Source: Bolinopsis microptera (Eukaryota; Ctenophora; Tentaculata; Lobata; Bolinopsidae). Taken from it: DNA of 64,000 bases. The notes beneath the pieces were generated by a model. The model was not told the DNA's origin, did not search any database, and saw nothing but the letters and a program-made list of their open reading frames with translations. Shown here one piece after another: positions 1-64,000 of the stretch. The stretch is taken from positions 18,493,118-18,557,117 of the forward strand of contig NC_087078.1 of assembly GCF_026151205.1 (NCBI RefSeq). Reading direction: 5' to 3'. Both the position numbers and the translations under genes were made by a program. Every line of letters starts with the position of its first letter. The stretch's first letter is position 1.

Positions 1-2430
1 GCCCCAGGAGGAGGAGGAGGACTGGGGAGGAGGAGGACTGTTGAGGACTGATGAGGAGAACTGAGGACAATGAGGAGGAGTAGGAGGAGGACTGAGGAAG
101 GGAGGATCAGGAAGACCCAAGAGGAGGACCCAGGAGGAGGAGGAGGAGGAGGACCCAGGAGGAGGAGGAGGACTGAGGAGGACTGAGGAGGAGGACTGAC
201 GATGACTGAGAAGGAGGAGGACTGAGGAGTACTGAGGAGGATGGCTGAGGAGGATGGCTGAGGAGGATGACTGAGAGGGAGGAGGAGGAGGACTCAGGAG
301 GAAAAGGAGGAGGAGGACTCAGGAGGAGGACTTAGGAGAAATGAGAAGGAGGACTGAGGAAAACTGAGGAGGAGGAGGAGGAGGACTGAATAGGAGGAGG
401 AGAAGGAGGGGGACTGGGAGAGGACTGAGGAGGAGGAGGACTGATGAGAAGGATGAGGAGGAGGACTGAGGAGGAGGACTGAGGACCGAGAAGGAAGAGG
501 AGGAGGATGAAGAGGAGGAGGAGGACCCAGGAGGAGGAGGACTGAGGAGGAGGACTGAGGAGGACTGAGGAGGATGGCTGAGGAGGATGGCTGAGGAGGA
601 TTTTTTTTAAATTTTTTTTTAAAAGAGAGGCTGGGCCTGGTTGGCCCACTAGAGGATAGCATATGAATGCTTTGCCTACCTCTGGGGTATGGCAGTCCTG
701 TGGGAGGATGCCAGTAGAATCAAGATGTGTTATCAAGGATGATGGTAAGTGTTGTGGGGTGTGTCATAGATAAACGCTTAAGTGGTGGTTGAGTGTGGAA
801 GAGAGAGGCTGAGGAGGATGGCTGAGAGGGAAGAGGAGGAGGAGGAGGAGGAGGACTCAGGTCAGGAGGAGGAGGAGGAGGACTGAGGAGGACTGAGAAG
901 GAGGAGGACTGAGGAGGAGGAGGAGGACTGAATAGGAGGAGGAGGAGGGGGACTGGGGGAGGACTGAGGAGGAGGATGGAGGACTGAGGAGAAGGATGAG
1001 GAGGAGGACTGAGGAGGACTGAGGAGGAAGAGGAGGAGGAGGGGGACTGGGGGAGGACTGAGGAGGAGGATGGAGGACTGAGGAGAAGAATGAGGAGGAG
1101 GACTGAGGACTGAGGAGGAACAGGAGGAGGATGAAGAGGAGGAGGAGGACCCAGGAGGAGGACCCTGGAGGAGGACTCAGGAGGAGGAGGAGGACTGGGG
1201 AGGAGGAGGACTGTTGAGGACTGATGAGGAGGACTGAGGACGAGGAGGAGGAGTAGGAGGAGGACTGAGGAGGGGAGGAGGAAGAGGACTGAGGAAGATC
1301 AGGAAGACCCAGGAGGAGGAGGAGGAAGAGTAGTCCTCGGAGGAGGAAGCATCTAAATGTTATTTCCATTTTTGTCCGTTTTTGTCCGTTTTTGTCCGCT
1401 CTATTTTTTGTCCGTTTTGATAATATAGGGTACCGAACGGTGGAGGAGGACTGAGGAGGGGAGGAGGAAGAGGACTGGGGAGGATCAGGAAGACCCAGGA
1501 GGAGGACCCAGGAGGAGGAGGAGGAGGAGGACCCAGGAGGAGGTGGAGGACTGAGGAGGACTGAGGAGGAGGACTGACGATGACTGAGAATGAGGAGGAC
1601 TGAGGAAGATGGCTGAGGAGGATGGCTGAGGAGGATGACTGAGAGGGAGGAGGAGGAGGAGGACTCAGGAGGAGGACTCAGGAGGAAGAGGAGGAGGACT
1701 CAGGAGGAGGAGGACTTAGGAGAAATGAGAAGGAGGACTGAGGAGAACTGAGGAGGAGGAGGAGGAGGACTGAATAGGAGGAGGAGAAGGAGGGGGACTG
1801 GGAGAGGACTGAGGAGGAGGAGGACTGATGAGAAGAATGAGGAGGAGGACTGAGGAGGAGGAGGACTGAGGACCGAGGAGGAAGAGGAGAAGGATGAAGA
1901 GGAGGAGGAGGACCCAGGAGGAGGAGGACTGAGGAGGAGGACTGAGGAGGATGGCTGAGGAGGATGACTGAGAGGGAAGAGGAGGAGGAGGAGGAGGAGG
2001 AGGACTCAGGAGGAGGAGGAGGAGGACTGAGGAGGACTGAGAAGGAGGAGGACTGAGGAGGAGGAGGAGGAGCACTGAATAGGAGGAGGAGGAGGGGGAC
2101 TGGGGGAGGACTGAGGAGGAGGATGGAGGACTGAGGAGAAGGATGAGGAGGAGGACTGAGGAGGACTGAGGACTGAGGAGGAAGAGGAGGAGGATGAAGA
2201 GGAGGAGGATGAAGAGGAGGAGGAGGACCCAGGAGGAGGACTCAGGAGGAGGAGGAGGACTGGGGAGGAGGAGGAATTTTGAGGACTGATGAGGAGGACT
2301 GAGGACGAGGAGGAGGAGTAGGAGGAGGACTGAGGAGGGGAGGAGGAAGAGGACTGAGGAAGATCAGGAAGACCCAGGAGGAGGAGGAAGAGTAGGAGGA
2401 GGAAGCATCTAAATGTTATTTCTATTTTTG
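1..2430. repeat. GA-rich minisatellite with higher-order structure
   Basis: Nearly the whole stretch is built from AGG/GGA triplets with recurring GGACTGAGGAGG-like units, read as poly-Ser/Pro/Leu on the minus strand. Larger blocks recur. The run ending in GGAAGCATCTAAATGTTATT followed by TTTTTGTCCG repeats occurs near 1,340-1,435 and again near 2,400-2,490, so the array is itself duplicated. A non-repetitive island lies at about 601-800. The long open frames here are a composition artefact. Confidence 0.9.
601..800. other. unique island inside the GA-rich array
   Basis: About 200 bases of ordinary sequence, beginning with a T/A-rich run, interrupt the minisatellite. No coding potential or known repeat was recognised. 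It could be an insertion or a remnant of the locus in which the array expanded. Confidence 0.4.
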
Positions 2431-2580
2431 TCCGTTTTTGTCCATTTTTGTCCGCTCTATTTTTTGTCTGTTTTGAAAATATACGGTACCGAACGGACAA
2501 AAAACATGATCCCCTATAACAGCAAAAATTGAACATTTTATTTAGCAATTTAGGTGTCTATTAATGTCCCCTAATTTCCA

Positions 2581-2693
2581 TCTTTGTCCGCCAATGTCCG
2601 CCTATGTCCGCCTATGTCCGTCTATGTCCGCCTATGTCCGCCCATGTCCGCCTATGTCCGCCTATGTCCGCCTATGTCCGCCTATGTCCTGTC
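2581..2693. repeat. 10-bp tandem repeat (TATGTCCGCC)n
   Basis: About eleven copies of a decamer with consensus TATGTCCGCC, with minor CC/TC changes. A related TTTTTGTCCG motif occurs inside the GA array at about 1,370-1,430 and 2,430-2,470. A homopolymer C run follows at about 2,742-2,760. Confidence 0.9.
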
Positions 2694-2897
2694 CTTTTTG
2701 GATTCTATGAGACAAGCGGACATAGACGGACGTGACACCCCGCCCCCCCCCCCCCCCCCCATTTTTTGAGTTGACAAATGCCTCGAACCAGTGGTGGTAC
2801 TAAGTCATACCAGAAGGAAGTATTTAACTTGGACACTCAGTGACTGAGCTATAAAGGCCAACGTATGGGTACTGACTTTTGGCCCACCCTATATATA

Positions 2898-3952
2898 CTC
2901 CATCGCTAGAAAAGAGTATTTGTTCAATTTAGATAATCAATTTAATTGGTGTAAAAAGAATGTTAGAATGATACGCTCCCCACTTTAAAGCTTTAACTAG
3001 GTGCTTCTGCATGCTTTTATGGCAACAAAATACCAACAAGTAACAACGTAGTAACATAAAACATGTCCTCAGCGGTCAAACCAGTTGGTAATCTACCATA
3101 TTAGTCATTATCATTGGTCAACATAAGTTAAAACAGAAATAGAAATTGGAAAATTTGTTTGACCAGCCCCACATGTAAAATTGTTACAACAAGTGAAACA
3201 AAGAGGGTGACGTATATGTGCATTGGTGGATCAATTGGCCGGTAGATAGATAGATAGAAAGGGTTATTAAAAAGTGCCATATGTATTCAATATTAGTTGC
3301 CGATACTTTCTGTTATCTAGATACTTTCAAATTGATAAGAAGACATACCAATCTTATCTGTAAAGGTAGAATGCCAAAATTGTATTAATCACGGATGACA
3401 ATTTTTAACAGCCCTAGCCTTTCGATCCATCTACATTTTAATAATATACCAATTCCATCACAAGTAGATGATTATAAGAAGCAATAAAACAGCACAATAA
3501 AAGGACTTGCAGTGGTATTATGGTATAATTAACTCGGTAAAATCAGACGTTTCACTTTTTAAAAAACGTGAAATCGGGTTTTGCGCATGTGTGTTAAATG
3601 AATGCAATATAAAAATCACTCACAACTCGCATCGAATATTAAAACAAAAATTAAAACTAGTTAACACAACAAATGGACACTTATAATTTCATATTCTACA
3701 TAATATGTGCTTCAAAACTTGTCTGATTGATCACTCAACCCCTTTCTAATGTACTTGCCTCTGAACTATAACCTCAGCAGCACTAATATAACATATATGG
3801 TCACTTGAAATCGAGTAATGGCAATAAAATCATACTAAATGTTCTCAAAAAATGTTTAAGTTTAGTTTAAACTTGTGTACAAAAAACGTTTTACGAAACT
3901 AGCAGCAGCTATGAAACATAATATCATAAGAACATTCCAAGCTGAATTCTAA
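2898..3952. repeat. duplicated copy of the ARF 5' flanking region
   Basis: This block matches 6,806-7,879 over its full length with scattered substitutions and small indels; both contain CCATCGCTAGAAAAGAG and GGCCGGTAGATAGATAGATA. In the other copy the block begins exactly at the ARF start codon (CCAT is the complement of ATGG) and runs upstream. This copy therefore carries an ARF promoter/5' region with no ARF coding sequence beside it. It lies about 1.3 kb past the ARF 3' end, in the same orientation. Confidence 0.9.
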
Positions 3953-5215
3953 AGAAATGGTAGCTAGTAGGATTAAAGGATGTTGAATACTCCGCCGACT
4001 ATTTCTACTCTTTAGTGCTTCTCATCGTAAAACACTAAACAACTCAATGTCAGATAACAGTATTATGTTATGCGGTTATATATATTTTAACAAAAGTACA
4101 GGTTTTGCGTATAAAAAGCGTAAAATGCATTATTTTCACATTGGTTCTCTCCTCGAGGCGGGAGAGTTTTCACTTCATTGGTCGAGACACTACTAAGTAA
4201 ACAAAATTGGAAGTACATGTTCTACTACATAACTCATACATTGTACATTTTATACACGTGTACATTGTATAAACACATGTTATTTCTGATCACACTTTTA
4301 TTTCCCTTTTGTGACGGAATACTTCTGGCCGGGTTTCATACCATCTCTGATTGCGCTTCATACTATATCTGATCGATTTGTGATGCGCAACGTGTATCAA
4401 AGTCCAAATAATACCAAATCTTGTCATAAAAGAATATATATTGACAAAGTTCTTTCTTATCTCGTCTATCTTGTCATAAAATCAAAAATAAATGAATTCA
4501 AATTGAAACTTACAATCAAACAGAAACATAAATTGGGGGTGCCGTTGTAAGCACAATTTTCTCAGATTAAAGCACGACATGTGACGTCACTACCCTAACT
4601 AACTGCCCGATTAGCTCAATTTGAACTTACAATGCGATAAACAAAACAGATCCCAGAATTCTAAAGTGAATAATGATTGTCCCGCCGTGCACTGCACTGA
4701 GCGGGCATTATTACGTATGTATAATATCAAATTTTAAATTTATCTACATAGAATTATCTAGTATCTACATAGAATTATTATACAGATCAACATTGCGAAG
4801 AACTCACCATGATCTATTATTTTATAGATTTTATAGATTATTATCCAGTTCCTTATTTAAAGAAATCAGAACACTTCGCTTTAAACTTAACATGGCCCAC
4901 AAAAGTTAACGCTGTAAATCGTAAAAGGATGGCCTATCAAGAACGGTAACCTAACTACCAATGTGATAAGTAATAGTTTCATCTGAATTCGTAAAAAGAG
5001 GGCAAATTGAGGTGCTTACCGTAATTTAAGTTATTTAGTGATCAAAAGAGATAATATATTTAACTATTTAAGTATGATGGATATAGCATTCTTCTGAAAA
5101 AGAAAATCTCGCTCAAACTAATATGTTTCACCTAGGAATACAGTCTTCGGTTTAACAAACAAATGCGTTTCGCCTTTCGGGGGCTTAGATTGCACCAATA
5201 GATAAAATCTGTTAT
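3953..5215. other. AT-rich intergenic, no gene seen
   Basis: Small open frames here have no recognisable domain and no splice context. The stretch lies downstream of the ARF stop codon and presumably includes its 3' UTR. Confidence 0.6.
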
Positions 5216-6805
<1,590 letters not shown>

Positions 6806-6809
<4 letters not shown>

Positions 6810-7879
6810 CGCTAGAAAAGAGTATTTGTTCAATTTAGATAATCAATTTAATTCTACTACTGGTGTAAAAAGAATGTTAGAATGATACGCTCCCCACTTT
6901 AACTAGGTGCTTCTGCATACTTTTATGGCAACAAAATACCAACAACCTAGTAACATAAAACATGTCCTCAGCGGTCAAACCAGTTGGTAATCTACTATCT
7001 TAGTCATTTACATTAACATTGGTTAACATAAGTTAAAACAGAAATAGAAATTGGAAAATTTGTTTGACCAGCCCCACATGTAAAATTGTTACAACAAGTG
7101 AAACAAAGAGGGTGACGTATATGTGCATTGGTGGATCAATTGGCCGGTAGATAGATAGATAGAAAGGGTTATTAAAAAGTGCCATATGTATTCAATATTA
7201 GTTGCCGATACTTTCTGTTATCTAGATACTTTCAAATTGATAAGAAGACATACCAATCTTATCTGTGAAGGTAGAATGCCACAATTGTATTAATCACGGA
7301 TGACAATTTTTAACAGCCCTTTCAATTCCATCACAAGTAGATGATTATAAGAAGCAATAAAACAGCACAATAAAAGGACTTGCAGTGGTATTATGGTATA
7401 ATTAACTCGGTAAAATCAGACGTTTCGCGTTTAAAAAGACGTGAAATCGGGTTTTGTGCATGTGTGTTAATTTGCTTTATCATGATCCCAATTCTCTACA
7501 AAATAGCACAACTTACGAAAACAAAGTTTTGTTCGAATAAACGTTTAAAAAAACGTGAAATCGGGTTTTGCGCATGTGTGTTAAATGAATGCAATATATT
7601 TTAAAACAAAAATTAAAACTAGTTAACACAACAAATGGACACTTATAATTTCATATTCTACATAATATGTGCTTCAAAACTTGTCTGACTGATCACTCAA
7701 CCCCTTTCTAATGTACTTGCCTCTAAACTGTATCCTCAGCAGCACTAATATAACATATATCACCAATATCGTCACTTGAAATCGAGAAATGGCAATAAAA
7801 TCATACTAAATGTTCTCAAAAAAGGTTAAAACTTGTGTACAAAATACGATTTACGAAACATTCCCAGCTGAATTCTACA
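6806..7879. repeat. ARF upstream region, copy adjacent to the gene
   Basis: This is the ARF-proximal member of the duplicated pair (other copy 2,898-3,952). It starts at the ARF initiator codon and extends upstream for about 1.07 kb, so it should hold the 5' UTR and promoter. It contains an internal duplication: the motif CGTGAAATCGGGTTTTG occurs near 7,440 and again near 7,553, where the other copy has it once. A (GATA)n run sits near 7,148. Confidence 0.85.
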
Positions 7880-9486
7880 TTTTACACTTGGGTGCGATTA
7901 GATTTTGACCGTTTTGTGTACATTTGTACATTATTTCAAATTTTTGTATTATCTTCACGATTACTTTAAAACCTAAACTAACTCGAATCTTAATATTAAC
8001 AATTTTAATAATATAAAGCTTAGACAGCGCAAATATCGTTTTACGAGCCAATTGTCACGTGCGCACATCTGACAAAATGATTATATGTTCAAATTTAAGT
8101 ATTAAATTTAAGCCATAAGCATCTGATTTATCTGAATTTACAATGCTAACCTTTTTCAGCTTGTAACTTTGCAATTTATGCACTAAAATCCTGTCGTTGC
8201 CCAGTAGTATACCTGGGAACCTCAGGTTATTATATTTATGTTCATAATCATAGAATAGAGATTAAGCGGAATGACAGCCTGAGCGCGGCCCAGTAACCCA
8301 GTAGTTCACATAACCATGTGTCTACGCGTACTGCGTGACGCGCTTGTTTCACAAGTAGAATAGTTGATTGACGATGCGAAGCAAGAATGCTAGTTCGCGC
8401 GGCGCGTCGAAGTCCTCCAAGTAGAATAGCCTCTTGCACCGCCTTCGGCGGTCACGCGCTACTGCAAGCGAGAGAGCTCTGGTTAGAGCAAACCCAATAG
8501 TGTATTGCCCTACAATTATTTATTTTGTATTGACAATAAAATTTCACACATTTTTATTTTTGTTAAGTATAGGAATTTTTAAAGGAAAACAAATTTTTAG
8601 GAAAACAAATTTAAATTTTGGTATTTATTAATAACAATCAAAACATATCATATCATAAAAATAAAGCCGCGCGTTGGTTGACTGCCTCTGTAAGGTGAAT
8701 AATTTAAGCTTGAAGGTGCGCTGCGCATTTACAGAACCTTATGCGGCGATCACATATTCATGAGGACCTGTGAGCGCCAAAATTAATTTAAAGTTTCTAA
8801 AAATCATACATCACTACGAGTTACTCATGCTTTTGGATTATAAGAGTGCGGATTGTCAGGTATTTCATTCATTCATACTTAATCGGTTTAAAGCTGTATA
8901 TTTAGAACTCACTATTGTTTAAACTACGAAAGCAGAACGTAGATAATGGACAATATACCGATGACAATACCAAGGACCCGAGTGCCGCATTGACTTTTCC
9001 GGATCCGTTTTTACCGAAGGCTTATCCACCAGTTACTCATGCTGCATGTATAGTCTGATAATATTTTGTCTTATCTCTAGCAAGCATTCTGTAAATTGAA
9101 GTGTCGTATTTATTATTGAAGAGCCAGCCAACCTCCGCATTATAATCTTTTGTGTGCCAAGTTCGTTTATAAAATCTAATCATATAATAAGATTGATCCA
9201 ATAGTCTATAAGATGAACGGTATATCATAGCTCATCGTTATTAAAATCCGAATGGATGAATTAATCAAGTTATATTCCCTTTCAACACAACTAAATAACA
9301 AACAAATGCTTGCTCACCAGTGGTGACGCAATCGTAGGGGCATGCAGTTGGTTCAGATAACTCTCACCCCGACGACGGCGTCGAGAAATTATCAAATTAT
9401 GCATTTGCGCCATACTGGACACATTTTATATACCGAGTCCAATCACAGAAAGTTAACCAAAAGATAAAAATAAGAGCTCGGATAAA
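7880..9486. other. intergenic; one MITE, otherwise nothing recognised
   Basis: No coding exon is recognised. A GC-rich hairpin, ACCGCC-TTC-GGCGGT, lies near 8,439-8,453, and a tiny MITE at 8,208-8,296 is listed separately. Confidence 0.5.
8208..8296 (+). mobile_element. 89-bp MITE with 8-bp TSD (CCCAGTAG)
   Basis: The element shares its right half (GCGGAATGACAG, GAGCGCGGCCCAGTAA) with copies at 12,734, 41,472 and 55,576. It is flanked by perfect direct repeats CCCAGTAG at 8,200-8,207 and 8,297-8,304. It has no coding capacity. An 8-bp duplication suggests mobilisation by a hAT-like or other 8-bp-TSD transposase. Terminal inverted similarity is very short, so the superfamily is not assigned. 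Confidence 0.85.
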
Positions 9487-10235
9487 AAATATACTCTGCA
9501 TTATTGGAATCACATCTTGCTTACGGAATAAGTGTTTGGGGCTCAGCCCTCAAAGACCAACCAAACGATAAGCTGTTCATAACTCAGAAACGTTGTATAA
9601 GAATCCTTTTTGGAGACCTAAATGCATACCTCGACAAACATGCCACTTGTGCACGAGCCAGACCTTATACAAAACAGAGGTTAGGAGCTGCTTTTTTCGA
9701 AAAAGAGCACACCAAGCCCATTTTTAATCGACTAAAATTGCTTACTGTTCAAAACTTGTACAAATACCACTGTATATCCGAGATATTTCGAATTATGAAA
9801 TTTCGCACTCCATACTCGTTGTATTGTACTATAGACTCATCAAAACGTGATACAAGCAATGTCATAATCCTCCCAAGAAAAACCAACACTTTTCTTTATA
9901 TAGCCTCCAAATTGTGGAATAGCATACATAAACGGATTCTAAATGAGAATGGGGAAATCCTCACTACTTCTGTATCTTTGGTTAAATTACGCTGTAAAAG
10001 TATCATCCTGGGATCTCAATCCATCAACAATAATAACACCTGGACTTACCACAACTTTCACATCGCCCCTCACTCAGTCACAGACCAAACCAGTTCATCA
10101 CTGCCGACCCAATATCTATTGAAGTGGCAAAAATTTTCTAGACAAATGACATATCGATATTATTATTGCTGCAGCAGATACAAATACCAACATTATTATA
10201 TTCCGAAACGTTTGAACTTTGAACCTTTAAATTGA
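9487..10235 (+). pseudogene. 5'-truncated LINE, RT C-terminal end
   Basis: The plus-strand frame reads LLESHLAYGISVWG and then ITQKRCIRILFGDLNAYL. It matches, residue for residue in many places, the post-RT C-terminal region of the LINE copy at 14,792-16,288 (FESHLCYGISVWGG, TQKKCIRILFGD). The polymerase palm with the FADD motif is absent, so this is a dead 5' truncation, the usual outcome of target-primed reverse transcription. It diverges into its own C-terminal tail after about 160 codons. Confidence 0.85.
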
Positions 10236-10929
10236 CTAGGAAAGTCAATCTTCAACTTAACTTTTACTGTTTTAAACAGATATGATGATATTAACGTAAC
10301 TTATTATTTTTCTTTTTTACATACTCCTTCTTAGTGTGGTGACTTGGGGTCCATAAATATAACAATACAAGCTGATAAACCAAAAAGAACAACTGGGGTA
10401 GGTAGGTAGCCCTGGTGGGTGCGTAAACTTTACGGTCTGCTCTCTCCAAGATCAGCCTGCTTCTCCATTTTACCGTGAAGCCTAATTTCTAGTTTTTATA
10501 AAATATACAATGCAATTGCAGGTTTACTAATCTTAATCTACTTAACAACTCAATAGCCCAAGTCACCATACCCGTAGTATATTTCATGGTAATAGAAGAG
10601 CTTTAAAGTTTTTCAAATTGTAGCTATAATTGATTTAAATAAAAATTTGTTGTTTTCTTGAAATCTGTTGTTTTCTTGATATCAACAAAAATCACACGCT
10701 CCAGACGACGGGGGAAGAGAGGAAAGGAAGTAAGCTGCTGGGCTCAACAAATTTTGATAATTGTAAACAAATTTGTTCTTGTGCCCTATAATAATTTGGT
10801 ATTGAGGTATGACCCTGTACTGTGCGTGATAGTGAAAATGAAAGTGAATGTGAATCTATAATGCGAACGAAATGAGTTATGGCCAGACGATTCTTCAATT
10901 TCAAAATAATAAAGTCAAAGGACTCTGTT
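10236..10929. other. between two LINE fragments, nothing recognised
   Basis: AT-rich sequence between a plus-strand and a minus-strand LINE remnant. Short frames on both strands have no recognisable domain. Confidence 0.4.
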
Positions 10930-12045
10930 TTAAAATACAAGCTCATTCTTATCGAAGTTTAATTCTGTCCATTCTAATTCTTCGTACCTGGACTGTATCT
11001 TGAGTAGCTCACTTTTCAGTGTTACTTTAACTAAGTTCGTTGACTTAGTAAAGCTTATCAAACTGTCAATTTTTCGACAGTTGTTGAGTTGTTCCACATT
11101 TTTGTTGATTGATAAATGAAAGAGGAGGATGGGTTCGGGGTGATGAACTGGTCTGAACGTCTTTGTGATGGTGATCTGTGGAGTAAAGATAGGAGTGAGA
11201 TTGGAGATTCTAATCTGACAATTTTGAACAGTTCTAATAGACATGTGTATTTGTACAGGTTGTGGACGGTAAGAAGGCCGTTCTTGTTAAACAACGGCTT
11301 TGTATGCTCTTTTTCAAAGAATTCCCTTCCTAGGATTTGTTCATCTATACAACGTGTTCTGGCACATGTTCTAAATTTATCTAGATATGCTTCAAGGTCA
11401 CCACATAGTATTCTGATACATTTTTTCTGAGTGATGAAGATAGGTTGAAGCATATTGTTACTCGACCCACCCCATACCGATATTCCAAATCTTAGGTGTT
11501 ATGTGACTCAAATAACGTGTGGTACAATTCTTTATGGTGTTTTTTCGGGATAACGTGTCGTATTCTACTGAGTCTTCCAATCTCACACCTAAGTTTCGAG
11601 TTGAGGGCTCTTATTTGAACATCCCATTTTAGCTTTTCGTCAATAATAACACCTAAAAACTTGGTCTCTTGCTTTATTACCGTATTATTCAGAGTTAGTA
11701 TATATTCTGATTCGTTATCTGCCTCATTATCAGTAGCTGTACGTGACGGATTGAAGTGAATGTAGCAGCATTTCTTTATATTTATATGTAATAGATTGCA
11801 TTTCATGTACTGGTGTAACAAACGGAGAATTTCGTCTGCTCTTTCATACAGTTTTTTTCTACATTCATCTACTACGAATATGTTTGTGTCATCTGCAAAT
11901 AGTATGAACTTGCCCAGATCAGTTGTTCTAAATAAGTCGTTAACATATATTATAAATAGCAAGGGTCCGAGACAAGAGCCTTGGGGAACTCCAAAGAGAA
12001 CAGGCAGCTTGTCAAACTCTTCGCCCAGTAAATGTGATTGATGAA
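10930..12045 (-). pseudogene. 5'-truncated, frameshifted LINE reverse transcriptase
   Basis: The minus-strand frame opens at about 12,040 within the palm domain (LFGVPQGSCLGPLLFIIY), then the catalytic FADDTNIFVV and the thumb down to about 11,492. A break follows, and a shifted frame continues from 11,453 with FITQKKCIRILCGDLEAYL. It is the same family as the copies at 9,487 and 14,792. The N-terminal endonuclease is missing and the frames are disrupted, so it is inactive. A last shift near 11,060 carries the C-terminus to about 10,930. Confidence 0.88.
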
Positions 12046-12349
12046 AAGTATAAAAGCAAATAAACCGATTCTTATATTATTTTAACCCAGGCCTCAACGG
12101 GTGATATTTGTAAAATATTTGTTTCAAATATTAGGACCGTCAACGAGTCCAACTCGGCGCGTGTCCTGGTAGGTTATAAACTCACAAGCCCAAGCCGAAA
12201 TGATCATTTCATTTATGTTACACCATTAAAAGGATCAACAAACGAGCATGTAATTTAAATTTATTGATTTACGATGTCAATCCTTCGCAGCTCAGTGAGG
12301 CCCAGTGGTGCATTTTGCCGATCTACAGAAGGTTGCGAAAAGGATTATT

Positions 12350-12525
12350 TGATGCGCGGCGCAGCCCAGTAGTGCATGGCGCTACAAATAAATTTATTAC
12401 TTACAAGCCCGTCAAATTTTTAATTTATATTCTTATTAGATGTACCGCCTTAGCAGACAGCAGTATTGTTTAAGGTACATTATTACTTTGTAGCGTGATG
12501 CACTACTGGGCTGCAGCGAGCTGTG
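12350..12525. repeat. imperfect inverted repeat (foldback), GCCCAGTAGTGCAT arms
   Basis: The left arm near 12,358-12,388 (GCAGCCCAGTAGTGCATGG, then GCTACAAA) is the inverse of the right arm near 12,490-12,522 (GTAGCGTGATGCACTACTGG, then GCTGC). The roughly 100-bp loop is AT-rich. This is consistent with a short non-autonomous foldback element. No target duplication was established. Confidence 0.6.
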
Positions 12526-12733
12526 AAGGAATGACTTCCTGAATCAAATTATTAATCTTAATATAACAGCACTTTCTTTGTGTACCAAATGGTTTCTTTT
12601 CTGTTGCTGTCGGATTCTTTTTATTAGGCCTACTTGACTGCAGGAGATCTTTGCCTTATACTAATCTTTGCCTTATACTAATCCCCCTGTGATAGACTAC
12701 ACAAGGAATAAATCTTGTGTATCTTAATTTCGG

Positions 12734-12822
12734 TTACCTGAGGACCCCAGGCTATTATGTTCATTAACATTTAGATTAAAATATAGATTTGGCGGAATGA
12801 CAGGCTGAGCGCGGCCCAGTAA
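12734..12822 (+). mobile_element. 89-bp MITE with 8-bp TSD (AATTTCGG)
   Basis: It begins TTACCTGAGGACCCCAGGC and ends GAGCGCGGCCCAGTAA. Perfect direct repeats AATTTCGG flank it at 12,726-12,733 and 12,823-12,830. It is the same family as the copies at 8,208, 41,472 and 55,576. Confidence 0.9.
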
Positions 12823-12897
12823 AATTTCGGCTACACAAGTTGCAAGTTATCAACGCCACCTCTGGATCACATTTGTTGTTCTAACTGAATAGAACTC

Positions 12898-13163
12898 CTA
12901 TCTTACTATATATAAAGCGAGACGATGTATATCCGTACCATTTTACTGACACCACGGCATCAACAATTTAACACGACTTTTCGCAAAAACCGTAAAAGAT
13001 ATAAAACTGAAACCTTTTTGACTGGGTCAAATGTCTTAATGGCATTCAAATCAGCATGAAAAAGAAAAAATAGGCCAATAAACAACAATTTTAGTGCCCA
13101 AAATTTGGATCCCCAAGTGGTGTCAAAAACGCGAATTGAATAGGTAATAATTTATTTAGTCTC
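12898..13163 (+). repeat. dispersed repeat A (inverse of 21,074-21,345)
   Basis: A ~260-bp block beginning TCTTACTATATATAAAGCG and ending GGTAATAATTTATTTAGTC. An inverted copy with about 90% identity by eye lies at about 21,074-21,345, inside a TIR-bounded element. It has no coding capacity. The T/A-rich leader followed by AAAGCGAGACG is reminiscent of Helitron 5' ends, but the 3' hallmark (hairpin plus CTRR) was not identified. Confidence 0.75.
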
Positions 13164-14778
13164 TTGAGTCTTGACACCACTTAAGGGTTAAACAGGTTCC
13201 TGCTAGTCAAATTAATATGCCAAGCATTATTGGTACCCCAAAGAGACCCATGGTTAAAAAATGTTACTTTGCCAGCATGTAATCCACAGATCGATTGTGG
13301 TCGATTCCTTGCAGTGATCAAAACGTAATGTTTGTTACAGGGTCATGATCGTAACTTAGCCACGTCAGTCATCAACCCACATGGTTATCAAGATTAATAA
13401 AACAAAAGTTAATAAAACAAAAGTTAAATTTATTACCAATTATTCAATCAATACATATCATAAATTCTAATATTGGAAACACAATGCAGAATGGATGTCT
13501 TAAACTATAATTTTGTTGTCACTAATAATCTATTTACTTTCAAAGTTGAAATTTAGTTAAGTATGAAATGCCACCACATCATAGTTAGGGTAAAATATAA
13601 TTCTTAAAAATTTTAAAATTGAGAAGATTGCTCTATGACTTAAAATTTAAAATTTAGCAAAAGATATCTAATTTTTAAATAGTTGGTTACAGTTTATGAC
13701 AGTACTGGCATGATCAATTTTATTGTGGCTGGTAAAAGGACCCAGTTGCCTGTAAGGGCTTTACCGAACCCCTGGGGACCACAATGTGATAGGATCAGGC
13801 CAGATGTTTCTATGTAGAGCAATTTGTTTATTTCGGAGCTATGGTTACGTGGTATAGCTGGTGGTCATGTTTAAAGGTCAGTTTATCTTTGTGTGCTAAT
13901 TATCCATCCAGATGCTTAGTGATGTGAGTAAATCATGCCCTTCTACAATATATAACGTTTAACTATAAATTTGTTTTTACCACAGAAACTGTGGCACTAA
14001 GGTCAAGAATTAAAAATTTGTACTCTCATTGATAGTTAAAGCGTTTTTTTCCCCAGCACTACTACACAACAAAAACCTGTCGGCCCACCGAGGAAACACA
14101 GTCGCAGAACAAGGAACCCAATTGTGCTCCTCTATTCTGCGATCGTGTGTATTTACTATAAACTAGCTAAATGCTGTTAGTAAAATTTTCGTTTGATTAG
14201 TTTATGTGTCAACGTAATGTCCATGATAATCATATATTTGGATCCCCGGTGGGCAAACACTCGTCCCAAAGGCTAAGGCAAACCTTTCAATGTTTCACCA
14301 TACGAAGTAAGGAGAACACATACTCAGCCTACAACTCCACCCATGGGACGAGACGTCGTGAGCCTCAAAATATATAGCATATACCCAGTCAGCAAACACT
14401 TTACACAACATACATACGATAACAAACAATGTATAATGCCATTACTTCATTTAAAAGAAAATATATCTGCTATCTAATTTAAAAAAATTGAAGAATAAAC
14501 CTGAAGAGAGGAGAAGGAGAGAGGGGTTTGGGAGAGGTAGAGTAGGAAAACAACAGGATCCTGTGCCGCAGGATTTTAAAATTTGTTGTATGATGATTCG
14601 TTTTGTGTCGTCTCTTAGATTAATATAGGTCTGATACCCTTGTCATGGTTTTTTGCAATAACACCGTGGTTTACTCATATGATTATGTTTACCAAATCAA
14701 CCTATTTCAAAGATAATTCATTTGCATCAAAGTTGTAACTGCACCAAAGTTGTCGGTCATATTTAGATTGTAGTTCTA
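13164..14778. other. intergenic, nothing recognised
   Basis: AT-rich sequence without convincing exons, RNA genes or repeats other than short TGACACCACTTAAGGG fragments from the dispersed repeat family just to the left. Confidence 0.45.
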
Positions 14779-16415
14779 AGATTAGATTAGATTAGATTAA
14801 GAATAATTCTAACAAAGATTTCTTAAGATTATTCTTGAATATACTGATGGGAGTGGAGAAGTCTATTTCACTTGTTGACTTACGGCAGTGATTCCAAATA
14901 CTAGTTGATTGATAGATGAATAGTGAGGATGGAGTGGGTGGGATGAAGTAGTTGTCTCGTCTTGGTGACCTGTTGAATAAAGAGAACATTGAGACTGGTG
15001 ATTGGAACTTATTAATTTTAAACATTTCCAGTAAACAGTGCAACTTATGAAGATTGTGGACAGTCAGGAAGTTATACTCGTTACAGATTGGTTTACTGTG
15101 TTCTAGTTCAAAGAAATCTTTGCCTAACATCTGCTTGATAACTTTACCGGTCTTATCCCTAGTGATAGGCCTTACTCTGGCACATGTTTTGAACTTATTG
15201 AAGTATGCATCATTATCACCAAAGAGAATTCTTATGCATTTCTTTTGTGTTTTAAATATGGCTTCTAGTTTATTATTTGATACACCTCCCCAAACAGATA
15301 TTCCATAACATAGGTGTGATTCAAAAAGGGTGTGGTACAGGTCCTTATATAGTTTTTTAGGTACACAGCGTCTAATTCCACATAGTCTACCTATCTCACA
15401 TTTCAATTTACGGTTTAACGCTCTTAAGTGAGCATCCCAGTTCAGTTTTTGGTCAATAATGACTCCAAGAAACTTAGTTTCCTCCACCTTTTTAATTACT
15501 ATATTATTTAGTGTCAGTTCTAATTCATTGGTGTTTGAATCTGGTTCATTTCTACAGTTCGGCTTAAAGTGGATATAACAACATTTCTTTATGTTGATAT
15601 GCAGCAAGTTACTCTTCATATACTGATGAACAAGTTTAAGAATTTTATTAGCTTTGCAGTAAAGTGTTTTTATACATTTATCTACAACAAATATGTTGGT
15701 GTCATCGGCAAAAAGTATAAACTTACCTAGGTCTGATACTCTATATATTTCATTGATGTAGATAATGAAAAGCAAGGGACCTAATACTGACCCCTGAGGA
15801 ACACCAAATATTACAGACAGTTTTTCGGATTCTTCTCCAAGTACTGAAACATATTGCTGTCTATTAGAAAGGTAACTGGCTATCAATTTATTTGCAGTCC
15901 CTCGAATTCCATAATCATTCAGTTTTTTAAGCAGTTTATCATGACAGATTGTGTCAAAAGCTTTACTTAAATCAATGAAGATGCCTAGTACGTGATTTTT
16001 ATCTCTTAAAGATTTTTCAATGTAGTCGACAGAGAAGTTGAGTGCATGGCTTGTCGAGTGATTTTTTCTAAAGCCATATTGATTTTCATATAATAATCCT
16101 TGCGACTGAAAGAAACTGTAAAGCCTGGAGAATATGATTTTTTCAAGTATTTTACCGAATATCGCTAAGGTTGAGATAGGCCTGTAATTTTCAAGAAGCT
16201 CAGCATTTTCTTTCTGATATATTGGACTTATTTTACCTACTTTTAGGTCGTCTGGAAAAAATCCCTGTTGCATACATTCGTTGTACAATACCGATAGTAG
16301 TGGGCTAATTTTGCCTGATACTGCCTTTACTATATGTACTGGTATGTCGCTAGCCTTGCCATTCTTAAGTTCCGATATGATCTCATTTGTATCAATTATA
16401 TTGATGCTACATTGT
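14779..16415 (-). mobile_element. LINE reverse transcriptase copy, 5' part missing
   Basis: The minus-strand frame runs from about 16,412 (SINIIDTNEIISELKNGKAS) to the stop at 14,792. It includes all RT blocks: ENYRPIS, NQYGFRKNHST, FIDLSKAFDTI, GVPQGSVLGPLLF, FADDTNIFVV, FLGVIID, then the LINE C-terminal region. The palm aspartates are intact and the frame is open, so the RT domain could be functional, but the endonuclease is not contiguous with it. The stop codon falls inside a (TAATC)n tract at 14,779-14,800, which looks like the element's 3' microsatellite tail. Residues at its left edge correspond to residues also present at the end of the endonuclease frame to the right (IYLHDCSPEEVAK), so this may be a separate insertion and not the second half of the neighbouring LINE. 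Confidence 0.88.
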
Positions 16416-16800
16416 TATTGAATATGAAATAATTTTCAACCGTATTAATTTATTAACTTATTGTAAATAGCAAGTTTGACAAAGGGATTACGTTTATTTT
16501 ACCCGGAGTTCGTTTAAGTTTAGTATTGTAAATAGTTAATTTGACGAAGGGAATACGTCTATTTTACCCTGAGTTATGTTTTAGTTCAATCTTGACACAA
16601 TTTTAAAATTATAATTTAATTATTTTATATATATGTATTGTCCATAACTAGGGTGGCCTGCTAACAGAACCATGATCTGCCTTGATTCATCCTTCAGCAC
16701 AGAGAAAAGCTCCTTTTTTTATACATTATGATTACAGAGGATCTGATATTTAGATATATATTGCTGTGCTGTAAAAATTGACTTTATTTATTTATTTATT
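16416..16800. other. AT-rich junction between LINE RT and LINE endonuclease parts
   Basis: About 385 bases separate the two coding parts. It holds an approximate direct duplication: ATTGTAAATAGCAAGTTTGAC and ATTGTAAATAGTTAATTTGAC, each followed by AAGGG and a TTTATTTTACCC/TCTATTTTACCC stretch, about 66 bp apart. An (ATTT)n run abuts the endonuclease frame. It looks like LINE 3'-UTR-type sequence and not coding DNA. Confidence 0.5.
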
Positions 16801-18540
16801 TTATTTAGCCACCTCCTCAGGTGAGCAGTCATGTAGATATATATTAGCTGTATTCGATTTAGGTAAGAAGTCACAGAAACTTGGAAGCTGATTTATTTGT
16901 ATCTCTCCTAGTTCTGTGTAGGCTGCATTAAGGTTAGATGCTAGGGATACAAAATACTTATTGAATTCATTAGCTATAACTCTGCGATCAGTTATCTTTT
17001 CATTGTCTATGGTAAATATAGGTCTGATATCACGTTTCTGTTTGCCACGAATTTTATTTATCAGTTCCCAGGTTTTCTTGGAATTTCCCTGAGTTTCAAG
17101 AAACTTGTCAGAATAATATTCAGATACAGCTTTTTTACGAACCTTTTTTAGAGCCTTTCTATATTCTTTGTAGTCATCATAACGGTTTCTTTTATTACAG
17201 CAGATAGAACACAGGCATGTGCCCCCTTTTGTGTCAGTTTCGCCTTGTTTACACTTAACTTTCCTGACTTTCGCCCAGTCATCATACAGCCCATGGCAGT
17301 GGTTTACTGAGGCTATAATCCCGCCAGTAATCCATGGGTTGTTCTGGATAGTGCGCTTAGTGGTTTTGGGTACAGCTAGTTTGCAGGTTTCGTCAATGCT
17401 GTTTTTAAAGATATCATGAAAGTTAGTAAAATCTATAATTGGTTCATTGTCTAGTTTGTTACCCAAGACTTCAGCAAATTTATCAGTGTTTGATTTACAA
17501 TAGTCATAATATTGAGTGTGCTTGTGAATATTTTTGGTCTTGCTAATTTCCCAGTCAAATATTGTAAATATAGGGAGGTGATGAGATATGTGATCAGTTA
17601 TGACTCCAGAGGCAGTAACAGAGTCTAGGTCATTTGTAATGATGTTGTCGATGCACGAGGCATTACATCCAGGCTTTTCATGAGTTGCTAATGATATCAA
17701 TGGAAAGAAGCCTCTACTAAATAGGACATCTTCATACTGTGCAATAATGCTACTGTGGTTACTATGGAGATTAATGTTAAAATCACCTGCAATGTGTGTA
17801 TGTTTTGGTGCTTTATCAAGTATTGACGACAGTTCTTGGAGAGCTTGCTCAGCATTGCCACTTGGAGGGCGGTATATTACTCCTATAGAAGTAGAATTTC
17901 CTAGACTACCTATAGTTACAAAGAGGGTTTCTAGATTTTCTGTTACTTGTGAAAGGTTGTTATTTTTGACAGCATTGAAGGAGTTCAGGACATATAGAGC
18001 TACTCCTGAGCCTTTTACTTTCGAGTCGAAGGTATCTTGATAGAAGCTCTCATAGCCTGTGAGTTCGTACAAGTTTTTCATTTCAGGGCCTACATTCGTT
18101 TCAGCAAGACCAATTACAGAGAATTTGTTAGTAAACCTAGCTATTTCAATTGCCAGCGAGTCAAAGTTTGATTTGTTGCCATCAAGATTTTGAAATATTA
18201 GTGAGTTTTGCACTTGTAATTCGTTAGCAAAGGTGCGGTTTATGTCTTTTACAGAATATGAATCACAGCTTTCAAGTACCTCAGAGATTTTACGTATTAC
18301 ATCATCTGCATCAGTGTTGTCATCATTGTCATCATTCAGAAGCTTAAATGGGTTATAACGGTTTACTGCTAGGTGGATACAATTATTGCAGTACAAGTCA
18401 ACTTTTTTATTTTGTTTGTCACTGGTGTTAAAACATCTAGAGTGAATGGGACAATTACAGCGGTAGCATTCAATTATAGATTGACCTAAGTAAATACTTT
18501 TTAAACAGTGGGCACAGACCTCTTTTTTAAGAACATTCAT
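16801..18540 (-). CDS. LINE ORF2, N-terminal part: zinc finger plus APE endonuclease
   Basis: 579 codons. Residues ~9-55 form a PHD/RING-like cross-braced zinc module (CAHC...CYRCNCPIHSRC...CNNC). The APE-type endonuclease that nicks target DNA follows, with LAETN (Glu), GVIYRPPSG, IAGDFNINL (Asp/Asn), CIDNIITND and SHHLP, the equivalent of the usual SDH with Asp replaced by His. A basic linker, RKALKKVRKKAVSEYY, comes next, and the frame ends at EEVAK just before the RT should begin. Its start codon overlaps the ORF1 stop (ATGA), so it is probably translated by termination-reinitiation. RT sequences of a related copy lie 385 bp further on. I infer that this copy is disrupted. Confidence 0.88.
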   Translation of the reverse strand: MNVLKKEVCAHCLKSIYLGQSIIECYRCNCPIHSRCFNTSDKQNKKVDLYCNNCIHLAVNRYNPFKLLNDDNDDNTDADDVIRKISEVLESCDSYSVKDINRTFANELQVQNSLIFQNLDGNKSNFDSLAIEIARFTNKFSVIGLAETNVGPEMKNLYELTGYESFYQDTFDSKVKGSGVALYVLNSFNAVKNNNLSQVTENLETLFVTIGSLGNSTSIGVIYRPPSGNAEQALQELSSILDKAPKHTHIAGDFNINLHSNHSSIIAQYEDVLFSRGFFPLISLATHEKPGCNASCIDNIITNDLDSVTASGVITDHISHHLPIFTIFDWEISKTKNIHKHTQYYDYCKSNTDKFAEVLGNKLDNEPIIDFTNFHDIFKNSIDETCKLAVPKTTKRTIQNNPWITGGIIASVNHCHGLYDDWAKVRKVKCKQGETDTKGGTCLCSICCNKRNRYDDYKEYRKALKKVRKKAVSEYYSDKFLETQGNSKKTWELINKIRGKQKRDIRPIFTIDNEKITDRRVIANEFNKYFVSLASNLNAAYTELGEIQINQLPSFCDFLPKSNTANIYLHDCSPEEVAK

Positions 18541-20636
18541 GCTGGAGGCTGATAGCCTTCAACATGAGGCTGTCCTCCGGCGGCATGAGAATAAAGTGTT
18601 GAACCAACCTTACCGTCCCTCCTCCCCCTCTTCCTCCTATCAGTCCCTCCATGCATCCTAACAAGGACAGTATTACGGATTAAAGTAGCAAGTTTGGCCA
18701 CTCCCTTCCAATTAAGGTGCAGGTAATCCGTTCGGCCATATCTGTCAAACTCCCTGGACAAGGTTAGGCAAAGTAAGCCAGTGTTATTGTCAAGGAAGTC
18801 ATCAAAGCCATCAACGAACTGGACACCAAAGTTTTTGGGGAGTAGCTCACGACGAATAAGTTCTATAAAGTAAAGAACTTTCCTATTTAAATCAGCATTT
18901 CGAGTTGGTAAAAGAGGACAAAGAAATACTTGGGCAGTTGGATTGGCCTCTTGAATTTGCTCAATCTTGAATTCTAGATGACTAAATATAGCAAAAATTT
19001 CACGCTGAGATTTAACAGATGGTCTTCTAACATCATTTATACCACACATAATAACAATGTTCTTGTATCCACATGCAAGATATGGGTTAATGTCATCTAT
19101 TGTAGGAGTCCAAACATTCCGACCAGGCAGCCACTTACCAAAGCTCCTTTTGTGATCCTCTCCAAATTTCATACCTGCTCCATTTGAATCAGAGAAGATA
19201 CAAGTACTGGCACGATTCTTTCCATCTATTGATCTGAAGGTGAAACTATATCGTACTGCACCAGTGACTGACCCCTTCTGGATAGAGTGCTTGTAGTGAG
19301 CCTGACTCCTTCTGGTCATCCTGTAAACTGATCTTGGAGTACACTTGTGCGTGTGAACTGGGTTGTTCATTTCAGTGAAGAGGACTTTGCATTCACCTCC
19401 AATGGAAAGAGTCAATATGCTAGACTCTGGATGTATCACCGGTTCATTGTCTGAATGTTCAGGCAGATAACCCTTGCCTTCTTCATAGCGGTTGATCAAC
19501 ACGCTATTCATTACAGGGTTTCCTTCTGCACAGAACTCCTCATTGATTTTCAGGACAAGTGCAGCAATTTTATCAGGGATCTCCACGGTTTTCTTATTCT
19601 CATCTCTGGATCCGCTATACTTGTACTTCTCTCCAAAAGAACATACTGAATGCCCATTCTCCTGACTGAACTGAAGAGATTCGCAGTATTGGAGAAGGTC
19701 TGATTCAGCATCACTGTTGATGAATTCTTCCACGGTGTCTACCACAGGTTTTTCCTCATGTTTAAAGGTGGTCTTTGATAGAAGGTGCTTATCATTTAAT
19801 GCAGAACCAGATGATGGCTGATCATGAGGAATTGTCGTCTGTTGGGAAGATAGTTGGTCTAGAGACTGCTTGATTTCCTTCAGTTCAAGAGAAATATGCG
19901 GTTCCTGCCGAGTATGTTCATCAAGCTGGTCTATGATATCATGTATCAATTTCTCAGTGTCAAGCTTGGGAGCAGTAGATGAGACAAGACCTTTGGTGGA
20001 AAGATCTGTGATTTGTTTCTGAAGGTCTTTAATAGCCTTTTTGACACCACTTACATCTTCACTTAGTTCTCCTTTACAATGGTCTTCTATGTTTTTGACT
20101 CGGTTTTGATGGTCTTTCAAACCATGTTCATTGGTTAGCAGGTGTTGCATGTGAAGGTCGAGGTTTTGGATCACCTGGATCGACTCTTTCATTTTATCAA
20201 CATCAATTGTTGATAATGATTTCGTCAAGGTTTCTATGTCCTTGAGATTCTGACAGGCAGAGTGCACCTCATAATCACTATTGGACTGTTGTAGACTCAG
20301 GGTGTTCCGACATTTGTAGCAGAAGTTGTTGTATGAGATATCTTTGATGGTGGTTGGTACGGGTGCAACGTAGCAAAATGGACATAACCACTTTTCCAGC
20401 TTCATTATTGACGGCTTCGTGATACCCTTTAGTCCCAGACAATCTGCATGCCAGTTCTGTTTGCATCCTGTGCATATTAGCTTGAAGCTTCCAGCATTCG
20501 ATTGGCTGCATGGGCATTTATCAACATTATGATGCTCTTTTTTAGCGGTTGGCCCTGTTCCTGTCACAGAGCCACGTCTATTTCCGGTAGATGGTGTTTT
20601 TATACCTGTACCTGACATCGCACAGCCAAGCAACAC
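18537..20636 (-). CDS. LINE ORF1: PHD + coiled coil + AlkB-like dioxygenase + SGNH hydrolase
   Basis: 699 codons, uninterrupted. (1) PHD finger at 41-88 with Cys41, 43, 55, 58, His63, Cys66, 85, 88, plus a further CYKC...HSAC set at 106-128. (2) Helical, charged coiled-coil-like region ~135-265. (3) AlkB-type Fe(II)/2-oxoglutarate dioxygenase ~340-470: NRYEEGKGYLPEHSD gives the HxD pair His394/Asp396, KHSI gives the distal His450 (56 residues on, the spacing of E. coli AlkB), and RYSFTFR gives Arg462/Arg468, the AlkB R-x5-R signature. (4) SGNH/GDSL-like esterase ~478-660 with FSDSNG, CGIND and DYLHLNWKG. PHD and esterase modules are known in CR1-group ORF1 proteins. An AlkB module between them is what stands out. 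If active it would demethylate nucleic acid bases, perhaps element RNA or cDNA; that role is inference. The tail is basic (RRKRGRRDGK). Confidence 0.9.
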   Translation of the reverse strand: MLLGCAMSGTGIKTPSTGNRRGSVTGTGPTAKKEHHNVDKCPCSQSNAGSFKLICTGCKQNWHADCLGLKGITKPSIMKLEKWLCPFCYVAPVPTTIKDISYNNFCYKCRNTLSLQQSNSDYEVHSACQNLKDIETLTKSLSTIDVDKMKESIQVIQNLDLHMQHLLTNEHGLKDHQNRVKNIEDHCKGELSEDVSGVKKAIKDLQKQITDLSTKGLVSSTAPKLDTEKLIHDIIDQLDEHTRQEPHISLELKEIKQSLDQLSSQQTTIPHDQPSSGSALNDKHLLSKTTFKHEEKPVVDTVEEFINSDAESDLLQYCESLQFSQENGHSVCSFGEKYKYSGSRDENKKTVEIPDKIAALVLKINEEFCAEGNPVMNSVLINRYEEGKGYLPEHSDNEPVIHPESSILTLSIGGECKVLFTEMNNPVHTHKCTPRSVYRMTRRSQAHYKHSIQKGSVTGAVRYSFTFRSIDGKNRASTCIFSDSNGAGMKFGEDHKRSFGKWLPGRNVWTPTIDDINPYLACGYKNIVIMCGINDVRRPSVKSQREIFAIFSHLEFKIEQIQEANPTAQVFLCPLLPTRNADLNRKVLYFIELIRRELLPKNFGVQFVDGFDDFLDNNTGLLCLTLSREFDRYGRTDYLHLNWKGVAKLATLIRNTVLVRMHGGTDRRKRGRRDGKVGSTLYSHAAGGQPHVEGYQPPA

Positions 20637-21050
20637 ACAGCTAATAAGGACAGCACAGCAAACAAATCAAGCAACAAATAACTCACGTCTCCCCTTTGGG
20701 GGTACTAGTACATGCTATCCCTGAACTCAAATTATTTGTTATATAGCAGCGCTGAAAGTATTAAAATTTTTTCAATTTTCTAATGGTTTTATACCAAGTA
20801 ACTTAATTAAGGAGCATATTTGCATTGTCAGGATATATTATGCCTATTTGATGGGGAAATAATTGTTTAAAGCATGTTATTGCAGATTTATCATTAATAT
20901 TTAATGGGCCATTGAAGTTCCTCCACCCGTCATTGCTAAATGAGGAATAGAGAAACAAAATAGAGAAACTAACCCCTCTCTCGATTCAATCACTTACCGC
21001 AATTTAAATACTTCTTTTGCTGAATGGAGTTGGGTTAAAAACATATAAGG
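20637..21050. other. upstream region of the AlkB-bearing LINE
   Basis: This should contain the LINE 5' UTR; the element's exact 5' end was not located. The segment reads GCATGTTATTGCAG and AT-rich unique sequence, and no gene was seen. The right boundary is the inverted terminus of the next element. Confidence 0.4.
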
Positions 21051-21410
21051 GGTCATTCACATATTACTTAATCATTTTTGACTAAATAAATTATTACCTA
21101 TTTAATTCGCGTTTTTGACACCACTTGAGGGTCCAAACTTTGGGCACTAAAATTGTTGTTTATTGGCCTAGTTTTTATTTTTTCATGCTGATTTGAATGC
21201 CATTAAGACATTTGACCCAGTCAAAAAGGTTTCAGTTTATATCTTGTACGGTTTTTGCGAAAAGTCGTGTTAAAGTAGATGCCGTGATGTCAGTAGAATG
21301 GTACGGTTATATATCGTCTCGCTTTATACATAGTAAGACACTATATTGAATAAATTACATTCAATTTTAGCAATGGCCAATTGGCTGACTATAAGGTCAT
21401 GGCCTGAACA

Positions 21411-21634
21411 AACAATTTTTTTAAATAGTCGAGTGATGCTAAAGCAGAGCACAAATGTGTAATAAGTAAATAGATTAAAAACTGATTCATGTGATGCATT
21501 ACGCAGAGCACAGATAAAAATACTGATTCAATGATTAAAATTATAGCTGTGAGTGTCAATAAATTACTGTGTCATAGAAAAGGAACGATGTACACGTGAT
21601 CTGAGATACCAATATCTCAATATCAAAAGGATAG
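21411..21634 (-). repeat. dispersed repeat, inverse of 57,227-57,437
   Basis: About 220 bp, including GTGATGCATTACGCAGAGCA and GTACACGTGATCTGAGATAC, recurs in inverted orientation at 57,227-57,437 with high identity. It is non-coding and of unknown class. Confidence 0.85.
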
Positions 21635-21818
21635 TGTCTAGAAACATTCATAGTCCATGGTGGCAGGTATCAAGTTAAACGAAGTTACACTGACTGGCAA
21701 TGTATACGATTGCCGTCTCCCTCTCTCACCCCTGACCGCTATCAGGGTGCTCCTGAGGATTGAGAATCTAATCCTGGTGCGCATGTAACACATAATAGCC
21801 GCACAGCCAGTATTTATC

Positions 21819-22712
21819 TTAAAGACTGTGACAGTGCTGAAATGGGAAAAGAATATTCAAACAATATACACATAATATAGCAATGGCCAATTGGCTGACT
21901 ATAATAGCCGCATAGTCTTCTCCTCTCTTTTGGGATAGTTTTTCAGCGAGTCTCTTGTGGTATCTTGTGGCTTGTGGACCCCATCCGCCATTTGTTGAGT
22001 ATATAAGTGGGGTAAAGGTGCCTTTTTCCACCTGGATGATTCTGTTGTTGTACTTTTTCATTTTCCTCATTTCATGAGCTTTATAGATCTGTTCCATATC
22101 TTTTTTGTCATATGTGGGTGAGTAGGGGTGGGTAACACAGACATCAAAGAATGTTCGTTCAAATGTGCTCCAGAGACCTCTTGAGGATACATCAGGTGCA
22201 GCTCTATCAGCATTGGTACCAACAATTTCTTCATTATCAAGGGGTATCAATGCTGGCTCAGTCACTACATCTCTGCATACTTCACGCTGCAGCTCTGCAT
22301 TTAGATCGCGGATGTTGTTGTGTCTCATAGAAACATAGCCACCTTTCTTGCATATAAGTGTGTGATTCACATTATCTCTCTCTCCACAAGCACAGTGAAA
22401 TGGGGTGTTAGGGATCTCCCAACCATAACGCAAGTACAGAGCATCACGGAACTCAATCTTGTTCAGGGAGTAGCCAAATCTCTTCAATGGAAGTGCAGTA
22501 AGCCAACATCCTGAACCTTTCTCTTTGATGAACTGGAGAGATCTCTTTAGGTTGGGATCTCTTACACTGTCCTCTATTGATTTGCTAACCGTAAATAAGT
22601 GTTTCTCCTTGATTGCCTTGAGACTTTTTATAGTGTCATTTTGAATTGACATGTAATGTTCAAGGGTGTTTTGCTGGTTGATAATCAGGTCTGTGAGGTC
22701 TTTTGTGACACT
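21819..22712 (-). pseudogene. retroelement C-terminal fragment, CCHC plus restriction-like endonuclease
   Basis: The minus-strand frame is open from about 22,712 (VTKDLTDLIINQQ) to 21,819, with no polymerase domain. Numbering from the Met at 22,652, a CxC...HxxxC zinc-binding set lies at Cys87, Cys89, His97, Cys101, followed by GGYVSMRHNNIRDLN. A PD...D pattern follows (Pro153-Asp154 and Asp170 in FFDVCVTHP), then VEKGTFTPLIYSTNGG. A zinc knuckle followed by PD-(x)-D is the layout of restriction-like endonucleases of early-branching non-LTR elements (R2-like), which is the basis of the call. The last ~20 residues are read from a repeat present at several other places. A second, decayed copy lies at 50,380-51,545. 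Confidence 0.65.
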
Positions 22713-22770
22713 ATATGTAAGACACTATATGTAATTTTGACACAATAGCTATGTGTAAAACTGATTACGG

Positions 22771-22787
22771 AGGGGGGGGGGGGGGGT
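22771..22787. repeat. homopolymer G tract
   Basis: An uninterrupted run of about 17 G, just inside the right terminus of the TIR composite. Similar G/C runs abut repeat ends at 39,159, 39,936 and 57,089. Confidence 0.9.
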
Positions 22788-23001
22788 AAAAATGTTCCAA
22801 AAAATGATTACGTAATATGTGAACGACCCCTAAGTGATACGATTGTCTAACTTGTAAAAAATTGTATTTTACTTTGTAGAAGCTTTCAATAAACATGTGT
22901 TAATCGTCGTCAGCTGAAGGTGATGTGGTGGACAATGCTTTTATGTGATGGAGTTGTGTCAAGGATGAAGGGTGGGGGTGTTGTGGGTGGGAAAGTCAAA
23001 A

Positions 23002-23560
23002 TTACAGTACAATGTCAATAAAAAACGAGGAGAAAAAAATGTAGGCTTCTGTTGAGGTTGAGAAGAAAATACCAGATGGTCTGGACTTTGAGGATTTGGC
23101 AATCTTCGGAAAGACTGGGTCCCAGAGGGAACTACATTTGGGTGCGCGGTCTGTTCTGTTCATGGCTGGTTGTCGGAATTGTACAGCTGCGTGTTCTGTG
23201 AGGTCAAGTTGGGAGCGTGAGGTAAGGGATTTGAGGACTTCTATGTTGTTCCAGGAGATGGTGTGGCCGGTGTTCAGGGCATGATGTGCGGGGGCCGATT
23301 TGATTCTGTCTGTGGTTTCGTCAATGGCGGTGTTGAGTCTATAACATCGTTCGTGTTCTTTCATGCGGTGAATCAAGGGTATGTATGTCTGTCCGGTGTA
23401 TTTGGAGGGACACTCTGAGCAGGAAATTTCGTAGATGGTGTTAGGAGTGAGTTTAGTAGGGGTGTGGTCTTCGTTTTGGTGAGGAGGTAACTTCTTTTGC
23501 ATTTCTTAAGGTTTTGTTTTCTGACAAGTGAATAGATATAACAATCATCATAGAACATTC
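23002..23560 (-). pseudogene. Penelope-like element fragment, GIY-YIG endonuclease
   Basis: The frame contains NTIYEISCSECPSKYTGQTY and then IPLIHRMKEHERC, which fits the GIY-YIG nuclease core (IYEI, YTGQT, conserved Arg) that ends Penelope-like retroelements. It is followed by HALNTGHTISWNNIEVL and a Glu-containing LTEHAAVQ segment. The frame shifts near 23,490; upstream codons (LKKCKRSYLLTKTK) continue in another frame to about 23,560. There is no RT domain in the window, so it is a truncated relic. Confidence 0.75.
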
Positions 23561-25122
23561 GAATCCCTAAGTTTGGTTCTAATTTACTAATTTGTGTATT
23601 AAGCTCTTATTCAAAATAATAACAATTAAACGTTTCGGTGATTGTTATCCACTCTCTGTCTCAAATAATATGTGCAGAATAGTAATTGCGCTATTTCATT
23701 GTGTTAGTGTGGCTCGTCGTTAAGTAAAATACAATTTTAGTAAAATACAATTTTTATTTTCCACAGAAGAATCAATACATATTGGGCAATACAGCATGGG
23801 CGTTGCTAGCCCATGCTGTCGAATCCATTGCATGGGCCTCTAGATATAGATCCTGATTATCGTACGAATACCTCCAGCTCCAGCTACATGGGCTGTAAAC
23901 GTGGGATTTTTGAAGTTGACTCCAAATCTGAATTTGTTATTTAGAAACTTGTGCAGAAAAATACAAATTTACAGACCGGATTCATATCAGTTTGTTCACC
24001 AAATATAAGTTATTCAAACAATGTACACACAATATCACAATGATCCCATATAAAAACAACCCTTCAGAAATTCTAATGTATTCCCTATCTCAAATATTGT
24101 GAGAAACATTTGAAAATTACCCTTGGCCTTGTGGCTCCAAGTTCATATCGAGACTATCTATATTAACAAACTTCTTTCTCGCACCTATGTCTCCCTGGAG
24201 AGAAATCACTGCTGTTTTTAGGATTTCGAAACGAAGGCGCTTCCTTTTTGTTTACCAAATAGGTTATTGCGGAGTTACCAAAGTTTGAATTTCTATTCTG
24301 CAGGCGCACGCGGAAAGGTTAAAATGTTCAGGTTTTTTTCTATCCATGGCTTGATGAAAAGCCGAACCCAAGTTCAAGTCTAGCCATTGAAAATAGTCAA
24401 AAACAAGGTAGGAAGTAGTGTGGCATGAAGAAGCTTTCATGCGTTTAATGCGTCTGCTGGGCCAATTTCTCAATACTACTCTGAACTAGGAGCAAACTTA
24501 GCAATATCTTAATCAGATGCAAGGCTTAATCAAATGCAAGGTTGATGTCACTCCTATTTTGATAGTTCGAGGAGTACTTTTTCAAGTCAAGCTGTCATAA
24601 TAGATGTAGTTCTTTGATCATTATATTATTCGGAGGTATTCATTAGATACGAGCACCACTCCAAGCAATAAGTACAATTATCTAAAGCGACCATGTACTC
24701 TTCATTGACGATTGAGTATTCTCTTTGACTACAGGATATTCCATCAGTTGATGATCAAGACTCATGAAATCGTAAAGTAAAGTTGGTTTACTTGTCCACA
24801 TTTTCATTTTTAATGTTTGGCGGGCTACTGAAGTCTAGTATACAAATGAATTGTAGAGAGTGGCAGAATCAGCAGACTCCTTTTTGCGAGTGCTGTGCAG
24901 GTTTTACAGTTTGTGTCTTTTCAAAAAGACAAGAATTAGTCAGCATTTTTTTCATAACATTGTTTGTTCTGGTTGTTCTCACTCCAATTCGATCAGATTA
25001 TAAAAATACTGTTCACTCCTTAAGTTTGTTAACTGTCGTTCAGCATATTGCGCTACGTTTTTATCTATTAATAGTGCGCCTACCATGTGACAAATGAAAC
25101 GGACTGAAACGAAACGAAATTG
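23561..25122. other. intergenic, nothing firm
   Basis: No recognisable exon or element, except a ~45-bp motif (ATTCAAACAATGTACACAC) near 24,010-24,052 shared with other loci. A 104-codon hydrophobic frame at 24,783-25,097 is not supported by splice sites or domains. Confidence 0.45.
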
Positions 25123-25386
25123 AATGACATCCTTCACGAAATGACATCCTTCATGAAATGACATCCTTCACGAAATGACATCCTTCACGAAATGACATCC
25201 TTCACGAAATGACATCCTTCACGAAATGACATCCTTCACAAAATGACATCCTTCACGAAATGACATCCTTCACGAAATGACATCCTTCACGAAATGACAT
25301 CCTTCACGAAATGACATCCTTCACGAAATGACGTCCTTCACGAAATGACGTCCTTCACGAAATGACATCCTTCACGAAATGACATC
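25123..25386. repeat. 17-bp minisatellite (GACATCCTTCACGAAAT)n upstream of eS27
   Basis: About 15 nearly identical copies. Variants (CATGAAAT, CACAAAAT, GACGTCC) are single-base changes. It ends about 360 bp before the eS27 start codon, so it lies in or near that gene's promoter. A regulatory effect is speculation. Confidence 0.95.
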
Positions 25387-25748
25387 GAAATGACCGTCAT
25401 ACTGATAGTTTCTTTGACAAATTGGTTCATTCCTCTGTATGCCTCAAACACCAACTTTCTTAAATTATGGTTTTTCTGCTGAAAACCCTTACTCATCACA
25501 ACTGGAGGCTTTCGCAAGTTCTGTTATCCAAATATTAAAGTCCTGATGCGTTTCAGTTAAATATGTGGAGCGAGCTGACAAACGTTCCAATACTTCCCAA
25601 AACGTCCATGATTTACTTAACTTGTATTGCAATGCTACACGGTGAGCGCAGTGCAATTATCGCTATTTTTATATTATATTAAAGTCAATATTGTATGTAA
25701 CACATCGGACAATACTAACCGAATCCCTCTTTTAGTGTTATAGAAATC

Positions 25749-28214
25749 ATGCCTTTATCAAAGGACTTGTTGCACCCTACCGCAGAGGAAGAGAAAAGGT
25801 CCCACAAGCTCAAGAGATTGGTTCAGTCTCCCAACTCCTACTTCATGGATGTTAAATGCCCCGGATGTTACAAGGTTAGTTACCGGGTTATCATTTGCTA
25901 GATCATCTCCAGTTAGACTTTTTGGAACGGAATATGTGCATACCTACATTTAAATGCTCTTATCAGGAAAGGAATTATTCGACGTTTCGTCGTTTTAATG
26001 AACAGCATCATATTCATGATATCAAATTTATTTAAATGGATCGGGTAAATACAAATATTTCTAGTTCGACCCTCAAGACGACTTCACGTGATCATTTTCG
26101 TTTCGTCGTATGAAATTTTCTGATGTTTCCGGTTATTCTATTCTAATGTAGATTGTAGACAAGAGTTTGCACTTTATACTACCGTTTTAGCGGAGCTCTT
26201 ATCACGCTCCAAATTTTAGATAAACTGCTTTTATGGCTGACATTATGAACGACATTGCCGGTCCGATTATCCGCATCAATCCCGAGCTGAGGTCGTTACT
26301 CGCGATTGCAGATTACCGAAGAAGATTCGATCCAAATTTCACGCCTGGACACTTTAAGGGTTCCCGTTTTACGATATCCAAAGCCGCTTTTAGGGAGCAG
26401 CGTATCATAAGGGCCGGAGTCATTCACATATTGCGTAATCAGTTGTTACTTAATCACTATTTGGCAAATTTGTACCCCCTTCTGTTATCAGTTTTACAAT
26501 TAATTAATTAATTAAATGATAAGTTTTAGTAGCTAGAGCTGTAGTGTTAAAATAACACTTGTGCAATCATCAGTGATTTCGTAATACGTGAACGACCGAG
26601 ATCGGGACCCTAACATCATTTTTTACAATACTTATAGTTGGGTCTAGATATGGTTCTAGAATCTAGATGTCAAAATTTTGTCCTACATGTTATACATCTG
26701 TTCCGGATTTCTAAGGTCTTTTATGATTACATAGGTTGACGGAAATGATCGAGTGTAACTTGTCGTAAAATTATTATTTTGTATTAATTTTCTTCGTTAG
26801 GAAATTAGCTTCACAACTGTCCGAAACCCTATACTACTTATGAGACGCAGGTATATAATAAAATATAATTAAAACAGCAATTACAATACAGTATGAAATC
26901 ATCCTTTTAAAATGTGGTATAATCACCTGCTGGCACATTTTCAGTGCTTGTTATGTTTAGTCACGTGACTTGCAAACATGAGATAATCTCTTTTATTTTA
27001 CAATCTTCCGATAACAGTTAGATCTAACAAATGACCACATTACATCAGCCATGTTCAGTCACTATGTTCATTGATCATGAAAAGGTGTTGTCCCTAGTTG
27101 CCCCTAGCCAAATAGCAAATATTTATGTTCAGCAAATGATTTGTTGTCAATTTACCCTAATTTACCCATTATAATACAGTGAAACCTTGATAATAATTGT
27201 ATACATACTTAAGGTGGAAGTTAAATAACATGTTAAACCGGGGTATGAGTCCCAGGTGGGTCACATGGTTCCTCCCGCACAGTACTGATTCAGGGCCTCA
27301 GGGTTCCCAATCAGGGCCTCAGGGTTCCCAATCAGGGCCTCAGGGTTAAGTTGACAAAGACTTTAGTAGGGTTTAGTAAGGGGTAGATAGGGTAAGCAAT
27401 GATCTTGGCAAGCTTGATATCCCGTTCAAAGCCGTATTGTGACAAATTAAGTGATATTGAATTGAGAAATATTTTCAAAAAGTTTTGGGAAGAGCGTAAT
27501 TGGAGTTTTACTGTACCCTTCAGCTACTATCCACAATCTGACCGAGACTGGCAGTTGTCCTAACCCACACTACCAATAAGTTTATTATGAACTAGGTCAC
27601 ATACGTATACTGGGAAACTTGATAAGTAAAGGAGAGCCAAGATAAATGTTTAGTGTATACCTTTATATGTATTATGTACCCTTATTCAACGTATTGAACT
27701 CTGCGTGTAGTTCCACAACTAATATAAGTGTAGAAAAAGAGTGGATATTATTCACTAACTAAGTTTCTTGATAAAATGAACTAGACAGACTCGCCATCTC
27801 AAAGAGTTATTCGAGAGCTGAGATAATTGCTTTGTGTGTGCTAACTGTATGTTATGTGTGTAATATGAGAACGGAGTGTAGTTCATAATGATTGGATTTC
27901 AATACCTTAAATATCTCTCCTTTTCGCAAAAACAGTCAAAAACATGTATCAGTGAGCAGTAATAACGTGAGAGTGGACAGTTCAAATTTGAGCTCTATAC
28001 ATTGTACACTCGATCTTTATTAATATCCAATTTGTACACTGTTTCCTAACGCAATTATGTATACTTACTTACCGATGATTTTTTACAGATTACGACAGTT
28101 TTCTCCCACGCCCAGACAGTAGTGCTTTGCAGCGCATGCAACACCATTCTCTGCCAATCAACGGGAGGAAAAGCCAGAATCACCGAGGGATGTTCTTTTA
28201 GAAGGAAAAACTAA
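25749..28214 (+). CDS. RPS27: 40S ribosomal protein eS27 (RPS27), 2 coding exons
   Basis: Exon 1 is 25,749-25,874 (42 codons) and exon 2 is 28,089-28,214, joined by a GT/AG phase-0 intron of 2.2 kb, giving 83 residues; vertebrate eS27 has 84. The protein starts [16 protein letters not shown] and carries the conserved [19 protein letters not shown], then [14 protein letters not shown]. The zinc ribbon cysteines are CPGC and CSAC. It ends [10 protein letters not shown]. eS27 is a small-subunit component at the mRNA exit side. A CTCTTTTAG just before the 5' UTR end (about 25,735) could be the acceptor of a 5' UTR intron. The intron holds a short open frame, a MITE and a small tandem repeat. Confidence 0.98.
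26233..26418 (+). other. unassigned 62-codon frame in the eS27 intron
   Basis: The frame reads [20 protein letters not shown]... and ...[19 protein letters not shown]. Composition is protein-like and unlike the AT-rich surroundings. It continues another 30 codons only by running into a MITE. I do not recognise it. It may be an exon of a nested gene, a captured exon or chance. Confidence 0.3.
26412..26600. mobile_element. ~190-bp MITE in the eS27 intron
   Basis: The ends GTCATTCACATATTGCGTAA and TTCGTAATACGTGAACGAC are inverse-complementary with a few mismatches. They match the termini of the composite at 21,051-22,832. The interior is AT-rich with (TTAA)n. Confidence 0.7.
27285..27350. repeat. 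three copies of a 21-bp repeat
   Basis: TCAGGGCCTCAGGGTTCCCAA is repeated three times, the last one incomplete, within the eS27 intron. Confidence 0.85.
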
Positions 28215-30157
28215 GGAGTTTATTTTATTTTTATTGTAAAGTAAAATCTACTCGTTTTATTTATTTCTTATTCAAGCAGAAATTGTTTAAAACATTACTA
28301 GGACGACTCTTACTTCTTAGCAACCATAGATTGATGTCACTTAAAAGTCGCATGTTTAGGAGCTAACAATATTGAAAATGATCGAAATGTGACCCTTCAA
28401 ATTATGATAACGTTAGCTTGGGTAAAAAACATATTTTCATTTTTACAAAGTAGTCGTAGACTACGCCGTCGGCGTCATGTGAAAAACCGCTCTTACTAGC
28501 AAACTGAGGCTGTATAAAGTCTTTGTTGCCACAACTCAAAGAAGTTTTTAGCGCGCCGCGCACTATCGCGCGCCTCTATTCAATTCCATGCATTACTGCT
28601 GATGTTTCCCGGTCGAACTAACACCCTTTGGGTCGTCCCTATCGCTCCTTGTAGCCCTACATTAATTATTAGGGAGAAGGAGTTTTTTAAAGCTAAATGG
28701 TCAGTCGCGATTTCTAAAAGACAGTTCTCTGTAGATGGAAGTATGGCCGTAAGCTATTGTTGATGCTCAAAATGTGAACAATCTGGCCACCGTCGGCGAT
28801 GTGATACAAAGAGCGCGTTGTTGAAACAAGTACGGCGAATGATATAAAAGGATAATAAAAAGGGTGTCCTCGGGGCCATTACTTAGGACGTTCGGCAAAT
28901 AGGGAGGGGGTGGTTTTGAATTTTTGGACAAGGGGGGTGGTGGTTTCTGAAAATCCGGAAATTTTGGCAGAATTAACGAAAAAGTCTCATTCATTTCAAC
29001 TCTTTGACACTAATTACTCTGTAAGTTTAGATCCCTGTATTTTGAACGAGAAGTCGATCCCCAGAGCAACTCATGAGAGCCGAGACACAACTCGAATATC
29101 CTCCTATGTCTTACTATATACTGCCTTTTATACTTCATGTCGCCAGTCAGTCTGGCGACAATCCGGACGTCCGGGGGTTTACTGTACTTATCTTCATGGA
29201 GCGAGTCATACTTGCTGGTTATTTATATTATCATTATTTGCTTTGTTAGGGAGCGATGAATGAAAGTAGGTCTTCTCCAAATAGCGAGGATAATACCTTT
29301 CAAAACGGCTACTGAAAACTTTTGTTCGACTGGTTTCGGGACTGGTGACACTGCCTTTTATCTCGCCGGAGCTACAATTAGGATTTAGGATATTAATCAT
29401 GGTCAACTTTTGTTGAATTACATTTTGGTGGAAATATCTGCTTTCGTGCTCTGACGCTGTATTTGGATCACCAGTAAAAGATATATAATCGACGTCGGTA
29501 GAATTAACGTCTGCAATCTGTGTGTCCTGGTGACTGATTTAAAATCGTCCCTTCATGTTTGACACCCTCGGAAAACACAATAAGTCCAATCGTCGGGATC
29601 GAGCTATTAAACCTATTCGAATAAAACGAGTGAGGGGGTTTAACATTAAATAATAGCTGCAGACTTAATTCATAATTTATCGGCCCGCATCATGAGCAGG
29701 AGAAATTGAACAGCGCGCGTGCGCGGCATCAGTAACGACTTTTAGCGCACAATAAGTTGTCTTCACACACAGTTGTACTTGCGCCCCACGATTACTTCAG
29801 TAATATTTGTGACTGGGACATTACATAATCGTTGTTAGGCGGCTTCGTTCGAAAAACAAAGATAAACCAACCTTTCTGTACAAACAAATATAATGACAGT
29901 AGTGGAACACTATTTACAGGGCAAATATCATATCAATTGAGTAGTCTTATCAAGAAATTGGGACAGCATTTACTTTCAAATGTCATAGAAAATAACTACT
30001 AACTGTAACTATGGACAATTATTTTTACAAAGTTTAAAAAAAGGGAAATCAGATGTGTTGAAAGAAAAGTAAATGCTGTCTACATTTCTTGGCCACAAAA
30101 ATCCCTGAAAACCAGCATCAGATACATGCGAGTGACGTTGAATCCTCGGTCGGCTCT
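28215..30157. other. convergent intergenic region between eS27 and TXNDC9
   Basis: The two genes end facing one another, so both 3' UTRs fall here. A GC-rich patch (GCGCGCCGCGCACTATCGCG) lies near 28,551. Minus-strand codons at 29,240-29,400 (MINILNPNCSSGEIKGSVTS) look mildly protein-like but have no support. Confidence 0.5.
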
Positions 30158-33100
30158 CTAATCGTCAAGTTCGGAATCTGAGCTGAATTCTTCTTGTCGG
30201 AGGTTACGCTGGATTTGAACCATGGTTTTCTTCTCTTTGACGTCTTCAACAGGTGGCCGAGTCAAATCTCCTGAAAAAATTGAGTTATATTCCAGTTAAC
30301 AGCGAGAATTACCTAATATATGCTGAGATGCCAGCATCAAGAGTAAGTTTGGCTAATCAAAATGCGGATGTACACAAATTTTAACAAATTTGGTCCCACA
30401 CTAGCAAGTAATGAAAGGTCTAAATGCGCATTAGGGCTTGTGGTTACCTGAGTAGTTAATAACTTTGCTCTGAGCTATTCTCCATTCCAGAAGAGAGGTT
30501 GGGAAGTTGTCGCTGTTTCCCAGTTGTTCAAATCCCACTATTCTGAGAATAGAGGTAACCATCTAAATTAATGAGTTCATTGATGATTTGTCACACAGAA
30601 AGTGGCGAAGGGGTGAAGAATCATCATTAACATCATTATCATCATAATCGACTGTTTGAGGCTAAGTCTGCCTCCAAGTCGTTAACTAAAATCCAATAAT
30701 ATACACTAATAATAATATATTTATTTAAATAGTTATATTTTACAAGACTCATATTTACAAAAGATATCATGCAAGTGTAGATACATAAAATGTACAACTT
30801 CGTTAAACATGCAATAATTGCTCTTATAGCCAACGGTTGAAACAGTAGCTACACTCTTACACGCTGAAAACATGCTTGTCAATGCGAACATGAATTCAGA
30901 GAGGAATCATGATGAATATGAGTATTTCATTGTGCCCAGAAGGATTGTAGGATAGGAAGGATTGTAGGATAGGAAGGATTGTAGGATAGGAAGGATTGTA
31001 GGATAGGAAGGATTGTAGGATAGGAAGGATTGTAGGATAGGAAGGATTGTAGGATAGGAAGGATTGTAGGATAGGAAGGATTGTAGGATAGGAAGGATTG
31101 TAGGATAGGAAGGATTGTAGGATAGGAAGGATTGTAGGATAGGAAGGATTGTAGGATAGGAAGGATTGAAGGATAGGAAGGATTGTAGGATAGGAAGGAT
31201 TGTAGGATAGGAAGGATTGAAGGATAGGAAGGATTGTAGGATAGGAAGGATTGTAGGATAGGAAGGATTGTAGGATATCGGAGGAATAATGATAGCAAAA
31301 ATGGAGACACCTCTGCTAGCTAACAAAAATACGGAAATATTTGACCAACCTGTCGCAGACAACAGAGTCCTTGGTGATGAGGATTGTTGGCATAACCTTG
31401 ATCTTCAGTCTCTCAGTCAGGAAGGGGGATTTCTCAGCGTTGAGACGGAGGAAACGTGTCTCAAAGTGTTTCTCACAGAGCTGGGTCAGATGCTTGTCTA
31501 CAATCTTACACCTAAGGAATGTTTATTGTATCGGGTCACAGTGGGCCAGAATAGGGGGTCATACTGTAATAGACCATCAGTGATCAATTTAGATCATTTC
31601 AAACATTATTTTTTACTTCAAATCAGTTGAATATTGATTTTTAAACAAATTTTGGTCCTTTATAAGTCACAGAAAATTTTTTTTGGCTCATTCCATAGAA
31701 ATTTTTCATGGCTGAAATGTAGGTCTAGAGGCATCCAATTCGAGTTTTTGCTAAAGATAATCGTTGAATGTGTTTAGAATGTTTTTAAATTGATAGTCCT
31801 GAGGCTATTGATCATTTTAGTTTTTGAATTATGAAAAAATATTGATCGTAGCCAAAGTTATGTCAAATTGAAACCAGAAAATTGGGCGCGAATGCCAGAA
31901 ATTTCTGAAATTGTCAGAAAATACCAGTAAAATTCCAGAAAAATAGCATTTTTTGATGATATTTCCAAAACAGACCACTTTTTAGTACCCCATAACCTCA
32001 TGGCACCAGGCCACGACATTGAGAGCCAAGAAAGATGTTCAAAATGGGGTTTGTTTGAGAAAAAATAATTTTTTTCAAATCTGCAAGGTAAGTCTAAATT
32101 CCATCAAATTTGGGCCTTTTTTCAACTTTGGAATTTTTTTCTGAAAAAGCCCCAAAAAACCCCAGAACAGTTCTTCTACCATTGTTTAGAGAATCGTCTG
32201 AGCTTTCAGATGGTACCATGCATTAGTGGGGCAACCTGAGGCAAATAAACTTTTTTTGGCCAAATTTAAGCAAAAATTAGTCAAAAATGAGGCCTAAAAT
32301 TGAGTGCGTGCCAAAAATTCAGCTTAAATGATATGATTACATGGTTTTTTGCATGAATTGAAGCAAAGAGAGTACTTTCACCTTGATTAGGAGTCAATAT
32401 ACGGTGTTTTAAGCCAATTTTAGAAATATAATGATGGGTTATGCCAATTTTGACTGCCAAAAGTGAAAAAATTGGCAGTCAAAAAATTTCGTAAATTCGC
32501 CGACGCGCTGCGCGAAAGCCATTTAATTAATTCAATTATGGTTTTTTTGCATCTAATAGCCAAGATTTTTTACTGCAATATAATACTTACTTAATTCCTT
32601 TTAAAAGAACTCAATTTTTCGTCAATTACAGCATGGTGGCCCACTGTGCGGGTGAGGAAATATGAAAAATTTGAAATATGCTCTAAAGTTGGTAAATGTA
32701 ATTATTGCTCTTTTCAGTTCAATTACTTCATCAAATGTAACAATATCTAAATTGATGCCTACAGGTTCGTAGACTCGAGAATTTAAGATATCACAGAAAG
32801 AATAGAAGGTGTTAAAGATGTTTATAAACGTTAAAGAATGAATCAGTATAATCCGAAAAAGGTTTACAGCTGGCGCAAAGCAAGGAATCAAACCTAAAGG
32901 AGGTGTCGATGTAGAAGAGACACACGACCCGGTCACTCTTCTTACTAATCTCAAAGAACTCCTTCTCGTTAGTAATAGTGTCGTATGTACCGTGTCCTAG
33001 GTTCTTGTACTCCTGCTTCTTCTCCTGGGTAATATCACTCAGTTAACAATACATATGGTTAATAGAATTAAGAATAAGTAATTAGTAGTCAATGACTAGA

Positions 33101-35616
33101 CAGGGTTATTGAAAATTACAAAGAATAAAATTGCGTCTGGACTTGGGACCAGCTCATAGTACATTTCATTAATGCCCTCTGAAAACCATTCTGCTAGCTC
33201 AAATTATTCGTTATATAGTAGTGTTGAAAGTATTAATGTATAGGTTGCAAATTTTAAAATGAAACGAAGAAATTTAATAACCTGAGCTTTCGCCATCTGT
33301 TTAATCCTTCTCTCTCTGATAGCTTCCAAATCATCCTCGTCCATGTTGTCCAGTTTGTTCAACTCCTGAAAAATATCAGAAATCAGAAGAATGTTACACT
33401 GTTGAATGTTGATACACCGCTTTAGGTTTCTAACTTTCTAACAACCTAATATGGGCATTATGAATATATCAGAAATACTCAGTTCACTTCCCCAATTGTA
33501 AACTAAAACGAGCGTATCAGTGATGGTAATTGTTGTATCTTGTTATATTCCTATACTAATTGATATTATTTATTAGGGGTTTATGTCTGGAAAGTAAGTG
33601 TCTCTCTTGTTCTAGTGTATACACAGCAAATGGCGACGAGAAAAGAGCCCTGGTGCGGTGATGCCACATATCTCAACAGCTGGTTGGAACAATTGGAAGA
33701 AGCCTTCATCCTGGAGGACCTGGTAGGAGACGATAACGACAGAAAACGGGTAGCGTCACTGCTAACGTATGTGGGCAGATATGGCTACGAAATTCTTAAA
33801 AATCTCTTCTCTCCAGCCAAACCGAACACCAAAAAGTATGACGAACTGACCAAAGCTCTCAGAGATCACGTTAACCCTAAACCAGTTGTAATGGTCGAGC
33901 GGCATCGGTTTGCGCAACAGACGCAAGGAAGCAAAACGGTAACAGTGTTTCTGACTGACTTAAGAGCAGCGGCCGAACATTGCGAATTTGGGGACTTCTA
34001 TGAGGACGCTCTTAGGGACAGGTTTATATGTGGGTTGGCGGACAGTTCGATAAGGAAAGCACTACTATCGGAGGAAAAGACATTGTCGCTGAAAGATGCG
34101 CATGCTAAAGCGTTAGCCAGAGAACAAGCAGCCTCGAACGCGAAAGTGGTTGTTGGTGGGGAGTCTGAAGCGAACTATGTACAGCAGACAACTCCTAAGT
34201 GGGGGAAGAAGGAACAGAATAACAGACATCAAAGGACTACAGCTCAGGAAGCAGAGACAATCTGCAAGTTTTGTAAGTTAAAAGTTCGAAATTCCAAATG
34301 TTCTGAGAACAATTGCAAAACGTCTTGTTTTCTGTGTGGTAAAGTAGGCCATACTAAACGATTCTGTTTTAAAAACCCTAGAAAGTCCAATAGCCATAAT
34401 GTTGAGATTGATGATTCTTTAAATTCGAATAGCCATAATGTTGAGATTGATGATTATTTAACTTCGATGAACTATATTGACACGTTTTTAACTAGTACTG
34501 TGGATAGTAAACCCATGATTAATCTGTTTGTTAACTCCCATCCAGTAGAGATGGAGCTTGATACTGGGTCTCAGTTGACCATAATTAGTAAATCTGCACT
34601 GCAAGGGTGCAGAAATTTAGGTTTGAGACTGTCAGATCGGATCATAAGGGTCGCTAACGGCCAACTAGTTAAAAACATAATGCAGGGTTCAGTCGAAGTA
34701 AGTTGTAGTGGTTGTAAGTATTCTAACTTGACGGTCCATGTAGTCGACCAGCCATTTCCCTCTTTACTAGGAAGAGACTGGATACGCAGGTTATTCGGAG
34801 AGGATTGGCTTAGTAAGTTCGATGTAGAAGGTACAGGTTCAGGTATTAACATGGTGTACGATAGCTCTAAGTGTGCTAGCCAGATTAGTTCAGGGAAGGA
34901 TCCTAATTCAGAACGGGAACCTGGTGACATGACGGATTTCCTTAACAGGGTCAGAGGGAATTCAGTCTTCGAAGACGGTGTTGGGCTGATCAAGGATTTC
35001 CGAGCTAACATACAGGTGAAAGAGGGCAGTATGCCAGTTTACAGGAAGTCAAGAACTGTAGCCTATGCTTTGCGAGAAAAGGTTGATAACGATCTCAGAC
35101 GTCAAGTACGGGAAGGTTTGCTGGAGAACGTTGAACACAGCAAGTATGCAAGCCCGATCGTGATCGTAGACAAGCCAGACGGAGCAATACGGATTTGTGG
35201 GGATTACAAAGCTACTGTAAATCCTCAGCTGGACGCAAAGCAGTACCCGCTACCGACGGAGGAAGAGTGCTTTTACCCCATGAGAGGCGGGAAGAAGTTT
35301 ACTAGAACAAGAGAGACACTTACTTTCCAGACATAAACCCCTAATAAATAATATCAATTAGTATAGGAATATAACAAGATACAACAGTAATAACTAAGTA
35401 ACTGAATCCACGCATTAAAACAACAATGATCATCCGAGTAACTAAGTGCACTAACTAACTACGCAACTAACTAAGTGCACTAACTAAGTAACTAACTAAG
35501 TAACTAACTGAATAGCCAAGTAAGTAACTAAGTAACTAACTAACTAACTTAGTAACTAACTGAATAGCCAAGTGACTAACTAAGTAACTAACTAAGTAAC
35601 TAAGTAACTAACTAAG

Positions 35617-35647
<31 letters not shown>

Positions 35648-35732
35648 GTGCACTAACCGCATCGACAGTAGCCTCCATAGCCTCCACGGCTCCCGCAACC
35701 ATCTGGTTGATCATTTGTTGTTGTTGTGCCAT
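30158..35732 (-). CDS. TXNDC9: thioredoxin domain-containing protein 9 (TXNDC9), 6 coding exons
   Basis: Coding exons, reading leftwards, are 35,658-35,732, 33,282-33,365, 32,894-33,024, 31,350-31,511, 30,448-30,542 and 30,158-30,270. All junctions are GT/AG with matching phases, giving 219 residues (human 226). Features are [20 protein letters not shown] at the N-terminus, [35 protein letters not shown], then the thioredoxin-like fold with [20 protein letters not shown]; the usual CxxC pair is replaced, as in this family. VMPTILI (cis-Pro), [20 protein letters not shown] and the acidic tail SSDSELDD follow. TXNDC9 and its phosducin-like relatives modulate the CCT/TRiC chaperonin in actin and tubulin folding. 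Intron 1 (33,366-35,657) contains an LTR-element insertion and intron 4 a 17-bp minisatellite. Confidence 0.97.
30941..31277. repeat. 17-bp minisatellite (GGATTGTAGGATAGGAA)n in TXNDC9 intron 4
   Basis: About 20 copies, nearly perfect. Two units read GATTGAAGG and are three units (51 bp) apart, which suggests expansion by a three-unit block. It makes up roughly 40% of the intron. The Pro/Leu/Tyr frames across it are artefacts. Confidence 0.95.
33531..35386 (+). mobile_element. Ty3-type LTR element with inverted ends, TSD GTAAT
   Basis: The insertion lies in TXNDC9 intron 1, antisense to the gene. It begins TGTTGTATCTTG and ends CAAGATACAACA, flanked by GTAAT at 33,526-33,530 and 35,387-35,391, as expected for integrase-mediated insertion. 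The first 86 bp (33,531-33,616) and last 86 bp (35,301-35,386) are perfect inverse complements. Normal LTRs are direct repeats, so the right end is an inverted U3-side end. The left LTR probably ends at the CA at 33,628, two bases before TGGCGACGAG, a plausible primer-binding site. The internal region ends abruptly inside RT. Confidence 0.9.
33615..35336 (+). pseudogene. gag-protease-partial RT polyprotein of a Ty3-type element
   Basis: One open frame of 573 codons; the likelier start is the Met at codon 7 (MATRKEP). The gag-like region spans ~7-215. A zinc knuckle CX2CX4HX4C lies at 238-251 ([14 protein letters not shown]), preceded by a second Cys cluster. The nonapeptide NSHNVEIDD is duplicated at 259-280. 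Retroviral-type aspartic protease follows with DTGS at 316-319 and LLGRDW. The start of reverse transcriptase ([22 protein letters not shown]) stops at GGKKFT, before any catalytic Asp, where the sequence runs into the inverted terminal repeat. RNase H and integrase are absent, so it is non-autonomous. Confidence 0.92.
35395..35655. repeat. ACTAACTAAGTA-type tandem repeat
   Basis: A degenerate array of AACTAAGT/AACTAACT units between the LTR insertion and TXNDC9 exon 1, within intron 1. It runs to within a few bases of the donor site of exon 1. Confidence 0.9.
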
Positions 35733-36389
35733 GACTACAAACTTTACTACTGAGTCAATGGTATGAGTTAGAAATGTTGAATGTTGAAAAGGAAGGATGT
35801 TTCGTGGCTTTTACAATTTTAGATACACAATTTATTTTTGCAATGATTGCTTTTTTATGAGATGAGCAACTACATTAATTTTGACCAGGTCAAAGGAATT
35901 AGAAAACGCAATAAAAATGACATTAATGTTGTCTCACAAGCATGATTATCATTATATTCAAATTTTATTGATTATATATCAAATCAAAATTCAGGTCAAA
36001 ATATAAAATATCATGGAATGTATTTCGATTTTGTTAATTGATACTTTAAAACAAGAGTAACAAAATAGTTTGCTGTAATCAGCACAATACTAGTTTAACA
36101 GCACATGACATATGATGAAAATATCATTACAGCTTACATGACACCACCAATTGCTTCATGATTTCACAAGATAAAAATCCGACTGCAACACAAATAAAAA
36201 GAATTCTTTAAAAGGATTGGCCATAAAATTTAAAATAAATTAGGATAAAAACGCTCTCGAGTTAAGGCCGGATGTAGCAATAATGCAGCTAATTTAAAAA
36301 ACATCTCCATGTTTACGTATTGTATTCCTCAAATCACCCGATCATAGAACCTAATGTTAATTCATCAAACCTCACACACGTGAATTAAT

Positions 36390-38774
36390 TCAATATCTCA
36401 TAGGAGCATCTAACATACTCAACTGTGCATGAGTGTCACCAGGCATACTATACGGCAACATACCCGCAAATCGCATCACAACTCTCGCCTGATCTCTAAT
36501 CTTCTGAGCTTGTTTGTTCTGCGCACCGTACAGACTATTGCCTGTTTTACTTGCATTTTTGTACAGTTTGTTAAGGATCGACATGACCATGATCAGAATG
36601 TCTGGAATGCATCTGCGTAACTCGTCGCTAAATGATTTGAATGCTTGGACTCTGTGGTTAATCGTGTCTTGCTGCAGAGGAATAATCTGCAGACGACCGA
36701 TAACACTCAAGGCTTCCTCCAATTTGTCGTGGCCACAATGATACAGCTTGTGGAACTTATAAAGATCCAGAAGCAGCAGGAACTGCTTGCGGAGGCCTGT
36801 ATTAGCGTTTGTAGTGCGCGGTTCCACATTAACCGCAATCTCGTTGATATGTTCGTGAGCTTTGTCGTTGGGCATCAGTTTTCGTGAAAGTTCCTCATTA
36901 AGAATCTCCAGGACCTTGTCATAGTTGTGGGCAAGTTCGTACAGTGTGACTGCTTCTTCCCAACATCCACGTTTTTCAGATGCTTCAGCAACAGTGGATA
37001 TGATCTGGGAGTGATTAACGTTGAACCTATCAATTGCTCCCTTTGTTTTTCTACCCGATGAGTCAAGAGTTCCTAAGAGCGTCTGATACTCCTTACTTTC
37101 CTGGATCAACTCTGCAATGCAAACTGTAAACATGTCCTCACCATCTTCATTCTGGACTCCGTGTAAAATATAATAGTAGTTCAGAGCACTTGTAGGGTTG
37201 GAACACGCAAACTTTCTCGTGTACCCGATAATAATTCTGGTAAGGTTTAAACGTTTGTGAGGAGACGGATCATCTTCACATTCACTCAGGACTGGTTGGT
37301 GGGGTGTAACAGAGAGGTTTATCATCCCATTTGAGTGCAAAGCCAGAGCCAGATGAATTGCGTTAGCTCTGCTTTCCTCGTTTCGGTACAAAACTTCAAT
37401 AGCAGATTCGTACAAGCCAGTTAAAAGTAAGACCAGAGCATACAAGTAAGGGCTCTGGAGAGAGTTAAAGTGATTCTCTCCATACTCCTGCAATACGTGC
37501 TCCTGAACTTCTGACAGTGAGATTTTGTCTTTATTAGATCGGAAGTCTCTGCCAGAGGAACTGCAAGTTAAAACGTGAACTAGCTTCAACCATAGGTAAT
37601 CTTGGACTGTTGTCAAAATGTCCCCATGTGTTCTTTCCATATCACACCCACCTAGTATAGAGAAAACCAGCCTCTTGTAAGGATCATTGCAGTTGTTCAC
37701 GCCACCATAATAAAGCTGCCTTACTTTATCCCTGGCTGCAGAGGGTGCGGAGATGTTGGCCCAGTTCTCTAGAATGGACTCCACCTCACCTTCGTATCCA
37801 TCATCCTGAAGAGCTTGCAGTGCAGCGGCAGCAGATCCACAACGTAAACACACAAAGACAAGTCCCCAAACTGAGGATTCTTGAGTTCTGACAGAAAGAT
37901 AACTGGATGCCAGCTCCATAACACCAGGCACTCCTCCCAGTTCAGCTTGTTCAAGGTGCCCACAAATAGTACTTTGAACGAACTGCTGAAATCCTTTCTC
38001 AAGATACTCAACCGACTTTTTGACCAGATCAAGAGAATTACTAGGTTTAAAACGGAGAAGAGGGTCATCAAAACAGCAACTGTTTACCAAGACTTCAACT
38101 AATTCCCAACAGTCTAGTACTGCTTTGCTCTCTCCAAACTCGTGAATTGTGCTCATAAACTCATCTATTAAAGGATATCTTCGACCAGCTATTACAGCAT
38201 CGTTTCTCCTTCCTATGACATCAGCAAATGATATCTCATCTTGGGACATAACAGATTCTTTACCCCAGTAAGAATTATTGACAGACAATGGCTGGATATC
38301 AACTGGGACATGGAAGTCGCTCTTAGTAGAACCTAGTAGAGCTGACAAGACTCTCTCTTTCTCTTCCTCCCAAAATTGCTGCAAAGCCTGGCTGTGGCGC
38401 TGAGAAGCTGATTTCATGGTACTGTTTTTGCTCTCTATAATGGCGCCAAGAAGTGCTTGTTCCCGCTCTCCTTTTAAAAATCCTTGAATATCTGTAACAG
38501 GAGAAATTTCTGTAGGTTCAATTGTTGTTGATTTAAGGGTTTCCATTTTTTGAGCCATTGACGGTACATCAAAACCTCGAGATCCCAAAAGAATTGAAGC
38601 TTTTACATCAGCACTATCATCAGTTGCCATGGCAGCTGTCTTCATCCATAGTCGCTCACCAGCCTCTGCAATCTGTCCCAAGTTTCTGTGAACTCTAGGA
38701 AGAGAAGCAGCATTTGCAGTGTCAGCATTTAACTGCTCAGCACTTTGGAGAAGGTCAGCAAAGCTGATGGACAT
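36390..38774 (-). CDS. NUP93: nuclear pore complex protein Nup93
   Basis: 794 codons in one exon (human Nup93 has 819). The N-terminus MSISFADLLQSAEQLNADTA matches the family's conserved Nup62-complex-binding start. The rest is the all-helical Nic96/Nup93 fold, with recognisable LGGCDMERTHGDILTTVQDY and YLWLKLVHVL, ALNYYYILHG, YDKVLEILNEELS, and a C-terminus RVVMRFAGMLPYSMPGDTHA near the end. Nup93 is the inner-ring scaffold that ties Nup205/188, Nup155 and the Nup62 trimer to the pore. CTCTCAG immediately before GATG suggests an acceptor site just upstream of the start codon, so a 5' UTR intron is likely. It is transcribed in the same direction as TXNDC9, 0.66 kb upstream of it. Confidence 0.97.
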   Translation of the reverse strand: MSISFADLLQSAEQLNADTANAASLPRVHRNLGQIAEAGERLWMKTAAMATDDSADVKASILLGSRGFDVPSMAQKMETLKSTTIEPTEISPVTDIQGFLKGEREQALLGAIIESKNSTMKSASQRHSQALQQFWEEEKERVLSALLGSTKSDFHVPVDIQPLSVNNSYWGKESVMSQDEISFADVIGRRNDAVIAGRRYPLIDEFMSTIHEFGESKAVLDCWELVEVLVNSCCFDDPLLRFKPSNSLDLVKKSVEYLEKGFQQFVQSTICGHLEQAELGGVPGVMELASSYLSVRTQESSVWGLVFVCLRCGSAAAALQALQDDGYEGEVESILENWANISAPSAARDKVRQLYYGGVNNCNDPYKRLVFSILGGCDMERTHGDILTTVQDYLWLKLVHVLTCSSSGRDFRSNKDKISLSEVQEHVLQEYGENHFNSLQSPYLYALVLLLTGLYESAIEVLYRNEESRANAIHLALALHSNGMINLSVTPHQPVLSECEDDPSPHKRLNLTRIIIGYTRKFACSNPTSALNYYYILHGVQNEDGEDMFTVCIAELIQESKEYQTLLGTLDSSGRKTKGAIDRFNVNHSQIISTVAEASEKRGCWEEAVTLYELAHNYDKVLEILNEELSRKLMPNDKAHEHINEIAVNVEPRTTNANTGLRKQFLLLLDLYKFHKLYHCGHDKLEEALSVIGRLQIIPLQQDTINHRVQAFKSFSDELRRCIPDILIMVMSILNKLYKNASKTGNSLYGAQNKQAQKIRDQARVVMRFAGMLPYSMPGDTHAQLSMLDAPMRY

Positions 38775-39217
38775 CCTGAGAGATATGTGAAATAAGTTTT
38801 ACAGTAAAACACCAATGTTCTGCAGAATTTAAGGAAAGAAAAATGCTGCGGTAAATTGGGGTTTAGGATGAATCAGGGTTTTTAGTGTTCACATTATGTA
38901 TAAATATGTAATAATAAAACAAATATTTAATAAAACAAATATTTATTTTTACGGCACAATCAAACAATATTAATAATAAATAAATCAGGGGAGGTTTGAA
39001 GAAGTTTCAAGTGCTGAAGGCCACTGCTTATCTTAGAATTAGACCGGGGGCGGTAAGTCAAGTTCTGTAAAACAAAGATTTTAGTATAACTTAAATTAAC
39101 AGGCTAACACTAGAATCAAGACAACAGGCTAGGGTGCTTATTTTTCGGAGGAGGGTGGGGGGGGGGGGGGGGGGGTTGACAACATGCTGGGGGTTGCCAA
39201 CATGCTGGGGGTTGCCA
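38775..39217. other. Nup93 upstream region
   Basis: AT-rich, with a homopolymer G run at ~39,159-39,174 and three copies of TGCTGGGGGTTGCCAACA just before the inverted duplication begins. The Nup93 promoter should lie here. Confidence 0.5.
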
Positions 39218-39920
39218 ACATGCAACATTAAGAAACTGAATGGAAGGCTTCAAGCTTTTTTAATGGGGGAAACCAGTGCACCTCATCAGGGGACATTGTG
39301 GCCCGAACACACACCTCCACACCATCCGAAAATCCAGTCCTGTGCGCGGCGACAAAGAAGTGACTGTCTCGCACTTTCTTGGTCAATGTCCGGCTATTGC
39401 CCAAATAAGAGGGCAATATTTCCAGGAATATTACCTCTCCACTATTCTCAATTTCCCTTAATTGTGCCTGAGGAGCTGTACCAGACTGGCGGTGTGACAT
39501 AGTGACTACGCATATATGTTGTCTTAGCTCATCGGGAATTTTGAAAACTGGAGCACTAGCAAAATTATGCGTTTTTGCTTTCTAGGGGGCAGGGGCGGGG
39601 CAACATGCAACGTTATGCCACAGGGATCATTGCTGAAAAGACTAGTAAGTAATCATCATTTCTGTACATGCTCTTAAAATTTAGTAGATAAAATCAAATA
39701 AAGTTGGTTGACATTAAGGGTTAAAAAACTACTAACAGACATGTAGTATATAGGAAGCAGGCCAGTGCTAGTGGCCGTGTACCTCAGTGGGTTTTCCCCT
39801 GATTGGGTTTGAGAAGGGCATTATTTGATTAGACTATTAGAGTAGGGCTATGTTTGTATAGCTGTCAAAACTTGGACTGCCGACTGAGTGGCCGTGGTTA
39901 GTTCCGATTGAGAGAAATTA

Positions 39921-40525
39921 AGGCCAGAGGGCCAGGGGGGGGGGGGGGGGGGGGGGGGGTAAATGGAACTTTTTTAGTTTTCACATATTTGATAATAGCT
40001 GCTGGAGACGAACAAGAAGAAAAAAACCGGATCAAAATCTGACCTTGCGCTCCTGAGATATCTCAGGATATATCCTCACTCCCTGATCTTGAGGTTTGGC
40101 ACAGTTGTTCCTTGGGCTGTCACCCACAGTTCTATTGTACAGAATTTTGATATTTGTCTCTGTTCTCGAAATATGAGGTTAACTTTACCCCAAATTCGAC
40201 AGTTTTCGACAGTTTTCCTTATATTTCAAGAACAGAAGCAAATATCAAAATTCTGTAGAATAGAATTGTGGGTGACAGCCCAAGGAACAACTGTGCCAAG
40301 TTTCAGCTTCTGGGTGTGGCCAGTATTCTCAACTAAGGGACTTTTAACTTTTTACAGTTTAAGTTAAAGTTTTACATGTGAACCTCAATATTTGGCACAC
40401 GATATCTTTAAAACGCAAGGCCAGATTTCAGTCCGGTTTTTTCTTCTTGTTTGTCTCCAGCAGCTCTGATCAAACATGTGAAACTGGAAAATCGACTTTT
40501 ACCCCCCCTCCCCTCTGGCCTTTTA
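39921..40525. mobile_element. foldback element with ~280-bp inverted arms
   Basis: Starting from AAGGCCAGAGGG plus a G run at the left and ending with a C run plus CTCTGGCCTTTT at the right, the two halves are imperfect inverse complements. Both contain the CTGGAGACGAACAAGA motif in opposite orientations, and both contain GGGTGACAGCCCAAGGAACA (or its inverse). The centre is near 40,197. A half-length version sits at 56,757-57,084. It has no coding capacity. Confidence 0.75.
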
Positions 40526-41471
40526 TTTATATTGTTTTGATACTATACTCACTGAAGTGGATAAGACTTGGAACGTTATTTGTCATTATTCCCAGACCGG
40601 CGATGTTATTGTCAATGTTGTCTCCATATGGTTTCCCAGAAAACCTATTTGAAGACCTGTTAAACGTGTCTGGGAAACGAGTTCACGAGCGAATCTCAGT
40701 GCCACTTTACAGCCGGACTGAGATCGAATCAGTCTTGCTAAACTCGAGGAATAAGCTGCATCGAATCGTTGTTTCTAACAATGCTGCAACCTCGATGCTT
40801 TCTTCTGTTAGAATGTATTGAAAGAGAATATATTACTTTGGAGAATGGCATAAGAATTTCAACTGACTTGGTAAAGAAATTCAAACAATATACACACAAT
40901 ATAACAATGACCCTATATGCTGTATAAAAATTCGATATAAAATTGAATTTAAACTGACTGGTTCTGTGCAAACACAGAAGGATACTTTTATACTTTTATT
41001 TTGAAAACCCAACACTTGAATTATTTTCTAGAAAAGTAGAATGCTTATTAAAGAATTATTATATGAGAATAAAGAAATTAAATCTAAAGTTAAATATGAA
41101 AAGAAAATAACATATAATTAGAAGACTTACAGTTAGTTACTGTAAAATCATGTTACTTAAATTGGTACAGTCGTACGAAAGATTAAATTAAAATAAATAC
41201 CAAACATTTACTTTGCACCCCATTGGCCATTCCCTATGCGAGTTTTAAAGTTATGATCTTCCAAGACGCGCGCCAAGTTGGACATTTGCAACAAATATTT
41301 ACTTACCTGACACGCCAATTATATTTGTATTACGCTTTACCTGGCATGTCAATCCCTGTGCGCGGCGCTCTTTTCAAGCCTCCAGCTGAGTTTAAGAAGA
41401 GCAAGTTAAGTTGACGGATGTTACTCGTCTTAATTTCCTCGAAGTAGCGCGGGCTGCTTTTTTCTCGAAAT

Positions 41472-41544
41472 TTACTGGGCCGCGCTCAGCCGGTCATTCC
41501 GCCTAATCTCTTTAACAACATTAAAGCCTGGGGTCCTCAGGTAA
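41472..41544 (-). mobile_element. 73-bp MITE with 8-bp TSD (CTCGAAAT)
   Basis: The inverse orientation of the family at 12,734 and 55,576. It begins TTACTGGGCCGCGCTCAG and ends CCTCAGGTAA, flanked by CTCGAAAT at 41,464-41,471 and 41,545-41,552. The matching place in the right arm (~55,795-55,813) reads straight through CATTTCGAGAAG with a single copy of the target, so the insertion postdates the arm duplication. Confidence 0.92.
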
Positions 41545-42177
41545 CTCGAAATGTAATGCCCCGATGGCTCATGGCAAGTGCTACGAAGTAGCGCGCGCCG
41601 GGCTAAATCATTAACAATGGTCAACAAGTTATGCAATTAACTAACTTAGTAAAAATATTATTTAAGTTGTAAGTATCAGTGTATTATTTGTTTAACGGGA
41701 CAACGGGCGATATCCTTAAAATGTTTGTCTCAATTATTATAGACGGAGTCCAACTGGGCGCGCGTTTTTAAGTTATAAACCTACAATCACTTGTTCACTT
41801 TGTAATAATTTAAACTATACAACAAGCTAGGTAAATCAAAATATGCTTCATATCAAAGTTTTATAACATAATCGTTTGCAAACGTTAATTTAAAATTCAT
41901 AAACGGACTTCAAAATGATTTGACGTGCGCGGCGACGGAAGATGTTTGTTTGAATTGTAAATATTTTAGCATAGCTGTTATATATTAGCTGTTATAGTGT
42001 TATATATTAGCGCGCGCTTTTTTTCGAAGGCCTAGGCGCAATGTGTTAATTGGAGTGTGGAAAACGTTGCCGCTTCAACGAGTGTAACTGGTAACGAGAT
42101 TCATGCAGAACTGGAATAAATTTGAAAATATATACGTGTATATAAAAAACAGATTTATATTCGGACGCTGATTCTGA

Positions 42178-42600
42178 ATCACCCCCATGGGCCATGCCAT
42201 GACATAGAATTTTCATTCTTTTGTATATATTGTAGATTTTTAACCTACCAAGACGCCTCGCCGAGTTAAACTCGTCGCGACGGTATCTTGTACAGTAATA
42301 CTAATGCCCACCCCCATGGGCCTTGTATCACGTTGCGACCCCCACGGTCGTTTCACTATGGTATCGTCCTGACGATACAGGGGGAGCCGCGCACTTCGTG
42401 CGCGGCGGGTCATACAACGTATGACAACATGGGCCATGCCATGACATAGAATGCCATGACATAGACTTTTCATTTTTTGTATATATTGTAGATTTTTAAC
42501 CTACCAAGACGCCTCGCCGAGTTAAACTCGTCGCGACGGTATATATACGGTAGTATCTTGTACATGGTACAGTAATACTAATGCCAATGGTATAATATTT
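42178..42600. repeat. local direct duplication, ~130-bp units
   Basis: The block GGGCCATGCCATGACATAGA, TTTTTAACCTACCAAGACGC, CTCGCCGAGTTAAACTCGTC occurs at ~42,188-42,290 and again at ~42,430-42,535. The right arm has one copy (~54,905-55,010). Between the units lies a hairpin-bearing repeat that recurs at ~50,070-50,175. Confidence 0.8.
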
Positions 42601-42940
42601 GGAACAAATATTTTAAGAGTATCACCCGGGCCGCGTTTTTTATCAAAACACTTATTTTACATCTGTGTATTCAGTACTCCAACAGCCACATTGTTACACA
42701 AGTGCAACCAGCCAATTACAGGAAGCCGAAGGATTTATTTGGCCAGTGACGGTTAAAGTAGTGTGTATTCTGTACCATACTTTCTTCGCCCAAGACTTTG
42801 CTGCAATGTGCAGCTCCTCATTTAACCCTCACACCCGATTTCTCGAGTATTCGGCTGAGTAGACCGGGGGGCTGCATAGACCACTCAGGATCCTTATATT
42901 AGCTGAACGTCAACGACGCTCACCCCACGACCAGGCAGAC

Positions 42941-43013
42941 AGTGGGTTTCGAACTCACAACCTCACGATTTGCAAAGATGGCGTTCTAACCAACTGCGCT
43001 ACCTGCAGCCATT
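42941..43013 (-). repeat. tRNA-derived (SINE-like) segment, left-arm copy
   Basis: The inverse strand reads a tRNA-like A box (TAGCGCAGTTGG) and B box (GAGTTCGAAACC) spaced as in a tRNA. The acceptor and anticodon stems do not pair, so it is a tRNA-derived repeat, not a gene. The partner copy is at 54,462-54,534. Confidence 0.65.
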
Positions 43014-43312
43014 AAACGTGCTCAAAATAACCACGTCCACAGCCTTATAGAAATTAGAAATTAGAAATTAGAAATTAGAAAGATCATTACAAAATTACAT
43101 GTGTCAGATCCCAATCAGTTAAATGAAAGTTATTCAACCAAACAATAAAAAGAACATAATATCTTAAATAAATAATTAAAAGGTTTAAAAGTGTGCACGA
43201 AATAAGGATACTAAGTCATAGCTTACTTTTAGGAAATCTTTCACGAAATAGATTATAAACAAAATTTCTGGTCTCCAAAATGTAATCCTCATGAAATAAT
43301 TTACTGAATTGA

Positions 43313-46300
43313 CTATTTGTGAGTATGTTTGATGTTGTGAAGGTCTGTGCTGTTTCTTTGTCTGATCTCCTTGTAGACAGGACATTCTTTAAGCAAATGG
43401 ACTTCGTCTTCTTTAATGATGTCACTAAACGGGAGCTCATTCAGGAGGTCTATGGTGATTCTGTCTGAGCTGCAGCAGAAGTGGCAAGCTCTGTAGAAGA
43501 TGCTTGAGTTTTTCCAGCCATATCGCCCCGTCTCGATATTAAGTTTGTGGGAGCTTGTCCTCAGCCATGTGGTACATCGGGTTTTCTTGTGATTGGGTAG
43601 AGACAGGTATGGTTCTAATCCAAAGCTGCTTTTGACTTCGTTGTAGAATGTAAGCTTTTTGTTTTCAAGTCGAGCTTTTTCCCACTTTTCTTGGAACCAA
43701 TTTCTCATTCTACTCCGAACGAGTTGGCTGTTCGGCATGGGAACATTCTTCGAGACAATTGTTCGTTTAATTGCTCCTGGGTCAAATGCGTCGGTCAGCG
43801 CTCTCGATGTTCGGAACCAGGTCAGCTCTAGGTTTCTTTGCTCTACAAAAGCATGGCGAACAATCTGTGGTGAGTTTTTTCTGTCAAGGAGGACGAGCCT
43901 GTTGTGGAAGTCAAGAAAGAGCTTACTCAGTTGTATTCCAAGGGGATATCTTCCTGTGTCTCCCCATATCGGGATATTTGAAGTTCTCTTGTTGACCCCA
44001 GTCGTCCATTTTAGCAGCGAGAGATGCATGCGCTCGATGCTGTCGTTCGCTAATTGACTGAGTGTGTCTTTGTCAGACTGTGTTTTCTTCTGGCAGATGT
44101 TGCTGAGAATGTTGGTATAGGGGAGCCACACCTGACTACCGTATGAGACGACAGGAAGTATAAGGGCATCGAAGAGTTTGAGCACAGCCTCTTTAGAAAT
44201 TGAGGAGAGATCAACCGTCTTTTTCAGGGAGAAGTATGCTCGAAGTCCTTTGATCCTGAGCTGCTCTTGGTTAAGCTTCATACTGCCACATATTGTGAAA
44301 TGAGTACCTAGGTAGCAGTAGCTTTTGACCGAGGGGATTACAATACTTCTGCCGTAGGTAAATGTTTTACTCTCGAGTAACTGCCTTCCTGAGGGATTGA
44401 AGATGATGACCGCAGTTTTCTTAATGTTAACAATCAATCCCCAGTTAGTGCAAAATATGTGGAGTTGGTCAATCATTAGCTGAAGACTGACCTTGTTAAG
44501 GGCTAGCAGAACCAGATCGTCCGCCCAAAGCAGGTGAGTAATCTGTTGGTTGTTGAGTTGGGGACTTTCCACTCCGGTTAGGGTGTTAATCTGGAGGGAG
44601 AGTTCGTAGATATAGCATTTGAAGAGTTCTGGGCTCAGGGGGTGGCCCTGTTCCGTTCCTGTATTAACGTCAAAACAAGCCGAGAGCTTTTTAACCATTT
44701 TAAGCCTTGCTTTTGAGTTTCTGTACATGTATTGGAGGCAATCAAAAAACCGCCCCTGCATACCAAGCTTATTTAATTTGTACAATAGTGCTTCTCTTGA
44801 TACCGTGTCGAACGCTTTCTGAAAGTCTACAAAACAGCTGTAGATTCTTTTCCGTTGGACTTTTACATATTTTTCAATACAGGTGTTAAGTGTGAAAATA
44901 TGATCAGAGGTTTGTGCCCCCTTGCAAAATCCTCTCTGGTTCTGTGATTCGGGGCAATGTACAGCTCTGAATTCGAGAAGTCGACTGAGCAAAATATTTG
45001 AAAATAACTTGCCCAGATTGCTGCCCACGGCGATTGCTCGATAGTTATCCGGGTCATGTGGACAACCTTTTTTGTGGAGAGGGGTAACGATAGTGGTGTT
45101 CCAAGGGTATACACCAAACTTAAGACATTCATTAAAGAGTTTTTGAATGAGTTTCACAACTTCGTCCGTCGATGTTTTGAGGAACTCATTAAGAATTAAG
45201 TCGATACCCGCTGCCTTTCCATTTTGTAAGCATTTGATGCCTTTCTTCATTTCTTCCTGGTCGATATCTCTGTTAAGGATTTCAGTGTCGATGATGATTT
45301 CACTTTCATCATTCAGTTTCACCAATTCGTTCGGTACTGTTTTGGTCTTGTACAGATCTTTAAAGAATTTATAAAAGTTCTCTATATCGAAGAGGTCAAG
45401 TACCGACTCTTCTTTATTGGCATCTTTAAGTTTATTGAAGTCCTTCCATGAGATATGCCCGTCTTGCAAGATGTCTTCATTGATTTCTTTGTAGAATAGG
45501 TATTTTTTATGCTTGATGAGACGCTTGTATTCCTTTTTCTTAGCGTAGTACTCAATGCGTATAACATCGTTTCTAGGCTGTTTTCCATATTTTCTGGCAA
45601 GCTTGTTGACTTCTCGTTTCAGTATAATGCATTTTGCATCGAACCAGCGATTTTTGGCCTGAATTCTTGGCTTGCGTTTCTTGGTGATATGATTTTTTCG
45701 GGGACCCTCTACATCTTTGTTGATGTCCACAAGGAGTCTGGTTAATCTAAGGTTAAGACTGTGGACGTCTTCTTCAGAATGACATACTTCGTCAACAAGG
45801 TCAGAGATAGTTTTAAGCGTACTTAGCTTAAGGAGCCTTGCTTTGTATTCTTTTGCTGATTGCTCACCATTCCACTGCACCTTTTCTTGTACATCATCGT
45901 AAAGGTTGAGAGCTGATTCTGAGTCTATTATTTTCTGAGTTGATTTCAAAGAGCACAGCAGCGGCCGATGGTCTGATAGGTCGGAGAGCTCAAGGACTTT
46001 GAAATGTTTGATTACATGTCGTGTGTCGTTTGATAATGCCATATAGTCCACAATACTGGTTCCATTGTATTGGTGTGACGTCGACTCGCCAAATATGTCA
46101 CCTAGAGTGGATCCATTTAGGATAGACATATTACAGCTCTGAATTAAGTCTAGGAATTTTTTACCCCGGTCATTGATGACAGGGTCCCTGCTTGCTCGTT
46201 GTTTGTGGTAAGAAGGGTAGGACTCGATTTGACCTGTTGTGAATTCCTCATTGCAGGGTTGAACCGCTTCATCTGCGTTAAGGTTACCTGTTCTTGCGTT

Positions 46301-46807
46301 GAAGTCCCCAACTAGAAGTATCGCTTTGGTCTTAAGTGACGCAATGAATTCAAGAGTATGCCCCATTGTGTCTACATCCGAGCCCAAGGCGAGCTTTTTT
46401 ATTTTGTAAGATGAGTTGGGAGGAGAGTCATACACATTTATAAGCATTAGGTCCTTGCTGAGCCCAGTAGCTGTAGTTGAGATATTTACAGCCAAGATGT
46501 CTTGTGATTCACACATAATAGGCCTCACAAATTCACTAATAGATCTGTGAACACCGATACAGAGACCGCCTGATCGTGAGTCAGACCTTAGTTTGTTAAA
46601 ACATTTATACTGGGGAAGCTCGACATTCCCTTTTGTTTCTTGGAGGCAGAAAATTAAACCGCTGGTTAGAGTTCTGGTGAATTCATTTTGATCCGTTTTC
46701 TTCCCAAGGGTTTGGTGATTAATGTCGTGAATATTCCAGGAGAGGATCGACAAATCACAGTTTTTGTATTCTACCTCACTATGCCTTTTCTTGTGATCGT
46801 TATTCAT
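43313..46807 (-). CDS. LINE ORF2: APE endonuclease-reverse transcriptase, intact
   Basis: 1,164 codons without interruption. The endonuclease has SWNIHDI, FCLQETKG, LLVGDFNARTG, SIVDYMALSN and LSDHRPLL, the full APE catalytic series. RT has NYRAIAVGSNLGKLF, NQRGFCKGAQTSDH, CFVDFQKAFDTV, GTEQGHPLSP and the active-site LLWADDLVLLA. The C-terminal region ends in a CHFCC...HLLKECPVY zinc-binding set. It nicks chromosomal DNA and copies the element RNA at the nick. The start codon overlaps the ORF1 stop within ATGAATAA, which fits reinitiation. The family differs from the 14.8-20.6 kb LINEs; the fragment at 57,490-58,195 resembles its C-terminus. Clade not assigned. Confidence 0.95.
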   Translation of the reverse strand: MNNDHKKRHSEVEYKNCDLSILSWNIHDINHQTLGKKTDQNEFTRTLTSGLIFCLQETKGNVELPQYKCFNKLRSDSRSGGLCIGVHRSISEFVRPIMCESQDILAVNISTTATGLSKDLMLINVYDSPPNSSYKIKKLALGSDVDTMGHTLEFIASLKTKAILLVGDFNARTGNLNADEAVQPCNEEFTTGQIESYPSYHKQRASRDPVINDRGKKFLDLIQSCNMSILNGSTLGDIFGESTSHQYNGTSIVDYMALSNDTRHVIKHFKVLELSDLSDHRPLLCSLKSTQKIIDSESALNLYDDVQEKVQWNGEQSAKEYKARLLKLSTLKTISDLVDEVCHSEEDVHSLNLRLTRLLVDINKDVEGPRKNHITKKRKPRIQAKNRWFDAKCIILKREVNKLARKYGKQPRNDVIRIEYYAKKKEYKRLIKHKKYLFYKEINEDILQDGHISWKDFNKLKDANKEESVLDLFDIENFYKFFKDLYKTKTVPNELVKLNDESEIIIDTEILNRDIDQEEMKKGIKCLQNGKAAGIDLILNEFLKTSTDEVVKLIQKLFNECLKFGVYPWNTTIVTPLHKKGCPHDPDNYRAIAVGSNLGKLFSNILLSRLLEFRAVHCPESQNQRGFCKGAQTSDHIFTLNTCIEKYVKVQRKRIYSCFVDFQKAFDTVSREALLYKLNKLGMQGRFFDCLQYMYRNSKARLKMVKKLSACFDVNTGTEQGHPLSPELFKCYIYELSLQINTLTGVESPQLNNQQITHLLWADDLVLLALNKVSLQLMIDQLHIFCTNWGLIVNIKKTAVIIFNPSGRQLLESKTFTYGRSIVIPSVKSYCYLGTHFTICGSMKLNQEQLRIKGLRAYFSLKKTVDLSSISKEAVLKLFDALILPVVSYGSQVWLPYTNILSNICQKKTQSDKDTLSQLANDSIERMHLSLLKWTTGVNKRTSNIPIWGDTGRYPLGIQLSKLFLDFHNRLVLLDRKNSPQIVRHAFVEQRNLELTWFRTSRALTDAFDPGAIKRTIVSKNVPMPNSQLVRSRMRNWFQEKWEKARLENKKLTFYNEVKSSFGLEPYLSLPNHKKTRCTTWLRTSSHKLNIETGRYGWKNSSIFYRACHFCCSSDRITIDLLNELPFSDIIKEDEVHLLKECPVYKEIRQRNSTDLHNIKHTHK

Positions 46808-47549
46808 GTAGTGAATCGTTCCGTAGGGTTCTGTTGTTTGTTTGTTTTGATGGTGTTTGGATTCCTACCGAGCGCTGCAGACTGTCTCTGAGACGTAGCC
46901 AAAGCCTAGATTGTCCACGTTCACTAAGTTGGATACTTGCTTTTCCATTGTCATTGATTTTTCTTTCTATGTATCCTCCTAGAGAGTCGTTGTTGGTTGT
47001 AAATAGGCGATCCTTGTACTTGTGGGAGGTTCTTTCGCAGGATATAAATTCCCTTAAGGTGTTGTTGATCTGCCGTAGTCTACTATTGGTTTCAGGGTAT
47101 CCTGGTACTGGTATCATAAGCGAAACACATAGTTTGGTTGAGGTATTCTCTAGAACATTGTAAATAATCTTTTTAAAGTTATTTGTTATGGTGTTGCCTT
47201 CTGTATTACACAGCACGTCACCGAAACCAACGTGAATAACTACAGTTTCTGGTTTGACTGCCTTGATCCGTGAAATCAGATTTCCGTTCTTGATGGTAGA
47301 TTCAGCAGATTTTTCTTTTAGACGGCTGATGTCAAAGACTCGTGAGAATTTGTCTTGCTCGAATTTGTCAAAGTAAGCATCATGCACAATGAGACATTTG
47401 TGTGTATTGAATTTTTTGCTTTGACTACTCTTTGGTCCTGTAAACGGAAGATTAGCTTTGCAGTTGGTTAGGATGTTTGTTTTCCTCAGCTGGTACTTTG
47501 TCTTAGGATTGGGAAGTAGATGTTTTCTCGAATCAGAGCTTGTTGACAT
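46800..47549 (-). CDS. LINE ORF1, SGNH-hydrolase-like
   Basis: 249 codons. KCLIVHDAYFDKF, then VVIHVGFGDVLCNTEGN and SLMIPVPGYPETNSRLRQIN, follow the block order of SGNH/esterase-type LINE ORF1 proteins: a strand with a nucleophile-like position, a GxND-like block and a late LSERGQSRLWLRL helix. Key residues are altered (GFGD for GxND, no clear DxxH), so catalytic activity is doubtful. Basic N-terminus, no zinc finger. It overlaps ORF2 by 8 nt. Confidence 0.7.
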   Translation of the reverse strand: MSTSSDSRKHLLPNPKTKYQLRKTNILTNCKANLPFTGPKSSQSKKFNTHKCLIVHDAYFDKFEQDKFSRVFDISRLKEKSAESTIKNGNLISRIKAVKPETVVIHVGFGDVLCNTEGNTITNNFKKIIYNVLENTSTKLCVSLMIPVPGYPETNSRLRQINNTLREFISCERTSHKYKDRLFTTNNDSLGGYIERKINDNGKASIQLSERGQSRLWLRLRDSLQRSVGIQTPSKQTNNRTLRNDSLHE

Positions 47550-47840
47550 ACTCCAATCTGTCGAATCATCAGGTGGGGCGTCATTCTTTTCGTTTTCCTT
47601 AGTATTTGTGCTGTTCAGGATTATTTTCTCTGATGTGTTGGTAGTTATATGTCATTCATCATGGGGGAGTGATTCGGAATCAGCGTCCAAATTGCATTGG
47701 ATAATACTGTCACTACTAAATCTTTTCAGATTTACAAAAATGTTGGCTATCGATTTAGCGGGAGCCGTTCTTGCATGTTTTGTAATTGTAAGCGATATTA
47801 ACAAATACAGTGACAAGTGACAAGTGATAAAGTTTATAAA

Positions 47841-48334
47841 TCGTCAGAAAACAATCGGTTAAAATTGTAATAGCTATTAGCAGCTATAACATTGTGCATC
47901 AAGTATCAGAATATTCATTAAAATTTGCTTCAGAAGTTAAAAGTTGTAGCAGCATATCATATTCATACACGATTCCTTGCCAACCAAACCTCGAGAAATT
48001 AAATTATAAATCTAAACCTAGAGTAAACAGTACTCTGTAAATTAAAAACAATTTATTCTAAATCTAAAATAAGATTGTACTCCGTAAATTAAAAATACAT
48101 CCAAAATGGAATAAATGTAAATAAATGTGAAATAGAACAGCTGAATTTCTTGCAGTATCTCAGTTTCTGGCTTCTATTCTAATTTCCTTAATCGGTAGAC
48201 TGGCAGTGCAGCTACATGTGTACTGCTACTTGAATCGCATTAAAAGCGAACCTCATAGTTCGTTATTCAGTTTGTTCGGTTTTTTTGCGGCATATAAACC
48301 AAAACAGCACTTAAATGGCAGTTTGTATAACCGT
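47841..48334. other. spacer between arm end and the beta-trefoil gene
   Basis: AT-rich; includes the presumed 3' UTR of the neighbouring minus-strand gene. No other feature seen. Confidence 0.5.
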
Positions 48335-49779
48335 TTAATTCTCAGTGATTCTCCACAAAGAATCATTCATGGCGTCTTCCCTATCGGTAACATCGGCCCA
48401 AATCTGAGTTGACTTCTTTGGATTACGATTGATCGCCACCATGTACTTGCCCACGTGTCTGCCAGCAGCCTTCTTCAGTTGGTAAAGAGTTTCGCCGTCC
48501 TCTCTGACTGCCTCGATGTTCCAGCATTCGTCCTCATCACGGTTGTAGGGGGTTTTGTGAATCAAGACTCGGCCATCTCCTTCTGATGTTATTGAACCGT
48601 GCACTACCAACAAACGTCCCTCGTTTCTGCCTGTAAGAATTCATTATTATTATAAAAGTAAAACAGGTTCTTACCGACAAAAATGATTATTGAAAATACC
48701 TTAATGCGGTAAACTGTACCCTTGAAAAAGATTTTCCCAACATCTGTTGCATGCAGCTATATCTCTAATTTCGTTCAATTCATGCAAGTTGTCCATTTGC
48801 AAATTTCTACTACTTAAATCACTTCTTAAAACCGATAACAAGTTCATGCCTGTAAGGATAATGTTTTGAATTTTTGGTATAACATTTGTATTTGGAGATA
48901 CTAAATCACTCACGGTTGAAACTCAGACAATTAAATTAATTACAAATTTATTACATTTATAATTGAGGATGTAAATTGTAAAAATGTCACATCGTAGTTT
49001 GAGAGTGAGATCTCTGATTAATCACGCTGTGATTACACAATACACACAGATCTGTGATTAGTCTACACATGCTCGTTTGATATTCATATTGTTTTTTCAA
49101 TTTCATCGACATTATTGAAAGATTTAGAGTAAGTATAACTTATCTTACCAGAGATGCTCTCGATCTTGTAACAAATATTCTTCTTGTACATCGTCTTCAG
49201 GATCTTCCAGGACTCTCCCTCGTCACCGCCCTCAGAATTGTGAGTGTGTACGTATTCAGAATTCTTGTTCCTTTTTTCCGAATCAGCGGTCAGATACCAC
49301 CCACTTGCGGGTCCATCCACTTTTTGTATGGTGTATGTAGAATCTTCAGACGGGATGAATTCTGAGGATTCTGAGGAGTGCGAATTGTTTATGATTGGTA
49401 TGCTAATCATATGATAAATCGGAAGGGAATATGAAACAGACAGTTTTTCTGCAGCTATCAATACTGTTTATAAATAACACCGAATAACGGCTTTACTCAG
49501 TTAAAGTGAATAGAACAGTTATAATGTATAATTAATAATTGATACTTTTCAAGAGTTTTGATCCTTGTGCTACGTGTTCCAAACGTGCACTAGGGGGGAT
49601 TTCAAACATCTACTAACTGAAAGTGAACAATATTATGAAAATCAAAGAATTTATTCATTTACCAGGATGACAGTCATCTTGTGACATTGATCCAGCTTCA
49701 GACGTATGTCCTTCTGGACATTCCTGACATTCTGGGGCCCATCTCTCATCTGACTTATACTCTCCCGCTTCACAAGGCA
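48335..49779 (-). CDS. 3' exons of a secreted-type gene: GCC2/GCC3 module plus beta-trefoil-like domain
   Basis: Three exons with GT/AG borders and matching phases: 49,663-49,779, 49,149-49,361 and 48,335-48,630 (ends WRITEN, stop). The first encodes a cysteine module, PCEAGEYKSDE..CQECPEGHTSEAG, of the ephrin-receptor-like GCC2/GCC3 type, common in extracellular proteins. The other two give ~165 residues with recurring W-x-I and Y-x-I/L...G...L units (SWKILKTMYKKNICYKIES, CWNIEAVREDGETLYQLKK, LWRITEN), a beta-trefoil (ricin- or fascin-like) pattern. The exon 1 acceptor shows that more exons exist upstream, but none was found to 54 kb. Partial gene; function unknown, lectin-like binding possible. 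Confidence 0.7.
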
Positions 49780-50069
49780 CTGTAGGATAGAATTCAATGA
49801 ATAAAGGGTATGTCACGATGTCTCCGTCTCGTTTCTCATCCTTGATGTGGCTGATAAGTGCTACTTTTTGTGGTGTAAGTTAAAATTAACCCCCACCTCC
49901 CCTCATCTCAAAGATATTTAATCACCCAACATTCTACAATGACGTGTCATTCTTATCTGACAGAACGTTGTAGCAACATCGGGATATTTGTTTAAAAGTT
50001 CAACTTGCCATCGGGCAGAAAGGAAGCGGGCGCTCGCCTCACTTCGAAGAAATTTAGACGAGTAACATC

Positions 50070-50175
50070 CGTCAATCATACGTTGTATACCCGGCCGCGC
50101 ACGAGTTGCGCGGCTCCCCCTGTATCGTCGAAAGGTCTACAGTGAAGCGACAGTGGGGGTCACCAAGTGATACAA
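50070..50175. repeat. hairpin-bearing repeat, inverse of 42,325-42,430
   Basis: It shares GGCTCCCCCTGTATCGTC and flanks with the other copy. An 8-bp stem GCCGCGCA/TGCGCGGC at 50,094-50,114 is kept in both copies while the 5-nt loop differs. Confidence 0.75.
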
Positions 50176-50379
50176 AATTAGTTAACAACATGCGTCCCGA
50201 ATAAACTGCGACCATAGCACATTTGACATTGGAGCCTAGCGCGCACTTCTGAAAGACCATTTAGCTTCGAGCGCTTACTAAAAATTATTTAGGTACACTT
50301 CGCTGTTGTTTACTGATTTCCCCAAATATTTAGTGTTTGTATGCAGTGTTTAGCTGCACTGATGAACTAAGGAACAAAA

Positions 50380-51545
50380 TGGCTCTACCACCAAGAAGGA
50401 GGAGTTGGGTATACAGTTACGAATGGAAATGGCAGACCGAGAGTACAATTTCTCATGTAGAGCCACAAAACCCCTTAAAGAAGCTATTCTCAAGCAGATA
50501 GACAACAACCAGAGGACTGGCGCCACAGTAAAGAGTGAAAACCTGAGATAACGAATTGAACGAAATCTCTTTTTATCGACAAAAACAAGCAAAATACGCC
50601 AAGGAGCCGAGTCGACCACCACTGGCAAAGTTGATGTTTCCACCTAGCGGCTGGAGAAAGGGGCAAGTGCTTGTTAACAGCACTACCTTTAAAAGAGTAT
50701 GGATTATCTTGATGAATAAACAACAGTTCTCAGATGCAATAGCTCTCAGCTACATACCTGGAACTTAAAAGGATGCCCAAAACATGTACGTGTGGAGCAG
50801 AAATACTCAGCAAACCATGCGCACATCTGCAAAATTAGGTGCGGAATATGTGTCACTCGCGCCACAACTCGGCGAAGACAACCTTTTTGCAGAACTACTG
50901 AGAACTGGTGAAATGCAAGGATGAGCAGAACGGACCCAGAATTTCTTCTTTCCAGTTGAGGGGTCTAGATTATCCAAGGGGAACAGTCCTAGGAGACCTA
51001 CCCCAGGCTGGACATTCTGCAAAGACGATTTAGGAATGCTTCAGAGAGGGCATTTTTGATGAAGGGTATTCATGCCCAGCCCCCCTCCAACGCCAGCAAA
51101 CCGATACCAGCAATGTACCTGTCCCCTGTAAATGAGAAAAAGCGATGGTTACAATGCCAGGGTTTCTTGAAGTGGAGTAAGGAAGCTTCACACCTTTAGT
51201 GATTACTCGACTTCTGTGAATGGGTGGTGAAGCTGATAGACTGGTCAAGAAGCTGGCCATAAGTGGAGTACAACACTGGCCAAGATACTCAGCACGCCCG
51301 TAGGATACATAAGATGCGCCTTCGCTTAGAAATCCTCAGAACACAGTGATTTTATCTCACCGTGGAGACAGGGAGTGGCTGAAAAAACAGGGGTTGATAT
51401 AAACTGTCTAGATCTTAACTTGGAGCCAACAAGGCCAAGGGTATTTTTAATTGTAAGGGAATTTTTTGAATTCTTAAAGGGTTGAATTTTATATAGGTCA
51501 TTGCATATTATGTGTATATTGTTTTGAATAATTTTAGCTATTATC
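50380..51545 (+). pseudogene. decayed restriction-like-endonuclease retroelement fragment
   Basis: After allowing shifts and stops, plus-strand frames recall the fragment at 21,819-22,712 in the same order: LNKQQFSDAIALSY, then MPKTCTCGAE with a nearby ANHAHIC-like triplet run, then RHNSAKT, then SFTPLV-like and EADRLVKKLA. It ends with the same ~45-bp sequence (ATTATGTGTATATTGTTTTG) that follows the other copy. Many stops; non-functional. Confidence 0.6.
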
Positions 51546-53821
51546 CCCAAATATTCTCACCGATTGCCTATTAATAACGCTTAAACTACAAACAAGAGCA
51601 ACATCTGCTATAAATAGTATTTTTTGCTGTCAATACTTATCTAACAAATTGCGGGCCACGTATAATTGTATATGTATGCATAAATGTAAAGCCTCTAGCA
51701 GAAACGTTTCATACTGATGTTTTTAGTTTCTCATTAAGTATAGTTTAAAAATTCATCGAGGTGTTTGGTATTACACGTCCAAATTGAGGTGTTGTGGGAT
51801 AACAGGCATAAAACTTTAAAGCTAAAGGATTCGATAACGCTGTTTTATGGAATGTGAAGTAGAAGTTTCAACAACACTTAGTCAGGAAATGGACTTAAAG
51901 AAAGCATTCTGAAACAATTAGAACTTACCAAATATAAACATAAACTGACGTCAATAAATTAAAAAGAATCATTTACCAGGTGAGGTCTGGTTGGGTAGTT
52001 GAAAAAGTTAAGGAGAGAGGGTATTACGACAACAGACAAGTTTCGATCGCTCTCTACATGTACCTCGACGGCATAGAAGTCCTCGATGCATAGAAGTCCT
52101 ATCGCACACCTCTGGATTGAATGAAACAAGCGTTTCTTGCACCCCTATTCTAGGAGGATTTGATTGATGATGTTATAAGATACTGACTAACTGAGGCATG
52201 AGGCTTGTTTGAAGTCTGATGGTGAAGACATTTCTGAATTAGAGGGTTTCCTGAGTTAGGGATTCAGTGTTAAAGATGTGTTCAACGACGACTTGAGAAT
52301 GTTTACAAGAGAAACGCGCTGGGTTGAAATAGAAACAGAACCTGAATAAATAGGATTATTACAACCAATAATATAAACTCAAATATTATAATCAAGTTCC
52401 CAATTAATCCCAAATTTTTAAATATATAATGTAATAATCATTGTAAATATATAGTTTAAAGGAACCGGTGATACTCTACAAATAACATAAATCTTTCTTT
52501 CTACAACTAATCTCTTTCTACAAACTCAACCGTCTCAGTGCTACGAATATATAATGATTAGTATTCCCTGGCTAAGTCTAACATTCCCCCCTATTTAAAA
52601 AACTTTTGAAAATAGCTCGAAGCTCTTTAAAAACACGTTAAAAACATCTTGACACGTATCACCTAAATTCTAGCAAATTGCTTAAAAGAAACGCGCTGCG
52701 CGGTAAAAATATTTCAACTTTTCACAATCCAATATTAGAAAATTGCTAGTCGTTATTACTTCAACAAAGAAAATGTCCCAATCTCTTCAGACAGAAAATT
52801 TTGACTGCCATAACATGTCGCAAACGTTGATTAACAATAAAACAACTGTAAATCACTGTAAATAACCAATCCTTTTATCACCGTCATTCATATCGTTAAA
52901 CTAATATAATCTGTCACAACTCCATGTCACAGTCTCAGTGGTAAACAACATCTATAAGGCGAGACATTACTACAGTCACATAAACCCCACACTAGAACCA
53001 GAAACGGTGAAACTACTTGTACTGACAATTACTAAACAATCTAATTCAATGAATGTCATGGTGAAATGTTATGGTAAAATGGAGTGATTTTGCCAACATT
53101 ATTTCTAATCGAAATTACAATACGGTAAGTAAACTATACTCGTAAGATGAGAAATGAAGTAAGTAAGCTACACAAAACGTGTAAATCACGTAATAAAATC
53201 ATATTCAATACGTGTAATCACCAAACTATACGTTTATTCAAAACGTGATAGTCAGGGAAAAAAGTAACTAACACTAAAAAACGCGAAAAAAATAATAAAT
53301 TATTCCAAACAAACAAAGTTAATCTCTCTCCCAGAAACTCTCCTCTCTCGGATCACAGTGCACAACTGCTCGCAGTTTGCATCTATCTTGTTAAACAATC
53401 TGGCCAACAAGATTCAGGTAAGGTATCCATGTGAATACTTCATGTCTTGTTGGAAGTGCTTGTTGAAGTTCTGCCTAGTGTCGAGTCCTCAGTCTCTTTT
53501 CTTCACACTGCATCGATGTATGAACGTGATCATGTAACTGTTTTAGAATCACGAAACCTTTGATTGGTATGTACTGCACTCCTTCGGATCACCTACAGTA
53601 ACTCTGACAGTATTTGTCGGCATAGATTTGCAGCTCCCATGGCATCTATGCAAGCTAGAGTTGACGGCTCCACACGCCGAGTGCACGACACTTGTATCTT
53701 CCTAGAAACTCCAGTCGAATTAAGTTAGCCGTTTTTTTTTCCGTTAGTTAGAACAACAAGTAACCTCTCCCACTCTGTGTCTGTCTTCCGTTACTCTGTG
53801 AACGGACTTCCCAACCAAGCA
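51546..53821. other. intergenic, nothing recognised
   Basis: AT-rich sequence with scattered short frames. Upstream exons of the beta-trefoil gene were sought on the minus strand but not found. Confidence 0.45.
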
Positions 53822-54461
53822 TCAGTGTAGACTGTGATTCGAAATGTTGTCTCTCTGCAGAGCCAAGCCTTTGCGAAACACAGTGATTTTATTGGTCCCC
53901 GCGATTTTCCTGAGTAAACGTTGTTCATATCTGGACGGGTTGGCCACTAAGCCACAACATGCGCCCGAGTTGTTTCTGTACACTGTCTTTTCTTCTTCTG
54001 TCAGCTTCCGAACGCTGGGGGTTTCGTTCTGTTCCGGTTTGGGGTTTAACCTCCACATCACACCCCTTCCTGATATTCGGCAGGTGGTTTCAATACTCCT
54101 CACGAGTCCATTCAATCCGGATTCTTCACGTCTATCTCAAGTTATACTCATTCTTGTTACGGACCATCGATTTTTCCTGCACGACTTGTCACGAGTCCTT
54201 TTGTCCAGCTTCGGTTTATAAACTTTATCACTTGTCACTGTATTTGTTAATATCGCTTACAATTACAAAACATGCAAGAACGGCTCCCGCTAAATCGATA
54301 GCCAACATTTTTGTAAATCTGAAAGTACTACTACTAGTAGTGACAGTATTATCCAATGCAATTTGGACGCTGATTCCGAATCACTCCCCCATGATGAATG
54401 ACATATAGGGTCAACTGCATGCAAAGCCGTACAAGGCTGTGGTTATTTTGAGCACGTTTAA

Positions 54462-54534
54462 TGGCTGCAGGTAGCGCAGTTGGTTAGAACGCCATCTTTG
54501 CAAATCGTGAGGTTGTGAGTTCGAAACCCACTGT
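54462..54534 (+). repeat. tRNA-derived (SINE-like) segment, right-arm copy
   Basis: GGTAGCGCAGTTGGTTAGAA (A box) and GTGAGTTCGAAACCCAC (B box/T arm) are spaced as in a tRNA. Other stems do not form. Partner of 42,941-43,013. Confidence 0.65.
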
Positions 54535-55575
54535 CTCATGGTCGTGGGGTGAGCGTCGTTGACTCAGGATCCTTAATATAAGGATCCTGAGTGGTCTATG
54601 CAGCTCCCCGGTCTAATCAGCCAAATACTCAAGAAATCGGGTGTGAGGGTTAAATGAGGAGCTGCACATTGCAGCAAAGTCTCGGGCGAAGAAAGTATGG
54701 TACACACTACACAATACTTTAACCGTCACCGGCCAAATAAATCCTTCGGCTTCCTGTAATTGGCTGGTTGCACTTGTGTAACAATGTGGCTGTTGGAATA
54801 CTGAATACACCGATGTAAAATAAGTATCTTCATGATAAAAAACGGGTGATACTCTTAAAATATTTGTTCCAAATATTATACTATTAGTATTACTGTACAA
54901 GGTACCGTCGAGACTAGTTTAACTCGGCGAGGCGTCATGGAAGGTTAAAAATCTACAATATATACAAAAGAATGAAAATGGCATGGCCCATGGGGGTGAT
55001 TCAGAATCAGCGTCCGAATATAAATCTGTTTTTTATATACACGTATACAGTATATCTTTTCAAATTTATTCCAATTCTGCATGAATCTCGTTACCAGTTA
55101 CACTCGTTGAAGCGGCAACGTTTTCCACACTCCAATTGACACATTGCGCCGAGGCCTTCGAAAAAAAGCGCGCGCTAATATATAACACTATAACAGCTAA
55201 TATATAACTGATAACAGCTAAGCTAAAATATTTACAATTTAAACGAATATACTGTATACAGTTGACGGCGTAGCAGGGTATTTTGGTTCAGGACTTTAAA
55301 GAATCGCAAAATTAGCCGTATTATTCCTCCAAACTTACGACTTAGATGGACTGACATTAGCCCTTAAAATACAGCTTACACTTTTTACCTTATGATTGGG
55401 TCGTTATTCTAAACAAAATTTGTCAAGAAGTGTGGCTTAATGTCACTTAGAGCTCAATTATAGCGACCATGGTCTTGGCGACTGGCTGCAACAGGTGCAT
55501 ATGATCTGTGACACGAGATATCCTTGTGTTTGGCTTGTACTGACTTTAATTGGGTATTTCGTCACAAGTCATGCG

Positions 55576-55657
55576 TTACCTGAGGACCCCAGGCTATTAT
55601 GTTCATTAACATAGAATAGAGATTAGGCGGAATGACAGGCTGAGCGCGGCCCAGTAA
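55576..55657 (+). mobile_element. 82-bp MITE with 8-bp TSD (GTCATGCG)
   Basis: TTACCTGAGGACCCCAGGCT to GAGCGCGGCCCAGTAA, flanked by GTCATGCG at 55,568-55,575 and 55,658-55,665. The clearest copy of the family. Confidence 0.93.
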
Positions 55658-57226
55658 GTCATGCGAATCGATACTTATACATAAAACCAATACAAAGTTT
55701 AAAGACTTTCGGTTTCATTTTAAAAAGCATCCACTTTGACAAAGCATAACTCGCCATCAACCCTCACCCCCGTATCACTTGCCATGAGCCGTCGGCATTA
55801 CATTTCGAGAAGAAAGCGGCCCGCGCTACTTCGATGAAATTAAGACGAGTAACATCCGTCAACTTAACTTGCTCTTCTTAAACTCAGCTGGAGGCTTGAG
55901 AAGAGCGCCGCGCACAGGGATTGACATGCCAGGTAAAGCGTACTACAAATATAATTGGCGTGTCAGGTAGGTAAATATTTGTTGCAAATGTCCAACTTGG
56001 TGCGCGTCTTGGAAGATCATAAATTTAAAACTCGCATAGGGAATGGCCAATGGGGTGCAAAGTAAATGTTTGGTATTTATTTTAATTTAATCTTTCGTAC
56101 GACTGTACCAATTTAAGTAACATGATTTTACAGTAACTAACTGTAAGTCTTCTAATTAGATGTTATTTTCGTTTCATATTTAACTTTAGATTTAATTTCT
56201 TTATTCTCATATAATAATTCTTTAATAAGCATTCTACTTTTCTGGAAAATAATTTAAGTACAAGTGTTGGGTTTTCAAAATAAAAGTATGAAAGTATGCT
56301 TCTGTGTTTGCACAGAACCAGTCAGTTTAAATTCAATTTTATATCGAATTTTTTATACAGCATATAGGGTCATTGTTATATTGTGTGTATATTGTTTGAA
56401 TTTCTTTACCAAGTCAGTTGAAATTCTTATGCCATTCTCCAAAGTAATGTATTCTCTTTCAATACATTCTAACAGAAGAAAGCATCGAGCTTGCAGCATT
56501 GTTAGAAACAACGATTCGATGCAGCTTATTCCTCGAGTTTAGCAAGACTGGTTCGATCTCAGTCCGGCTGTAAAGTGGCACTGAGATTCGCTCGTGAACT
56601 CGTTTCCCAGACACGTTTAACAGGTCTTCAAATAGGTTTTCTGGGAAACCATATGAAGACAACATTGACAATCACATCGCCGGTCTGGGAATAATGACAA
56701 ATAACGTTCCAAGTCTTATCCACATCAGTGAGTATAGTATCAAAACAATATAAATAAAAGGCCAGAGGGGGAGGGGGGGTAAAAGTCGATTTTCCAGTTT
56801 TCACATGTTTGATCAGAGCTGCTGGAGACGAACAAGATAAAACCGGACTGAAATCTGGCCTTGTGTTTTAAAGATATCGTGTGCCAAATATTGAGGTTCA
56901 CATGTAATTACATGTAAAACTTTAACTTAAACTGTAAAAAGTTAAAAGTCCCTTAGTTGAGAATACTGGCCACACCCAGAAGCTGAAACTTGGCACAGTT
57001 GTTCCTTGGGCTGTCACCCACAATTCTATTCTACAGAATTTTGATATTTGCTTCTGTTCTTGAAATATAAGCAAAACTGCCAAAACCGCCCCCCCCCCCC
57101 CGCCCCCCCCCCCCCCCCCCCCCAAGGTGTGTGTTCGGGCCACAATGTCCCCTGATGAGGTGCACTGGTTTCCCCCATTAAAAAAGCTTTAAGCCTTCCA
57201 TTCAGTGTCTTAATGTTGCATGTTGA

Positions 57227-57437
57227 TATTGAGATATTGGTATCTCAGATCACGTGTACATCGTTCCTTTTTTATGACACAGTAATTTATTGACACTCAC
57301 AGCTATAATTTTAATCATTGAATCAGTATTTTTATCTGTGCTCTGCGTAATGCATCACATGAATCAGTTTTTAATCTATTAACTTATTACACATTTGTGC
57401 TCTGCTTTAGCATCACTTGACTATTTAAAAAATTGTT
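57227..57437 (+). repeat. dispersed repeat, inverse of 21,411-21,634
   Basis: High identity to the copy inside the TIR composite. It ends at the poly-A-like AAAAAATTGTTT next to the LINE tail at 57,438. Confidence 0.85.
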
Positions 57438-58195
57438 TGGATAGGATACAAGGATACAAGGATACAAGGATACAAGGATAGGATACAAAAGTGATAATTA
57501 TTTTATTGAATTCACAATAGTTATAATTCTGAAATAATTTAAGGTTACACAATTCTAGTTATTTACAAATGTGTAGGGATAAAATAGAAATGTTTTATAA
57601 TACTATTTTTGAGGTCCTATAGCATTACGCATTGGCCAGTATTTGAGTGGAAATCTGGGCTCTTATAGTAGGCTGTAAAATTTTCGTTCACAGAGAGAAT
57701 TGAATGGATTGCTCTTGCTGTGGCAGTAAATTTTGTAGGGTCTAGTGTTTTATCGGATAGCAAACCGGCTAAGTCAGTAACATTTTTGGGATGGAAGTTA
57801 AATTTTTCTCTAACTGAGGAGTAGAGTAAACAGTCAGTTAGAACATGAATTTCGTCCTCAATAGGCTTAAGCCCCTTACTGAAAAAGCAAAAAGTGCACC
57901 ATCGATGTTTTCTTGGTACTAGGGGGGTTTCGTAACGGCCCCTCTCAATGTAAAGATTGTGGCAGCTAATACGAAACCTTGTTAAGCTTTTCCGAGCATC
58001 GGGGATCTTAACCACTCCTAAGTATGTTTCTGGTTCAAAATCATGTTTAATTTGATTGTAGAATTCTAATTTAGGTGAGGATGCCTTGGCAGATTTCCAG
58101 GTATCCACAAATTCTTCCCTCATGTTGTGACTGATTTGGGTAGAGTAGATGGGAATGTGTGAAGGCCCGTCATCAAGTAGCCCCCAGCCACTCAC
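57438..58195 (-). mobile_element. 5'-truncated LINE with (GGATACAA)n tail
   Basis: 192 codons (58,195-57,617) match the C-terminal region of the 43,313-46,807 ORF2 in layout: LEFYNQIKHDFEPETYLGV versus LTFYNEVKSSFGLEPYLSL, ISCHNLYIERGRYE, CTFCF...EIHVLTDCLLY. A 3' UTR of ~125 bp and a microsatellite of GGATACAA units (57,438-57,488) follow. No RT or endonuclease. Confidence 0.82.
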
Positions 58196-58199
58196 AGCA

Positions 58200-58615
58200 C
58201 GCCCTCAGGTCACGTGACAGCACGTCACAAGGGTCACGTGACAGATCACATGTCATGTAACCACGTGACAAGCTCGTTAATTAAATGTCAAGGTCACGTG
58301 ACAAGATAATTGACCAATAAGGAGTCAGAACGTCATGATGAATAAATTAATAATCCCGACTAAAGGATCTAAAGTCTGATTAAACGGTTGCCAAGCAGGT
58401 TCCTGTTATTTGATTACCGGTCACGTGTTTAGCTTAAGCATCATGTGACATGAATGTTATTTGAACCTCGAGATCACGTGACAGGAGTCACTTGATTACC
58501 CGTCAGAACGTCATGATGAATAATTCAATAATCCTGTCTAAAGGATCTAAAGTCTGATTAAACGGTTGCCAAGCAGGCTCCTGTCACTTGATTACTGGTC
58601 AAATGATTCTTCACG
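58200..58615. repeat. CACGTG-rich region with ~105-bp direct duplication
   Basis: The block CAGAACGTCATGATGAATAA, CTAAAGGATCTAAAGTCTGA, TTAAACGGTTGCCAAGCAGG occurs at ~58,326-58,412 and ~58,503-58,590. At least five TCACGTGA-type palindromes occur, and a related piece recurs at ~61,095-61,185. Non-coding. Confidence 0.8.
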
Positions 58616-58792
58616 ATTTACCCCGGTCCAGTCACCACTCCAAATATGCAGAGGGTGACATAACGAAATGTGGTGTAGGGTTACCATCGCTCGACCTCCT
58701 GGAAATTACAAGTCTTATCATCAATTTTCTGACATTTAAGCAATAGCTACAGTATCTGAACCACATTTTCACCCTTTAAGATATAACAACTG

Positions 58793-58865
58793 TTAGGTAG
58801 CCTAGTGGTTAGAACATCCGTCTTCTGCACAAAAGGTTCAGGGTTCAAAGTCGAGTCTAGGGAGT
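58793..58865 (+). other. tRNA-like sequence (probably SINE-derived)
   Basis: GGTAGCCTAGTGGTTAGAAC resembles a tRNA D-arm/A box and CAGGGTTCAAAGTCGAG a T arm/B box at the right spacing. The T stem is imperfect and the acceptor stem does not pair. Confidence 0.4.
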
Positions 58866-59087
58866 AGCTAAGGCTCCATACCATTCACTATTATTAACTA
58901 TTAAATTTGCTTGTTATAAATTTGATAAATTTCGAGAGACAAATAAAACTACCGTTTAATTGATAATTTGTTGTTGTCAACATTATAATCATAAATTGAA
59001 ATCATCAAGAGTAAGATTGGGTACATAAATCATTGTATAACAGTTGCACGTTAATGGTGTTCTAGTACAGGTAGTTAGTTCCACCAA

Positions 59088-59777
59088 CTACTTATTCAGA
59101 TAAAGTTTGAGAATCTTATCGACAATAGTTGTGTTTTCGTTCATCAGTTTGTTTACATCAGATAGACTTGTAGTGGTGATAACTGCATCCAATAGAGATC
59201 GTTCTTCCAAACTTAAAATATCTGTTAGGTCTTTTCCGCTGTCAATTAAACGCTGCTTCAAGACAACAAACAATTCGGTTTTCATCATGTATGAGAATAA
59301 AATGTCAAAACATTTATTTTGCTCTTTACACAATTTACTTTGTAACAGGACGTCTAGAGATTTAAGTAAACTCGATATCTTTTTACTGTTTGGTTGTTTG
59401 ATTGGTACTCCTTTCCGCTTGCCTACGTGTTGCCAGTCAGTATCAGATTCTAACTCTTTAGCACTATATTCTTTGTTGGACTCATCATCGCTACTTGTTA
59501 CACCACTAAATTCATCATCACCACTACCTGGTACATCAGAGTTAGAACCACCTTGCTGAGATTCTTCAGAAACTATTGTATCAGCATCTGAACATACAGA
59601 ATCAGGACCTTCCATTTTGACATCAGTCGCATCTGAGTTAGCTTTTGACAGTGGCTGTAGAATTGCAGAACTTTCATCTGACTCTCGGTTCTCTCGATGA
59701 TACCTACTAATGTGTGAGGACAGACTATATTTATTGGCAAAAGACTTGTCACAGAATGAGCAGGTTACAGAATTCAT
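59088..59777 (-). CDS. single C2H2 zinc-finger protein, left-arm copy
   Basis: 229 codons. The N-terminal C2H2 finger at 6-27 is Cys6-x2-Cys9-x12-His22-x4-His27 (CSFCDKSF...HISRYH). A long acidic Ser/Asp/Glu-rich middle (~30-110), a basic patch (GKRKGVPIKQPNSKKI) and a helical C-terminal ~95 residues with LLKSLDVLLQSKLCKEQNKC and DILSLEERSLLDAV follow. Identical to the protein at 63,200-63,889. I do not recognise the C-terminal domain. DNA binding is likely from the finger; duplication in a palindrome suggests a mobile-element gene, but no transposase or polymerase is visible. Confidence 0.75.
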   Translation of the reverse strand: MNSVTCSFCDKSFANKYSLSSHISRYHRENRESDESSAILQPLSKANSDATDVKMEGPDSVCSDADTIVSEESQQGGSNSDVPGSGDDEFSGVTSSDDESNKEYSAKELESDTDWQHVGKRKGVPIKQPNSKKISSLLKSLDVLLQSKLCKEQNKCFDILFSYMMKTELFVVLKQRLIDSGKDLTDILSLEERSLLDAVITTTSLSDVNKLMNENTTIVDKILKLYLNK

Positions 59778-59814
59778 AACTGCAGTACAAACGTTTTATA
59801 ATGCTATGCAACAA

Positions 59815-60125
59815 CCATTATATAGCAATAATCGCATAAAATCGCAAATAATCGCAAAATAATCGCATATAATCGCATATAATAGCATATAATAGCATAT
59901 AATAGCATATAATGGCATAAAATTGCAAATAATCGCATATAATTGCAAAATAATTCCACAAAATAGCATATAATAGCATATAATCGCATATAATCGCATA
60001 TAATAGCATATAATAGCATATAATCACATTTAATCACATATATAATCACGTATATTATCTCTTAAAATCACATTTTATTATTTATAATTGCATATAATTG
60101 CAAATAATCGCATATAGTAGCAGGG
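59815..60125. repeat. (GCATATAATA/C)n array, left arm
   Basis: Degenerate decamers of the GCATATAATA/GCATATAATC type upstream of the zinc-finger start codon. It continues sparsely to ~60,740. The Tyr/Met/Ile-rich frames across it are artefacts. Confidence 0.9.
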
Positions 60126-60767
60126 TGAATATGATCCAACTTATGCATTCAACCTATTAAAGATCTTTTCAAAGATTTATTTTCATGCTGATTGCCAAGC
60201 ATCATCCTGGAGATGGAACTGTAACTCTTGAGTCTACCAAAGACTGCACCCAACATGTAGGAATACTTCCTAGTGGGGACATTAAAGGACCACACCAGAC
60301 AGGACAAGGAGATCATGGTAAATTCTACGTCAACTAGTCAGACGGAGATCATCTTCGAGATCTATCACTTTCTGGATTATCATTCATAACCAGTAGTCAG
60401 CGCACCATTGATTTCTGCTTTCAAATGATAACTGCTAATACTCTTGTCGATTTTATTGCACAGAAACCAGCATTTGACCGGGACCGGGGCCGGGATAGCT
60501 CAAAATTGCCAATCCCAGTACCGGGATTCCCGGTAGTACCGGGAATCCCGGTCGATTACTGGTGCATGCAACTGACCAGGTTTAGGTATCAGGTGATTTT
60601 TCCTGCAATTTGGTAGTTGTGAAACATCACCTTGGATTTCTGTTGTCACAAAACGTACCTTTTTAGACCTTTTCTCAAAGCATATTTAATAGCATATAAT
60701 AGCATATAATCGCATATAATCGCATGTAATAGCATTCGATCACATATATAATCCATTGGGTGGGCGA

Positions 60768-60845
60768 GAATTATCCCCCGACAATTGACCCCCGACAATT
60801 GACCCCCCGACAATTGACCCCTCGACAATTAACCCCCCGACAATG
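60768..60845. repeat. 15-bp repeat (CGACAATTGACCCCC)n, left arm
   Basis: Five units with small changes. The inverse array is at 62,130-62,207. Confidence 0.9.
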
Positions 60846-60961
60846 TAACTCAATACAACATCACTTCATACCATACTCCTCACGATGCTCTTGATCTAGG
60901 AAGAATGCACCTTTGTTGTGGTGTGCCACACTCCACATGAATAGATTCCCGGAAAATTCAG

Positions 60962-61066
60962 ATGCTCTCCCCATAGCTAGTGACACAGACGGGAATCGAA
61001 CCCGGGACCCTGTGAATGCGAGGCATTTCACAAGCAGGCAGACTAGCGAACTGTGCCACATAGCCA
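60962..61066 (-). other. tRNA-like sequence with long middle
   Basis: On the minus strand, TGGCACAGTTCGCTAG (A-box-like) and CCCGGGTTCGATTCCCG (near-perfect T arm/B box) flank a longer than usual middle. There is no clean anticodon stem. Probably a tRNA-derived repeat. Confidence 0.45.
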
Positions 61067-61242
61067 TTTATAACTATAATGTATTATTTTAAACTGACAA
61101 GCTCGTAAATGAAATGTCAAGGTTACGTGACAAGTTAATTGACCAATAAGAAGCAAGTACGTCATAATAGCATCCGTCACGTGATATTCGTAACGATCTT
61201 GTTAAACATGTTCATATTTTCATTTTAACAGCGGTCCAGCTG

Positions 61243-61316
61243 GAGCCTCAGGTTAGTGAGTTAACGGCAACTTTCCTATGCAGGACAATGCGGGTTCAAA
61301 TCCCGCCTAGCCTACT
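61243..61316 (+). other. tRNA-like sequence with perfect T arm
   Basis: GCGGG-TTCAAAT-CCCGC at 61,290-61,306 is a perfect T arm, preceded by CTCAGGTTAGTGAGTTAACG, a D-arm-like segment. No matching acceptor stem was found. Confidence 0.4.
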
Positions 61317-61379
61317 TCTCCAGATGGATCGCTCTTTTAAAACATTTAATTTTATCTATTTAAACGTAACAACCATTGG

Positions 61380-61797
61380 TATTCATTTAAATGCGGTTAT
61401 AAGATATTATATGCTATTATATGCGATTATATGAATATATGTTGGAGATGGAACTATAACTCTTGAGTCTACCGAATGCGATTATATATGCTATTATATG
61501 CTATTATAAGCTATCATATGCGATTATATGATATTATATAATGCTATTATATGCGATTATATGCTATTATATGCGATTATATGCTGGCGATTGAACTGTA
61601 ATTCTTGAGTCTACCGAACGTGATTGTATGTTATTATTATATGCTATTATATGTAATTATATGCAATTTTATATGCTATTATATGCTATTAAATGCTATT
61701 ATATGCTATTATATGCTATTATATGCTATTATATGCTATTATATGCTATTATATGCTATTATATGCTATTATATGATATTATATGCTATTATTCGCG
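61380..61797. repeat. (ATTATATGCT)n array in spacer
   Basis: Decamers ATTATATGCT/ATTATATGCG, most regular at 61,650-61,785. Twice interrupted by copies of an arm motif ending CTTGAGTCTACCGAA. Confidence 0.92.
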
Positions 61798-61955
61798 ATT
61801 ATTTTCAGTATTCATTCAGTATTCATTCAGTATTCATTCAGTATCCATTCAGTATTCATTCAGTATTCATTCAGTATTCATTCAGTATCCATTCAGTATT
61901 CATTTAGTATTCATTCAGTATTCATTCAGTATTCGGCATTTATTCAGTATTTAGC
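61798..61955. repeat. 11-bp repeat (TTCATTCAGTA)n
   Basis: About 14 units with TCC/TTT variants, directly following the decamer array. Confidence 0.92.
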
Positions 61956-62906
61956 GGATTTGTTCATGTGGAGTGTGGCACATCACAACAAAGGTGCATT
62001 CTTCCTAGATCAAGAGTATCGTGAGATTTGTCCATGTGGAGTGTGGCACACCACAACAAAGGTGCATTCTTCCTAGATCAAGAGTATCGTGAGGAGTATG
62101 GTATGAAGTGATGTTGTATTGAGTTACATTGTCGGGGGGTTAATTGTCGAGGGGTCAATTGTCGGGGGGTCAATTGTCGGGGGTCAATTGTCGGGGGACA
62201 ATTCTCGCCCACCCAATGGATTATATATGTGATCGAATGCTATTACATGCTATTACATGCGATTATATGCGATTATATGCTATTATATGCTATTAAATAT
62301 GCTTTGAGAAAAGGTCTAAAAAGGTACGTTTTGTGACAACAGAAATCCAAGGTGATGTTTCACAACTACCAAATTGCAGGAAAAATCACCTGATACCTAA
62401 ACCTGGTCAGTTGCATGCACCAGTAATCGACCGGGATTCCCGGTACCGGGAATCCCGGTACTGGGATTGGCAATTTTGAGCTATCCCGGCCCCGGTCCCG
62501 GTCAAATGCTGGTTTCTGTGCAATAAAATCGACAAGAGTATTAGCAGTTATCATTTGAAAGCAGAAATCAATGGTGCGCTGACTACTGGTTATGAATGAT
62601 AATCCAGAAAGTGATAGATCTCGAAGATGATCTCCGTCTGACTAGTTGACGTAGAATTTACCATGATCTCCTTGTCCTGTCTGGTGTGGTCCTTTAATGT
62701 CCCCACTAGGAAGTATTCCTACATGTTGGGTGCAGTCTTTGGTAGACTCAAGAGTTACAGTTCCATCTCCAGGATGATGCTTGGCAATCAGCATGAAAAT
62801 AAATCTTTGAAAAGATCTTTAATAGGTTGAATGCATAAGTTGGATCATATTCACCCTGCTACTATATGCGATTATTTGCAATTATATGCAATTATAATAA
62901 TAAATG

Positions 62907-63165
62907 TGATTTTAAGAGATAATATACGTGATTATATGTGTGATTAAATGTGATTATATGCTATTATATGCTATTATATGCGATTATATGCGATTATATG
63001 CTATTATATGCTATTTTGTGAATTATTTTGCAATTATATGCGATTATTTGCAATTTTATGCCATTATATGCTATTATATGCTATTATATGCGATTATATG
63101 CGATTATTTTGCGATTATTTTGCGATTATTTGTGATTTTATGCGATTATTGCTATATAATGGTTG
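62907..63165. repeat. (ATTATATGCT/G)n array, right arm
   Basis: The mirror of the array at 59,815-60,125, upstream of the second zinc-finger gene. Confidence 0.9.
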
Positions 63166-63199
63166 TTGCATAGCATTATAAAACGTTTGTACTGCAGTT

Positions 63200-63889
63200 A
63201 TGAATTCTGTAACCTGCTCATTCTGTGACAAGTCTTTTGCCAATAAATATAGTCTGTCCTCACACATTAGTAGGTATCATCGAGAGAACCGAGAGTCAGA
63301 TGAAAGTTCTGCAATTCTACAGCCACTGTCAAAAGCTAACTCAGATGCGACTGATGTCAAAATGGAAGGTCCTGATTCTGTATGTTCAGATGCTGATACA
63401 ATAGTTTCTGAAGAATCTCAGCAAGGTGGTTCTAACTCTGATGTACCAGGTAGTGGTGATGATGAATTTAGTGGTGTAACAAGTAGCGATGATGAGTCCA
63501 ACAAAGAATATAGTGCTAAAGAGTTAGAATCTGATACTGACTGGCAACACGTAGGCAAGCGGAAAGGAGTACCAATCAAACAACCAAACAGTAAAAAGAT
63601 ATCGAGTTTACTTAAATCTCTAGACGTCCTGTTACAAAGTAAATTGTGTAAAGAGCAAAATAAATGTTTTGACATTTTATTCTCATACATGATGAAAACC
63701 GAATTGTTTGTTGTCTTGAAGCAGCGTTTAATTGACAGCGGAAAAGACCTAACAGATATTTTAAGTTTGGAAGAACGATCTCTATTGGATGCAGTTATCA
63801 CCACTACAAGTCTATCTGATGTAAACAAACTGATGAACGAAAACACAACTATTGTCGATAAGATTCTCAAACTTTATCTGAATAAGTAG
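63200..63889 (+). CDS. single C2H2 zinc-finger protein, right-arm copy
   Basis: Encodes the same 229-residue protein as 59,088-59,777, in divergent orientation, with the start codons facing the spacer. Conservation of the entire frame in both arms, including the acidic middle, reflects either very recent duplication, gene conversion between the arms, or an assembly duplicate. Function not recognised beyond the finger. Confidence 0.75.
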   Translation: MNSVTCSFCDKSFANKYSLSSHISRYHRENRESDESSAILQPLSKANSDATDVKMEGPDSVCSDADTIVSEESQQGGSNSDVPGSGDDEFSGVTSSDDESNKEYSAKELESDTDWQHVGKRKGVPIKQPNSKKISSLLKSLDVLLQSKLCKEQNKCFDILFSYMMKTELFVVLKQRLIDSGKDLTDILSLEERSLLDAVITTTSLSDVNKLMNENTTIVDKILKLYLNK

Positions 63890-64000
63890 TTGGTGGAACT
63901 AACTACCTGTACTAGAACACCATTAACGTGCAACTGTTATACAATGATTTATGTACCCAATCTTACTCTTGATGATTTCAATTTATGATTATAATGTTGA

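Follow-up and report, generated by a model that had tools for sequence, protein, structure and literature searches.

An AlkB-type dioxygenase domain flanked by PHD finger and SGNH esterase modules in ORF1 of a ctenophore LINE

Introduction

What would an AlkB-type dioxygenase do inside ORF1 of a LINE? The ORF1 proteins are the least-understood component of this very common class of animal retrotransposons. In the CR1/L2 lineage, ORF1 types with a PHD finger (type III) and with an esterase (type IV) are distinguished in the available part of the source (PMC4120745). A sequence-only reading of a locus from the ctenophore Bolinopsis microptera had placed an AlkB domain between two modules of these kinds, and suggested that it could repair or demethylate the element's own RNA or cDNA or counter a host methylation defence. 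Elsewhere, such cleaning of own RNA before copying has been suggested in the case of an orchid element and of some RNA viruses. Here we describe the locus, its relatives and the likely role of the domain.

Results

The window, by which we mean the whole 64,000-nt stretch of B. microptera DNA that was analysed (NC_087078.1 of GCF_026151205.1, 18,493,118-18,557,117), contains a 699-codon ORF at the coordinates given by the sequence-only reading (18537..20636), but on the minus strand (20636-18537). A plus-strand reading of 18537-20636 was dismissed, as stops are numerous. The first ATG, Met7 at 20618, is a candidate eukaryotic start, and the minus-strand ORF 20618-18537 is ORF1 of a LINE (Table 1). 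It carries an AlkB domain with all catalytic residues, preceded by a PHD finger and followed by an SGNH esterase; this is the order proposed earlier, and it was recovered by Pfam, with the SGNH match below cut-off. A Pfam search detected no RNA-binding domain in ORF1, neither an RRM nor a zinc knuckle.

Table 1. Features of the LINE copy, in window positions
Feature	Position	Strand	Remarks
LINE ORF1 from first ATG	18537..20618	-	693 codons + stop; 3' end in ATGA overlap with ORF2
PHD finger, residues 41-88	20373..20516	-	PF00628 E 1.1e-5; ligand columns retained
Long helical region, residues 107-264	19845..20318	-	Predicted; AlphaFold2 secondary structure
AlkB 2OG/Fe(II) dioxygenase domain, residues ~291-473	19218..19766	-	H394, D396, H450, R462, R468; E398 at HxD+4
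SGNH/GDSL esterase domain, residues ~476-660	18657..19211	-	S484, G505, N534, D637, H640
ORF2, first part: N-terminal zinc finger + EEP endonuclease, early stop	16801..18540	-	
N-terminal C4HC3-like zinc finger of ORF2	18379-18516	-	Read from sequence; weak Pfam C1 match
EEP endonuclease of ORF2	17566-18189	-	PF14529 E 6.7e-5, PF03372 E 4e-4, both below cut-off
ORF2-breaking segment, 386 bp	16415..16800	-	Stops + frame change
ORF2, second part: reverse transcriptase	14792..16414	-	PF00078
RVT_1 with FADD motif	15455-16213	-	PF00078 E 2e-36, above cut-off
Short TCTAA-type tandem repeat across/after ORF2 stop	14779..14798	-	Candidate 3' tail, inferred

All eight ligands of a C4HC3 PHD finger are present (C41, C43, C55, C58, H63, C66, C85 and C88), and the Pfam score is 25.8 bits against a cut-off of 24. 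The helical region that follows comprises several helices with lower AlphaFold2 confidence and is a candidate coiled coil for oligomerisation. At the other end of the protein, the Lipase_GDSL_2 profile (PF13472) matches residues 518-645 with E 9.5e-6 and 26.7 bits, below the curated cut-off of 32.9; the catalytic Ser, Gly, Asn and Asp/His blocks are all present, and the window copy reads SDS at 482-484 where GDS is expected.

The AlkB domain itself was matched by 2OG-FeII_Oxy_2/AlkB (PF13532) at residues 334-468 (E 7.3e-15, 56.1 bits, above the curated cut-off of 31.2). The iron ligands are the HxD pair His394/Asp396 and a distal His450 at a spacing of 56, and Arg462 and Arg468 of the RxxxxxR motif lie inside RYSFTFR, so that the full signature claimed from the sequence was found. 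In the AlphaFold2 model the domain has a predicted double-stranded beta-helix fold that matches ALKBH3/ALKBH2, structure prediction being one of the checks that the sequence-only reading had called for. We take the HxD-to-distal-His spacing of E. coli AlkB to be likewise 56, and counting from its H131, E398 presumably corresponds to D135. In E. coli AlkB, D135 touches N6 of m1A and has a role in specificity, and the D135I substitution gives the enzyme its m6A activity, according to the available text of PMC7968990.

To which AlkB subgroup is the domain closest? Ranked by similarity to solved structures, a profile of 12 AlkB domains scored highest against ALKBH2 in the PDB (70 bits), followed by ALKBH3 (54) and ALKBH8 (48), with lower scores for E. 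coli AlkB (30), a worm DNA 6mA demethylase (28), ALKBH6 (20) and ALKBH5 (20); an unrelated tectonin reached 22 bits, above the last two. The best structural Z was likewise for ALKBH3/ALKBH2, at 18-20% identity in those alignments, and by Foldseek E-value ALKBH6 came first, narrowly ahead of ALKBH2. Human ALKBH2 and ALKBH3 are host repair enzymes without a PHD or SGNH fusion, whereas the ORF1 domain is fused to both. Identity to certain RNA-virus domains of the viral library was higher (30% to a Picornavirales protein) than identity to the human ALKBHs.

The locus has the two ORFs of an APE-type non-LTR element, ORF2 beginning in the ATGA overlap with ORF1 and encoding an EEP endonuclease and a reverse transcriptase. 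In the window copy ORF2 is split by ~390 bp between these two domains, and the copy is no longer autonomous. A 3' tail of short repeats is a mark of the CR1/L2 lineage; the TCTAA-type repeat at the end of ORF2 was not seen where the two remnants inspected end. The Mnemiopsis gene model P0103 joins an AlkB-SGNH ORF1 to an endonuclease part that shares 48% identity with the first part of the window ORF2. In a second Mnemiopsis model (P0101) an AlkB ORF1 is flanked by reverse transcriptase pieces; their identity to the window reverse transcriptase is only 36%, over just 89 residues, and such gene models therefore mix elements. The AlkB-bearing ORF1 is linked to an endonuclease-reverse transcriptase ORF2, and was found in two ctenophore genomes. 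The putative CR1-group label of the element rests on the ORF1 modules.

Recurrence in relatives with the AlkB residues kept was another check that the sequence-only reading proposed, and it was observed in about 160 relatives. H394 and D396 were retained in 72/72 matches of the first search, which excludes a chance origin of the signature. Among 163 aligned rows, a count that excludes the weak match P0164 (Polarella glacialis, E 2.8e-5), the AlkB residues were present in 160 (H394), 160 (D396), 162 (H450), 160 (R462) and 161 (R468); the departures are gaps, save two substitutions at 462 (Q in P0109, C in P0136). E398 is kept in 160/163 rows, the other three having gaps. The SGNH residues are retained to a similar extent (S484 161, G505 162, N534 161, D637 152, H640 157), with five rows carrying S, N or E in place of D637. 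Any departure at the ten AlkB and SGNH residues was seen in 16 of the 163 rows, nine with gaps only and seven with substitutions. The sequence-only reading had named a missing or degenerate AlkB in relatives, or the lack of a beta-helix, as evidence against it, and neither was encountered in the material examined.

The AlkB domain is conserved to the same degree as its neighbours: in 63 rows, mean pair identity is 0.50 for AlkB, 0.535 for PHD and 0.497 for SGNH, and 0.257 for the linker (residues 126-320). Distances in AlkB and SGNH are correlated (r 0.81 for 3741 pairs among 91 PHD rows), with a Mantel value of 0.774 when missing pairs were replaced by the mean; the highest value among 200 permutations was 0.126. 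A 151-row tree was built by a quick method with SH-aLRT as its only support, omitting P0163 and 11 rows with too short an AlkB or SGNH part. On this tree the 87 PHD rows require 23 changes, a count that is blurred by truncated rows and in which gain and loss are indistinguishable; the N-terminal part of ORF1 has thus often been exchanged, lost or cut short.

Scans of viral contigs and genome contigs yielded no DNA from relatives. A separate scan of viral contigs turned up two that carry an AlkB at 28-29% identity, and tblastn against phages gave a single weak place (32% identity, E 1e-6).

Discussion

The main question then is what the enzyme acts on. We lean towards the view that the ORF1 AlkB is an in-cis template cleaner, likely stripping methyl groups of the m1A/m3C type that block reverse transcriptase from RNA or cDNA of the element itself. 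By analogy, ORF1p would associate in cis with the RNA that encodes it, and would multimerise via the helical region; within the resulting particle, N-methyl groups on single-stranded RNA or first-strand cDNA would be the substrate that the AlkB domain oxidises. The SGNH esterase may tether the particle to membranes, as is proposed for ZfL2-1 ORF1p, and the PHD finger may recognise chromatin or a protein. The benefit would be a larger yield of full-length cDNA, as reverse transcriptases are disturbed by methyl groups of this kind. In laboratory use AlkB removes methyl marks, including m1A, that disturb reverse transcription (PMC7968990, available text), and for viruses PMC544882 concludes that the AlkB domain most probably serves repair and so protects the viral RNA. 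Of the functions suggested from the sequence, repair or demethylation of own RNA or cDNA fits best, given that ALKBH2/3 head the profile ranking of the domain, and the countering of an m6A-type host defence fits less well, with ALKBH5 far below.

That the domain erases host-placed m6A from LINE RNA, an epitranscriptomic counter-defence comparable to the ALKBH5-like protein of an orchid Ty3/Gypsy element, appears rather unlikely: ALKBH5 scores 20 bits by profile against 70 for ALKBH2, the acid at HxD+4, whose counterpart in E. coli AlkB confers m6A activity when replaced (D135I; PMC7968990), is kept in 160/163 rows, and in human cells L1 is aided by m6A and suppressed by ALKBH5, as the available part of PMC7873242 reports. 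A counterpoint to template cleaning is that ALKBH2 and ALKBH3, the nearest solved relatives by profile, also work on DNA; together with the profile score of the worm DNA 6mA demethylase and the presence of a PHD finger in the same protein, this speaks for a DNA-directed role. In that case the PHD finger would guide the protein to chromatin, and AlkB would repair or demethylate DNA in the course of target-primed reverse transcription, acting on m1A/m3C or 6mA at the target site or in the first cDNA strand. LINE ORF1p, however, is chiefly an RNA-binding particle protein, and we consider such a role unlikely.

A non-repair function, as a tRNA- or protein-modifying dioxygenase like ALKBH8 or as an oxygen/2OG sensor gating the particle, would accord with the third place of ALKBH8 in the profile ranking; it seems quite improbable given the higher scores of ALKBH2/3 and the best Z for ALKBH3/ALKBH2. 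The broken ORF2 of the window copy could point to a one-off capture, a degenerate passenger or a host gene adjoining a LINE by chance, and this we find hardly credible. Capture and passenger status were rejected on the recurrence of the AlkB residues, retained with few exceptions in 162 relatives, and a host gene on the ATGA overlap with ORF2 and the same pairing in Mnemiopsis.

How does the element compare with known systems? It shares with CR1/L2-lineage LINEs an ORF1 and an endonuclease/reverse transcriptase ORF2, PHD and SGNH modules and shuffling of ORF1 modules; the ORF1 types in the available text of PMC4120745 are without AlkB ('AlkB' and 'dioxygenase' occur 0 times there), and its esterase type is reported there from just two vertebrate groups, whereas ours are ctenophore elements. 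ZfL2-1 ORF1p likewise has an SGNH esterase in a LINE ORF1, with an Asp-His-Ser triad and Asn/Gly oxyanion residues (PMC3905857, available part); neither 'AlkB' nor 'dioxygenase' appears in the text of that paper. In plant positive-strand RNA viruses an AlkB domain lies inside the polyprotein of an RNA-copying parasite, with own-RNA repair proposed as here (PMC544882, in part); it sits there in the replicase and here in a LINE ORF1, the sequences being compared only via the viral structure listing.

The orchid element is also a retrotransposon with an AlkB dioxygenase whose residues are intact. According to the available text of PMC9289625, it is a Phalaenopsis LTR element with an ALKBH5-like m6A eraser in an additional ORF; activity in vitro is reported for the orchid protein. 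The window element is non-LTR, has a putatively ALKBH2/3-like AlkB within ORF1 and is one of many divergent families. An orchid-type AlkB LTR element was set aside, as ORF2 is of the LINE endonuclease-reverse transcriptase type and ALKBH5 scores well below ALKBH2. Among the matches listed from open-access titles and abstract starts (subscription papers and Repbase lying outside this scope), no AlkB-bearing LINE was described.

It is conceivable, though we would not yet call it probable, that a large, old animal LINE group carries its own repair enzyme, with an AlkB-SGNH core that is needed for copying, erases methyl groups blocking reverse transcriptase in cis and is hardly ever degenerate in the relatives examined; the same module would also have entered a second LINE ORF1 type (P0163), so that RNA-copying parasites, both viruses and retrotransposons, would recurrently carry AlkB as an accessory. 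That a repair-type dioxygenase has stayed fixed in ORF1 across deep divergence points to chemical damage to, or marks on, the template RNA or cDNA as limiting retrotransposition enough for selection. Do RNA methyl lesions restrict retroelements, and does repair in cis raise full-length insertion? These questions can now be tested, and ctenophores gain a new system. The element is a natural pair of AlkB and reverse transcriptase, like those that laboratories assemble for sequencing modified RNA.

Organization of the element

The sequence-only reading had placed an AlkB-type oxygenase between a PHD finger and an SGNH esterase in a LINE ORF1, and the Pfam matches fall in exactly that order (see the table). 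The end of ORF1 is joined to the start of ORF2 by an ATGA overlap. The EEP endonuclease matches of ORF2 score below the Pfam cut-offs. Because ORF2 is split by a stretch of stops and a frame change, the window copy is one in which ORF1 is kept and ORF2 is broken.

Features of the studied LINE and of a second LINE in the window
Feature	Position	Strand	Details
ORF1	20636-18537	minus	699 codons; first ATG = Met7 at 20618
PHD finger	ORF1 residues 41-88		Pfam
AlkB-type 2OG-Fe(II) oxygenase	ORF1 residues 334-468		Pfam E 7.3e-15, 56.1 bits vs cut-off 31.2
GDSL/SGNH hydrolase	ORF1 residues 518-645		Pfam E 9.5e-6, 26.7 bits, below cut-off 32.9
ORF2, first part	16801-18540		C4HC3-like zinc finger at start, then EEP endonuclease
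ORF2, interruption			386 bp; stops and frame change between endonuclease and RT parts
ORF2, second part (reverse transcriptase)	14792-16414		RVT_1 E 2e-36
Second, different LINE	43316-47651	minus
ORF1-like frame of second LINE	46803-47651	minus	SGNH-like domain, without AlkB
Endonuclease-RT frame of second LINE	43316-46864	minus	1183 codons

The C-terminus of ORF1 (residues 656-699) is an arginine-rich tail with the family consensus NGGxDRR..., and the consensus has a DGYQ-like end directly before the stop; this region is a candidate RNA-binding tail or translation-coupling signal. The usual LINE endonuclease form of the last motif is SDH. It reads ISHHLPI in the window (17569-17586, minus) and ISHHHAI in the Mnemiopsis gene model P0103, and the nuclease is possibly altered in the lineage of these two.

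Relatives and retention of catalytic residues

A first search took ORF1 residues 20-665 as query, with search words spread over almost the whole ORF, and yielded 72 proteins with identities from 66% down to 30%; among the matches listed, all had AlkB, and H394 and D396 were present in 72/72. Nine more proteins came from a second search, in which the AlkB part was the query, and a third, run with a profile built from twelve divergent members, enlarged the set to 163 rows including the window copy, one weak dinoflagellate match being removed. Both later searches targeted AlkB-bearing proteins, so that the share of related LINEs without AlkB is not readable from them.

That AlkB recurs without degenerating is borne out in the relatives examined, as at least 160 of the 163 rows keep each AlkB residue: H394, D396 and E398 occur in 160 (three gaps each), H450 in 162 (one gap), R468 in 161 (two gaps) and R462 in 160 (one gap, with substitutions to Q in P0109 and to C in P0136). 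For SGNH, S484 and N534 are each found in 161 rows, G505 in 162, H640 in 157 (six gaps) and D637 in 152 (six gaps, five substitutions). Among the first-search proteins, 63 rows are near-complete; their mean pair identities are 0.535 (PHD), 0.50 (AlkB), 0.497 (SGNH) and 0.257 (linker), and 19 AlkB columns are invariant. Retention of AlkB residues at such divergence implies that purifying selection probably acts on the enzyme. The largest clusters (P0041, P0126) hold up to 55 member sequences, sizes in keeping with amplified families.

The named relatives come from two ctenophores, Bolinopsis microptera (P0017) and Mnemiopsis leidyi (P0065, P0101, P0103, P0115, P0130), and lie on contigs of several megabases. 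A tree built by a quick method from 151 rows places the window copy with the related proteins P0002, P0003 and P0160, and next with P0017 and P0021 (SH-aLRT 96). P0103 carries an AlkB-SGNH ORF1 and an endonuclease 48% identical to the window ORF2 (E 4e-141); the order of its parts suggests a misjoined or tandem annotation, but it shows the same ORF1/endonuclease pairing in a second species. In P0101, a further Mnemiopsis gene model, the AlkB ORF1 is flanked by RT pieces (36% identical to the window RT over 89 residues), perhaps an element inserted into another LINE.

Module variation in ORF1

Over 91 PHD rows, AlkB and SGNH distances correlate (r 0.81; Mantel 0.774 vs at most 0.126 in 200 permutations), and correlation with PHD distances is lower (0.53 for AlkB, 0.51 for SGNH). 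The N-terminal part of ORF1 is variable: a clade of 12 rows (SH-aLRT 98) has a different N-terminus in which PHD ligands are absent (P0076-P0080 by Pfam). In the related protein P0163 (861 aa), AlkB is followed by a linker and a different SGNH-like domain, and this end is 26% identical to the window frame 46803-47651 (E 7e-10, four-sequence comparison). P0163 is either a second AlkB recruitment or a recombinant, and its different SGNH-like neighbor indicates that AlkB occupies at least two LINE ORF1 settings.

Comparison with known systems

ORF1 types I-V of CR1, L2 and Jockey elements include PHD and esterase types, as in the window ORF1, whereas AlkB has no occurrence in the text of that survey, and esterase ORF1s were found there only in two vertebrate groups (PMC4120745). 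Other papers describe a ZfL2-1 esterase with a membrane role (PMC3905857), an ALKBH5-like ORF with m6A demethylase activity in an orchid Ty3/Gypsy element (PMC9289625), and AlkB in plant RNA viruses, where RNA repair is favoured (PMC544882). AlkB in a LINE was not found among the matches listed in the open-access literature. On that literature, the new part of this LINE is the enzyme in its ORF1.

Proposed function

Against solved structures, the LINE AlkB profile ranks ALKBH2 (70 bits), ALKBH3 (54) and ALKBH8 (48) above E. coli AlkB (30), a worm DNA 6mA demethylase (28), ALKBH6 (20) and ALKBH5 (20), with an unrelated tectonin at 22 bits marking the onset of noise. ALKBH2/3 and AlkB remove m1A and m3C. 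By spacing, E398, at HxD+4, takes the place of E. coli D135. PMC7968990 reports m1A and m3C removal by AlkB, contact of D135 with N6 of m1A, m6A activity upon change of D135 to Ile, disturbance of reverse transcriptase by m1A, and use of AlkB in tRNA sequencing, where it takes off methyl marks. Because of the ALKBH2/3 rank, the place of E398, and the effect of m1A on RT together with the sequencing use, we infer template cleaning as the preferred, predicted mechanism: ORF1p would coat the element's own RNA, and its AlkB domain would clear methyl groups that would stop RT on RNA or spoil first-strand cDNA. That the domain is instead an m6A eraser is less likely, given the low rank of ALKBH5 and the suppression of L1 by ALKBH5 in human cells (PMC7873242).

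Other features of the window

A profile scan of all six frames of the window found no AlkB beyond the studied ORF1. Broken RT remnants at 11088-12088 (minus) and 9489-9932 (plus), 47-64% identical to the RT of the window element, are probably further copies of related LINEs. A long frame at 36393-38798 (minus) bears what we take to be a resemblance to Nup93. An inverted duplicate of ~1970 bp (58977-60939 and 62033-64000, 98.8% identical) carries in both arms a 235-codon frame with a zinc-finger-like look.
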